Positions 1-46,923 of a DNA stretch of 46,923 bases are shown piece after piece. The stretch is from Nitrospirales bacterium (GTDB lineage Bacteria > Nitrospirota > Nitrospiria > Nitrospirales > UBA8639): positions 1 through 46,923 of the forward strand of contig JAJEJG010000003.1 in the NCBI GenBank assembly GCA_022828225.1, written 5' to 3'. The number at the start of each line of letters is the position of its first letter. The stretch's first letter is position 1. The notes under the pieces were generated by a model. The model was not told the origin of the DNA. It was given only the letters and a program-made list of their open reading frames with translations, and ran no database searches. Position numbers and translations under genes: made by a program.

Positions 1-96
1 TTAGGGATCGAGACTAGCCCTCGTAGTTGGAACGACTATTCTATCTGGATTCCGACAACAACACTTCAGAAGTTTTTTGTCAAGCTAAAGGCCTAA
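1..96 (+). CDS. 3' end of a truncated gene, unknown product
   Basis: An open frame runs from the first base to a TAA at 94-96. It gives about 31 residues, ending in FFVKLKA. The composition is protein-like and the stop lies 28 bp before the converging stop of the next gene, which fits a real gene end. Too little remains to name a family. Confidence 0.4.
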   Translation, partial: LGIETSPRSWNDYSIWIPTTTLQKFFVKLKA

Positions 97-124
97 CTCC
101 CAGATTTTGTTGCCAGGGACGGAA

Positions 125-1927
125 TTATGATTTTCTGAAGACCCAGACTGATAGGCGGGGATTCAACGTGGCCTTCGGCAGAATGGATTGGTGCATATGA
201 AAAGGCTGTAGATTGGCTACACGGTCGCCGAATGCGATGTCCAACGGAAGCCCAGCGACGAGGGGAGGCAGCGAATCAGGCCCGGCAACGAACGCCAATG
301 CGTTGGGCCGGAGCGCCTCGCTGATCCGACGCAGACGGTCTTGTAGCGCGACCGGATCGTCATACAACGCAAACGGCAGCCAGACGTACATGAGGTCGTA
401 CGTGGACGCACCATAATGGAAAGCCTCTTCGCTTACGAAACGATAGGAATCTTGCCAGTCCAACCGGTTGCTCCTGGCCAATTGGTTCCATGCCGCCTGG
501 GCGTGTTTTTGAGCATAGGCTCCACGTGAATAGACAACCGTCGTGGACCGGGACCGGTCAAAAGCCAGCAACGACCCGATGACCCCGTCAAACCCGTGAA
601 TGAGGACGTGGACGGCTTGCCCGACTTGGGCAGCCAGGCGTTGATCCTGCTCGACGAAGTCGCTCAAAAAATCCGCCACGAAGGGTTGGCTCGGGAGTTC
701 ATCGATCGGCGTCTCGTCTTCCGGATAGAGCAGCACGGCCGAGTATGCTTCCAGGGGCGACACGGCAGGAACGCCACCGGGGAAGAACCCTTCCCATGAG
801 TTTTCCTTGCTCGAATCCGCTTGTTCGCCAGCCTGACGTTCCACCTGGTGCGTAATACTCCAACCCGGTTGTAGAGCAATCTCATGGGAGGCTTTATGGT
901 CATCCAGGAACAAGCGATCATAGTCCACGGCCACCCGTTTCCCGCAGGGAGCGAACCCGTGTTGATTCGGGGGCGCAAACGGGAGACCGCTGGCGTCATC
1001 CGTTTTGGTCACCTTGACTACGTTACCCTGTTTGGCCGTCAGGCAAATCCGACTGTGCAGGTCCACGTGGCGCACGGGCGGATGCGGATTCGGCAACCAG
1101 TCGACTTCATGCGACCGGGGCGGATCCATGAACACGGTATAAGGATTCTCCCCGCCCCGGTGGGAGGCCGTGAAAAAATTGCCGAACAGCCCGAAGGCTG
1201 CTGCCGACGGGTAAGTTGGGATGCCCCGGTATTGCAAGGCCCTTGGATCTTGCGGGTTCTGGTCGTCGTACAGCCCGCGGATCAATTCAAATGCGGCACT
1301 GCCCGTTCCCGGCAACAATGATTTGAATAACTCCACCACCGGCAAGTAATCGATGGTCGCCCAATGCATGGCGCTCATGCAGGACATGAACTGCGCCCGG
1401 TTCCAAGTGCCGTCCTCCAACACGTAGAATGCATCCTTTCGTTGACGGATCGTGGCTTGTCCGGTCTGATCAATCACCAGATCATCGTCGGCATAAAAGA
1501 ATTCCACTTCTTCGACGGCCACGCCCATAGCCCGGGACGCCATCATGCGGAGATCGTACCGGGTGAGGGTCTGCCAGTCGGGACGCGTCGTTAGATCCAG
1601 GTTCATGGCATTTACCAAGCCGCCGGGCTTCAGACCCACCCATTGTCCCCAGTCCAAATAGAGACGGGCCGATACCAGATGGACCGTACCGTCGGCGCGT
1701 TCGTCCCACTCACATTCGTGCAGGGGATGGCCGTCGGGATCGGTCAACAGCATTCGCCGGCCCAACGGGCCGTACACCACGACGTGGCCGGTAGCGAGTT
1801 CTTTACACGTCAGGCTGTCCGGCGACGTGTTCGCAACAAGCGCCCGGTTGCCTTCAAGCGTGAAACTGGCCGGATTGTGCAGGATGGTCGAAACAATCGC
1901 AGGATGGTTTTTCAAGCTCTCACTCAT
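125..1927 (-). CDS. Conserved-looking 600-aa protein of unknown function, methyltransferase-like C-terminus
   Basis: I do not recognise this protein. The frame stays open upstream to a TTG at 2125, but the first 66 residues of that longer form are basic and low in character. The ATG at 1927 (start MSESLKNHP) is my preferred start; no strong ribosome binding site supports either. The protein is soluble, with no signal peptide or membrane segment. The last ~170 residues alternate hydrophobic strands and helices. They include an AVHVLIHGFDG strand-turn, a YDLMYVWLPFALYDD segment and a late SEALRPNALAFVAG strand. This resembles the second half of a Rossmann-type SAM methyltransferase but lacks a clear GxGxG loop, so any catalytic role is inference. 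It converges on the partial gene at the window edge and diverges from the protease gene at 2179. Confidence 0.6.
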   Translation of the reverse strand: MSESLKNHPAIVSTILHNPASFTLEGNRALVANTSPDSLTCKELATGHVVVYGPLGRRMLLTDPDGHPLHECEWDERADGTVHLVSARLYLDWGQWVGLKPGGLVNAMNLDLTTRPDWQTLTRYDLRMMASRAMGVAVEEVEFFYADDDLVIDQTGQATIRQRKDAFYVLEDGTWNRAQFMSCMSAMHWATIDYLPVVELFKSLLPGTGSAAFELIRGLYDDQNPQDPRALQYRGIPTYPSAAAFGLFGNFFTASHRGGENPYTVFMDPPRSHEVDWLPNPHPPVRHVDLHSRICLTAKQGNVVKVTKTDDASGLPFAPPNQHGFAPCGKRVAVDYDRLFLDDHKASHEIALQPGWSITHQVERQAGEQADSSKENSWEGFFPGGVPAVSPLEAYSAVLLYPEDETPIDELPSQPFVADFLSDFVEQDQRLAAQVGQAVHVLIHGFDGVIGSLLAFDRSRSTTVVYSRGAYAQKHAQAAWNQLARSNRLDWQDSYRFVSEEAFHYGASTYDLMYVWLPFALYDDPVALQDRLRRISEALRPNALAFVAGPDSLPPLVAGLPLDIAFGDRVANLQPFHMHQSILPKATLNPRLSVWVFRKS

Positions 1928-2178
1928 ACGAAAGCACTGCTTGTAAGACAATCGCAGAAGTAACCTTCGCATCATAACGAAGCCGGCCCAAGAAAGCGAC
2001 TTGCTCAATTGATGAACCGAACGCTTGAGCGAGTCGAGCAGCGACTCAGCGGACCGTCCAGAAATTGTTGAGGCTTTCCCCCGCTTTTCAGCTTTGGCAA
2101 AAGGTACTTGACTTGCCCTTGCCAAAAACTAAATATACTTGAAGCTTTCCGACTTTTCTTTTCACTCCTCCTTTAGAC

Positions 2179-4557
2179 ATGCAAGAAAGAAATCTCATGT
2201 TCATGCGAAGACTCTTCTTTTGCTTCGCGACGGCTGTCATCTCCGCATTATACGGTTGCGGCGGTGGAGGCGGCGGGAGCAGTGCCGGCCCCGGACCAAT
2301 GATGCCGGCATGCATCGAAACTGCCGACTTCGGGTGCATCTCCTCATCACAATACAGTGAGGAACTGGAAAAACTCAGGGAAGTTCATGGATCCTCAACG
2401 GATTTTTCCAATCAATGGGGGCTGAGTGCAATCAAGGCTGACCAAGCTTATGCCCACCTTGAACTGGCAAAAGGAGGGAACGTGGAGCCCGGCGAAGGAG
2501 TGACCGTCGGCTTGATCGATACGGGCATTGATCCGGAGCATCCCGTATTCGCAGGTAAAACCATATCTGAAGAATTCCTTGCCGATGCAGTTGATGAACG
2601 TGGGGAGAAGTCTTCTCACGGCACTGCGGTGGCCAGTATCATCGGTGCAAACCCGGAAAGTCTTCGCCCTGATGTCCGCGAACACGGTTTCACTGGTGTC
2701 GCTTGGGGCGCCGACTTGAAAATGTTCGCGATTCCGCTTGGGACTCCACCGCCTCCGGGAACTCTCTATAAACCGATAACACTGAGTGCATTAGGAAGCG
2801 ACGATGCAGAAGAGGCCATGCTCTATCAGCATGTCTTGGGACAGGGAATGGATATCCTGAATTTGAGTATTGGTGTATATGGAGTCATCGAAAACTATGC
2901 CGCACAAGACATCCGCTCCAATTATAGCCGGACAATTGCCGCATTGGCACAAACAGACGCTCAAGACAAAACCATCCTGGTCTGGGCTGCAGGCAATTCG
3001 CACGGCTTTGCCTGTACCCCGGGCACGAACAATTGTGACGGAAGCGACCACATGGATATTAGCGGAAACCCGGCCGGGTCTCTCAATGCAAGCTCGCCAA
3101 GTCTACTCGCCGGTTTGGTTGCACGGATTGCGGAATTGCAAGGACATTCCCTTGCCGTCGCCGCAGTGGACCGGAACGGCGAGATCGCCGAGTTTTCCAA
3201 CCGCTGTGGCATTGCCGCCGAGTGGTGCATCGCGGCACCCGGCGTCGATGTTTCGGTGGCCTATTTCGGCCCCCATCAGGGTAGAACCGTGCGGGCAATT
3301 GGGTCCGCACCCGGAACCTCCTTCGCCGCACCGATGGTATCCGGTTCGCTGGCGGTGATGAAACAACTTTTTCGCAACCAACTGTCAAACACGGAATTGG
3401 TGACACGGCTTTTTGCCACCGCGGACAAAGACGGAAAATTTGCCGACCGGGCAATCTACGGCCAGGGCATGCTGGATCTGGGATCTGCGGCGTCGCCCGT
3501 GGGCGCGACCGGGATCACCCTCGGCAACACGGTCGGCAGTCCCGGAGTCAATGTTCAATCGACCGGCCTCAGACTCGGCGGCGCACTCGGCGATGGACTG
3601 GGCCAGGCACTGGCCGGGCAGGAAATCGCCGCGTTCGACAGTCTGGGAGCCCCGTTCTGGTTCAGACTTTCCAATTTCACAGGTGCAACCCGCGGACCGT
3701 CTTCGCTGGTCCGGCTTCGCGAGTTGACGGGGCAGTCACCCATCACACGTCGCACCGCCGGCCGATTGACGACGTTCACGCCGGCCCGAGGCAGTGGTTC
3801 AGTCGAACAGGATCTGGGATACGGCATGCTGCGGTTCGGCTACAGGGAGAGACCCGCCGGGGCCCAGGGCGGGCATTTTGCATTGGCGGACAACGCCACG
3901 ACGTTGACCTTCACCGGATCCAACGGCATGTCGTTTTCGACGTTTACCGCGTCCGGGTTCGCGGACGGATCACCGACCTCGGGAGTCGCGCTTGCGTGGC
4001 GGCCGTTTGACGTTCCGGTCGGCTTCCGGGCCGGCTGGCTGGCAGAACAGTCCACCTTACTGGGTTCGATGGCGACCGGTGCGTTTGGACGACTCTCGGC
4101 AGATGCCGCGATGACGGGTCTTGAGACAAGTTTCGAAATCGGCCGGTGGCACCTTGCCGCTGATGCCGAGATCGGCAAGGCATGCCCGCAGGTTCGCGAC
4201 GGCATTATTACCCGTATGTCCTCGTTGACCACCAGCGCGTTTGCCTTCAACGCCACGCGTCGATTGGCCGATGGCGGTTTTGTCCGCATCGCGCTCTCGC
4301 AGCCCTTGCGCGTGGAGGGAGGCCGAGCGGCACTCAACGTTCCCATCGGCCGGACCAAGGACGGGGCCGTCTTGCGACAATCGGTATCGGCTTCGGTGGC
4401 GCCCTCCGGCCGACAAATCGACGTTTCGGCGCAATGGTACTACCCGCTCGTCAATGGCGAATTGCGCTTCGATGCTGCCTGGATGCACAACCCGGGCCAT
4501 AATGCGAACGCGGACCCGGCAGTGCGCCTGTTGGCGGGCTGGCGATTCGAGTTTTAG
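2179..4557 (+). CDS. Lipoprotein subtilisin-like (S8) serine protease with C-terminal autotransporter-like barrel
   Basis: A surface or periplasmic serine protease of 792 aa. It starts with a basic and hydrophobic signal ending in a lipobox (LYGC at about residue 27), then a Gly/Ser-rich linker, which predicts lipid anchoring. The S8 triad is visible: D114 in LIDTGID, H147 in SSHGTAVAS and S381 in GTSFAAPM, with oxyanion N273 in AAGNSHG. From about residue 500 to the end the sequence becomes alternating beta-strand-like. It ends in WRFEF, an aromatic C-terminus typical of outer-membrane beta-barrels. Signal lipobox plus S8 passenger plus barrel matches the NalP-type autotransporter layout (known family architecture). 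Export by type V secretion is inferred. The ATG at 2197 (MFMRRL) is an equally plausible start, since neither has a strong Shine-Dalgarno. The gene stands alone, with a repeat cluster after it. Confidence 0.85.
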   Translation: MQERNLMFMRRLFFCFATAVISALYGCGGGGGGSSAGPGPMMPACIETADFGCISSSQYSEELEKLREVHGSSTDFSNQWGLSAIKADQAYAHLELAKGGNVEPGEGVTVGLIDTGIDPEHPVFAGKTISEEFLADAVDERGEKSSHGTAVASIIGANPESLRPDVREHGFTGVAWGADLKMFAIPLGTPPPPGTLYKPITLSALGSDDAEEAMLYQHVLGQGMDILNLSIGVYGVIENYAAQDIRSNYSRTIAALAQTDAQDKTILVWAAGNSHGFACTPGTNNCDGSDHMDISGNPAGSLNASSPSLLAGLVARIAELQGHSLAVAAVDRNGEIAEFSNRCGIAAEWCIAAPGVDVSVAYFGPHQGRTVRAIGSAPGTSFAAPMVSGSLAVMKQLFRNQLSNTELVTRLFATADKDGKFADRAIYGQGMLDLGSAASPVGATGITLGNTVGSPGVNVQSTGLRLGGALGDGLGQALAGQEIAAFDSLGAPFWFRLSNFTGATRGPSSLVRLRELTGQSPITRRTAGRLTTFTPARGSGSVEQDLGYGMLRFGYRERPAGAQGGHFALADNATTLTFTGSNGMSFSTFTASGFADGSPTSGVALAWRPFDVPVGFRAGWLAEQSTLLGSMATGAFGRLSADAAMTGLETSFEIGRWHLAADAEIGKACPQVRDGIITRMSSLTTSAFAFNATRRLADGGFVRIALSQPLRVEGGRAALNVPIGRTKDGAVLRQSVSASVAPSGRQIDVSAQWYYPLVNGELRFDAAWMHNPGHNANADPAVRLLAGWRFEF

Positions 4558-4566
4558 GCCCTACAG

Positions 4567-4643
4567 CACCCTCTCCCCACGCGGGAGAGGGTTGGGGTGA
4601 GGGGGGAACGCGGCCGAACGCGCGATAAGATCGCGCGGCTACA
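4567..4643. repeat. Repeat family C followed by family D
   Basis: At 4567-4601 lies an imperfect palindrome, CCCTCTCCC / GGGAGAGGG followed by TTGGGGTGAGG (family C). At about 4618-4643 lies a second palindrome built on GCGCGATAAGATCGCGC followed by GGCTACAA (family D). Both recur elsewhere in the window. They may form hairpins at the protease mRNA end. Confidence 0.7.
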
Positions 4644-4685
4644 AAGAAGAAAAGCCCGGCAACTATTTGCGATAACGACGTTTTT

Positions 4686-6065
4686 TTACTCTCGAACTTG
4701 CCCCGAGCCGTACACGACGTATTTGGAACAGGTCAGGTCTTCCAGCCCCATGGGGCCGCGGGCATGGATCCGCGTCGTGCTGATGCCGATTTCCGCGCCG
4801 AGGCCGAATTGATAGCCGTCGTTCAGGCGCGAAGAGGCATTGACCATCACCGCGCCGGCATCGACTTCCTGCAAGAATCGCATCGCGCGTCCGTAGTCCT
4901 TGGTCACGATGACTTCCGTATGCCGGGACCCGTGCGTCTGGATATGACTCATGGCCTCATCCATATCCTTGACGACTTTGACGGCCAAAGTCAGCGAGAG
5001 AAATTCCCGGCCGTAATCGTCCTCCGTGGCGCTTTGAGCCTCGGGAAGATATTGACGGGTTTTGTCGCAACCCCGTATTTCCACGTCAGCCTCGGTCAAG
5101 GCCTTGCCCAGTTTCGGCAACAAATTTCTGGCAATACTTTGGTGAACCAGTAACGTCTCCATGGCATTGCACGTCGAAGGCCGTTGGACCTTGGCATTCA
5201 CGCTGATGGCCTCAGCCATGGACAGATCGGCATCGGCATCGATATAGGTGTGACAGACCCCTTTATCATGCTTGATGACCGGGATCGTCGAATGCTCGGT
5301 GACGAGTTTCATCAGCGACTCCCCGCCTCGAGGGATAATCAGGTCGATGAACCGGTCCTGTTTCAACAACTCAAGGACCGCTTCCCGTTCCGTGCGTTCG
5401 ACCAGGGAGATGGCTCCTTCGGGAATCCCGGCTTTCTGTCCGGCTTCGGACAAGACGCGGGCGATGGCCATATTGGAATGAATGGCTTCCGAGCCCCCTC
5501 GTAGCACGCAGACGTTCCCTGACTTGAGACACAATGCCGCGGCATCGGCCGTGACGTTCGGACGGGACTCGTAGATGATCCCGATGACCCCGATGGGCAC
5601 GCGAACCCGTCCGACCTTCATGCCGTTGGGCCGTTCCTGCATACCTGATGACTGACCGACGGGATCGCGCAACCTGGCAATCTGCCGAAGCCCGTCCGCC
5701 ATGTCCCGGATACGCTCGGGCGTGAGTCGAAGCCGGTCGGCCATCGCTTCCCGTCCATTATTCGCATCAAAGGCTTCAAGGTCCTTTTCATTTTCTTCCA
5801 GAAGCGAATCGGCGGCCTCTTCCAGCCCCTCGGCCATGGCCACCAGAGCCTCGTTCTTGACGGATGCCGCCAGACGACTCAATTGAGGCGCGGCGACTCG
5901 GGCCCGTTCCAATAGAGTTCGAAGATACGTCGAGGTATCGACGATCTCTTCCTCGACGGCATCTTCCCGGGGAGCCTCAACGTCTTCCGGCGATTCCTCG
6001 ACCTCTTCGGCCTCTTCTATCTTGGATTCTTCTTTCAACTCTTCTTGCGTGTCTTCCGTGCTCAT
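4686..6065 (-). CDS. proA: Gamma-glutamyl phosphate reductase (glutamate-5-semialdehyde dehydrogenase)
   Basis: Catalyses the NADPH-dependent reduction of gamma-glutamyl phosphate to glutamate-5-semialdehyde in proline synthesis, in the cytoplasm. Recognisable elements are GVIGIIYESRPNV (about 159-171), LCLKSGNVCVLRGG (178-191) and the catalytic cysteine C299 in RPSTCNAMETL, then GLGAEIGISTTRIHARGPMGL near the end. The protein has 459 aa against about 415-420 for the family. The excess is an N-terminal tail of roughly 45 residues made mostly of Glu/Asp, with very few hydrophobic residues. The catalytic part begins near TSTYLRTLLERAR. No proB is adjacent, so the kinase must lie elsewhere. Downstream are repeats C and D; upstream is tRNA-Phe on the opposite strand. 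Confidence 0.95.
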   Translation of the reverse strand: MSTEDTQEELKEESKIEEAEEVEESPEDVEAPREDAVEEEIVDTSTYLRTLLERARVAAPQLSRLAASVKNEALVAMAEGLEEAADSLLEENEKDLEAFDANNGREAMADRLRLTPERIRDMADGLRQIARLRDPVGQSSGMQERPNGMKVGRVRVPIGVIGIIYESRPNVTADAAALCLKSGNVCVLRGGSEAIHSNMAIARVLSEAGQKAGIPEGAISLVERTEREAVLELLKQDRFIDLIIPRGGESLMKLVTEHSTIPVIKHDKGVCHTYIDADADLSMAEAISVNAKVQRPSTCNAMETLLVHQSIARNLLPKLGKALTEADVEIRGCDKTRQYLPEAQSATEDDYGREFLSLTLAVKVVKDMDEAMSHIQTHGSRHTEVIVTKDYGRAMRFLQEVDAGAVMVNASSRLNDGYQFGLGAEIGISTTRIHARGPMGLEDLTCSKYVVYGSGQVRE

Positions 6066-6334
6066 ATTCTCCAGCCTTGAAATAATAATATGACGGGTCG
6101 TGTGCTTATCTGGTCACGAAGTGAGAATACCCAGCCCTCATAAATCAGGTCAAGATAAAGTAAGCCCCGGAATAGTTCAGAAGGGGCTCAATGAGGCGAC
6201 TTCCGACATCTGCGGGATGACGCGCACCTTCTACTTTCCATTTCCTTGATTTTCCGCATTCAATCCTGTTACACATGGTTCCGCTGTTGCCTGAGTAATC
6301 ATACGGTTCCATCTTCCCGTCGATCAGACCTTGT

Positions 6335-6410
6335 GCCGAGGTAGCTCAGTTGGCAGAGCACAGCCCTGAAAAGGCTGGTGTCGGCAGTTCGATTCTGCCC
6401 CTCGGCACCA
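6335..6410 (+). tRNA. tRNA-Phe (GAA)
   Basis: A full cloverleaf of 76 nt. The acceptor GCCGAGG pairs with CCTCGGC, the anticodon stem CAGCC/GGCTG encloses loop CTGAAAA with anticodon GAA, and the T arm is GGCAG/CTGCC with TTCGATT. CCA is encoded (ends ACCA). There is no intron. The gene stands alone between proA (divergent) and the unknown gene at 6676. Confidence 0.97.
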
Positions 6411-6580
6411 TATTTCTTTCTATTTCTTTCCCTCAAGCGCGTCTCTTACTCAATGCCAAGCTGGATCCGTGCCTCGAAACCGGTCTGACCGCACGGAGAA
6501 GGCGAGCCTTCCTTTTCGACGATCCCGCTCGATTCCTTGGAAATGAAAAACGCCGGCGCAGACCGGTCTGCGGATAAAAA

Positions 6581-6668
6581 TAGTGTCAGTTTTATGTCAT
6601 TTAGTTGACATTATTATATTTTATGTCATAGTTCTGAAACTTAATGTCAATTTAAAGCCAACTTCAGG
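6581..6668 (+). promoter_or_regulatory. AT-rich leader with repeated TGTCA motifs
   Basis: In this AT-rich stretch TGTCA occurs at 6584-6588, 6595-6599, 6624-6628 and 6645-6649, and as its complement TGACA at 6606-6610. Spacings are 11, 11, 18 and 21 bp, close to one or two helical turns. A TTGACA hexamer lies at 6605-6610. The arrangement suggests a multi-site operator or promoter for the gene at 6676; this is inference. Confidence 0.4.
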
Positions 6669-6675
6669 TAGCGTC

Positions 6676-7260
6676 ATGCATAACGTAAGGCTTCGCGTAA
6701 AAGCCTCTGATCACGAGCTTGAAGCCGAAGGTTCACGGGATTTCGTGCGTGAACAGTATGAAGCGTTCAGGCGACTCCTTGGTGACAGATCCGAAAAATC
6801 GGTTCTGCCGGAATCAAGGGACACCGTTGAATCTTCAACGTTACCTGAGTCATCTGCCTCTCCCCTGCCGGGCGAGAAGACAAGTGGTCAACCAAATTCC
6901 CGGACGAAGTCTTTTCAGAAATTATTAGTCTGGGATGACCGAACCCAACGGATGAAGATCACCGTCCTCCCGGACGGCCCCATGAGAATAGCCGATACAG
7001 TGCTCCTGCTGTTGCTGGGCTATCGCGAACTTCGAGGGCTCGGTCAGGTATCCGCGCTGGATCTGAATGAAGGACTCAAGTCCGCCGGCTTCCACCAATT
7101 CCGCCTGGATCGGATCATGGCCCCTTATCTGGAAGCCCGGCTGGTTCTGCGGTCCGGAGTCGGGAAGGGCAGCCGCTATCGCCTCACCACGCGCGGGGTG
7201 AAAAATGCCCGAGAGCTTGTTCAAACCCTGGCCGCGTTGATTCCCGATCCCCTGCCCTAA
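6676..7260 (+). CDS. Unknown 194-aa protein, possible winged-helix-like C-terminus
   Basis: I do not recognise the family. The frame is open further upstream (from 6583), but that part encodes an AT-rich leader, so the ATG at 6676 (MHNVRLRVKASDHELEAEG) is preferred; only a weak AGG precedes it. Residues 1-45 form a compact domain start. About 45-80 is a Ser/Pro/Glu-rich linker. Residues about 80-194 carry ADTVLLLLLGYRELRGL, DRIMAPYLEARLVLRSG and GKGSRYRLTTRGVKNARELV. The latter resembles a winged-helix fold in which SRYRLTTRG is the wing (inference). A second, truncated copy of the C-terminal third lies at 8636-8850 after two TA modules. Function unknown; a DNA-binding role would fit the fold guess. 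Confidence 0.65.
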   Translation: MHNVRLRVKASDHELEAEGSRDFVREQYEAFRRLLGDRSEKSVLPESRDTVESSTLPESSASPLPGEKTSGQPNSRTKSFQKLLVWDDRTQRMKITVLPDGPMRIADTVLLLLLGYRELRGLGQVSALDLNEGLKSAGFHQFRLDRIMAPYLEARLVLRSGVGKGSRYRLTTRGVKNARELVQTLAALIPDPLP

Positions 7261-7284
7261 GTGCTCTCCAAGACGGCACCTGAT

Positions 7285-7662
7285 TCAGAAAACGATCCGC
7301 CGAATTCCGGCGACCACGTCGAAATGACTATCGTTACTCAACACCGGAAGCCCGTGCTGACGGGCGAGTGCCGCAATCCACGTGTCATTTGAGGGGATGG
7401 GATGGCCCAGTTGTTTCAATTCCAGGCGGATGTCGGCATAGGCGTCTGCCGTAGCCGAGGTGACGGCGGCGATTTCAGCGAACGGCAAATAGCGGACCAG
7501 CCATTCCTCGTAGCGGCTGCGATGCCGCGATTGGCGAATGCCGAAATAATACTCACCGAGAACGACGCTCGGCACGACAAGCCGGTCGGCGGATCGAAAG
7601 GCAGCTTCGACTGCCGTGATCCCTTCCACCCACGCGGATAAGGCATTGGTGTCCAGGATCAT
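7285..7662 (-). CDS. vapC: VapC-type PIN-domain toxin (ribonuclease)
   Basis: A 125-aa PIN-domain protein. Family acidic residues are in place: D4 in MILDTNALS, E37 in VLGEYYFG, D93 in SNDTWIAAL and D111 in LSNDSHFD. PIN toxins of type II TA systems cleave RNA with metal ions at such an acidic cluster (family knowledge). The start overlaps the last 4 bp of the antitoxin gene (7659-7662), showing translational coupling. The full length and intact active site suggest a functional toxin, held inactive by the RHH antitoxin encoded just upstream. Confidence 0.92.
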   Translation of the reverse strand: MILDTNALSAWVEGITAVEAAFRSADRLVVPSVVLGEYYFGIRQSRHRSRYEEWLVRYLPFAEIAAVTSATADAYADIRLELKQLGHPIPSNDTWIAALARQHGLPVLSNDSHFDVVAGIRRIVF

Positions 7663-7910
7663 GCGAGGTCTTCGGGAGAGAGGGTCTCGAATTCCTGTTC
7701 TATGACAGACAAGATACGGCGGTTTTCATCCGAAAAGTCGGAGAGCTTGCCGAATCCAACCATCCATGGCGCCTCGGTATCACTGGAACAGCGGCGAAGT
7801 TGTTCCTCAAGCGCTTCAGTAAAGAACCGTTTCAAGGTCATGCCGCGGCTGGCAGCAAGGGCTTTGGCTCGCCGAAAGGTGGCGTCAGGAAGTTCGATAG
7901 TCGTTTTCAT
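7659..7910 (-). CDS. vapB: VapB-type antitoxin, ribbon-helix-helix N-terminus
   Basis: An 83-aa antitoxin. The first ~40 residues (MKTTIELPDATFRRAKALAA then SRGMTLKRFFTEALEEQL) have the beta-strand plus two-helix pattern of a ribbon-helix-helix DNA-binding fold. The acidic C-terminal part would bind and neutralise VapC. It is first in the operon and overlaps vapC by 4 bp. An inverted repeat just upstream is a candidate for its own operator. Confidence 0.88.
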   Translation of the reverse strand: MKTTIELPDATFRRAKALAASRGMTLKRFFTEALEEQLRRCSSDTEAPWMVGFGKLSDFSDENRRILSVIEQEFETLSPEDLA

Positions 7911-7916
7911 GTACCC

Positions 7917-7946
7917 ATATTCCCATAATTACGGGAATTTGGTCAA
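7917..7946 (-). promoter_or_regulatory. Putative vapBC promoter and operator
   Basis: An inverted repeat ATTCCC-N8-GGGAAT occupies 7919-7938, directly before the vapB start. On the minus strand TTGACC (7941-7946) and GAATAT (7917-7922) lie 18 bp apart as possible -35/-10. The overlap of repeat and promoter fits autorepression by VapB(C). Confidence 0.45.
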
Positions 7947-8007
7947 GACATCTTGGAGGGGACAGGCTGGCAGGTCGGATGTACGTACCGTAATCCGACA
8001 ATCCCGC

Positions 8008-8036
8008 TTGATACTTGTACCGGAACACAGTACATT
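8008..8036 (+). promoter_or_regulatory. Putative higBA promoter with inverted-repeat operator
   Basis: TTGATA (8008-8013), a 17-bp spacer and TACATT (8031-8036) form a good sigma-70 promoter. TGTAC-N9-GTACA (8016-8020 and 8030-8034) is an inverted repeat spanning the spacer and -10, a likely operator for HigA. Only 5 bp separate the -10 box from the higB GTG. Confidence 0.55.
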
Positions 8037-8041
8037 TTCTT

Positions 8042-8320
8042 GTGATCCGGACGATTCGCCATCGGGGACTCAAACGGTTGTATGAGTACGGCGATCCCGG
8101 CAAAGTCCGTCCTGATCAAGCAGAGCGAATCGCACTTGCTCTGGCGGACCTTGATGCTGCCGGCAAGCCCTCAGACCTGGGGCTCCCAGGGTATGGACTT
8201 CATCCGCTGAAAGGTGCCTGGAAAGGATTCTGGAGTATCTCGATCTCCGCAAATTGGCGGATTATCTTCCGCTTTGAAGAAGGTGACGCATACGATGTCG
8301 ACTTGGTTGACTATCACTAA
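8042..8320 (+). CDS. higB: HigB/RelE-type toxin
   Basis: A 92-aa RelE-superfamily toxin of the HigB type, a ribosome-dependent mRNA endonuclease by family knowledge. Visible hallmarks are IRTIRHRGLKRLYEYGD at the start, LGLPGYGLHPLKGAWKG in the middle, and NWRIIFRFEEGDAYDVDLVDYH at the C-terminus. I chose the GTG at 8042 because family members begin right at the IRTI segment. The TTG upstream (8015) lies inside the predicted promoter spacer. The gene precedes its antitoxin, the inverted order typical of higBA. The mRNA start predicted from the -10 box nearly coincides with the start codon. Confidence 0.9.
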   Translation: MIRTIRHRGLKRLYEYGDPGKVRPDQAERIALALADLDAAGKPSDLGLPGYGLHPLKGAWKGFWSISISANWRIIFRFEEGDAYDVDLVDYH

Positions 8321-8335
8321 CGTGAAGGAGGCGCC

Positions 8336-8629
8336 ATGGCTATGAAGAACCCGCCGCATCCCGGTTACAGCATCAAAGAGAACTGTCTTGATCCCCTCGG
8401 CCTGAACGTCACCGAGGCGGCAAAGGTATTGGGCGTAGCCCGGCATTCGCTATCGCGCGTACTAAACGGCCACGCGGCCATTTCACCCGAGATGGCTATT
8501 CGGCTGGAGAAAGCCGGGTGGTCCAACGCCGACTTCTGGCTGCGCCGTCAGACGACATACAATCTGGCGCAGGCGCGCAGGAGCGAAGATCGTATCAAGG
8601 TCGAGCGTTACCAGCCCCAAACGGTGTGA
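8336..8629 (+). CDS. higA: HigA-type antitoxin, Xre-family helix-turn-helix
   Basis: A 97-aa antidote protein. The helix-turn-helix is [21 protein letters not shown] (about residues 23-43), followed by [19 protein letters not shown] and [15 protein letters not shown], the signature of the HigA addiction-module family. A strong ribosome binding site (AAGGAGG) ends 5 bp before the ATG; it is much better than the signal for higB, which would favour antitoxin excess. It lies 15 bp after higB. The gene ends just before the partial gene copy at 8636. Confidence 0.92.
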
Positions 8630-8635
8630 TGAAGC

Positions 8636-8850
8636 AAAGGTCCGCGCTGGTTCTGAATCAAGGACTAAACGCCCCGGGCTTCAACCAATTCCGCCAGGAC
8701 CGGGGCATGTCGCCATATCTGAAAGACCGGCTGGTTCTGCGGTCCGGAGTCGGGAAAGGCAGCCGCTATCGCCTCACCACGCGCGGCGTTAAACAAGCCC
8801 GAGAGCTTGTTCAAACCCTGGCCGCGTTGATTCCCGATCCCCTGCCCTGA
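8636..8850 (+). pseudogene. Truncated copy of the 3' end of the unknown gene at 6676
   Basis: This segment encodes the last ~70 residues of the protein at 6676-7260 (ALVLNQGLNAPGF onward, ending RELVQTLAALIPDPLP) with its own stop at 8848-8850. The last ~120 nt are nearly identical to 7140-7260, differing at only about half a dozen positions by eye; the first ~95 nt are more diverged. It has no 5' part and no clear start. An in-frame run back into higA sequence is accidental. It is a duplicated 3' end separated from the intact gene by vapBC and higBA. Confidence 0.85.
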
Positions 8851-8940
8851 TTTGTCTGGTGACGATCCCCGTGACGTTCTTTGGGTTTCTGTGCATGCAC
8901 AGAAGTCGCCATGAGCGGGGCGGCTACGACTACTAAAGAT

Positions 8941-8980
8941 AAAGACACTGGATTCCCGATTAAAGATGTCGGGAATGACC
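8941..8980. repeat. Repeat family A copy
   Basis: AAAGACACTGGATTCCCGAT, a short loop, then GTCGGGAATGAC. The palindromic core ATTCCCGAT/GTCGGGAAT recurs about eleven times in the window. The spacer 8851-9080 holds nothing else I can identify. Confidence 0.75.
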
Positions 8981-9080
8981 GAAAAGTAAAACAGATTCCT
9001 GGCGTTGCTCGGAATGATAGAAGGAGAGGGAGGGGCGCAGCATCGCCCGTAGCGCCGGGAGAAAGAGATGGTGATAGTTC

Positions 9081-9353
9081 TTATTCCGTGAAGAGGTCGG
9101 AGTGCGAGCCGATACGGACCAGGTGCAATTCGTTTCCTTCAATTCGGTATATCAGGAGCCAGTCCGGCTCTATGTGTGTCTCCCGATACCCTTTCCAGAT
9201 GCCTCGCAAGGGATGATCGCGTTGCCGCGCGGCTAACGGCTCTTGCCGGATCAATGCCGTCAGCACCGCCCGCAATCTCGTCAGGTCTTTCCCTTGTTTC
9301 CGGGCTTTTTTGACGTCGCGTTTGAACTGCGTGGATCGGACTGGGGTCAGCAC
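9081..9353 (-). CDS. YafQ-type RelE-family toxin
   Basis: A 90-aa endoribonuclease toxin of the YafQ branch. The YafQ catalytic pattern is present: H47, H60 and D64 in DHPLRGIWKGYRETHIEPDW, H84 and F88 in IGSHSDLF. It starts with GTG directly after the antitoxin stop (TGA-GTG, no gap), which indicates coupled translation. The family cleaves mRNA on the ribosome (family knowledge). Full length and intact active site suggest function. Confidence 0.9.
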   Translation of the reverse strand: MLTPVRSTQFKRDVKKARKQGKDLTRLRAVLTALIRQEPLAARQRDHPLRGIWKGYRETHIEPDWLLIYRIEGNELHLVRIGSHSDLFTE

Positions 9354-9611
9354 TCAGATGCCCAGATCCCGGAACAGGTCTTCGGCCTTGCCGAAACGCT
9401 TGCCTTTGCCTTCGTTTAATTCCTTCATGGCTTTGAGGGTCGTGACGTTCGGTACTTGGACCGTGAATGGCAGTCGCTTTTCGTCTGCCACACGCACCAA
9501 CAACAGGCGAATGGCATCGGATACTGACAGGCCCATGGCCTGGAGTACTTCCGTGGCTTGTCTTTTGGTTTTGCTCGCGATCCGAGCACGTACGACGGTA
9601 TCGGCATTCAT
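9354..9611 (-). CDS. RelB/DinJ-type antitoxin
   Basis: An 85-aa antitoxin. The N-terminus (MNADTVVRARIASKTKRQAT then EVLQAMGLSVSDAIRLLLVRV) is the ribbon-helix-helix of the RelB/DinJ family. LPFTVQVPN is the typical linker before the toxin-binding tail. The start at 9611 is set by a strong GGGAGGA site about 9 bp upstream; the frame is open further upstream but crosses the promoter. First gene of the operon with the YafQ-type toxin. Confidence 0.9.
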   Translation of the reverse strand: MNADTVVRARIASKTKRQATEVLQAMGLSVSDAIRLLLVRVADEKRLPFTVQVPNVTTLKAMKELNEGKGKRFGKAEDLFRDLGI

Positions 9612-9630
9612 CTTGGGCGTCCTCCCTAAT

Positions 9631-9668
9631 TGTAGCTTGAATGTAGCTACATGACTTTCCCATGTCAA
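9631..9668 (-). promoter_or_regulatory. Promoter and operator of the dinJ/yafQ-like operon
   Basis: On the minus strand TTGACA (9663-9668), 17 bp, TACATT (9640-9645) is a near-consensus sigma-70 promoter. A perfect 12-bp palindrome ATGTAGCTACAT (9641-9652) overlaps the -10, and a half site TGTAGC is at 9631-9636. Autoregulation by the antitoxin is the likely use. Confidence 0.65.
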
Positions 9669-9729
9669 GGGATTTCCCCTGGAAAGGCTGAATCTCCGAT
9701 GGCTCATATCGAAAATGGCAGATTAGGAA

Positions 9730-9804
9730 GAAGCGCCATAAGATGGCGCGGCTACAACGACTACAGGAAAAGACACTGGATTCCCGATCGGGTCGGGAAT
9801 GACA
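9730..9804. repeat. Repeat families D and A in tandem
   Basis: GCGCCATAAGATGGCGC followed by GGCTACAA (family D, about 9732-9757), then ACACTGGATTCCCGATCGGG and TCGGGAATGACA (family A, to 9804). The D-A order matches the other composite arrays. They lie between the TA operon promoter and the end of purQ. Confidence 0.75.
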
Positions 9805-9854
9805 ACAGGGAAAACCGAAGATGACAGAAAAATGATAGAAAGCCGGGGCTAGGG

Positions 9855-10574
9855 CTAGGAGGCCGCTGGCTTTTCGGCTTGCCTACTCATGACCGAATCG
9901 ATCATGGAGCGAAACAATAATTGGCCGTCTTCGTTGTCCAACAGGGCTTCGGCGCAGCGTTCCGGATGCGGCATGAGGCCCAAGACGTTGCCCGCGGCAT
10001 TGCGTATCCCTGCGATATTGTCGAGTGAGCCGTTGGGGTTGGCCTGTTCCGTGACGGTGCCGTCCGTCCGGCAATAACGGAATACGATTTGGGCATTGGC
10101 CTGGAGAGCGGCCTGGGTCACGGGATCGGTATGGTAGTTGCCCTCGGCGTGGGCAATGGGAAGGCGTATCACCTGTCCGGATTCATAGTGCCGCGTGAAC
10201 GGGGTATCGGCGTTTTCCACCTTCACCCGGACGTCTTCACAAATAAAGGACAGTCCGACGTTAGGCAGCATGGCTCCGGGCAACAATCCCGCTTCGAGCA
10301 GGATCTGAAAACCATTGCAGATTCCCAGGACCAACCCGCCGGTCCGGGTGAATTCCTGAACCGCGTGCATGATCGGCGAGAGTTGCGCGATGGCCCCGGT
10401 ACGCAGGTAATCCCCGTATGAAAAGCCGCCCGGCAGGACGACGGCATCCAGTTCACCCAGGGACGAATCGCCATGCCAGATAAGGTTGACGTCCTGATCC
10501 AGCACGTCGGCCAGGACGTGTGCGCAATCGCGGTCACAGTTCGACCCGGGAAAGACGATGACGCCCCATTTCAT
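9855..10574 (-). CDS. purQ: Phosphoribosylformylglycinamidine synthase subunit PurQ (glutaminase)
   Basis: The glutaminase subunit of FGAM synthase: it releases ammonia from glutamine for conversion of FGAR to FGAM in purine synthesis, working with PurS and the small-type PurL. The class I amidotransferase triad is visible: C86 in LGICNGFQ, H203 and E205 in [10 protein letters not shown]. The start [12 protein letters not shown] is typical. Its 239 aa match the stand-alone PurQ. Its start overlaps purS by 4 bp (10571-10574). purL is not in the window. Separate purQ/purS genes distinguish this organism from enterobacteria, which use one large PurL. Confidence 0.97.
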
Positions 10575-10837
10575 GAGGCGTGCTGCGATGGTTGGGGTTC
10601 CAATTCGTATCGATATTCTTCGATGACCGTGTTGGCGAGGAGTGTTTCACACATGGCCTTGAGTTGCGCTTCCGCCTCGGCCGGATCATCCTGGTTCAGT
10701 TCGATTTCCAGAAACTTGCCTACCCGCACGTCGGTCACGCCGGCGAACCCCAGGGTTTCCAACGACTGCCGGATCGCCCTGCCTTGCGGGTCCAAAATGC
10801 CCGATTTCAACGTCACGTGAATTTTGGCCCTGATCAT
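10571..10837 (-). CDS. purS: Phosphoribosylformylglycinamidine synthase subunit PurS
   Basis: An 88-aa subunit that bridges PurQ and PurL and helps channel ammonia (family knowledge). The pattern [39 protein letters not shown] and a C-terminal [14 protein letters not shown] matches PurS closely. It overlaps purB and purQ by 4 bp each, so the three genes form one tightly coupled operon in the order purB-purS-purQ. Confidence 0.96.
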
Positions 10838-12180
10838 GGCCGCGTTTTGCCTTTCCGGACGCGCTTCGTTTTCGAGGCGGAGGCCTTTGAGCCAAAGACC
10901 CGGCGGTAGACTTCATTCAGGTGACGAACGTACCATTCCGGATCGAAGCAGGATTCGATTTCGGGTTGCGTCAACTTTTTGGAGATCAACGGGTCTTCAG
11001 AGACGAGATCGTGAAAAGATTCTAACCCTTCCCAGGCTTCCATGGCGTTCCGTTGAACCGCTTCATACGCGGCCTTGCGATCGACACCCCGGTCCACCAG
11101 CGCCAACAACACGCGCTGGGAGTACACCAGCCCGCCCGTCCGGTTCAGATTTTCCAGCATCCGTTCCGGATACACCGCCAGGTTTTTCAAGAGTTGGGTC
11201 AAGCGAACGAGCATGTAATCGATGAGGATCGTGCTGTCCGGGATAATAATACGTTCAACCGAAGAATGGCTGATGTCGCGCTCGTGCCACAGCGCGACGT
11301 TTTCCAACGCGGCGAGACTATTGGCTCGGATGACCCTGGCCAGGCCGCAGAGATTTTCGGACCCCACCGGATTCCGCTTATGCGGCATGGCGGATGATCC
11401 CTTCTGCCCGGCGCTGAAATATTCCTCGGCTTCCAGGACTTCGGTCCGTTGGAGATGGCGGATTTCCGTCGCCACCTTTTCAATGCTGGCGGCAATGAGG
11501 GCCAAGGCGCTCACAAACGCGGCATGCCGATCCCGTTGCACGACCTGGTTGGAAACCGGAGCCGGTTTCAACCCCAGCTTCGCACAGGTGATTTTTTCGA
11601 TCCGCGGCGGCAGGTGGGCAAACGTGCCCATGGCCCCGGACAGCTTCCCAACGGCAATATCTTCTCCGGCTGCGATCAGCCGCCGGCGTTGCCGTTTGAA
11701 TTCCTCATACCAGATGGCAAACTTGAAGCCCAGGGAGATGGGTTCGCCGTGAATGCCGTGAGACCGTCCGACCATCATTGTCTTCCGGTGCGCGAAGGCC
11801 TGATCCTGTAACACCGTCAAGAAGGCGTCCAAGTCCTCCAGGATGATGCCCACCGCCTCGACCAACTGAATCGCCAGCCCGGTGTCGAGCACGTCGGAGG
11901 ACGTGAGGCCCACGTGCAAATGACGGGCCGGCGGTCCGGCCTGTTCGGCCACGGATTCCAAAAACGCGATAACGTCATGTTTGGTGACCCGTTCGATTTC
12001 CTCGATCCGGCCGGGATCCAGAGTCACTTTTCGTTTGACCCGTCGCGCCATGCCCCGCGGCACGTCGCCGGTTTCTTCACGCGCTTCACACGCGGCCAGT
12101 TCGACTTGCAACCAGGTTTCATACTTCCGCTTCGGGGTCCATACGGCCCCCATGCGGGGCAAAGTGTAGCGTTCAATCAT
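10834..12180 (-). CDS. purB: Adenylosuccinate lyase
   Basis: Cleaves adenylosuccinate to AMP and fumarate, and SAICAR to AICAR and fumarate, in purine synthesis. The fumarase/aspartase superfamily signature GSSAMPHKRNP is at 261-271, with HVGLTSSDVLDT at about 89-100 and catalytic H141 in RSHGIHGEP. The 448 aa are normal for the family. It is first in the operon, with a modest GAGAGA ribosome binding site. The C-terminal [18 protein letters not shown] is a short basic tail beyond the usual end. Confidence 0.97.
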   Translation of the reverse strand: MIERYTLPRMGAVWTPKRKYETWLQVELAACEAREETGDVPRGMARRVKRKVTLDPGRIEEIERVTKHDVIAFLESVAEQAGPPARHLHVGLTSSDVLDTGLAIQLVEAVGIILEDLDAFLTVLQDQAFAHRKTMMVGRSHGIHGEPISLGFKFAIWYEEFKRQRRRLIAAGEDIAVGKLSGAMGTFAHLPPRIEKITCAKLGLKPAPVSNQVVQRDRHAAFVSALALIAASIEKVATEIRHLQRTEVLEAEEYFSAGQKGSSAMPHKRNPVGSENLCGLARVIRANSLAALENVALWHERDISHSSVERIIIPDSTILIDYMLVRLTQLLKNLAVYPERMLENLNRTGGLVYSQRVLLALVDRGVDRKAAYEAVQRNAMEAWEGLESFHDLVSEDPLISKKLTQPEIESCFDPEWYVRHLNEVYRRVFGSKASASKTKRVRKGKTRP

Positions 12181-12265
12181 CTAATGGTTCTCTCAAAATA
12201 TCAATTTGCCCTCTTCATTCTCGGATTGACGCTCAATGTAATCGGTGAGTCTACGAACTGCAACG

Positions 12266-12613
12266 TTAGGCTTGCGGGGTATAGAGACAGGCATCCAGGA
12301 TGCTTAGGACCTCGTCAAGCACGAATCCGGGGGCTTTTTCAATAAACTTTGCCCGTCGCCGGCCGCTGTCAACGGACTTGAGCTGTTCGACCATAATGTA
12401 CCCCGTCAGGGATGAATCTTCTGGGACGGCCACGTGAAAGGGAATATTCCTGAACGTCTTGGTAATGGGGCACACCATGGCAAGCCCCGTATGGCGGTTG
12501 AATAGCGTGTTACTGACGACCAGGGCAGGACGACGCCCTTTTTGCTCGTGTCCGGCCTGCGGACCGAAAGTCAAGATCACAAAGTCGCCCTTTTGGGGAA
12601 CATATCCGGGCAT
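12266..12613 (-). CDS. mazF: MazF/PemK-type endoribonuclease toxin
   Basis: A 115-aa MazF-family toxin, a sequence-specific mRNA interferase (family knowledge). Residues equivalent to the E. coli MazF active site are present: E23 and R28 in GHEQKGRRPALVVS, and T51 in CPITKTF. The start is immediately after the antitoxin stop (TAG-ATG). It appears intact. It lies next to purB but has its own promoter upstream of mazE. Confidence 0.93.
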   Translation of the reverse strand: MPGYVPQKGDFVILTFGPQAGHEQKGRRPALVVSNTLFNRHTGLAMVCPITKTFRNIPFHVAVPEDSSLTGYIMVEQLKSVDSGRRRAKFIEKAPGFVLDEVLSILDACLYTPQA

Positions 12614-12862
12614 CTACCACACCTCTTTTCCGATAGGTGGCCCCCAATCCTGTTCTTCAGACCGATACGTTTTCGGCATTTTGGCTACCAACGCCTTCAA
12701 ATTATATCGCCCCCGCACTTTGGTCATGGGTTCGACGATAATTTGCCCTTTCCGAACGGAAACATTGACTTCGTCACCGACGTTGATCCGTGCCTCGTCC
12801 AACAGGGCTTTCGTAAATCGAAGCCCTTGACTGTTTCCCCATTTCTGAACCTTGGTCACCAT
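12614..12862 (-). CDS. mazE: MazE-type antitoxin, AbrB-like
   Basis: An 82-aa antitoxin with a SpoVT/AbrB swapped-hairpin N-terminus: VTKVQKWGNSQGLRFTKALL, then NVGDEVNVSVRKGQIIVEP. The acidic and aromatic C-terminal tail (EEQDWGPPIGKEVW) would contact MazF. I chose the ATG at 12862 over the in-frame ATG at 12877 because GGGGAGG lies 6 bp before it. Confidence 0.92.
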   Translation of the reverse strand: MVTKVQKWGNSQGLRFTKALLDEARINVGDEVNVSVRKGQIIVEPMTKVRGRYNLKALVAKMPKTYRSEEQDWGPPIGKEVW

Positions 12863-12892
12863 GGCCCGCCTCCCCATGTCACTAAATGTATA

Positions 12893-12928
12893 GCCAAAGT
12901 ATATCCTTTGGCGCGTTGCATTGCAACG
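12893..12928 (-). promoter_or_regulatory. mazEF promoter with two inverted repeats
   Basis: On the minus strand TTGCAA (12921-12926), 17 bp, TATACT (12898-12903). GCCAAAG-N6-CTTTGGC (12893-12912) is centred on the -10, and CGTTGCA-T-TGCAACG (12914-12928) covers the -35. A further CGTTGCA half-site lies at 12951-12957. This fits autorepression by MazE/MazEF. Confidence 0.65.
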
Positions 12929-13071
12929 GATTATGAGAAAAGTTGGATTACGTTGCAGGCATCGGGTTACGCCTTCGGTTGACCTGACCTACGGGTACTT
13001 TTTCTGTCATCCTTGTAAAGGTTCACTAATTCGTTGACAGAATAATTTTGAGTGAAGGCGGTCGCCTTGTT

Positions 13072-13236
13072 TTCCTCCCCTTTGTAAGGGGAGGTCAGGT
13101 GGGGTAGAGTCCACCGTGCGGGGGGCCGGGTTCGTCATGACAGCCGCAAGCTCTACCTCCCCTTCGCCCCTCCTTACAAAGGAGGGGAAAGAAGACCGAG
13201 AAATTGTCAACGCCTGTCCTGAGCGCAGTCGAAGGG
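13072..13236. repeat. Two family B repeats and one family E repeat
   Basis: Family B copies are at 13072-13111 (CCTCCCCTTTGTAAGGGGAGG then TCAGGTGGGGTAGAG) and at 13151-13188 in the opposite sense (CTCTACCTCCCC ... CCTCCTTACAAAGGAGGGG). Family E (CCTGTCCTGAGCGCAGTCGA) is at 13213-13235. Together with the mazEF promoter these fill the 450-bp space before nusB; I see no gene there. Confidence 0.8.
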
Positions 13237-13310
13237 AATGACTGAACACATACAGGGATGACAAGAAGGGGGAATGTTGTGGATGGTCCTTGGATTGAAG
13301 GAACGACTAT

Positions 13311-13796
13311 TCAGGAGGCAAGCGCGCTGCGTTTGGGTTCGAGGCGCGCGTCGTGTTTGATGAACTGGTCCAGGATGCCGTTGACGAATCGCCGGGTTTC
13401 ATCGTCCGCGAAGTTCTTGGCCAGTTCGAGGGCTTCATCCACCGTCACTTTTGCGGGCACGTCGGGGACCCAGAGCAATTCATATATCGCTTGTCGCAAA
13501 ATATTCCGATCCACCACGGGCATACGATCGATCGTCCAGTTTCGTGCGTAGGCGGCGATCAGGTCGTCGAGCTCGTCCTGGTGGGTCCGGACGCCGGTGA
13601 CCAGTTCGGACGTAAACGTTCTGACCGATTCCGACGCATCCCGTTGCTCCCAGAATTGTTCCAGCCAGAATTCGGTCGATCCATGGAAATCGCATTGAAA
13701 CAAAATCTGAAGGGCCAATTCACGCGCATCGTGCCGCGTATACGCTCGGTGAAGTTCAGGGGACGAGTCTTCTTCCGGTATCGCGTTTGCTGACAT
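13311..13796 (-). CDS. nusB: Transcription antitermination factor NusB
   Basis: An all-helical RNA-binding protein. With NusE (S10) it binds boxA RNA and supports rRNA antitermination. The core is HDARELALQILFQCDFHG at about 22-39, then VDRNILRQAIYELLWVPDVP, VTVDEALELAKNFADDETRR and FVNGILDQFIK, a clear NusB pattern. The 161 aa include ~18 extra N-terminal residues rich in Ser/Pro/Glu. It follows ribH by 6 bp, the common ribH-nusB linkage. Repeat B copies lie downstream. Confidence 0.96.
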   Translation of the reverse strand: MSANAIPEEDSSPELHRAYTRHDARELALQILFQCDFHGSTEFWLEQFWEQRDASESVRTFTSELVTGVRTHQDELDDLIAAYARNWTIDRMPVVDRNILRQAIYELLWVPDVPAKVTVDEALELAKNFADDETRRFVNGILDQFIKHDARLEPKRSALAS

Positions 13797-13802
13797 AGGC
13801 GT

Positions 13803-14303
13803 TTACACGTGTCGGAAGCCGGTCGGCTTCCGATTAATGTCGTGCAATCCTTTCATCAAGGTCGCCATTTCGATGGCCGTACACGCGGCTTCCGCGCCGC
13901 GATTGACTTCCGTGGTGCCCGCCCGGGCCAAGGCCTCTTCCGCGCTGTTCGTGGTCAGGACGCCGAAGACGACGGGAATGCCGGAATCCAAAGAAGCCTG
14001 GGCAATGCCCCGGCTCATTTCCGCACTGATGAAATCGAAATGCGGGGTCTCGCCCCTGATAACGGCGCCCAAACAGATCACGGCGTCGAACTGTTTGGAT
14101 TGGGCCAACTGCCTGGCCACCAACGGGATTTCAAACGCCCCGGGGACACGGACGACGTGAATATTGTCCTCCGGCGCTCCATTCTCTTTAAGGGTTTCAA
14201 GCGCCGCGGCTTCCAAACGGCCGGTGACGAATTCATTGAATTTGCTGACCACGATTCCGAATCGCAGGTCCCCGGCATTCAGATTTCCTTCAGTGGAATT
14301 CAT
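13803..14303 (-). CDS. ribH: 6,7-dimethyl-8-ribityllumazine synthase
   Basis: Condenses 3,4-dihydroxy-2-butanone 4-phosphate with 5-amino-6-ribitylaminouracil, the penultimate step of riboflavin synthesis. Visible motifs: VSKFNEFVTGRL (19-30), VPGAFEIPLVA (53-63), CLGAVIRGETPHFDFI with catalytic H88, and PVVFGVLTTNSAEEALARAG. The 166 aa are usual for the family. It uses the product of RibB encoded upstream in ribBA; a 200-bp spacer full of repeats separates the two genes. Confidence 0.97.
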   Translation of the reverse strand: MNSTEGNLNAGDLRFGIVVSKFNEFVTGRLEAAALETLKENGAPEDNIHVVRVPGAFEIPLVARQLAQSKQFDAVICLGAVIRGETPHFDFISAEMSRGIAQASLDSGIPVVFGVLTTNSAEEALARAGTTEVNRGAEAACTAIEMATLMKGLHDINRKPTGFRHV

Positions 14304-14325
14304 GAGAATGTGCGGGCGGGACGCC

Positions 14326-14480
14326 CCCTCACCCTGCCCTCTCCCGCCGGAGGAGAGGGGACGAATCCTTCTACCTCCCCTTCACCCCTCCTTACAAAGG
14401 AGGGGAACAAAGACGATAAGAACGCACAGCTACAAAGACTAAAGACACTGGATTCCCGATTAAAAATGTCGGGAATGACA
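14326..14480. repeat. Composite repeat array C-B-D-A
   Basis: The space between ribBA and ribH is nearly filled by repeats: family C (14326-14360), family B (14370-14406), a degenerate D-like GCACAGCTACAAAGACTAAA (14425-14444), and family A (14441-14480). This is the fullest example of the shared module order. Any hairpin here would sit inside the rib operon transcript. Confidence 0.8.
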
Positions 14481-14502
14481 ATTTGGATGCGGAGTGATCC
14501 CG

Positions 14503-15708
14503 TCAGACGTTGTTTAATATGTGACCCAGTTTACTCTTTTTCGTTCGCAGGTAATGGACGTTCGTTTCCTGGGGGTCGATTTCAATGGGGACCCGTTCGA
14601 CGACCGTCAAGCCGTAGCCTTCGATCCCCACGATCTTCCGCGGATTATTCGTCATGAGACGGATCTGTTTGAGTCCCAAACTGACCAGGATCTGCGCGCC
14701 GATACCGTAATCCCGCAAGTCCGGTTTAAAGCCCAGCTTGAGGTTGGCCTCCACGGTATCGCTGCCCTGGTCCTGGAGTTGATAGGCTTTGATCTTGTTC
14801 AGCAACCCGATGCCCCGCCCCTCCTGGTTCAAATACAGCAGCACCCCTTTGCCTTCCTTCTCGATAAAGGCCATGGCCTGATGGAGTTGATCGCGACAAT
14901 CGCAACGCAAGGAGCCGAAGACGTCCGACGTGAGACAGCCGGAATGCACGCGCACCAGTGTGGGCGATTCATCGATGCGGCCCTTGACCAAAGCGATGTG
15001 CGTGCCGCTATCCAGTTCATTCTCGAAGACCCAGGCTTCGAAATTCCCAAAAATCGTGGGCAACTCCGCGCTCACGGACTTTTTAACGAAGGTCTCGCGT
15101 GACAGCCGATGTTGAATGAGATCCTTGATGGTAATAATCTTGAGGGCGTGTCGCTTGGCAAAGGCCATCAGGTCGGGCACCCGGGCCATGGTTCCATCGT
15201 CATTCATGATCTCGCAAATGACACCGGCCGGATACCTGCCAGCCATCCGGGCCAGATCGACCGACCCTTCGGTCTGGCCGGCCCGCTTCAGGACGCCGCC
15301 ATTATGGGCCCGCAAAGGAAAAATGTGTCCCGGTCTCGTGAAATCCGAGGGTTTGCAGGAAGGATCGACAGCCATGCGAATCGTCGTCGCCCGGTCGGCC
15401 GCCGAAATCCCCGTCGTCACGTCTCGCGAGGCATCGATGGACACGGTAAACGCCGTGCCGAACGGCGCGGTGTTTTCCGCGGTCTGAGGATGCAAATTCA
15501 GTTGGTCCGCCCGGTCGGACGTCAGAGTCAGACAGATGAGCCCCCGGGCATGCGTGGCCATGAAATTGACGGCTTCCGGGGTCACGGATTCGGCAGCAAT
15601 CACCAGGTCGCCTTCATTTTCACGATCCTCGTCGTCTACCAGGATCACGCATTTCCCTGCCCGAATGTCCTCAAGGGCCTCGTCGATCGTATTGAAACCG
15701 GTCGTCAT
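14503..15708 (-). CDS. ribBA: Bifunctional 3,4-dihydroxy-2-butanone 4-phosphate synthase / GTP cyclohydrolase II
   Basis: Supplies both precursors of riboflavin. Residues ~1-203 form the DHBP synthase, with the acidic site [13 protein letters not shown] (24-36) and PGHIFPLRA (126-134). Residues ~204-401 form GTP cyclohydrolase II, with zinc ligands C258, C269 and C271 in [16 protein letters not shown], then [19 protein letters not shown]. The common HSEC motif reads HSGC here, a minor substitution at residue 257. Length 401 aa is normal. I found no FMN riboswitch in the ~220 bp upstream, which instead holds family B repeats. Confidence 0.96.
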
Positions 15709-15721
15709 GGATGTGATCCTT

Positions 15722-15818
15722 CTCTACCCCACCTAACCTCCCCTTACAAAGGGGAGGTAACGAGAAGCACTTCTTCCTGATTCCCCTCCTTTGTAAGGAG
15801 GGGTAAGGGGAGGTAGAG
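15722..15818. repeat. Inverted pair of family B repeats
   Basis: One copy at 15722-15759 (CTACCCCACCTAACCTCCCC ... GGGGAGG) and one at 15781-15818 (CCCCTCCTTTGTAAGGAGGGG then GGGGAGGTAGAG). They face each other and could fold into one large hairpin in the ribBA leader. Confidence 0.8.
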
Positions 15819-15930
15819 CGCTAGAGAAAGACTATGGGTATCCTGTAACAAGTAACCCCTAAGTTTTATATGGGGTTTTTACTCGCCTTGTCAATGGATG
15901 GTACGTGAAGCGCTGCCCACGGGGAAGGAT

Positions 15931-17139
15931 TTACGAGGCTTCCTCCTTGATCGAAAGGGCGAGGGATCGTTGAAGACAGATCACGTTGATTGTGGCAATC
16001 CCGGTCAAAACGACGAAGACGAGAAATCCGCTCGCGTAGGTTCCCGTGACATCCTTCAACAGACCGAACCAAAACGGCAGAAAGAACCCGCCGAGCCCGC
16101 CGGCCGCGCCGATGAAACCCGAAGCCGTCCCCATCATGTTCCTATAACGAAGCGACGCCACCTGAAAGACCACTCCGTTCCCGAATCCCAGGAGAAGAAG
16201 GGTCGCCACGGTCAAGGGAAAAGCCCAGAATGGAGGCGGCAGCCACGCCAGCAGGATGCACAGCCCCCCGATCGCGGGAAATCCAACCTGGAGCAAGTTG
16301 AGCCCGCCGGCCCGGTCGGCCCAGTGACCGCCGACCGGCCTGGCGATACTCCCCGCCAACCCGCATAACGCCGTCAGGCTCCCGGCGGCAACCATATCCA
16401 AGCCATACTGATCGTGAAAAAAAATGGGCAAGAAACTCGAAAACCCGACGAACCCGCCGAACGTCACCCCGTAAAAAAAGCATAACAACTGCATGAAGCG
16501 CTCTTGATACGCCATACGGAAAGAGGCTGCGAGGCTCTGCCCTTGCTGGTTTTGCAAGGGACGTTCTTGAACGAACAGCGCAAACACGACGGCCGCGAGC
16601 AGAACCGGTAGAATCATCAGGCCGAACACTCCGTGCCATCCGATATAGGTCGCCAGACGCGGCGCAAAAAACGTGGCCAGCAGGACGCCGCTGTTCCCTG
16701 TCGCGGCGATACCCATCGCCAGCCCTTGATGCTCGGATGGATACGCGCGGCTCGCGACGGGCAGCGCTACGGCGAAACTCGCCCCCGCCGTTCCCAGCAA
16801 GAACCCGATTCCGATCATTTGGGCATAGCTTTGTCCGAACAGCCAGCCCAGGACCAAGGCCACCACTTCGATCCCGAGAATGCCGAGCCCCACCCGTTTC
16901 GCGCCGAACTGATCGGTGAACGGCCCGACCACGATGCGCAACAAGGCTCCGCCCAGTAAGGGTATGGCGACCAACAGCCCCTTCTGGGTTGCGCTCAAGG
17001 CGAAATCCTGCGCAATGGCAATACCCAATGCGCCGATCAGCAGCCAAACGACAAAACTTACCTCGAAATGAAGCCAGGCCCCGAACAACGAAGGCCAATG
17101 GCCGCTTTTCAGGGCATTCTTGAGGACGCGCGGAGTCAT
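15931..17139 (-). CDS. NarK-type nitrate/nitrite porter (MFS)
   Basis: A 402-aa inner-membrane transporter with about 12 hydrophobic segments. Features of the nitrate/nitrite porter branch of MFS are FEVSFVVWLLIGALG in helix 1 and GALLRIVVGPFTDQFGAKR with the substrate-binding Arg (R68). Other matches are GIAATGNSGVLLATFFAP and the Gly-rich helix GAAGGLGGFFLPFWFG. The ATG at 17139 (MTPRVLKNALKSGHWP) is chosen because the upstream open extension is hydrophilic and unlike the family. Family knowledge supports nitrate uptake or nitrite/nitrate exchange; direction cannot be read from sequence. It stands alone. Confidence 0.88.
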   Translation of the reverse strand: MTPRVLKNALKSGHWPSLFGAWLHFEVSFVVWLLIGALGIAIAQDFALSATQKGLLVAIPLLGGALLRIVVGPFTDQFGAKRVGLGILGIEVVALVLGWLFGQSYAQMIGIGFLLGTAGASFAVALPVASRAYPSEHQGLAMGIAATGNSGVLLATFFAPRLATYIGWHGVFGLMILPVLLAAVVFALFVQERPLQNQQGQSLAASFRMAYQERFMQLLCFFYGVTFGGFVGFSSFLPIFFHDQYGLDMVAAGSLTALCGLAGSIARPVGGHWADRAGGLNLLQVGFPAIGGLCILLAWLPPPFWAFPLTVATLLLLGFGNGVVFQVASLRYRNMMGTASGFIGAAGGLGGFFLPFWFGLLKDVTGTYASGFLVFVVLTGIATINVICLQRSLALSIKEEAS

Positions 17140-17199
17140 GGGCTCAAAGCAATCGAAAAGAAGATTCGGTGAAAGACGTTCATGTTTCAAACGCCTGTG

Positions 17200-17229
17200 A
17201 CTATAAAGCACTGCGCCAAATCGCCGCAA
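17200..17229 (-). promoter_or_regulatory. Possible narK-like gene promoter
   Basis: On the minus strand TTGCGG (17224-17229), 18 bp, TATAGT (17200-17205), about 60 bp before the ATG at 17139. No operator seen. Confidence 0.35.
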
Positions 17230-17242
17230 TCGAAGTCTGCTT

Positions 17243-17272
17243 TTGTGATTCCGCTTGCTCAGGGGTTATAAT
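17243..17272 (+). promoter_or_regulatory. Possible rpoH promoter
   Basis: TTGTGA (17243-17248), 18 bp, TATAAT (17267-17272). It would give an rpoH leader of roughly 210 nt that includes two family B repeats. Confidence 0.4.
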
Positions 17273-17353
17273 TTTGGGGCAATTGCGCGAAGTGCAGGTG
17301 TTCCGTCGTTTGTTGACAGAATGGTTAGCCTGAGTAGGTGGCAACCGTATTCT

Positions 17354-17483
17354 TTCCCTCCCCTTTGTAAGGGGAGGCTAGGTGGGGTAGAGTCGCATAC
17401 CCAAAGAGCAATTGCATTGAGCACCACACGCGGCTTACCTCTCTGACTCTACCTCCCCTCACCCCTCCTTACAAAGAAGGGGA
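17354..17483. repeat. Two opposed family B repeats in the rpoH leader
   Basis: Copies at 17354-17393 (CCTCCCCTTTGTAAGGGGAGG then CTAGGTGGGGTAGAG) and 17446-17483 (CTACCTCCCC ... CCTCCTTACAAAGAAGGGG). The second ends 8 bp before the rpoH ATG, so its GAAGGGG end may serve as the ribosome binding site. Confidence 0.75.
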
Positions 17484-17491
17484 ACAGGTGG

Positions 17492-18547
17492 ATGTCCCGT
17501 GTCGTGACCCGGGATGCCATTCTACAAATGCCTAGATCCAAAGATCTGATGTCTGCCTCTAACCAAGACGAGAACCGACTCGAAGCGGACGATCTTCCTG
17601 TCGAGGCCGAATTGTTAGTCGAGCCCGAGGACGAGGAAGAGCCCTCCGTCGACGAGGTGAAATCCGGCGACGCCGGGCAAGAAGAGACAACGGCCCTGGT
17701 GCCCTCCACGGCATTGGGCCGGTATCTTGTTGAGGTTCGTCGCTACCCGTTTCTATCCAAAGAAGAAGAATTACAGCTCTTTCATGAATATCAGGTTAAG
17801 GGCAACCGGGACGCGGCGGTCAAACTGATCCTGTCCAACTTGCGCGTGTCGGTGGCCATCGCTTCGGAATACAAACATACCGGCGCGGATCAAATGGACC
17901 TCATCCAGGAAGGGAACGTCGGCCTGATGCAGGCCATCAAGAAATTCGACGTGACCCGCAACGTCCGTTTCTACGCGTATGCCGCGTGGTGGGTCAGGGC
18001 CTATATCCTCCGGTACCTGTTGCAATCCCATCGCTTGGTGAAAATCGGCACGACCCAGGAGCAGCGCAAACTCTTCTACAATCTGAGAAAGGAGAAAGCC
18101 AAACTCGAACGGGAAGGATTCGTGCCGGATGCCAAGCTTCTGGCCGACCGCCTTCAGGTCCGGGAACGGGACGTGCTGGAAATGGACCAGCGACTGGGAA
18201 GTTGGGAACTGTCTCTCGACCAACCCATCAGCAAAGACAAGGAGGAAGGAACCTTCCTCGATTTGCTGCCCGCCCCCACCCCCCGGGTGGACGACGCCCT
18301 TGCGAAGAAGGAATTGATGCTGCTTTTCAGGAAAAAACTCGGAGAATTCTCAAAGATCCTCGACGAGCGCGACGAAGACATCCTGCGGAACAGGTTGCTT
18401 TCGGAAACGCCCTTGACACTGGAGGAAATCGGCCGTAAGTATTCGATTACCAAGGAACGCTCTCGACAGTTGGAAGCCAGAATAATCAAGAAGTTACGCG
18501 AGTTCATGCAGGCCGAATTACAGGATTTCGACGCCTTGCGAAACTGA
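17492..18547 (+). CDS. rpoH: Heat-shock sigma factor RpoH (sigma-32 type)
   Basis: A sigma-70 family factor of 351 aa. Region 2 is EEELQLFHEYQVKGNRDAAV, LILSNLRVSVAIASEY, DLIQEGNVGLMQAIKKFD and AAWWVRAYILRYLLQSHR. The RpoH box QRKLFYNLRK begins at Q191 and marks the sigma-32 branch. Region 4 is LTLEEIGRKYSITKERSRQLEARIIKKLREFM. Residues ~1-75 are an acidic extension (runs of Glu/Asp) absent from the ~285-aa E. coli protein. ATGs at residues 13 and 20 are alternative starts. The gene lies just upstream of groES-groEL on the same strand, a classical sigma-32 target (family knowledge), so coordinated heat-shock control is likely. Confidence 0.9.
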   Translation: MSRVVTRDAILQMPRSKDLMSASNQDENRLEADDLPVEAELLVEPEDEEEPSVDEVKSGDAGQEETTALVPSTALGRYLVEVRRYPFLSKEEELQLFHEYQVKGNRDAAVKLILSNLRVSVAIASEYKHTGADQMDLIQEGNVGLMQAIKKFDVTRNVRFYAYAAWWVRAYILRYLLQSHRLVKIGTTQEQRKLFYNLRKEKAKLEREGFVPDAKLLADRLQVRERDVLEMDQRLGSWELSLDQPISKDKEEGTFLDLLPAPTPRVDDALAKKELMLLFRKKLGEFSKILDERDEDILRNRLLSETPLTLEEIGRKYSITKERSRQLEARIIKKLREFMQAELQDFDALRN

Positions 18548-18737
18548 GCCTCTCACTCCCCTGCCAATTATCCACATTTTTTCATTTCCGGAGCTTGACT
18601 TTCCAAAAACAGGCCTTACCTGTTGACCTGATCATTGCGTGAAGTCCTCAAATTCAGGATTTCGAAATACAATCGCCCAATTATCGCTGATCACAGATCG
18701 AAAGCAGAAATTACTAACCAAAGGAGGAAGTTGTCAC

Positions 18738-19052
18738 ATGGCCACACAAACCAAGGAAAAAGAAGAAACCAAAGGCACGGCGGCCAAAGGCTTTATGCCT
18801 CTTGGCGACCGCATTTTCGTGACCTATACGGAAGAACTCGAACGCACGGCCGGAGGCATTTACGTGCCGGATTCCGCCAGGGAAAAACCCCAACGGGGAA
18901 CGGTCGAAGGTGTAGGAAAGGACGTCAAATCCCTGAAAGTCGGCGATCAGGTCCTCTTCGACAAATATTCCGGAACCAAGATCAGCATCGGAAACGATGA
19001 TTGCCTGATCCTGAGAGAAGAAGACATCCTGGGCATCTTCGTCGATTCCTAA
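18738..19052 (+). CDS. groES: Co-chaperonin GroES
   Basis: The heptameric lid of the GroEL chamber. MPLGDRIFVTYTEELERTAG, GIYVPDSAREKPQRGTVEGVG, KVGDQVLFDKYSGTKI and ILREEDILGIF are the standard segments, including the mobile loop. It has 104 aa, about 8-10 longer than usual because of a Lys/Glu/Thr-rich N-terminal tail of ~17 residues. The start at 18738 is fixed by AAGGAGG at 18721-18727. No CIRCE operator is present upstream. It lies 76 bp before groEL in the same direction. Confidence 0.97.
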   Translation: MATQTKEKEETKGTAAKGFMPLGDRIFVTYTEELERTAGGIYVPDSAREKPQRGTVEGVGKDVKSLKVGDQVLFDKYSGTKISIGNDDCLILREEDILGIFVDS

Positions 19053-19128
19053 CGATCTGATCCAACCTATCGAACAAAATCTTACAAAACAAAGTTCAAG
19101 CATGACTTTAATTTGATGGAGGAACATT

Positions 19129-20769
<1,641 letters not shown>

Positions 20770-20803
20770 GCACGTCGAGGCATTGCCGCTTCGCATCGAA
20801 GCA

Positions 20804-20844
20804 ACGAAGGCCCGAGGGACTGTTCCCCCGGGCCTTCGTTTTTT
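20804..20844 (+). terminator. Rho-independent terminator of groESL
   Basis: An 11-bp perfect stem, ACGAAGGCCCG (20804-20814) with CGGGCCTTCGT (20829-20839), followed by a run of T. The GGGA/TCCC pairs in the loop extend it. It lies 35 bp after the groEL stop. Confidence 0.92.
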
Positions 20845-20901
20845 AATCCTCCGTTCAGAGCCTGTCCCCGACTCCCCTTTTTCTCAACCTCGTCCCTTCC
20901 T

Positions 20902-21068
20902 TCTGTCATTCTCGACATCTTTAATCGAGAATCCAGCGTCTTTGCTTTTTCCTTTTGCCTTTATCTGTCATTCCCGACATTTTTAATCGGGAATCCAGTG
21001 TCTTTGTTTTTTCCTTCGTTCGTAAAGACAGAAGAGACTGGATCCCCGATCAGGTCGGGGATGACAGG
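20902..21068. repeat. Three family A repeats in a row
   Basis: Two copies in one sense (20902-20943, with a CTCGAC/ATCGAG variant core; 20965-21006, with CCCGAC/ATCGGG) and one in the other (21035-21068, core ATCCCCGAT/GTCGGGGAT). The variant cores keep pairing through compensating changes, which suggests the hairpin is what is conserved. Confidence 0.8.
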
Positions 21069-21075
21069 AGTGTGG

Positions 21076-21246
21076 TCAGATCTTTATTCTGTCAACAGAA
21101 GCGGGCGTAGATTTCAGACCCTTTGTAACCGTTTGCCCCGCCTTAATTCTTTTATGACGTTCCTGTGCAGGAAAAGTTTCAAGGTGCTTCACCAAAATGT
21201 TTGCCATTTCTCGTGCGATTTCTCTAACTGATAGCTTACGTTTCAT
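21076..21246 (-). CDS. Small hypothetical protein
   Basis: A possible 56-aa basic protein starting MKRKLSVREIAREMANILVK. The helix-forming N-terminus and Lys-rich tail look protein-like. The ribosome binding site is weak (GGA about 5 bp upstream). It follows vapC on the same strand by 31 bp. I do not recognise it and it may be chance. Confidence 0.3.
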   Translation of the reverse strand: MKRKLSVREIAREMANILVKHLETFPAQERHKRIKAGQTVTKGLKSTPASVDRIKI

Positions 21247-21277
21247 AGGTTCCAACTTAGCACCAAGACTTATAAAG

Positions 21278-21697
21278 TTACCGCGAATCCCATGGATTGA
21301 CCACATCCATCTCCAAGCCGTCAAAATCCCTGACGTTGCGGGTTGCTAGGGTGAGGTCGTAGGTTTTCGCGGTTCCCGCAATCAGCGCATCGCCCAGGTC
21401 CAGCGTCCGTCCGAAGCGTTGCGCGTGTACCCGAAACCTGGCTGCCCATTCCGCCCCTACCCTCTCCAAAGGCAGGATGCGGTCTTCGTATTCAGCGATG
21501 ACTCCCAGCAGATTATCCTGCAAACTAGATCGCCGTTGTCCTTGCGCCAAGCGCTGCAACCCATATTCCAACTCGTGGATCACAATCGACGACAGCCAGA
21601 GGTCGTCGTGTTCGGTAAGGAACGTGACGACGCGTGCGTGCGGTGTGTGTCGTATGACCTCGGAGATGACGTTCGTATCAAGGAGATAGCCGTTCAT
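21278..21697 (-). CDS. VapC-type PIN-domain toxin
   Basis: A 139-aa PIN ribonuclease. Acidic residues are D7 in YLLDTNVISE, E42 in IVIHELEYGL, D103 in LDLGDALIAGTA and D124 in TRNVRDFDGL, all at family positions. It overlaps its antitoxin by 4 bp (21694-21697). The sequence looks intact. It is one of three PIN toxins within 2.3 kb downstream of groEL, and belongs to a different subgroup from the other two. Confidence 0.92.
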   Translation of the reverse strand: MNGYLLDTNVISEVIRHTPHARVVTFLTEHDDLWLSSIVIHELEYGLQRLAQGQRRSSLQDNLLGVIAEYEDRILPLERVGAEWAARFRVHAQRFGRTLDLGDALIAGTAKTYDLTLATRNVRDFDGLEMDVVNPWDSR

Positions 21698-21975
21698 TCT
21701 TCTTCTTCGTCGATGAACGGGATCTTCCGATTCGATCTGCGGTCCGGAAGTTCAAGCTCTATTCCACGCGGCATGTTCTCTACCAGCCACTGCCCCAACG
21801 GTTTACGCGGCGGCGTCTTCGCATCCCACGTGGCCGCAGGCACGACCACGAATGACCGGCGTGTACCGATCCGTTGCGGCCCTTCCTCCTCAGCGAGCCG
21901 CAGGATTTCCGACAGTCGTGCCTTTGCCTCGGCCACGGTCCAAGTCCGGTTATGTTTGATATGCTTGACGGTCAT
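21694..21975 (-). CDS. Phd/YefM-type antitoxin
   Basis: A 93-aa antitoxin. TWTVAEAKARLSEILRLAEE and a following beta-strand (RRSFVVVPAATW) are the Phd/YefM N-terminal fold. The C-terminal part (LGQWLVENMPRGIELELPDR) is the toxin-binding tail. The start at 21975 is fixed by TAGGAGG 5 bp upstream; the open frame before it crosses the promoter. First gene of the pair. Confidence 0.9.
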   Translation of the reverse strand: MTVKHIKHNRTWTVAEAKARLSEILRLAEEEGPQRIGTRRSFVVVPAATWDAKTPPRKPLGQWLVENMPRGIELELPDRRSNRKIPFIDEEEE

Positions 21976-22003
21976 ATGCCCTCCTATCAGTTCGTAGTAG
22001 TCC

Positions 22004-22032
22004 AATATAGACCATATTTGAAGCTGAATCAA
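22004..22032 (-). promoter_or_regulatory. Promoter of the minus-strand phd-vapC operon
   Basis: TTGATT (22027-22032, minus strand), 17 bp, TATATT (22004-22009). The -35 box touches the edge of the groEL remnant. TAGTAGTC at 21995-22002 is shared with the promoter of the divergent TA operon. Confidence 0.6.
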
Positions 22033-22116
22033 GTGACTCCGTGCGCCTTACAGAACGCCGCGAGCATCGCCGGGTTGATGCTCACCACCGAGGTAACCGT
22101 AAGGAAGAGAAGAAAG
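22031..22116 (+). pseudogene. Remnant of the groEL 3' end
   Basis: Reads [20 protein letters not shown] then VTV, against [20 protein letters not shown] then VTV in groEL (from about 20617). Nucleotide agreement is high over ~65 bp, mostly third-position changes. It is followed by a short deletion and then AGGAAGAGAAGAAAGAA, matching the groEL GAGGAGAAGAAGGAA. There is no 5' part and no Gly-Met tail. It lies 1.26 kb downstream of intact groEL, in the same orientation, between two divergent TA operons. Confidence 0.88.
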
Positions 22117-22119
22117 AAT

Positions 22120-22152
22120 TTGCTTAACTTGCAAATAATGACTATAGTAGTC
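22120..22152 (+). promoter_or_regulatory. Promoter and operator of the plus-strand phd-vapC operon
   Basis: TTGCTT (22120-22125), 17 bp, TATAGT (22143-22148). GACTA-TAG-TAGTC (22140-22152) is an inverted repeat on top of the -10. It starts just after the groEL remnant. Confidence 0.5.
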
Positions 22153-22179
22153 TGATAATAGCAACTAGAAAGGTCTTTT

Positions 22180-22470
22180 ATGAAAACTACGACCGTATCT
22201 CAGCTCAAGACGGCATTAAGTGCCTACCTGCGTCGGGTGAAGACCGGTGAAGAAGTCTTGATTACCGAGCATGGCCGCCCTATTGCACGGTTGCTGCCCA
22301 TTGCCAATCCCGTGACCTTGTCTGCGCACTTGCAAGACATGGAACAAAAGGGACTCCTCAAGCGCGGAGAGAAGACCCTGCCGGCAGATTTTTGGGACTT
22401 GCCCCGCCCTGCAGATCCGCAAGGGGCCGTGCGTTCGGCGGTTTTAAGTGAGCGAGAAGAAGGCCGGTGA
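22180..22470 (+). CDS. Phd/YefM-type antitoxin
   Basis: A 96-aa antitoxin: TTTVSQLKTALSAYLRRVKT and GEEVLITEHGRPIARLLPI form the classic Phd/YefM domain that binds DNA as a dimer. The C-terminal region (LPADFWDLPRPADPQGAV) is the toxin-neutralising tail. It overlaps the toxin gene by 4 bp (GTGA). A weak AGAAAGG ribosome binding site precedes it. Confidence 0.92.
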   Translation: MKTTTVSQLKTALSAYLRRVKTGEEVLITEHGRPIARLLPIANPVTLSAHLQDMEQKGLLKRGEKTLPADFWDLPRPADPQGAVRSAVLSEREEGR

Positions 22471-22898
22471 AATTCTGGGATACGTCGGCCATTGTGCCGC
22501 TCTGCGTGCAGGAACCCCATTCAGACACCGTACAAGCGATTCTCATCGAGGAGCCGGCCATGGTCGTGTGGTGGGGCACGCGCACCGAATATCTCTCCGC
22601 ACTGATGCGACAGGTACGGGAAGGCGGTTTGACACCACCCGATGAACGTGCCGCCCGCCACGTATTGCAGACTCTGATGCAAACCTGGACGGAGATGCAG
22701 CCAAGCGAAGCCTTACGCAACACAGCCGAACGGTTGCTCACCGTGCATTCGTTACGGACAGCGGACGCCTTGCAACTTGCCGCAGCCATCCAGTGGTGTC
22801 AGGGATTCACAACGGGACAGGGCTTTGTCGCGTTCGATCGACAACTGCGCGAGGCAAGTTACCGAGAAGGCTTTACCCTACTTCCTGAGACATTCTGA
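22467..22898 (+). CDS. VapC-type PIN-domain toxin
   Basis: A 143-aa PIN ribonuclease that starts with GTG within the antitoxin stop. Family acidic residues: D5 in FWDTSAIVPL, E41 in RTEYLSAL, D100 in RTADALQLAAA and D124 in FVAFDRQLREA. It is intact in length and active site. It is transcribed away from the phd-vapC pair on the other strand, with the groEL remnant between them. Confidence 0.92.
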   Translation: MKFWDTSAIVPLCVQEPHSDTVQAILIEEPAMVVWWGTRTEYLSALMRQVREGGLTPPDERAARHVLQTLMQTWTEMQPSEALRNTAERLLTVHSLRTADALQLAAAIQWCQGFTTGQGFVAFDRQLREASYREGFTLLPETF

Positions 22899-22980
22899 TC
22901 GTCTTCGACGTATAAGACAGCGTTGCACCGACTTCAGGTAATGCCGGACGACAGGTTTGACCTCAACCTACTTATACCCA

Positions 22981-23130
22981 CTACAGCAGACAGGTGAATC
23001 GGTCGGATGAGCCTGGCGTAATCCGACACAGTTTGTCCTCTTCGAGCAGAAGCTTACCCTGGCGCTGGCGACGGGGGTCTCGAATGACGATTTCCACGTC
23101 ACGCCCAAGTGCCAGCAACAGGCGCTGCTT
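22981..23130 (-). pseudogene. C-terminal remnant of an Xre-type antitoxin
   Basis: The minus strand reads KQRLLLALGRDVEIVIRDPR followed by RQRQGKLLLEEDKL and ends in a TAG at 22981-22983. The phrase ALGRDVEIVI plus a basic tail is typical of the end of Xre-family antitoxins paired with RelE-like toxins. There is no helix-turn-helix and no start. The open frame begins exactly at the last codon of the PIN toxin at 23129, which suggests a recombination joint. The rest of 22899-23128 shows no gene. Confidence 0.6.
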
Positions 23131-23536
23131 ATGCGCGGTTGATCCGGATAAGCTCAACGGTCGCCCGATGGCCGGACGTGGTGGCTAATCGGGTGTCGCA
23201 AGTGAGCAATGAGGCCGCAAGCGACTCCGCCAGAGCCAGGTACGCAGCATCATAGGCGGTGACATTATGACGTAGCGCCCAAATGCGTGGAAGAAAGAGG
23301 TCATGCGGGTAACGAAAAATCGGAAAATCGGCCAGGTCGGTCAGGGCTTGCTTCCCGCGTTGCGGTGTCAGTTCACCACTCGACACGTACCGTCGCAGGA
23401 CTTGCGTGATCTCCAGATCCAGCAAATGAGGCGCATGCAGAGATTCTCCACTGTCAAACAGGCGCCGCTGAATATCCATCGCGGCGGTCGTTCCCAAAAG
23501 CACCTCAACGACCGCCGAAGCATCCGTCACAATCAC
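23129..23536 (-). CDS. FitB/VapC-type PIN-domain toxin
   Basis: A 135-aa PIN ribonuclease starting with GTG. Acidic residues: D5 in IVTDASAVVE, E42 in LDLEITQVLRR, D96 in AYDAAYLALAE and D114 in LLTCDTRLA. It overlaps the antitoxin by 4 bp (23533-23536). It ends at the joint with the Xre antitoxin remnant; its own C-terminus (TVELIRINRA) looks family-like, so it is probably complete. Confidence 0.9.
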   Translation of the reverse strand: MIVTDASAVVEVLLGTTAAMDIQRRLFDSGESLHAPHLLDLEITQVLRRYVSSGELTPQRGKQALTDLADFPIFRYPHDLFLPRIWALRHNVTAYDAAYLALAESLAASLLTCDTRLATTSGHRATVELIRINRA

Positions 23537-23763
23537 CGGCTATCGCGTTCTTCCCGGATCAATTGAGCCGGTGAGACGGTTGGGTTGACCCGGGTTCGAG
23601 TCTGGAGCCGCAGGCGTAACTCTTCGACGGTTGGATGCTCGGAAAGCCGTTGAATCTCCGCAATCAGGTAATCGGACAGAGACGTACCGGCCAAGGCGGC
23701 CCTGGACTTGAGAACCCTGTGAAGGTCATCGGGGACGTTTCGCAACTGGATCATTTTTGACAT
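23533..23763 (-). CDS. FitA-type ribbon-helix-helix antitoxin
   Basis: A 76-aa antitoxin: MIQLRNVPDDLHRVLKSRAA then LAGTSLSDYLIAEIQRL is the FitA/Arc-like ribbon-helix-helix. The C-terminal tail (SPAQLIREERDSR) would bind the PIN toxin. Two ATGs (23763, 23754) are possible. The predicted transcript start practically coincides with the first, so the mRNA may be leaderless. Confidence 0.88.
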   Translation of the reverse strand: MSKMIQLRNVPDDLHRVLKSRAALAGTSLSDYLIAEIQRLSEHPTVEELRLRLQTRTRVNPTVSPAQLIREERDSR

Positions 23764-23798
23764 GTGATAAACCTATTTACATGTTTAGCACATGTCAA
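23760..23798 (-). promoter_or_regulatory. Promoter and operator of the fitAB-like operon
   Basis: Minus strand TTGACA (23793-23798), 17 bp, TAGGTT (23770-23775). The self-complementary hexamer ACATGT occurs at 23760-23765, 23779-23784 and 23790-23795. The last touches the -35 and the middle one lies in the spacer. Confidence 0.6.
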
Positions 23799-23844
23799 GA
23801 GTTCCTTCCATTCCACGAGGATGAACCTAAAGAAAAGACTGTCC

Positions 23845-23939
23845 CCCTCACCCCAGCCCTCTCCCGCAATGGGGAGAGGGTTTATGAATGGCGAAGATAA
23901 AGACACTGGATTCCCGATTAAAAATGTCGGGAATGACAG
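23845..23939. repeat. Repeat families C and A
   Basis: Family C at 23845-23880 (CCCTCACCCCAGCCCTCTCC ... GGGGAGAGGG) and family A at 23899-23939 (ACACTGGATTCCCGATTAAA ... GTCGGGAATGACAG), in the usual order. Confidence 0.8.
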
Positions 23940-23963
23940 AAGGAGGAAGCGGGCAGGACAGGA

Positions 23964-24851
23964 TTATTCCGGTCTCCAGGGAAATGGGCCCATCGAGTCG
24001 TCCAGCAGAATGCGCCACACGTTCATGGGCAACCATTCTTCGTACATCCACCAATCTTTGTATTGAGGCAACTGGACGGCCTTCGGGATCATCATCCAGT
24101 TCGTTCCTTTCTTGAATTCCGCATAAATCGCGCCCCGTATGTCGTGCAGGAATTGGATATAGTCTTTCACGTCCTGCTTGGTACCCCCCAATAACGGTTC
24201 GGCTTTTCCGCTGTGCGCATAGATGGCCCTGTCGAAGTCCATTTGTTCGATTTCTTTCAAGGACCGCTCCCATTCCTTGATGTTGAAATCCGGCACGATG
24301 TTGAACAGGATCGCCTGCGGATCGACCAGGTCGGCGATATAGGCGATTTTCTGTTTGGGAAGGAGAAAAACGGTCATACCCATCCCATGATTCATGCCCA
24401 AGTAATGCAATTCCAGTACGGTACCGCCCAGGGTGATGTCTTTTCGCTTGCCCGACCAACTTGCGTCGGGAACCATCATATCCGGCCCGGGGTTCGCCTT
24501 CATCCATTGATAGGCTTCCTCATGGGCCATGACGGTTGCTCCGGCATCGTGAAACACTTGTCCGCCACTTGCATGATCCCAGTGATTGTGGCTGTGAAAG
24601 AGATAGCGGATCGGTTTGTCCGTGACGGCCCGGATGGCTTCGACAAATCCTTTCGCGTGGTTCGTATTCACCGATTCAATCGCGAGGACGCCTTCGCCCG
24701 TCACCACGAACATGGAAAAATAGGCGCCGGCCGGGTTCCCATAGCTATACACCCCCGTGTCGATCTTGGCCGTATGCGGGGGCAGCGTTTCGGCGGAAGC
24801 AACACCGAAGAACACGATAGTCATGATGAACAGACAAAGAACCTGTTTCAT
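23964..24851 (-). CDS. Exported metallo-beta-lactamase-fold hydrolase
   Basis: A 295-aa protein with a signal peptide (MKQVLCLFIMTIVFFGVASA, cleavage before ETLPP), so periplasmic. The zinc-binding HxHxDH motif is H88-N-H90-W-D92-H93 in HSHNHWDH. Later ligand candidates are the His in LGMNHGMGM, the Asp in YIADLVD and the His in IYAHSG. These place it in the glyoxalase II/beta-lactamase superfamily; the substrate cannot be read. A Trp-rich C-terminal end (YKDWWMYEEWLPMNVW) is unusual for simple members. The ATG at 24851 is chosen for the signal peptide and the GGAAGGAGT upstream. Confidence 0.82.
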   Translation of the reverse strand: MKQVLCLFIMTIVFFGVASAETLPPHTAKIDTGVYSYGNPAGAYFSMFVVTGEGVLAIESVNTNHAKGFVEAIRAVTDKPIRYLFHSHNHWDHASGGQVFHDAGATVMAHEEAYQWMKANPGPDMMVPDASWSGKRKDITLGGTVLELHYLGMNHGMGMTVFLLPKQKIAYIADLVDPQAILFNIVPDFNIKEWERSLKEIEQMDFDRAIYAHSGKAEPLLGGTKQDVKDYIQFLHDIRGAIYAEFKKGTNWMMIPKAVQLPQYKDWWMYEEWLPMNVWRILLDDSMGPFPWRPE

Positions 24852-25126
24852 ACTCTTGACTCCTTCCTTGAAGTTGTGGTGGACCTCGACCGTCATACCT
24901 GGACGCAAACCCACACGCGACCTGTCCCCAATCCGGTCCTGGTGAACAGACCGGATCAGTATAACGCAGTCCGGCACAGCCTGTCTCCGTTCAGCCGTGA
25001 AGCTGGTAGATTACGTTCCGCTCACCTGACGTGCGAGGCAGGAAAAAACTTGCTCCGGCGTCTGAAGAGTTCTATTCTACGGACAACATTAGTGGTGACG
25101 AGAAGATTCACAAAAGGACTCGAACG

Positions 25127-25513
25127 ATGAAACACTTGGCACTATCTCTGATACTCGTTTTGAGCGGCGTCCTGTTTATCGGTGGCGGGACAGCCTCCGC
25201 CGAACCCCGAACGGAATCGATTTGCAATCTGGGCATGGTCAAAGGAGAACAAGGCCGCACCTGTGAAGTACCCATCCCGTCAGGCTGTCAGGTAGCCAAT
25301 TTTCCGGGTTACGATGATCCGTGGATCGACGTTTCCAAGGGCGGGAAGACCAGTTGTGCCATCGATGAGAAACAGACCGACTGGAAAACCAAGATCGTGG
25401 GTTCCTGTGGCCCCTGCGGCACGGATAATTGTTCTGCCCGGTTCAGCGTCATGTTTGCATGCGGCGACAGTCAACCGATGACCACCCAGCCGAGAAAAGT
25501 TTATAAGGATTAG
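25127..25513 (+). CDS. Small cysteine-rich exported protein, unknown function
   Basis: A 128-aa protein with a clear signal peptide (MKHLALSLILVLSGVLFIGG then GTASA, cleavage before EPRTE). The mature ~103 residues hold eight cysteines (SIC, RTC, SGC, TSC, GSC, GPC, DNC, FAC), an even number suited to disulfides in the periplasm. An AAAAGGA site lies 8 bp before the ATG. It is divergent from the metallo-hydrolase, with ~275 bp between. I do not recognise a family. Confidence 0.7.
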   Translation: MKHLALSLILVLSGVLFIGGGTASAEPRTESICNLGMVKGEQGRTCEVPIPSGCQVANFPGYDDPWIDVSKGGKTSCAIDEKQTDWKTKIVGSCGPCGTDNCSARFSVMFACGDSQPMTTQPRKVYKD

Positions 25514-25517
25514 AAAG

Positions 25518-25680
25518 AAGCGCCATAAGATGGCGCGGCTACAAGACCTCTACCTCCCCTTGCCCCTCCTTACAAAGGAGGGGAGCAAGCAGAAACACAA
25601 AGACCCTAAAGACACTAGATTCCTTTATATCGCCTGGATCCCCGATCAAGTCGGGGACAAGCGTCGGGAATGACAGAAGG
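25518..25680. repeat. Composite repeat array D-B-A
   Basis: Family D (25518-25543, GCGCCATAAGATGGCGC plus GGCTACAA), family B (25549-25584), then a disturbed family A region (25607-25680). In the last, two A-like halves (ATCCCCGATCAAGTCGGGGA and GTCGGGAATGACAG) are mixed together. Confidence 0.8.
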
Positions 25681-25698
25681 AAAAGAGGGGTCTCTTGC

Positions 25699-26676
25699 AT
25701 GTCGTCGACAACCCGTCTTCTGAAACAAGCCGCCCTTGAACAGGGATTTCATGCCGTCGGGATCGCTCGCGTCCCGGCGTCTACCACTGACCGGGATTGC
25801 TCTCCGTCCGGTCATTCCCACACCAACCTGCTCGAACGCCTGCAATCCTGGCTAACCCAAGGCTACCACGGCACCATGGAGTGGATGCGACGCACTCCCG
25901 AACGCCGCGCCGATCCCACGCAGGTCTTGCCGCACTGCCGGTCGATTATTGCCCTCGGTCTCAATTACTGGACCGGCGAAGCTCCAGATGAGCGGCGGGG
26001 CAACGGCCGGATCGCCCGGTATGCCTGGGGTGAGGATTACCACCGCGTCTTCAAGAAAAAACTCAAGCGCCTCGAACGGGTGCTCAAATCTCTCGAACCG
26101 GATTGCGTCACGCGCAGCTACGCGGATACTGGTCCGGTGATGGAGAAGTTCTGGGCTCAGCAAGCCGGATTGGGGTGGATCGGCAAGCATTCCAATCTCG
26201 TCTCCCCGACTTTTGGTTCATGGTTGCTGCTCGGAGAAATTTTGACCACTGCGGAATTGGAGGCCGACGAGCCGGGCGCCGACCTCTGCGGGACCTGTAC
26301 CCTGTGCGTGCAAGCCTGCCCGACCGGAGCCATTGTGGAACCCTACGTCGTCGATGCCGCGAAATGCATTTCATATCTCACCATCGAATACCGCGGGGAC
26401 AGGCCTTCACTGGATAAGAACCTGCAAACCCGCATGGGGAACCGCATCTTCGGTTGTGATGATTGTCTGGACGTATGCCCCTATAATGCCTTCGCCCCGG
26501 TAACAAACGAACCGGGCATGCAACCCACGGACCTGACGCAAGGACCGAACCTGTCCCGACTCTCGGCATTGGGTGAGGAAGAATTTTCCCGGACCTTTGC
26601 CCATTCCCCTATCCGGCGGGCGAAGTTTTCGGGTTTCCAACGCAATGTGGCCATTGCCCTGGAAAACGAACCGTAG
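25699..26676 (+). CDS. queG: Epoxyqueuosine reductase
   Basis: Reduces epoxyqueuosine to queuosine in tRNA, the last step of queuosine formation, with cobalamin and two [4Fe-4S] clusters. Cluster cysteines are C197, C200, C203 and C207 in CGTCTLCVQACPTGA, and C253, C256 and C260 in GCDDCLDVCPYN, with C223 in AAKCISYLTIEYRG. The catalytic Asp is probably D143 in RSYADTGPVMEK. The 325 aa end right after FQRNVAIALENEP, so it lacks the ~50 C-terminal residues of E. coli QueG; shorter members exist. It converges with mutS2, only 19 bp apart. Confidence 0.93.
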   Translation: MSSTTRLLKQAALEQGFHAVGIARVPASTTDRDCSPSGHSHTNLLERLQSWLTQGYHGTMEWMRRTPERRADPTQVLPHCRSIIALGLNYWTGEAPDERRGNGRIARYAWGEDYHRVFKKKLKRLERVLKSLEPDCVTRSYADTGPVMEKFWAQQAGLGWIGKHSNLVSPTFGSWLLLGEILTTAELEADEPGADLCGTCTLCVQACPTGAIVEPYVVDAAKCISYLTIEYRGDRPSLDKNLQTRMGNRIFGCDDCLDVCPYNAFAPVTNEPGMQPTDLTQGPNLSRLSALGEEEFSRTFAHSPIRRAKFSGFQRNVAIALENEP

Positions 26677-26695
26677 CCGCGGACATCGTGACGGG

Positions 26696-29116
26696 TTACG
26701 TTAGCTCCGCCATCGTCACGCCGTCGCCGCCTTCTTCCTGACTCCCGGGTCGATACTCCTCCACGTATGCCGACTGCGCGAGAAATTCTCGAATCGCGGT
26801 CTTGAGTTTCCCGGTTCCATGCCCATGAATGATCCGGACGGACCTGGCATTCCGCAGCAAAGCCAGATCCAATTGGGCCGTCAATTGCTCCAGGGCTTCT
26901 TCCGCAGTCTGTCCCCGCAGGTCGATGCCGGCGAAATCCGACGCCGATGATCCCGAACCTGCGCTCCCGCTCGATAGTGACGACGGTTTCGCCAAACGCG
27001 GCGCGGGACTCTTTTCTTGCGGGACAACGTCCGGCACGCTCCCCGCTTTACCCACGCCCACCAGTCGCTCCACGTGAACGGAAAGTTCGGACGACCCGAC
27101 CTGCACACGAACGGATTTCTTCCCTTCAGGCTTTTCCAGCAACCGGCCCAGCGTGTCCAGGTTGGCGATTTCCACGACGTCGCCTTCTTCAAGCGACGCA
27201 ACCGGAACGGGTTCCGACGCCGTGCGTCGATTGATCGTCGCTTCCACTTGATGCAACTGACGTTGCGCCTCCTGCGCGTGTTCTTGCGTCCGTCGGCGCT
27301 GCAACGACTCGGTGATCCGCCGGACCTCCGCGCGGGCCGCGGCCAACTCCTCACGAAACTTCTTTCTCATCTTTTTGATTTCGTCGCGCTCGATGGAACG
27401 TAATCGTTCCGCAATCGCCTGGGCTTCCGCTGCCTCACGGCCGGCTGTTTCTCGCTGAGTCCGGGCGTCGTCGAGTTCATCCTTCAATTCCTGATGGGTG
27501 CGTTGCAGATCCGTGAACACGTGATCGAGTTGCCGGTCTTCACGATGGACCAAACTCAGGGCCTGATCAAGAATCGACGGGTCCATACCCAAACGCCCGG
27601 CGATATCCAGCGCGGAGGACCCGCCGGGGATGCCGGGGATAAACCGGTACGTCGGAGCCAGCGTATTCACGTCGAATTCGAGGCTCGCGTTCAGAAACCC
27701 GGGCGTCGAAAGAGCCAGAGTTTTCAAGGCATTGTAGTGCGTCGTCACGACGACCTTGAGGTTGAGTTCGACAAACCGGCGAAGCAGCGCCTCGGCCAAG
27801 GCCGCGCCTTCGGCGGGATCCGTTGAACTGATGACTTCGTCCAAGAGGACCAGCGTTCGCGGAGACTCTCCGCCGGAGGGGTGTTCGATGCTTTGGAGCA
27901 GGCCGATCAGTTTTCTGATGTGCGCGGAAAAACTGGATAGGTCTTTAGTCAAATCCTGCGCATCGCCGATGTCCGCGAAGGTTTCCTCGAAAAACGCCAT
28001 CTCCGATCCGTCCCTGCACGGCAGGTGAAGCCCGCACCGTACCATCAGACTGCTCAGCCCCAACAATTTCAGCAGTACGGTCTTTCCACCCGTGTTGGGA
28101 CCGGATATCACCAACACCGAGGAGTCCCTTTCAAACATGACGTCGTTCGGCACGACCTGTTCCTTGTTCAACAGCAGCAAGGGGTGCCGCGCGTTCCAGA
28201 GACGAACGTGTCCGTCCGTGTTGGGTCGAACCGGCGTTCCGTTCATACGGGCGCTGAGGCGCGCTTTCGCTCCGATACAATCCAAAGTTGTCAGGACCTG
28301 CAACAGGCTCCGTAAATCCTCCAGGTGCTGCACGACCCGGCTCGTGAGTTCCTGCAGGATGCGGGCGATTTCCCGGGCGACCTGAAGCTCGGCGACTTTG
28401 ATCTGATTGTTCAGGTCGATAAGTTCACGAGGCTCCATGAACACCGTCGCGCCGCTGGCCGATATGTCATGCACGATGCCATGGAGAGCATGCTGACGTT
28501 CGGCTTTGATCGGCAAAACGTACCGGTTCTCCCGCTGGGCATAGTACGGCTCCTGCAAGAGGTCCCGGTAACGTGAGGAGGCGACCATGTTCTCCATGCG
28601 CTGGCGTATACGGTGCTTCAACCCCTGCGAAAGACGGAGTGCTTCATACAACGCCGGCGAGGCATGATCGAGTATGTCCCCTTCCGCGCTCACGCATGTA
28701 TCGATCTCCTCCCGCAGTCCGGAAAGGTCCGGCAGGGACCCATAGTAGGCAAACAGAGCCGCCGCGATCTGTTGATTCGCCACGAGACACCGCCGCACCG
28801 CCCCGGCCACGTGGATGAGCACGGCAATGTCCCTCAATGTATGAAGTTCCAGGATTCCGCCTTTTTCAGCCTTGTGCAGAGCTTGCGATGAATCCTCAAA
28901 CTGTACTGGGGGAAACGGCACCGCGGCATGCTGAAGCTCCAGCATATCCGTGGTCTCCTCCATGCGTTGCTGCGCAAGTTCTGGTGTATCCGCCAGAGGC
29001 AACCGCCGGCATAACTCGGCCCCCAAAGCCGAATGCGCCTGGCCGGCCAACGCCTCCAACACCTGCGGCCACTCCAGGGCCTGTTGCGTTTCGGATATAG
29101 CGGGAAGATCAGACAC
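26696..29116 (-). CDS. mutS2: Endonuclease MutS2
   Basis: An 806-aa MutS-family ATPase with a C-terminal Smr nuclease domain. MutS2 acts in recombination control or ribosome-collision rescue depending on species, not in mismatch repair (family knowledge). Walker A is GPNTGGKT at 339-346. Walker B is TLVLLDEVISSTDP, followed by the dimer-closing VVTTHYNALK. A long charged coiled coil (about 520-640) follows. The Smr domain at the end has IDLRGQTAEEAL and the HGHGTGKLK active-site motif. The mismatch-recognition domain of MutS is absent, as expected. Confidence 0.96.
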   Translation of the reverse strand: MSDLPAISETQQALEWPQVLEALAGQAHSALGAELCRRLPLADTPELAQQRMEETTDMLELQHAAVPFPPVQFEDSSQALHKAEKGGILELHTLRDIAVLIHVAGAVRRCLVANQQIAAALFAYYGSLPDLSGLREEIDTCVSAEGDILDHASPALYEALRLSQGLKHRIRQRMENMVASSRYRDLLQEPYYAQRENRYVLPIKAERQHALHGIVHDISASGATVFMEPRELIDLNNQIKVAELQVAREIARILQELTSRVVQHLEDLRSLLQVLTTLDCIGAKARLSARMNGTPVRPNTDGHVRLWNARHPLLLLNKEQVVPNDVMFERDSSVLVISGPNTGGKTVLLKLLGLSSLMVRCGLHLPCRDGSEMAFFEETFADIGDAQDLTKDLSSFSAHIRKLIGLLQSIEHPSGGESPRTLVLLDEVISSTDPAEGAALAEALLRRFVELNLKVVVTTHYNALKTLALSTPGFLNASLEFDVNTLAPTYRFIPGIPGGSSALDIAGRLGMDPSILDQALSLVHREDRQLDHVFTDLQRTHQELKDELDDARTQRETAGREAAEAQAIAERLRSIERDEIKKMRKKFREELAAARAEVRRITESLQRRRTQEHAQEAQRQLHQVEATINRRTASEPVPVASLEEGDVVEIANLDTLGRLLEKPEGKKSVRVQVGSSELSVHVERLVGVGKAGSVPDVVPQEKSPAPRLAKPSSLSSGSAGSGSSASDFAGIDLRGQTAEEALEQLTAQLDLALLRNARSVRIIHGHGTGKLKTAIREFLAQSAYVEEYRPGSQEEGGDGVTMAELT

Positions 29117-29420
29117 GAGGATGGTGGATGGGATTGTTCACGTTTATAAATTTGCCTTCAGATAAGAGTAACGAAGTCACGAACGAAACGAAAGGGGGGG
29201 GATTCTGAATGCTCATGCCCAATACCCCACTGGAAGACGTGAAGCAGGTAAAGAAGGAGGGAAAATTGAAATGTCTGAGAAGACTACGGGATAAGATTGA
29301 CCGTGCGACTGGCTGTAAAGCGGATTATCCTAATGGTTATGTTCAACAGACGAGATCAACAGCCATTTATTGTCAGGAAGCTTGCTGGCACGTATCCATT
29401 TGGTGGGCATCACTGTTGCC
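29117..29420. other. Intergenic space with poly-G tract
   Basis: No convincing gene. A run of eight G (29194-29201) lies 7 bp before an ATG at 29209. That ATG opens an 80-codon frame running to 29451, into the end of the converging gene. The frame has no recognisable product and an odd composition (many Cys/Trp late), so I do not call it a gene. Confidence 0.5.
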
Positions 29421-30377
29421 TTACCGCTTGGTAATCTTTGGGCCGACATAGACGACATATACCGGCTTGCCAGGTACTATGGGCCAGGAGAAATGTAGGC
29501 GAAGCGTCATATGTTTCTCCTTACCGTGCCATGGACAAAACAAATTCTTTCCGGGGTTATTTGGATGGGGAAACGTCAACTCGTTGTGGAAATTTGCTTT
29601 CTCGTTATCCGACGAGTCGGAAAACAACGCGGTTTTGCCGCCTGTGAAATATTTCTGATAAATCCGTTGGCCTTCCGGGGTGCGTACGCCATTCTCGTCG
29701 AATTCACGTGCAAACTGGTCCAGTATGCCGAGCAATACAACGACGCGGTCTGCTGTACTCTTGGGAAGAGGAAACCCTTTAAAAGGCTCAAAGCAATCGT
29801 CCGCGAAGGTCAGGCGCATGAAACGTCTAATAGAATATTCACGTAAATCGTCCCATGACTCGACCTTGATTGCTACGAGTTTTTCTTCCAGTGTGACTTC
29901 ATTGCGCCAATTGTCGAGGTTCGAACGCAGGTCTGCTAACCCTTCATCCTCGCGGCGCCAAATCACCTCCACGGGCGAATAATTCCAATCCGATGGCGTA
30001 ATACTGACTAAACCGCATTCAACGTCATGGAACGTTCGAAATGCGGCTTCACCAACTGCGGAATCCGTAACTACCTCGCCTCGACATTCCAGGTATTCAT
30101 TTTCAGAATGCTGGCGCAAATCGCTCCAAAACGGACCATGACGCGTCAGCCAGCCCATTACGGCTCGCCGTTCGTTGTTGGCGAGTTGGCCGATTGCCTG
30201 TTGCATCGTCATATCCGGCATCGGATTGCGGTTCAGAAGCTCACGCTGGCAATGCAACTCCAGTCCGTAGCGTTGGACTATGCCACGCATGGTCATCAGC
30301 CGCGCAAGCGCGTCGCGAAACGCCGTTTTCTCATGGAACTGGCCGTGGATTGACAAATCATTGACCAGAAAATCCAA
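29421..30377 (-). CDS. Unknown 318-aa protein, third gene of putative defence operon
   Basis: I do not recognise the domain. It starts with TTG (MDFLVNDLSIHGQFHEKTAF) only 3 bp after the ATPase gene stop, with GGAG 7 bp upstream inside that gene, so translation is coupled. It is soluble, with no membrane segment. Notable parts: FRDALARLMTMRGIVQRYGL early, NERRAVMGWLTRHGPFWSDL, ECGLVSITPSDWNYSPVEV, then LTFADDCFEPFKGFPLPKS. Near the end come KANFHNELTFPHPNNPG, LFCPWHGKEKHMTLRLHFSW and VYVVYVGPKITKR. The conserved-looking His/Asp/Glu residues in the last block could form an active site (inference). By context it may be the effector of a module sensed or driven by the ATPase and DUF262 partner. 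Confidence 0.72.
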   Translation of the reverse strand: MDFLVNDLSIHGQFHEKTAFRDALARLMTMRGIVQRYGLELHCQRELLNRNPMPDMTMQQAIGQLANNERRAVMGWLTRHGPFWSDLRQHSENEYLECRGEVVTDSAVGEAAFRTFHDVECGLVSITPSDWNYSPVEVIWRREDEGLADLRSNLDNWRNEVTLEEKLVAIKVESWDDLREYSIRRFMRLTFADDCFEPFKGFPLPKSTADRVVVLLGILDQFAREFDENGVRTPEGQRIYQKYFTGGKTALFSDSSDNEKANFHNELTFPHPNNPGKNLFCPWHGKEKHMTLRLHFSWPIVPGKPVYVVYVGPKITKR

Positions 30378-30380
30378 TGG

Positions 30381-31580
30381 TCAACTCCAGCCAGCAAAGT
30401 AATTCATATCTTTATCGAACTGGTCGAAAAATCCTTCCGGCCAACTGTCGATGTTGCCATCAGCGTCCAAGATTGGACTTTGGACCTGAGAAGCGCCTCC
30501 CGGTTGACTTTCTCGTCTCATTTGGAAGAAGTGCAAGGCGACATCATCGGCATGTAGTGTTTGGTTTTTGATAGCCCGCCTGATGCCATTCAACACGTGA
30601 TCGCTGTGCGTCTCGATCACGACCTGCACACCCGAGGACGCGACTTGAGCCAAAAATTCCCCCATCATCGCCTGCCCGGCAGGATGCATATGGACCTCAG
30701 GGTTCTCGATCAGAAGTAAATCTTCTTCATTTGCAACTAGGGCGGCCACTACGATGGGAAGAACCTGTGTCAGTCCAAACCCCGTATGAATAGGACGGTG
30801 GAAATCCGTATCTGTGGACATACGAATCCCTAATGTCACAGCATTGGTGTGAGGGATTTGATTAATCGCCAACACACAATCCGGGAAAAAACGCGCCATA
30901 CGCGCCTCGACCTGCCGAAACAAAGTAGGCGGCACGTCCTCAATCACAAGATTATCAACCACAAGGGCGTCACGTCTCGAGTGAAGAATGCTGACAGCGT
31001 ATTCTCCTCTTGGGCCAACGACGGGCGTGAGTTGAGGATCATCTAATATGTAGTTCTCGCGTGGCCCCAGCCTCTCCGCTGTCAAGTAGGTGAGCGCGCA
31101 CATACGTTTGGCCAACGAATCAGCCAAGAGCACACCAGGTGACTTGCCACCCGACGGTGTCGGCACACCATGTGGCAGGAGGTAGCGAAACGGCTGAGTT
31201 CTATCTATGTCTGTAGGTAAGACCATGTCCTTATCAGGACCACTGAAGCGCCTTAAATCCATGGACATCTCGTCGCGTTCACCGTCAAATTCCCATTGAA
31301 ACCGAGCCTCATCGCTGTCCAATAACGCAATCGTACAGGAGCGTCGCCCATGAACCTTATCAATCACATCACCTACAGTGCCAAGTTGTATTGCACTGCC
31401 ATTGAGCATCAAGCGCATCGACCACTCATGTTCGCGCATAGTCTGATGCAGAAGAACGAGCGCGTGCAGCACCGATGATTTGCCTGAAGCATTGACGCCG
31501 GCCAGCAAGGTCAGCGGACGTAGCGGCAGTTTCAACAACTCAAAGCATTTAAAATGCTCTAGATCAATCCGTGTGAGCAC
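30381..31580 (-). CDS. AAA ATPase with DUF3696-type C-terminus
   Basis: A 399-aa SMC/OLD-like ATPase. Walker A is GVNASGKSS (28-36) in the RecF/SMC-like start ITRIDLEHFKCF-type context (IDLEHFKCFELLKLPLRPLT). Signature-like HTGFGLTQVLPIVVAAL precedes Walker B DLLLIENPEVHMHP, then QVVIETHSDHVLNGIRRAI. The C-terminus SPILDADGNIDSWPEGFFDQ then FDKDMNYF is the DUF3696 tail. There is no TOPRIM or nuclease domain. It starts with GTG inside the DUF262 gene (17-bp overlap). Such ATPases are frequent in phage-defence loci (established for OLD/ABC-like families). Here it probably couples the DUF262 protein to the third protein. Confidence 0.85.
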   Translation of the reverse strand: MLTRIDLEHFKCFELLKLPLRPLTLLAGVNASGKSSVLHALVLLHQTMREHEWSMRLMLNGSAIQLGTVGDVIDKVHGRRSCTIALLDSDEARFQWEFDGERDEMSMDLRRFSGPDKDMVLPTDIDRTQPFRYLLPHGVPTPSGGKSPGVLLADSLAKRMCALTYLTAERLGPRENYILDDPQLTPVVGPRGEYAVSILHSRRDALVVDNLVIEDVPPTLFRQVEARMARFFPDCVLAINQIPHTNAVTLGIRMSTDTDFHRPIHTGFGLTQVLPIVVAALVANEEDLLLIENPEVHMHPAGQAMMGEFLAQVASSGVQVVIETHSDHVLNGIRRAIKNQTLHADDVALHFFQMRRESQPGGASQVQSPILDADGNIDSWPEGFFDQFDKDMNYFAGWS

Positions 31581-32670
31581 CTAAGACCCCCTCTAAATTT
31601 TTCCGGACCATCTCAAACCGGTACTTTACCCGTCGAGTATCATTCGTGCCGTAGGTGATCGCGGCATTGAATTCTTCATCTTCAAGTAGCCTATACATGG
31701 CTTGGCGAAGCAGTTTGGCGTACTTTTCTACAATGTGCTCGGGGTATTGCGACAATCCTGTACTCATCACGTCCCAAAGCGATGCATTGAGAACACTCCG
31801 CCCAACTTGTCCGGGCCCGTGCTTTCTGAATGCATGCTTATCGAACAGCCTGAAATTATTGACAAGGCTTCTCCGAAATTCGACGGACAATCGCGAAAGC
31901 TCAGATTCTTCCATCCTGTTCATTTGACGCAGGCCCTCGGCAAGAAAGACATCCATGTCGCCGCGATATTTATCCAGACCAAGAAGACGAAAGGCGCAAA
32001 ATCGATTGACAAATTCCTTGTCGCGCATTGTTTTTCTATTCAAACTCCTCCCTGTCGCCTTAAGAAATACTTCGGTTTGCGCTTCATCTTTCAGGAAGAG
32101 AGTTGCCGGCCCCATAAAAAGGCAGTTGCGCATCTGTTGTCTGGTAAGAGGCTCACCGCTATTCACTCTTTCAAAAATGTCCAGACAGGCGCGTTCCGGC
32201 GCCTTCGAGTCGATGATGTAGAAAATGAGATTACAATCTTCGATGCGGTTTTGAAGTTTAGAAGAAAGGTCAGAGAATTTTTTGCCATCGAGTTCGTCGC
32301 GACCCGGGAGTTGCAGCTTCAGATTGTCACCAACAAACTGTTTGAATGTGGACAGGCGCTGCAAACCGTCCACGACCACCATTCGCCCTTTGTCGTCTTC
32401 AGCCATGTAGAAAACGGGAAGAGGTATCCGCATGATCACGGATTCGATGAGCTTGCTTTGCTTGTCTTCAGGCCAAATAAAATCACGCTGAAAGTCTGGA
32501 TCCATCACATAGTTTCCTTGATGAATCCGCCGGATGACGTCGTGAATCGTTCGATTCTCATTCCGGATCAGGAGATCGTCTATAGGGTAGTCTCCCCATG
32601 ACGCATCATTGAGATCGAGACCTTCGATTTCTTCGTTGTCGATCTGTTGTTCTGATAGTTGAGCTTCCAT
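31564..32670 (-). CDS. DUF262 (ParB/GmrS-like) protein
   Basis: A 368-aa protein. The DUF262 core is visible: DPDFQRDFIWPEDKQSKLIE (F60-Q-R62), SVIMRIPLPVFYMAEDD, then VVVDGLQRLSTFKQFV. In that segment the usual DGQQR reads DGLQR (101-105). Next come RACLDIFERVNSGEPLTRQQ and MRNCLF. There is no DUF1524/HNH nuclease half, unlike GmrSD-type restriction enzymes. DUF262 belongs to the ParB/Srx nucleotide-hydrolase superfamily (family knowledge), so NTP sensing or hydrolysis is a reasonable guess. It is first gene of the operon, with a promoter and inverted repeat ~130 bp upstream. Confidence 0.87.
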   Translation of the reverse strand: MEAQLSEQQIDNEEIEGLDLNDASWGDYPIDDLLIRNENRTIHDVIRRIHQGNYVMDPDFQRDFIWPEDKQSKLIESVIMRIPLPVFYMAEDDKGRMVVVDGLQRLSTFKQFVGDNLKLQLPGRDELDGKKFSDLSSKLQNRIEDCNLIFYIIDSKAPERACLDIFERVNSGEPLTRQQMRNCLFMGPATLFLKDEAQTEVFLKATGRSLNRKTMRDKEFVNRFCAFRLLGLDKYRGDMDVFLAEGLRQMNRMEESELSRLSVEFRRSLVNNFRLFDKHAFRKHGPGQVGRSVLNASLWDVMSTGLSQYPEHIVEKYAKLLRQAMYRLLEDEEFNAAITYGTNDTRRVKYRFEMVRKNLEGVLGAHTD

Positions 32671-32797
32671 GATTTTGTCGCTCCGTGTCGTCTACCTACT
32701 GATCTGCCCGCTCATTGTTTCGGCTTAATCAGGGGGAACCGCAATACGATGGCTTCTGAAGAAATACCGCATTTTCCACTTCAGATCCTAGAATATT

Positions 32798-32829
32798 ACC
32801 ATAATTGACCCTACGGAATCCGTCAATTA
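32798..32829 (-). promoter_or_regulatory. Promoter and inverted-repeat operator of the DUF262/ATPase operon
   Basis: Minus strand TTGACG (32821-32826), 17 bp, TATGGT (32798-32803). A perfect 8-bp inverted repeat TAATTGAC-N12-GTCAATTA (32802-32809 and 32822-32829) overlaps the -35 and touches the -10. No regulator gene is encoded nearby. The rest of 32671-33149 has one family A repeat and the next promoter, but no gene. Confidence 0.55.
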
Positions 32830-32937
32830 GGACAGTGGCGCATTCCGGTATCTACCGAACGATAAACGATATAAAAACAACAGACGCGAGGATGGAGAGA
32901 GGGATGGGCGGTGACTCCAAAAACTAAATTCCATAAC

Positions 32938-32973
32938 AAAGACACTGGATTCCCGATCAGGTCGGGAATGACA
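32938..32973. repeat. Repeat family A copy
   Basis: GACACTGGATTCCCGATCAG then GTCGGGAATGACAG, in the spacer between the defence-like operon and the ligase gene. Confidence 0.75.
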
Positions 32974-33026
32974 GAAGGGAAAAGAGGAGAGGGAGTTTGT
33001 AGGTATGTACTTCTTACCATAAAGGG

Positions 33027-33055
33027 TTGAGTGTGGCCGTGTCTTGTGCGATAAA
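33027..33055 (+). promoter_or_regulatory. Possible promoter of the ybdK-like gene
   Basis: TTGAGT (33027-33032), 17 bp, GATAAA (33050-33055), about 95 bp before the start at 33150. The decamer CTTGTGCGAT occurs at about 33043 and again about 33100. Confidence 0.4.
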
Positions 33056-33149
33056 CGTTCGGGCTTAATCGCTTGCCTTCACGGATAGAAGGTAACAGCC
33101 TTGTGCGATTCTGTTGCTAACCGCATCGAAACTCGGAGGGAGGGAACCA

Positions 33150-34289
33150 TTGAACGATAATGATTTGAATATCACGCTTGGGGTCGAAGAGGAGTTCTTT
33201 CTGGTTGACCCGGAATCGCGGGATCTGATTGCCGATCCGGATCCGGCAATCTACGAGTCATGCCGGCGTGCCAGCGGCCCTCACACCGTGGTGCACGAAT
33301 TTCTTCGCTCGCAAATTGAGACCAATACCCGGGTCTGTGCCGACTTCACCCAATTGCGGGAGGCCTTGAACGAAACGCGCCGCCTGATCATTGACGCCGC
33401 GCGGCAACATGGGATTGCGGTTATCGCGTCGTCCACCCATCCGTTCGCCGACTGGCGCGTGCAGTTGCCGACGCCTCAGGAACGGTATCAGCGTTTCGCC
33501 ATTACCTATCAAGAGCGACGGTCCTTTCTCGTAAACGGCATGCACATCCACGCCGGATTCGGCGATCCCGACTCGCGTATTCGAGTCATGACGGCCCTGC
33601 GTCGCTATCTCCCCTTGCTGAACATTTTGTCCGCGTCTTCCCCCTTTAGCGCGGGACGGGAGACCGGATTCAAATCCTATCGCCTGAACCTCTTGAACGT
33701 GGTACCGCGGTTCGGGCTCCCCCCGGCTTTTTTCTCTCGACGGGACTACGAAGATCTGCTCAAAGCGTACCAGTCCCTCAAGTTCATCGATGACGGCAGC
33801 GAGTTGTGGTGGGACCTCCGTCCTTCGCCGAAGTACCCCACGATCGAGTTGCGTATCTGCGACGTTTGCGCCCGCCTTGACGACGCGCTCGCCGTGACGG
33901 CAGTGTACGCCTCTCTTATTCGCAAGCTCCTCCGCGAGGATGCCCACGGCACACTATCCCCGGAGCCGCCGTCCGAAATCATCGCGGAGAATCGGTGGTT
34001 GGCGTCGCGCTATGGGGTATTGGCGTTCTTGGGCGATCCTGCCATGGGCGAGCGCATCGACATCAACGATCAACTCACGGCGCTGGCCAACGACCTCGCC
34101 GAAGATGCCCAAGCCCTTGGCTGCGAGCAGGAATTACATCATGCTCTTGTGATTATCCGGGAAGGGGCCGGCTCTGACCGGCAACTCGACCTCTTCCGGT
34201 TGCGACGGCTTGAAGGTGATGGCACGGAGCAAGCGTTGCGTGCCGTAACCGATCTTATCATCCAGGAAACGATTGGCGACACGCAATGA
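33150..34289 (+). CDS. YbdK-type carboxylate-amine ligase (glutamate-cysteine ligase GCS2 family)
   Basis: A 379-aa ATP-grasp-like ligase of the GCS2 family. E. coli YbdK has weak glutamate-cysteine ligase activity; the true substrate of most members is unknown. Motifs: LGVEEEFFLVDPESRDL at the start, EFLRSQIETNT, GIAVIASSTHPFADW, NGMHIHAGF, PFSAGRETGFKSYRLN and PTIELRICDVC. The start is TTG at 33150, chosen because GGAGGGAGGG lies a few bp before it and the family begins just before GVEEEF. An upstream TTG (33114) would add 12 unlikely residues. Directly after its stop the AT-rich spacer begins. Confidence 0.9.
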   Translation: MNDNDLNITLGVEEEFFLVDPESRDLIADPDPAIYESCRRASGPHTVVHEFLRSQIETNTRVCADFTQLREALNETRRLIIDAARQHGIAVIASSTHPFADWRVQLPTPQERYQRFAITYQERRSFLVNGMHIHAGFGDPDSRIRVMTALRRYLPLLNILSASSPFSAGRETGFKSYRLNLLNVVPRFGLPPAFFSRRDYEDLLKAYQSLKFIDDGSELWWDLRPSPKYPTIELRICDVCARLDDALAVTAVYASLIRKLLREDAHGTLSPEPPSEIIAENRWLASRYGVLAFLGDPAMGERIDINDQLTALANDLAEDAQALGCEQELHHALVIIREGAGSDRQLDLFRLRRLEGDGTEQALRAVTDLIIQETIGDTQ

Positions 34290-34416
34290 CATTTTTATTT
34301 TAAATGAAATTTTATTGAATAAATATAAATTAAGTAAATCAAATAAATATATATAATAATTAAATTAACACATTATTATATATTAAAGTATTTATTTAAT
34401 TTAAAATATATATTTC
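34290..34416. other. Extremely AT-rich spacer
   Basis: By my count only 9 of 127 bases are G or C, against a window that is well over half GC. The change is abrupt at both ends: it starts at the ligase stop and ends at the transporter ATG. No ribosome binding site is present before that ATG. TATATAATAAT-like -10 elements are everywhere, so no single promoter can be picked. Confidence 0.9.
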
Positions 34417-35145
34417 ATGGAATCATTTTTCAATAGCATTCTTCTATTCGGGCTTTTGATCGGCATGCAGCATGCTTTGGAGGCTGATCACGTGGCGGCC
34501 CTGTCATCGCTTTGTACGGGCACACGATCGGTTCGCCGGATCGCCACGCATGGTGCGGTCTGGGGACTGGGCCACTCGGTCACCCTGCTGATTTTCGCCG
34601 GAGCTGCGGTCTTTCTGGATCTTCGCTTCGGCGACAAGCTGGCCCATGCACTGGAATGCGTTGTCGGCCTCATGCTGATCCTGTTGGGAGGACAAGTCCT
34701 TTTTCGCTTGTGGTCTGCCCGCGTTCATTTCCATACCCACCGGCACGCTGACGGCAAGACCCATTTTCACGTCCATAGCCATCACGGCGAGAAGACCGAC
34801 CATAATCCAGACCGTCACGTTCATGCCCATACGAGCAAACTGCCCATGCGGACACTGGTGGTGGGCATGGTCCATGGTTTGGCCGGCTCAGCGGCCCTGG
34901 TGGTTCTTACGGCTTCGACCGTGCAGGACCCGGTCACGGGTCTGCTCTACGTCGCGCTGTTCGGTCTCGGCTCGATCGCCGGCATGACGGTGCTTTCTTC
35001 GTTACTCGCCGTACCGCTGGCCTGGACGGCTCGAGCTCTGACCTGGGCTCATCGCAGCCTCCAGGCGGCGGTAGGAGTCGCAACCACAGCGCTGGGCATA
35101 CTGGTGCTGGCGGAAGCCGGAAGCGCTTTCTTTTTGCCTGGTTGA
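34417..35145 (+). CDS. NicO/UreH-type nickel/cobalt transporter
   Basis: A 242-aa inner-membrane protein with about six hydrophobic segments. The first helix has HALEADHVAA, the HX4DH metal motif of nickel/cobalt transporters. A cytosolic or periplasmic loop at about 105-145 is rich in His (HFHTHRHADGKTHFHVHSHH), which would bind metal. GMVHGLAGSAALVVL and GLGSIAGMTVLSSLLAVPLA follow. Nickel import for urease or hydrogenase, or efflux, is possible; no such enzymes are in the window. Translation starts without a visible Shine-Dalgarno after an AT-rich leader. Confidence 0.85.
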   Translation: MESFFNSILLFGLLIGMQHALEADHVAALSSLCTGTRSVRRIATHGAVWGLGHSVTLLIFAGAAVFLDLRFGDKLAHALECVVGLMLILLGGQVLFRLWSARVHFHTHRHADGKTHFHVHSHHGEKTDHNPDRHVHAHTSKLPMRTLVVGMVHGLAGSAALVVLTASTVQDPVTGLLYVALFGLGSIAGMTVLSSLLAVPLAWTARALTWAHRSLQAAVGVATTALGILVLAEAGSAFFLPG

Positions 35146-35270
35146 GTCCGCTCAACACCGTTCCATTTTCGCATTTCACTCCGGCCATGGCTTGCACGCC
35201 TTGTTCTATCAATTACGGTTTCTTTAGAATTGTGCATGTTTGTTCGTTGACAATTTCCGCTGTCTCCTTC

Positions 35271-35416
35271 TGTCATCCCCGACCCCGATCGGGGATCCAG
35301 TGTCTTTGCCTGTTCTTCCGTCTGGGCAGGGTAAAGACCCTGGATTCCCGCGTGAGCGGGAATGACAGAAAGCGGCGGCGCCCTCACCCCAACCCTCTCC
35401 CGCCGCGGGGAGAGGG
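35271..35416. repeat. Repeat families A, A and C
   Basis: Family A inverted (35271-35309, core CCCCGATCGGGG), family A direct (35333-35368, with CCCGCGTGAGCGGG core) and family C (35381-35416). The variant cores keep base pairing. The ~300-bp space 35146-35446 holds nothing else I can identify. Confidence 0.8.
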
Positions 35417-35446
35417 AGAAATGAGGCACAACCGAAAGTTCAAGAA

Positions 35447-36670
35447 ATGACTCAGGATGAAGCCCGTTCGTATCTCAATTACCTGCTGACGTTGGGGCTC
35501 CGCCGTGAAGAGGCGTTCGGGCCGTTGGCTATCGCGTTTCTTCGTGAACGGGATCTGACGGCCCTCGGCATCGCGCCGGAAGAGCAGTTCAGTTTGATCA
35601 TCGCCACGACCCAGGCGATTGCCGCGGAGCCCAAACGGTATTCGCTCAAATTGGAACTGCTGCAAAAGGCCCGGCAACTGCTTGCGACCACGCGGTTCTT
35701 CGACCCCGAATTGGATAAAGATTTGGAGCATGACATTCAAAAGACGACCGCCGAGTTGGCGATCTATAACGACGCCATGAAGTCTTCCCGGACTGCGTCG
35801 ATCGACCGGCACACGTTGATCGTCGAGACGGATGTCCCCGACTATTTTCTGGACTTGGCGCAGAAGCGAGCCGGGGCGTATTACCAGAACAAGTATCGGC
35901 TAACCAAGGAGGCCAAAACCGCGCAGCATTTCGGCGGCACGCCCAAGCGCTTCGAACCCGACAATGAAGCCCTGCACAAGGAATTTCCCGGCGCTTGCGC
36001 TCCATTTATGGCCGTTCGGACGAATGGGTTCCACATGATGCTTCCGTTTGACCTGAAAATCAGCCGGCGGCCCGATGAGCCGCTCGATGCGGGCATCAGG
36101 ATCTTTTACGCGAAAATGGGGTATTCGTATCCGCTCCGCTATGAGATGGGGAAACTGTGCAGTTACCACGACGGGCAGGTCTATGACATTGCCCTGGATG
36201 ATCCGAACTTATTATTCGTATCCGTCTCCGGCATCAAAGATGCCGAATTTCCGGCCAAATCCGTTCCCGGTTCCGGGGACGTGCCGCCGGAATATGCCTA
36301 CCCGCTCGCCGTACTCGAACATACCGGCAGCCTCGGGCCGTTTATCCAGGTCAGTTGCAATTTCAAAGTCTGGTTCGATGCATCCAAGGTCTCCGTCCTG
36401 ATCCAAGGCGCGCCGGACCTGTACGAATATGGGCTTCAGGGCGGCGCGGGGCTCATGACCCGTTCCTATGCCTCGGACAAAGTCCCCACCTATGCGGAAG
36501 CCCAATCACAACCCTGGCAGGAAGGGCTGAGTTTTAACTTCGTGAATCTTCATCTGACCTTGAGCCCTGGCACGGAAACGGGCTTTATTCCCCACAGTAC
36601 GCCGATCTTTACGGTGTTTCCCGTTCTGAGCAAGCAAAGCTACAAGTTCGACCGGTTGACCGAGGCATAG
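35447..36670 (+). CDS. Unknown 407-aa soluble protein
   Basis: I do not recognise it. Residues 1-60 are helical (MTQDEARSYLNYLLTLGLRR), and about 65-115 may form a coiled coil. The rest (about 130-407) is a mixed alpha/beta domain with many aromatic residues, for example YYQNKYRLTKEAKTAQHFGG, GFHMMLPFDLKISRRPDEP, MGYSYPLRYEMGKLCSYHDG and SFNFVNLHLTLSP. There is no signal peptide or membrane segment. The ATG follows the end of a family C repeat by 29 bp; GAAAG is a weak ribosome binding site. The real start could be slightly further in. Confidence 0.65.
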   Translation: MTQDEARSYLNYLLTLGLRREEAFGPLAIAFLRERDLTALGIAPEEQFSLIIATTQAIAAEPKRYSLKLELLQKARQLLATTRFFDPELDKDLEHDIQKTTAELAIYNDAMKSSRTASIDRHTLIVETDVPDYFLDLAQKRAGAYYQNKYRLTKEAKTAQHFGGTPKRFEPDNEALHKEFPGACAPFMAVRTNGFHMMLPFDLKISRRPDEPLDAGIRIFYAKMGYSYPLRYEMGKLCSYHDGQVYDIALDDPNLLFVSVSGIKDAEFPAKSVPGSGDVPPEYAYPLAVLEHTGSLGPFIQVSCNFKVWFDASKVSVLIQGAPDLYEYGLQGGAGLMTRSYASDKVPTYAEAQSQPWQEGLSFNFVNLHLTLSPGTETGFIPHSTPIFTVFPVLSKQSYKFDRLTEA

Positions 36671-36748
36671 GATTGTCTCACCTCTCGAAGTTCTGACTAA
36701 ATCAGACCTTTGGTTGCCTTGCTTTTCATAAGAAATCCATTACACCTG

Positions 36749-36778
36749 TTGATACGCCATGAACGCCTATGCTATCAT
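36749..36778 (+). promoter_or_regulatory. Possible promoter of the CNNM/CorC gene
   Basis: TTGATA (36749-36754), 18 bp, TATCAT (36773-36778). It gives a leader of about 180 nt to the ATG at 36966. Nothing else is visible in 36671-36965. Confidence 0.35.
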
Positions 36779-36965
36779 GGCATCTCCAATGGACGACGAC
36801 GGTCCCAGACGATATTCCCTGCACCAGCGCAATAATCTCTACCCGCCCTTATCTTCTTTCTTTGTCCATTTCCCAATACCGGATCCCTGCAGAGCAAAGG
36901 GCTTGCTTTCTCTAGGTTTTCCGGCCCCTCTGCCCGGAACCAGTGTTTTGCTCTGATCTGATCCC

Positions 36966-38246
36966 ATGGAATATCTCATCATTCTGGTTTGCTTGGTGTT
37001 ATCCGGATTGTTTTCAGGAGCGGAAATTGCGTTCTTTTCCATTCCCGAAAGCCGCTTGGAAACCCTGAAGGAGGAAGGCCGCCGGGCGGGAGCTTTGGCG
37101 CTTTCTCTCAGGCAGAATCCCCAGCGACTTCTGTCGACGATCCTGATCGGGAACAACGTCGTCAACCTGACGGCCGCCGCGTTGATTTCCATGGTTACCT
37201 TCGAACATTTCGGGTCCGAAGCGGTTGCGATTGCGACGGGCGGGTTGACGATTTTTGTGCTGATCTTCGGAGAAATCGTCCCCAAAACCCTGTGCGCCAA
37301 ACACGCAGCCTCCGCGGTCCAATTCTTCGCGTACATGATCTTTTGGATGGAAAAACTCTTTGCTCCGGCTCTCTTCCTGTTGGAACCCCTAATCCTGAAA
37401 TTGACCGGAGGACGGGGGCTGGCCGTCCCGTTCGTGACGAAAGAAGAGCTCAAGATCATGATCGAGGCCGGAGGCAAAGCCGGGGTGCTCGAGTCCGAAA
37501 AAGTCGAGATGATCAAGAATCTTTTCGAGTTCACCGAGCTGACGGCCAGGGACGTGATGACGCCGAGAATCGATACGGTCGTCATGGACAGCAATCTGTC
37601 TTTGAACGAAGCCAAAGAAAACCTGTTCAATACCAAACATTCACGGATTCCCGTCTATGACGACCTCCGCGACAACATCACGGGCATCCTGTATCGAAGT
37701 CATGCCCTGATCGAACTGGCCCAGGGCAATCGCACGAGCAAACTGAAGGAATTAGCCCTCCCGCCGCTCTTCATTCCCATTTCGAAACCGGTTGGCGATC
37801 TCTTGAAGCAATTTCAGCAGGAGAAACGCCACATCGCGATCGTCGTCAATGAATTCGGCGGGGTCATGGGAATCGTCACCACGGAAGATCTGTTGGAAGA
37901 GGTCGTGGGTGACATTCTCGACGAGACGGACGTCAGTGAAGAACTGATCAAACGGACCGGTAAAAATGAGATTCTGGTGAGCGGTCGAACGGAGGTTCGC
38001 AAAATCAATGAATTTCTGAAGGTTGCCTTGGATAAAGAAGAAGACGTCGTCTTCTATACGATCAGCGGGCTTATCCAGCAGCACCTCGGCCATATCCCTG
38101 CGGTCGGCGAGGAACTCCGAGTAGCCGATTGTCTGTTGACCATCCGCGAAGCCGATAACCGATCCATCAAAAGCGTCCAGATCCTCAAACTGGAAGACGT
38201 ACCTAAAGAAGAACCGGCGCCCGCCCAAGCCGGTTCCTCCACATAA
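36966..38246 (+). CDS. CNNM/CorC-type transporter-associated membrane protein (DUF21, CBS pair, CorC_HlyC)
   Basis: A 426-aa protein. Residues 1-~190 are a DUF21 domain with three to four membrane helices ([46 protein letters not shown]). Residues ~200-330 hold two CBS domains ([38 protein letters not shown] then [12 protein letters not shown]). The C-terminal CorC_HlyC domain ends near [17 protein letters not shown]. Family members are linked to magnesium/cobalt export or ion homeostasis; the older name haemolysin is misleading. The layout is complete. Confidence 0.92.
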
Positions 38247-38269
38247 CGCCGGGCGTTTTGTCTTTTCCC

Positions 38270-40345
38270 TCAGTCGCCACCGGCTCGAAGCAACTCAAGA
38301 AACCCGGCTTCATCAAGCACGGTAATCCCCAAACGCTTGGCCTCGTCCAGTTTCGACCCCGGGTCTTTTCCGACGACGACGTACGAGGTGTGTTTGCTGA
38401 CACTGGAGGTGACTCGTCCACCAAGCGCTTGGAGGCGTTGCGTCGCTTCCGGCCGGCTCACGTTCTCCAGCCCGCCGGTGAACACAAAACTTTTCCCTTT
38501 CAAGGGTCCGGCTTGTCCACTTTTTTCAGAGGAAACAGCCTGAACGTTCACCCCTAACGTCTTCATGGCATTGAGTACAGCCACGTTTCGCTCTTCGGCG
38601 AAGAAGCTGACTACGCTCTGCGCAATTTCCGGCCCGACATCGTGAATCTCCAGTAATTCCTCACGGGTCACCGCCAAAAGCTTATCCAACGAACCGAACT
38701 GCGATGCCAAAATCTGCGCGACGTGATGGCCGACGTGGTGAATGCCGAGCCCGAAGAGAAACCGCTCTAGTGAGGGGGTTTTGCTTTGCGAAATAGCCAC
38801 GAGCAACTGGGCTGCTGATTTTTCCGCGAATCCGTCCAGGCTCAAGAGTTGCTCTTCGGTCAAACGGTAGAGGTCCGCCAGATCCTTGACCAAGGCTTTA
38901 TCGACGAGTTGCGCGACGGTCTTTCCTCCCAGTCCTTCGATATTGAGGGCGCCTTTGGAGGCAAAATGTTGAATGCCGCCTTTCAACTGCGCGGAGCACA
39001 CGGTTCGTCCCGTGCAATAATAAACAGGACCTTCCTGTACCACGGCGGATTGACACACCGGACAGGCACGCGGGGCCTCGAACGCACCGGCACGTTGTTC
39101 GCCGGGAATCTCGATCCGCTCGACGATATCGGGGATCACGTCCCCCGCCCGCTCAACCTTGACCGTATCTCCGACCCGCACGTCCTTGCGCGCCACTTCT
39201 TCCACGTTATGCAACGTGGCCCGGCTGATCGTCACGCCGCCGACTTCGACCGGCGTCAATAGCGCAATCGGGGTCAACGCGCCGGTCCGCCCCACAGACA
39301 CCACGATGTCCTGCACGATAGTCAATTCCTTGCGCGGGGGGAATTTAAACGCGATCGCCCAGCGCGGGCTCCTCGATTTTTCGCCGAGTTGCTCCTGGAA
39401 GTCCCGTGAATTGAGTTTCACCACAATGCCGTCGATTTCAAACGGCAAGTCTTCCCGCTGCTCCATCATGCTGCGGTGAAAGGCTATGACCTCTTCGATG
39501 CCGTTACAGAGTTGGCGTTGTGCAGGATCGGGGACGAGCAAACCCCACTCATGGAGTTTGGTCACGGTCTCCCAATGCGTAAGCGGCAACGGATCGGAGG
39601 AGACCATCAAATCGTAACAGGTGAGCACCAGGGGTCTGGAGGCGGTAATCCCGGCATCGAGTTGCCGGAGCGAACCGGAAGCGGCGTTGCGGGGATTGGC
39701 AAAGGTCTTTTCTCCGCGCTCGGCCAACTGCCGATTGAGGGCTTGGAAATCGGGAAGACGCAGGTACACTTCCCCCCGGACTACGATCCGCTTCGGCACG
39801 TTCCCCTCGATGGTCAGACACTGAAGCCGGGAAAGAATCGACCGAAGGTTGGGAGTAATCAGTTCACCCGTTTGCCCGTCTCCCCTGGTCGCGCCACCGG
39901 CGAACTTCCCCTCTTCATAGACAATGACGACTGACAATCCATCGTATTTCGGCTCAACGACGTACTCGATTCGTTCGATTTCCAGTTCTTTCTTGACGCG
40001 TTTATCAAACGCATAGACGTCATCAGGAGCCAGGACTGAATCCAGACTCAACAACGGACGATCGTGCGGCACCTTCGAAAACACCGAAGCAGAAGCAACC
40101 GCAGGAGGAGAACTGCCATAGTCTTCAACTTCGATATACCCGACGCGTTGCGTGGGCGAATCCGGAACAACCAGGTCGGGATATTGCTCTTCCAAATCCT
40201 GAAGAGACTGAAAGAGTTTGTCGTATTCCGAATCCGAAATTTCCGGTTTGCCGAGACCATAATAGAGACGGTTGTGCCGGCGAATCCGTTCGCGCAATTC
40301 GGCGATTCGAGCTTGAATGGAACGTGGAGCGTCGGATGGGGACAT
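38270..40345 (-). CDS. ligA: NAD-dependent DNA ligase LigA
   Basis: Seals nicks in DNA using NAD+. The adenylated lysine is K133 in EPKYDGLSV. The order is: Ia domain (YYGLGKPEISDSEYDKLF), adenylation domain (GDGQTGELITPNLRSI, FEIDGIVVKLN) and OB fold with WAIAFKFPPRKE. Then come the zinc cysteines in CPVCQSAVVQEGPVYYC, the helix-hairpin-helix region and a C-terminal BRCT (GKSFVFTGGLENVSRPEAT). The length is 691 aa. The ATG at 40345 (MSPSDAPRSI) is preferred over a TTG at 40360. It lies 39 bp after the unknown gene at 40385 and may share its transcript. Confidence 0.97.
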   Translation of the reverse strand: MSPSDAPRSIQARIAELRERIRRHNRLYYGLGKPEISDSEYDKLFQSLQDLEEQYPDLVVPDSPTQRVGYIEVEDYGSSPPAVASASVFSKVPHDRPLLSLDSVLAPDDVYAFDKRVKKELEIERIEYVVEPKYDGLSVVIVYEEGKFAGGATRGDGQTGELITPNLRSILSRLQCLTIEGNVPKRIVVRGEVYLRLPDFQALNRQLAERGEKTFANPRNAASGSLRQLDAGITASRPLVLTCYDLMVSSDPLPLTHWETVTKLHEWGLLVPDPAQRQLCNGIEEVIAFHRSMMEQREDLPFEIDGIVVKLNSRDFQEQLGEKSRSPRWAIAFKFPPRKELTIVQDIVVSVGRTGALTPIALLTPVEVGGVTISRATLHNVEEVARKDVRVGDTVKVERAGDVIPDIVERIEIPGEQRAGAFEAPRACPVCQSAVVQEGPVYYCTGRTVCSAQLKGGIQHFASKGALNIEGLGGKTVAQLVDKALVKDLADLYRLTEEQLLSLDGFAEKSAAQLLVAISQSKTPSLERFLFGLGIHHVGHHVAQILASQFGSLDKLLAVTREELLEIHDVGPEIAQSVVSFFAEERNVAVLNAMKTLGVNVQAVSSEKSGQAGPLKGKSFVFTGGLENVSRPEATQRLQALGGRVTSSVSKHTSYVVVGKDPGSKLDEAKRLGITVLDEAGFLELLRAGGD

Positions 40346-40384
40346 GCCTGCACGCAACAACCCCGGACCGTTCGGGGCTGGCTC

Positions 40385-42274
40385 CTACCCTTGAATGAAT
40401 TGTCCGGCAAAACTTCGAATTTCGTGCCCGTTGAGCACGTGAAAGCGTCGCAGCCGGGCAACGGTCTGGCCCGAAAACCGCAACAGGGAAATCGGGATGA
40501 GCCTGCGCTCGAATTTTCGGGCAATATGTCTCCACCGGGCCGGCGGCGGAACGGGACTCACGAGCGTGATATGTTTTTCTTGTGAATGGAGGGCCGCGCC
40601 GGCGATCAGGCGCTCCTCCAGAGTTCGAGCAAAATCGAGCCGGGGATCCTCCCAAATATCCGGAATCGGCCGTGGAGGAAACAGGAACAGGGTCCCCCCG
40701 TATTGGGACTGCCCGATCCCCGGTCCGACCATGTTCTCCAAAAAGGGAGAGGCATAAAAGCAGAGCGTGGATTCTTCAACGTGTTCCGCGTACCACGTGG
40801 CCTGCCACGAAAATTTCTCGCGGTCCGCGGGCACCTCGAAGATGAAGACCACGATTTCCACGGTACCACGAGACGGCGGGATTTCCTTCACGTACAGATC
40901 GGCACTTTTTTGTCGTGGATCCCAATGGCGCAACGTTTCCCGCATGTCGATGCCGTCGCGAATCGAAGTCGTGAATTTATCGACCCGGGCCAGATCCTCC
41001 CCGAGCAAGGCTTTGCTTTGTTCGCGAACGTGGGCCGTAAAGCCTTCGATCCGATTATCTTCCGGAGGCCAGGAACATTGACCCAAGGGATTCCAACGAT
41101 AGGCCCATCGGCGTCGTTTCCCCGGCTCCTGCCGCGGCTTGAGCGACAGCGTTCGCCATGACAGCGGTGTGCTCCCCAACCGGTTCTTCGCAGTGGCCAC
41201 GTGACCGTCCGGAGACTCAAGCCGGCCAAGGCCGATCCCATATGGCGGAAACGCAGCACGTACGGCTTCGTCCGGCTCATACGAGTAACTCTTTGCCGTT
41301 TCGAGAAAAGTCACGGCAAATTCATCTCCGGCGAATTGTTTGGCTGCCAGCGCCAAGGTATACAAATCCGGGGTCAGCCGGCGTTCACACAACGCAAGGT
41401 TCCTCACGTATTGCAGATACATCTGGAGCAACTGGGGCGTTACCCAATTGGATTCCTGTTGCAAGTGCGCCGGGCGGGTGGCAAGCCATCGGAGCCGGGT
41501 TTCGAGCAGCAATTCCTTGATTCCGTCGACGGATAACTGAGCGTCGGAACGGGCTTCGATCCGTCTCCGCTCGTACAGTTCAGTCAGAAAAGGCAGTTCA
41601 CACAGCAGAAAATATAACGTACGGGGTTCCACAAGATGGAGGGCAGGACGACCTTCCAGGGCTTCGGGAACCTCGTATGGCCGGCGGTTCTGATAGGCGT
41701 CGCGCAACCACGGCCAGTCTTCCACGGCGCACATACACAGAATCGAGTCATAATCCAATTCAAGCTCATGCAATTTGAACGCCATCCACTTGATTCGTGA
41801 CCAGCGTTGGCTGTGCGGTTTGGGATACGGGAGAAAGGGCAACGCAGCCCCGGAAAAGGAGGCCAGCGAAACGCTTTTCAGGGCATACGGGTCGGGAGCC
41901 GGGTATTCCGTCGGGTCATACGCGGTCACGTCCCGGTCGATATAGGCCCGGTCGATTCCCTCCTCGATGGCCATCCTGATCGCGGCAATAACAGGTTGGC
42001 AGGGATCAAGAGGGACGTAACTGCATTCCGGACGTTCGTTGCGGTCCGGCTCAGGCAGCACCACGATGCCGATAACGGGCAATTGCCTGATCCCTTCCTC
42101 GACAGTGTCCTCAACGGACGCCGGCAACGGCAGGGCCACACAATCAAACCGCTGCTTCAGCCACAAGTCCCGAACGGCGCCCGCCACGTCCCCACTGCCG
42201 TGACAAATCGGCACGACTTGCACGCGTGACGAAAGACGAAATACCGCGTTGTCCTGTTGCGACAAAGGACTCAT
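40385..42274 (-). CDS. Unknown 629-aa protein partnered with a MoxR-like ATPase
   Basis: I do not recognise the family with confidence. The N-terminal ~130 residues (VQVVPICHGSGDVAGAVRDL, FDCVALPLPASVEDTVEEGI, PVIGIVVLPEP) have the strand-helix pattern of TraB/ChaN-like or DUF5682-like domains, which often sit with MoxR ATPases; this is inference from memory. The middle (about 160-370) is helical. The C-terminal part has aromatic-rich beta segments (CFYASPFLENMVGPGIGQSQ) and ends in basic helices. There is no signal peptide or membrane segment. It begins 6 bp after the ATPase gene, so the two are probably co-translated and work together. Confidence 0.6.
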   Translation of the reverse strand: MSPLSQQDNAVFRLSSRVQVVPICHGSGDVAGAVRDLWLKQRFDCVALPLPASVEDTVEEGIRQLPVIGIVVLPEPDRNERPECSYVPLDPCQPVIAAIRMAIEEGIDRAYIDRDVTAYDPTEYPAPDPYALKSVSLASFSGAALPFLPYPKPHSQRWSRIKWMAFKLHELELDYDSILCMCAVEDWPWLRDAYQNRRPYEVPEALEGRPALHLVEPRTLYFLLCELPFLTELYERRRIEARSDAQLSVDGIKELLLETRLRWLATRPAHLQQESNWVTPQLLQMYLQYVRNLALCERRLTPDLYTLALAAKQFAGDEFAVTFLETAKSYSYEPDEAVRAAFPPYGIGLGRLESPDGHVATAKNRLGSTPLSWRTLSLKPRQEPGKRRRWAYRWNPLGQCSWPPEDNRIEGFTAHVREQSKALLGEDLARVDKFTTSIRDGIDMRETLRHWDPRQKSADLYVKEIPPSRGTVEIVVFIFEVPADREKFSWQATWYAEHVEESTLCFYASPFLENMVGPGIGQSQYGGTLFLFPPRPIPDIWEDPRLDFARTLEERLIAGAALHSQEKHITLVSPVPPPARWRHIARKFERRLIPISLLRFSGQTVARLRRFHVLNGHEIRSFAGQFIQG

Positions 42275-42280
42275 GGACGG

Positions 42281-43240
42281 TTATTTGTCCGGATGCAGCG
42301 GATCATCGGGTTCAAAGAAGAAATCACCCAATCCCCGGGGAAACGCCTGCTCGCCGGCAGCACGTTGTCGCTGTTGCGCCAGGGCATCCAAATCCAGGGC
42401 CTCTTCACCGAGTACTTTGATGAGCGCTTCTCGCCAGATCTCGTCGCGAGACAGGGGGTGAGACGGGTCCTGCGACAACCGTTTCAGCGCATACTGTACC
42501 AGGTGAATGCCGTCCCTCACTGAAAAACCCAGATCGAGTCGATGCGCCTTTTGCAGAAAATCGACGGTGATGGTCAGAATTTCCTGTGGAGAAAACGGCA
42601 GATGATACTGGAGGATGGCCAACTCGTGTTCACGAGCCGGAAACTCGAGTTTCAAACTGGGTTGGAGGCGCGACAGGATGTAATCCGGCACTTCATAGGT
42701 GGAGGCATCTTCATTCATCGTCACGCAACAACGGAAATCCTGATGGGCCTTGACCTGAATCCCGGCCACGACGGATTCCACCGAACGACGGTGATCGAGC
42801 AAGGGAGCGAGCGACGCCCAACTTTTCTCGTTCATCCGGTTGCCTTCATCCAGCAAACAGACTCCACCTGTCAACATTGCGGTGACTAACGGAGACGCCT
42901 GGTACTGAATCGTGTTGCCTTCGGCGATCACCGGCGTCACCAATAGATCCTCGGGTCTCGTATCGGCCGTACATTGATAGACGTAGAAGTCCTGTTTCCG
43001 TTCCCGCGTCGCGGACGTGGCCAGGGTCGTCTTGCCGATACCCGGCTGACCGATGATTCGCGGACAGAGCGGCAGATCTTTTTCATCGACCACGAGCCAG
43101 CACGCCAGCAGTTGCTGAAGGACTTCCCGGTCACCTATCCATTCCTGCTGCGACGTATCAGGCTGGGCCAGGCGCAGGGCAATCCCCTCGACATCCATCA
43201 TGCCATGCGACTGAGGGTGTTGTTGGGAGCTATGAGACAT
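42281..43240 (-). CDS. MoxR-like AAA ATPase
   Basis: A 319-aa AAA+ ATPase. Walker A is GQPGIGKT (64-71), Walker B is [12 protein letters not shown] (about 125-136), sensor 1 lies in [12 protein letters not shown], and the arginine finger region is [20 protein letters not shown]. This matches MoxR/RavA-type chaperone ATPases, which often remodel VWA-domain partners; no VWA gene is next to it. The start ([10 protein letters not shown]) lacks a strong ribosome binding site; M14/M15 are alternatives. First gene of a two-gene unit with the 629-aa protein. Confidence 0.85.
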
Positions 43241-43341
43241 GGAGTATCGTGTTCGGCAAAACCTGGAAGTACGATCCAACACAAGCTAGCACAGGCGTTT
43301 TCAAGGGTCAATGAACCGGCTCGCCGTTCATTCAAAGACAT

Positions 43342-43387
43342 GAGACTGTACTTCAGAATTGACAGTCTCTACGGCCATTGCTATTTT
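43342..43387 (+). promoter_or_regulatory. Promoter and operator of the TbpB-like lipoprotein gene
   Basis: TTGACA (43359-43364), 17 bp, TATTTT (43382-43387). A perfect 8-bp inverted repeat GAGACTGT-N12-ACAGTCTC (43342-43349, 43362-43369) overlaps the -35. A specific repressor or activator is likely; its identity is unknown. Confidence 0.55.
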
Positions 43388-43433
43388 TCCCGCTGTCAAG
43401 ATCACCAGACTATTCCAGCCAAAAGGAAGCGCC

Positions 43434-44327
43434 ATGAAACGATTACGTCTCGGAATCATATTGTTCAGTTTGGCAACCGTCTCAAGTGCCTGTGGTGGTG
43501 GCGGCGGAGGCGGCGGAGTTGGGTCAGGAACAATACCTCAATTGATTCCGAATCCGATTACTTACACGAATATGGTTGCCGAGGTCTCTGCGATTCGGGG
43601 GGCTTCCGATACGCTGTTAATGACCGACGTTTTTCTGACGGATCACAGCTTCCCTCAAGGGGGGCGCATTCAAACATCGTGCGGATCAGGAGTATGCCAG
43701 GCATTTTATGCCGGCCACAAACTGGTTGATATTTCTTTGTTGAATTTTCAGCTTTCGGATCCTGCAGACGACCATCGTTTCTATACCAGTATCGGCGGCG
43801 TCAACATAGTCGATATTCGAGGGAGAGATGAAGAGGCCGGAATAGTCACGGACTTCAAGACCCTTGGCGGCTGGCTTGATTATAGCGCTTTTGCAGTAGA
43901 CGTGAATTCTGTTGTCAGCGACGTTGGGGGCGATTTGCGAGACACTGGTTTTGCCGTGGCGTACTCGCTTGGCGATGCCACTGGAACAACGCCGGCGTTT
44001 GGCAATGCGACGTGGACCGGAACGATGGTCGGCGGTGATACCAGTTTGACTGCCAATCGAGGCAATCGGATTATAGGTGACGCAACCCTCAGGTTTGATC
44101 TACCTCAAAATACCATTGACGTGTCTTTTACGAATATTCGTGACATTGATGCGGGACGTCCGCATGGGCATATCACCTGGCAGAATATTCCGGTGACGTC
44201 AGGTTCCTTTTCTACCGGGTTTATCGGCAATTCCATCAATGGCCGGTTCTACGGTCGGAACCATGAAGAAGTGGGAGGCGTTTTTGAACGAAACCAAATT
44301 GCGGGAGCGTTCGGAGCGAAACGCTAG
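43434..44327 (+). CDS. TbpB-like surface lipoprotein
   Basis: A 297-aa lipoprotein: signal MKRLRLGIILFSLATVSSAC with lipobox SSAC, then eight glycines as a flexible anchor. The C-terminal ~120 residues (NATWTGTMVGGDT, IIGDATLRFDLPQNTIDVSF, NGRFYGRNHEEVGGVFERNQ, IAGAFGAKR) fit the eight-stranded barrel of the transferrin-binding protein B family. That family includes factor-H-binding and haemophore-type proteins. The cargo is unknown; no TonB receptor or Slam translocator is encoded nearby. The start at 43434 has AAAAGGA upstream. Its promoter carries an inverted repeat over the -35. Confidence 0.8.
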   Translation: MKRLRLGIILFSLATVSSACGGGGGGGGVGSGTIPQLIPNPITYTNMVAEVSAIRGASDTLLMTDVFLTDHSFPQGGRIQTSCGSGVCQAFYAGHKLVDISLLNFQLSDPADDHRFYTSIGGVNIVDIRGRDEEAGIVTDFKTLGGWLDYSAFAVDVNSVVSDVGGDLRDTGFAVAYSLGDATGTTPAFGNATWTGTMVGGDTSLTANRGNRIIGDATLRFDLPQNTIDVSFTNIRDIDAGRPHGHITWQNIPVTSGSFSTGFIGNSINGRFYGRNHEEVGGVFERNQIAGAFGAKR

Positions 44328-44469
44328 TTCCTTTATTTCCTTGGAGCAGAGCGCCGACGTTGCATTTGACACCCTGCGCGTCTCTCTCTATTCTGCATGC
44401 CGGACCGTTCATAAGCCGCTCTCGAATCTTATTTCCAAACTGATATCAAAACCGAAAGAGAACCTGCTG

Positions 44470-44961
44470 ATGATTCCACAACCGCAGTCCGAATTCCAAT
44501 GCCAATCGACGTCTCACCCTTCCTCGACCGGCCGGGTTTTTTACATCGGCATATTCTGTCTGTTAGGCACCGCGCTGACGGCGGGATGCGTCAGTTCCGA
44601 AAAACTCAAGGCGGAAAAAGTTCGAGGCTTGAACTTTCAACGTTTATTGGCACAAGAAGAAAAACGCGCCGACGCATTGGATGCTCAATTGGCGCAAAAG
44701 GATAAGAAAATTGACGAACTCAATTCCCAATTAAAAGAGACCGAAGCTAAAATTGGGGCATTGGAATCGCAAAATCGCAATCTGACCGCCGAACTCAATG
44801 CCCTTCGAAAGGAAAGCCTGCACCCGCAGGAACAGAAATCGGCTCAAGACTCCCCCGGTCTTTCACAAGACAGTGACACGTCCAAAGAAAGTCCATCTGC
44901 CGAACCAACGCTGTCCGATCCCTTTGTAAGCGATGAAGAATTGCTGAAAATTCTTGAATAG
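44470..44961 (+). CDS. Coiled-coil lipoprotein, paralogue of the LysM lipoprotein that follows
   Basis: A 163-aa lipoprotein: a long N-terminal lead, then signal VFYIGIFCLLGTALTAGC with lipobox LTAGC. Mature CVSSEKLKAEKVRGLNFQRL then LAQEEKRADALDAQL leads into heptad coiled coil to about residue 115, ending in a Ser/Asp/Glu-rich tail (SDPFVSDEELLKILE). It shares the CVSS...AEK...[11 protein letters not shown] block with the protein at 45153 but has no LysM domain. The frame is open upstream into the previous gene; the ATG at 44470 is chosen for the signal. Likely envelope-anchored. Confidence 0.75.
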   Translation: MIPQPQSEFQCQSTSHPSSTGRVFYIGIFCLLGTALTAGCVSSEKLKAEKVRGLNFQRLLAQEEKRADALDAQLAQKDKKIDELNSQLKETEAKIGALESQNRNLTAELNALRKESLHPQEQKSAQDSPGLSQDSDTSKESPSAEPTLSDPFVSDEELLKILE

Positions 44962-45152
44962 GTCCGGCCTTTAGGAAACGCAACCCGATACGTCTCCAAC
45001 GTGCCCCAAGGTACTCGTCAGGATTGACATTTTCGGGCTCTCCTTTTATTCTATCCCGAGTATAGATGATTGATGTTTTTCTTCCAGCCAATCATCTACA
45101 GATACGGTTCCTCACAAACCTACACGGATAAAACCAGAAAGAGAGTCTGACG

Positions 45153-45809
45153 ATGATCTTGAACACTCAGCCCGGTGCACGGTACCCGCAAAACCTTGGC
45201 TTATTTTCAAAACAATTGACGCCTTGGTTCGGAATGCTTTGCCTTATGAGCACTATTTTGTTGTCGGGCTGTGTCAGTAGTGGTGAATTCGAGGCTGAAA
45301 AAGCCAAGTCTCTCAACTTCCAGCGTTTGCTGGCACAGGAGGAACAGCGGACGGACGAACTCGACGCCCGCCTGCAAGAAATGCAACAGGAAGTCACGTC
45401 GCTAGGAGCTCAAAACCGTGAGCTGGCCGCTGAACGTGATGCCCTGCAAGACAAAATCGCGAGCCAATCCGCAGGTGACGCAGCCGACTCTGCAAGCGAC
45501 ATGGATCTCTCTCCCGACATGTCGTTTTCCGACCCTTCACTCTCAGAGTTCGACTTGAGTGATTTTTCGTTTGATGAGTCCGAATTCAACGATTTGGGCA
45601 TAGAGAAAGCCGACGCCGGCCAAATGGATATGGAACGATCCGATGTCACCGGCATGGGCACACCGACCTACTACACGGTTGTCAAGGGAGATACCCTTTA
45701 CCGGATCTCCCGCCAGTACGGCGTGACCGTCGAGCAATTGAAAAAGTGGAACAACCTGACGGATAACATCATCGGTATCGGTCAACGGTTGATCGTCAGC
45801 CGGCCGTAA
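45153..45809 (+). CDS. Coiled-coil LysM lipoprotein
   Basis: A 218-aa lipoprotein with signal and lipobox LLSGC (about residue 40), a coiled coil ([20 protein letters not shown] onward), a low-complexity acidic Ser/Asp region (about 110-160) and a C-terminal LysM domain. The LysM reads [20 protein letters not shown] then [20 protein letters not shown]. LysM binds peptidoglycan, so this protein may tether outer membrane and cell wall (inference from family). It is paralogous to the preceding gene. Confidence 0.85.
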
Positions 45810-45842
45810 CGGCTTCCTTCACAACCGTTCTTCTTCAAAGAC

Positions 45843-45967
45843 CTCTACCTCCCCCTTCACCCCTCCTTATCCTTCGACTCCGCTCAGGACAGGCAAAGGA
45901 GGGGAAAGAGAAAGGGGACAGCCGTCTGTTCCCTCCCCTTTGTAAGGGGAGGTCAGGTGGGGTAGAG
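45843..45967. repeat. Family B repeat with family E nested in its loop, and a second family B copy
   Basis: The copy at 45843-45904 is a normal family B (CTACCTCCCC ... CCCTCCTTA | CAAAGGAGGGG) interrupted at its apex by a 24-bp insert (45870-45893, TCCTTCGACTCCGCTCAGGA plus CAGG). The insert is the reverse complement of the family E copy at 13213-13235 apart from one base. A plain family B copy is at 45930-45967. The remainder of 45810-46252 has no gene. Confidence 0.8.
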
Positions 45968-46215
45968 CCCACCTCCAGAGGAATCAAGCTCCCTACGTCC
46001 GCAGCCCGGAACCCCGCGTCGATTCTTTTTTCATTGAGGAACCTCGGATTTATGGTGATAGCGGGATGCAAGGCAAGGCGTCCCGGAGCGAAACCCGAGG
46101 CTTATCAGAGAGATAGGTGAGGGGTGAGCGAGGACACAACGCGGCCATGCGCCCGATAGTGCACTAAATCAGCGGTTCCTTGAGATTATTCCGTCAAAAG
46201 GAGGATGATAAAAGC

Positions 46216-46248
46216 ACGTCACTCATGACGTTCTCATCAAGGGAGGTG
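46216..46248 (+). promoter_or_regulatory. Small inverted repeat and ribosome binding site before the haem protein gene
   Basis: ACGTCA-CTCA-TGACGT (46216-46231) is a perfect 6-4-6 inverted repeat, 10 bp before the strong GGGAGGTG site of the next gene. It may be an operator or a leader hairpin. Confidence 0.35.
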
Positions 46249-46252
46249 TGCC

Positions 46253-46834
46253 ATGACCAAACCGTTGACAGGATCACTCCTAGGAATCGCCTTCTTTGTG
46301 CTTCTCCTTTTTCCCCTGTCTGCAAAATCCGGCGAACCATCCGGCAGCGGCGTTCCTCCCCAGCTCGTGGCCGATTACATTCATGCCATCATTCAAGCCG
46401 ATCGCACGCTCTATACGACGCACGTGGTCGAACGGATGGAAAGGCATAAGACCGTGACTTCCCAGGAATATTGGGAACAGACCAAGTCGTTACCCCTTCC
46501 CGCTCAAATGTTGTTACTGTCGGGATTGCAGGTCAAGCAGCAAGGGCTGGGACTCCAATTCCGGTTGGCGAGCCTGACCCCGATATATGAGAAAAACGGA
46601 CCGACCACGGATTTTGAGAAAGCCGGACTGGCGGCCGTGCTCAAAGATCCCAGCCGGCCCTATACCGGTGTCATCCAACGGGGCACACGAAAATTCTTCA
46701 AGGCGATCTATGCCGACCATGCCGTATCCGTGTCCTGCATCAACTGCCACAACGGGCATCTGCTCACGTATAAAAAGGATTACAAGCTGGGGGACGTCAT
46801 GGGCGGAATCGTGATTTCCTTTCCCATTCAGTAA
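46253..46834 (+). CDS. Exported DUF3365/Tll0287-like haem protein
   Basis: A 193-aa protein with a signal peptide (MTKPLTGSLLGIAFFVLLLF then PLSAKSG). The helical body (VADYIHAIIQADRTLYTTHV) and FRLASLTPIYEKNGPTTDFE belong to the Tll0287/DUF3365 sensor-like fold. C162-x-x-C165-H166 (SCINCHNGH) binds one c-type haem, in the position used by that family. It probably lies in the periplasm as an electron or redox-sensing protein. A strong ribosome binding site GGGAGGTG precedes the ATG. No partner genes are visible before the window ends. Confidence 0.85.
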   Translation: MTKPLTGSLLGIAFFVLLLFPLSAKSGEPSGSGVPPQLVADYIHAIIQADRTLYTTHVVERMERHKTVTSQEYWEQTKSLPLPAQMLLLSGLQVKQQGLGLQFRLASLTPIYEKNGPTTDFEKAGLAAVLKDPSRPYTGVIQRGTRKFFKAIYADHAVSVSCINCHNGHLLTYKKDYKLGDVMGGIVISFPIQ

Positions 46835-46839
46835 CGGCG

Positions 46840-46923
46840 CTCTACCTCCCCTACCCCCTCCTTACAAAGGAGGGGAATCAAAAAGGAGTGACCGCCTTTC
46901 CCTCCCCTTTGTAAGGGGAGGCC
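46840..46923. repeat. Two family B repeats, the second cut by the window end
   Basis: Copies at 46840-46876 (CTCTACCTCCCC ... CCTCCTTACAAAGGAGGGG) and 46900-46923 (CCTCCCCTTTGTAAGGGGAGG), in opposed orientation as at 13072, 15722 and 17354. Confidence 0.8.

Follow-up and report, generated by a model that had tools for sequence, protein, structure and literature searches.

The window, as we call the whole 46,923-nt stretch of Nitrospirales DNA analyzed here (genome G000, probably a sponge-type nitrite oxidizer), harbors a block of defense-type genes, a carboxylate-amine ligase gene (GCS2) and a transporter gene between mutS2 and a conserved downstream gene (Table 1). GCS2 and the transporter gene are separated by a 127-bp spacer composed of A61 C5 G4 T57. 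This recount returns the 9 G/C, or 7.1%, stated in the original prediction, and the surroundings are GC-rich as described there, with 55.4% GC for the whole window. The maximal-scoring AT segment covers 34291-34435 with a score of 103; first-order Markov simulations of the window (n = 30) reached at most 21.5. Counted per 20 nt, G/C falls from 11 just left of 34290 to 2 just inside, and on the right side amounts to 1 inside, 5 after 34417 and 9 after 34436. The right border therefore lies at ~34436 and not at the ATG; as low GC reaches ~34435, the first six transporter codons are part of the tract. Abrupt borders had been proposed at both the upstream stop codon and the ATG, of which the left one stands and the right one does not.

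Table 1 Coordinates of features at the locus (positions in the window)
Feature	Position	Strand	Basis or remark
mutS2, bordering the variable site on the left	26696..29116	-	
Left end of homology to relatives with an empty site	29196..29217		3/5 genomes; the other 2 run to 29248-29250
Menshen-type set: nsnC 29421-30377, nsnB 30381-31580, nsnA 31564-32670	29421..32670	-	PADLOC
Copy of the dispersed repeat (GGATTCCCG...CGGGAATGACAGAA) preceding GCS2	32947..32976	+	similar copy at the vacated site, 23908-23941
YbdK-type carboxylate-amine ligase (GCS2)	33150..34289	+	placed differently from 7 relatives
AT-rich tract, probable right edge of a replacement	34290..34435		spacer 34290-34416 plus six transporter codons; composition, non-homology
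12-bp perfect inverted repeat ATATATAATAAT / ATTATTATATAT, 11-nt loop	34349..34383		core of a weak whole-tract palindrome
242-aa metal-transporter-like membrane protein, His-rich loop	34417..35145	+	start codon inside the tract
Conserved downstream gene, right flank	35447..36670	+	85-97% identical in relatives

The AT-rich tract is a real and singular feature. A search for A/T 60-mers with at most 3 mismatches identified a single matching place in the whole 2.36-Mb assembly, the tract itself. Of the 14 genus genomes, 4 have a match, as do 9 of 117 at the level of the order; one of these nine, G027, has its match in a contig stretch with 25% GC over its whole length, which looks foreign, and the match is thus not an island within GC-rich DNA. 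In a survey of AT segments over ~311 kb, made up of the window and 16 sampled stretches and equal to 13% of the genome, only two further segments score above 22, namely the purL leader (34.5) and 6574-6656 (23.5). Within the window, the latter ranks second in AT richness; it contains repeated TGTCA motifs and lies ~170 bp past a tRNA gene.

A variable site between mutS2 and the transporter gene

The transporter gene is present in 10 of the 14 genus genomes including G000, and comparisons are confined to these ten, G001, G002, G007 and G009 having no match. The distance from mutS2 to the transporter gene is 118-206 bp in five genomes (G004, G006, G008, G012 and G013; empty sites) and 1.5-5.3 kb in the other five (G000, G003, G005, G010 and G011; filled sites), and defense-type genes occur in four of the five filled sites. 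The same flanking genes thus enclose cargo that varies from relative to relative or is lacking, as in a variable defense hotspot. The cargo consists of nsnABC and GCS2 in the window, an Mrr-like enzyme with AbiE in G011, an Mrr-like gene in G003 and G005 (matched to that of G011 by eye), and a 381-aa gene that is not defense-like in G005 and G010. The nsn genes constitute the Menshen defense system. PADLOC assigned NsnC (6.9e-112), NsnB (1.4e-104) and NsnA (1.4e-115), and with homologues of all three genes lying side by side, nsnABC is, judged by homology, a complete Menshen-type defense gene set. Menshen is treated in PMC10952713.

The position of GCS2 differs between the window and seven relatives. 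In the relatives it precedes queG and mutS2, at a distance of 4.3-7.5 kb from the transporter gene in the six that have both; in the window it is placed between nsnABC and the tract and is the only copy in the genome. At the vacated site (23763-23964) the former flanks are joined, with a dispersed repeat between them. None of the seven relatives has AT-rich DNA following GCS2. The REP-like dispersed repeat itself is found in the window at 8950, 9778, 14450, 23908, 25665, 32947, 35342 and other positions, and elsewhere in the genus.

Breakpoints were determined by aligning the window to the five empty-site relatives. Homology ends on the left at 29196, 29197, 29217, 29248 and 29250 and begins again on the right at 34412, 34427, 34435, 34436 and 34438, skipping 50-109 bp of the relatives' DNA; from ~34283 to ~34432 there is no homology to relatives. 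According to these breakpoints, ~5.2 kb therefore replaces ~100 bp that include a promoter-like motif and the start codon. As homology stops near 29200 and resumes near 34435, we interpret the tract as the right junction of a lineage-specific replacement of ~5.2 kb at a variable, defense-gene-rich site flanked by mutS2 and the transporter gene, a reading to which we assign a probability of roughly 0.7. The tract presumably arrived with the replacement or arose during it. Of the three ideas put forward in the original prediction, an inserted low-GC element comes nearest, in the modified form of a non-homologous tract edging a lineage-specific insertion.

A low-complexity stretch could also misjoin two contigs or stand in for missing sequence, and low-complexity DNA is found here exactly where the gene order changes, a change seen in no relative. 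Nevertheless, the insert has its expected neighbors on both sides (mutS2 on the left and the 35447 gene on the right), and this expected outer gene order makes a misassembly unlikely. Moreover, the same contig no longer has GCS2 at its former position, the gene is single-copy in the genome, and AT-rich tracts turn up in other genus genomes assembled independently; we therefore consider an assembly artefact highly improbable.

The site resembles known defense hotspots and islands in that a fixed position, here beside mutS2, holds varied defense genes or none. It differs from them in that the insert contains no integrase or att site (by eye), includes a relocated metabolic gene, and ends on the right in an extremely AT-rich tract where the promoter-like site stood. 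A 164-bp AT-rich tract is also present at the variable site of G011, where it is separate, lies farther upstream and outside the promoter-like motif, and shows similarity to the window's tract not beyond that of shuffles; the remaining three filled sites have no AT-rich tract, and both points speak against the junction reading.

G000 is nearest to G003, with identities of 91% for mutS2, 92% for queG and 97% for the 35447 gene, and the two transporter genes are 78% identical. In the transporter tree G000 falls outside the nine others (support 95/90 and 97/94). Both the low identity and the outside placement are as expected of an import reaching through the transporter gene. AU tests did not reject G000 grouping with G003 (p = 0.051) or lying within its subclade (p = 0.133). 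GCS2 of G000 is 79-85% identical to all seven others, and its poorly resolved tree joins G000 with G003 at 56/61. Given these p values and the poor resolution of the GCS2 tree, we do not take transporter import as proven; import of the whole block is plausible.

The start region of the transporter gene

The label of a nickel/cobalt transporter given in the original prediction is weakly supported, with no NCBIfam match and a sub-threshold Pfam match to DsbD_2; plasmid homologues carry mixed annotations, e.g. TauE/SafE family, urease accessory protein and nickel transporter. In its reading frame, 34417 is the first start after the last upstream stop, with no other in-frame start between them. 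Inspection by eye found no Shine-Dalgarno (SD) sequence ahead of this ATG, in agreement with the earlier observation. In all nine relatives, 43-54 of the 100 bp that lead up to the conserved portion of the gene are G/C, and none has a homologous AT-rich tract directly before the transporter gene. A promoter-like motif precedes the gene in eight of the nine, as TTGTCA-N18-TACAGT in seven and as the variant GTGTCA-N17-TACAGT in G011, with G012, which has neither form, counted as a miss; the window has no such motif.

A block of nsnABC and GCS2 would thus have replaced ~100 bp holding the relatives' promoter-like site, 5'UTR and first transporter codons, and the start codon would now come from the AT-rich DNA at the joint, as would an SD-less, A/U-rich leader. 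Transcripts of the transporter gene could start inside the tract or result from read-through from GCS2, which lies on the same strand. We favor a junction that was turned into the transporter leader, with GCS2 read-through as the alternative source of transcripts; the tract itself probably works as promoter and leader. A strict scan of the plus strand of the tract found no sigma-70-like -35/-10 pair, a perfect TATAAT at 34352 having no good -35 element. No terminator-like site was found between GCS2 and the transporter gene, and an Rfam search of 34200-34500 returned no match up to E = 1, and hence no known RNA leader or riboswitch. If this reading is correct, gain of defense genes can rewire a neighbor, whose promoter-like site and start codon are lost and replaced by DNA of 7% GC in a genome of 55% GC. 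A working leader would mean that AT-rich DNA has rescued expression in a natural setting; with a leader that does not work, the transporter may be silent in the window's lineage.

Genes with SD-less, A/U-rich leaders (PMC3121790 and PMC5397173) share with the transporter gene an ATG without SD and the A/U-rich leader. They differ in that use of the 34417 start is predicted here. Furthermore, the title of PMC3121790 speaks of local absence of structure, whereas the RNA of the tract is predicted to be more structured than most shuffles (4/200 equal it in one run, 7/200 in another). Self-complementarity of the tract was equalled by 18 of 400 shuffles, and a long palindrome as functional core was rejected as marginal compared with shuffles.

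The original prediction had further suggested bent DNA, a nucleoid-protein binding region or a metal-regulator target, none of which found backing in the tests applied. Binding of an AT-specific nucleoid protein, or DNA bending, that silences or activates the transporter gene would fit the base composition, and a weak imperfect palindrome points in the same direction. However, Pfam matches to the H-NS family, the one family of AT-binding proteins searched for, are absent from all 14 genus genomes, with the same search being positive in an E. coli control. In addition, 178 of 200 dinucleotide shuffles have a predicted bend at least equal to that of the tract, according to a curvature model in which phased A-tract controls bend strongly. 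We accordingly give this explanation only a slim chance. NikR operators follow the consensus GTATGA-N16-TCATAC; allowing up to 3 mismatches to this consensus, 11 such sites occur in the window and none within 34290-34435. No DnaA box (TTATNCACA, at most 1 mismatch) was found across 33925-42584, which argues against the tract as the DnaA-bound AT region of an oriC.

Other AT-rich tracts in the genus

The original prediction had named ordinary spacers in close relatives, together with no AT-rich tract elsewhere, as evidence against it. Spacers at this site are indeed ordinary in the relatives, but the genus has AT-rich tracts at other places. Some of them, e.g. the purL leader, lie between conserved genes with no insertion, which speaks against the junction reading, since a junction is then not needed to make such a tract. 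The purL leader (L136-L145; L170 19058-19137 in G000) has a strong AT bias in some members of the genus, namely in six of nine readable genomes (G000, G001, G008, G011, G012 and G013), a count that omits G002, G003, G006, G007 and G009 (5/14, not readable by script). The bias is weaker in G004, G005 and G010; in these, a TTAAAGT/ACTTTAA-like hairpin lies ahead of the ATG. Like the transporter tract, the purL leader is extremely AT-rich, adjoins the ATG and is without SD (by eye); it differs in lying between conserved neighbors and being common to several genomes, the transporter tract being found in one.

The tract could therefore be a functional type of promoter and leader used in the genus, AT-rich by selection, with the rearrangement being incidental. 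In line with this, the AT-rich purL leaders directly adjoin the start codon, and the best match of the tract in its own genome is the purL leader, with matching orientation (E = 0.107) and a score equalled by 8 of 300 shuffles. Yet this similarity is weak and one of 12 comparisons, other tracts are located between genes that converge (G001, G005) or 3' of a gene (G012), and no relative has a homologous tract before its transporter gene. A leader shaped by selection is, on balance, rather unlikely.

The source of the A/T DNA was searched for in several collections. No exact 41-mer of the tract matched viral contigs, blastn against phages and plasmids gave matches at E 2-6 only, and the best match in genus genomes outside the tract's own copy had E = 0.016. 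None of the paper titles listed in literature searches describes such a tract. An extended form of the junction reading, which we deem very unlikely, holds that the tract is newly formed or imported A/T filler, that promoter and start were lost and an SD-less promoter and leader made in one step with the insertion, and that such tracts, including that of G011, are a recurrent joining product in the genus. A common element behind the genus tracts was tried and rejected: apart from the weak purL leader match, pairwise scores are at shuffle level, and the tracts lie in unlike settings (downstream of a cytochrome c gene, at a possible oriC, as the purL leader, and on the AbiE side of the variable site).

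The cytochrome c tract (L123 3978-4096, L199 and L201) lies downstream of the gene in G001, G011 and G008 and is missing in G000, G003 and G013; folding of the G001 copy is equalled by 2 of 200 shuffles. The region between a DUF4112-like gene and hemW (L121 3870-4338 and orthologues L215-L224; names by eye) combines conserved TGTGGATAA / CTGTCCACA sites with an AT-rich stretch and may be where chromosome replication starts in the genus; in L121 taken by itself, DnaA boxes are no more frequent than expected by chance. Among the more distant order members whose tracts were placed (G027, G039 and G108), the tract of G108 precedes a helix-turn-helix-like gene and that of G039 lies near a methyltransferase-like gene (names by eye).
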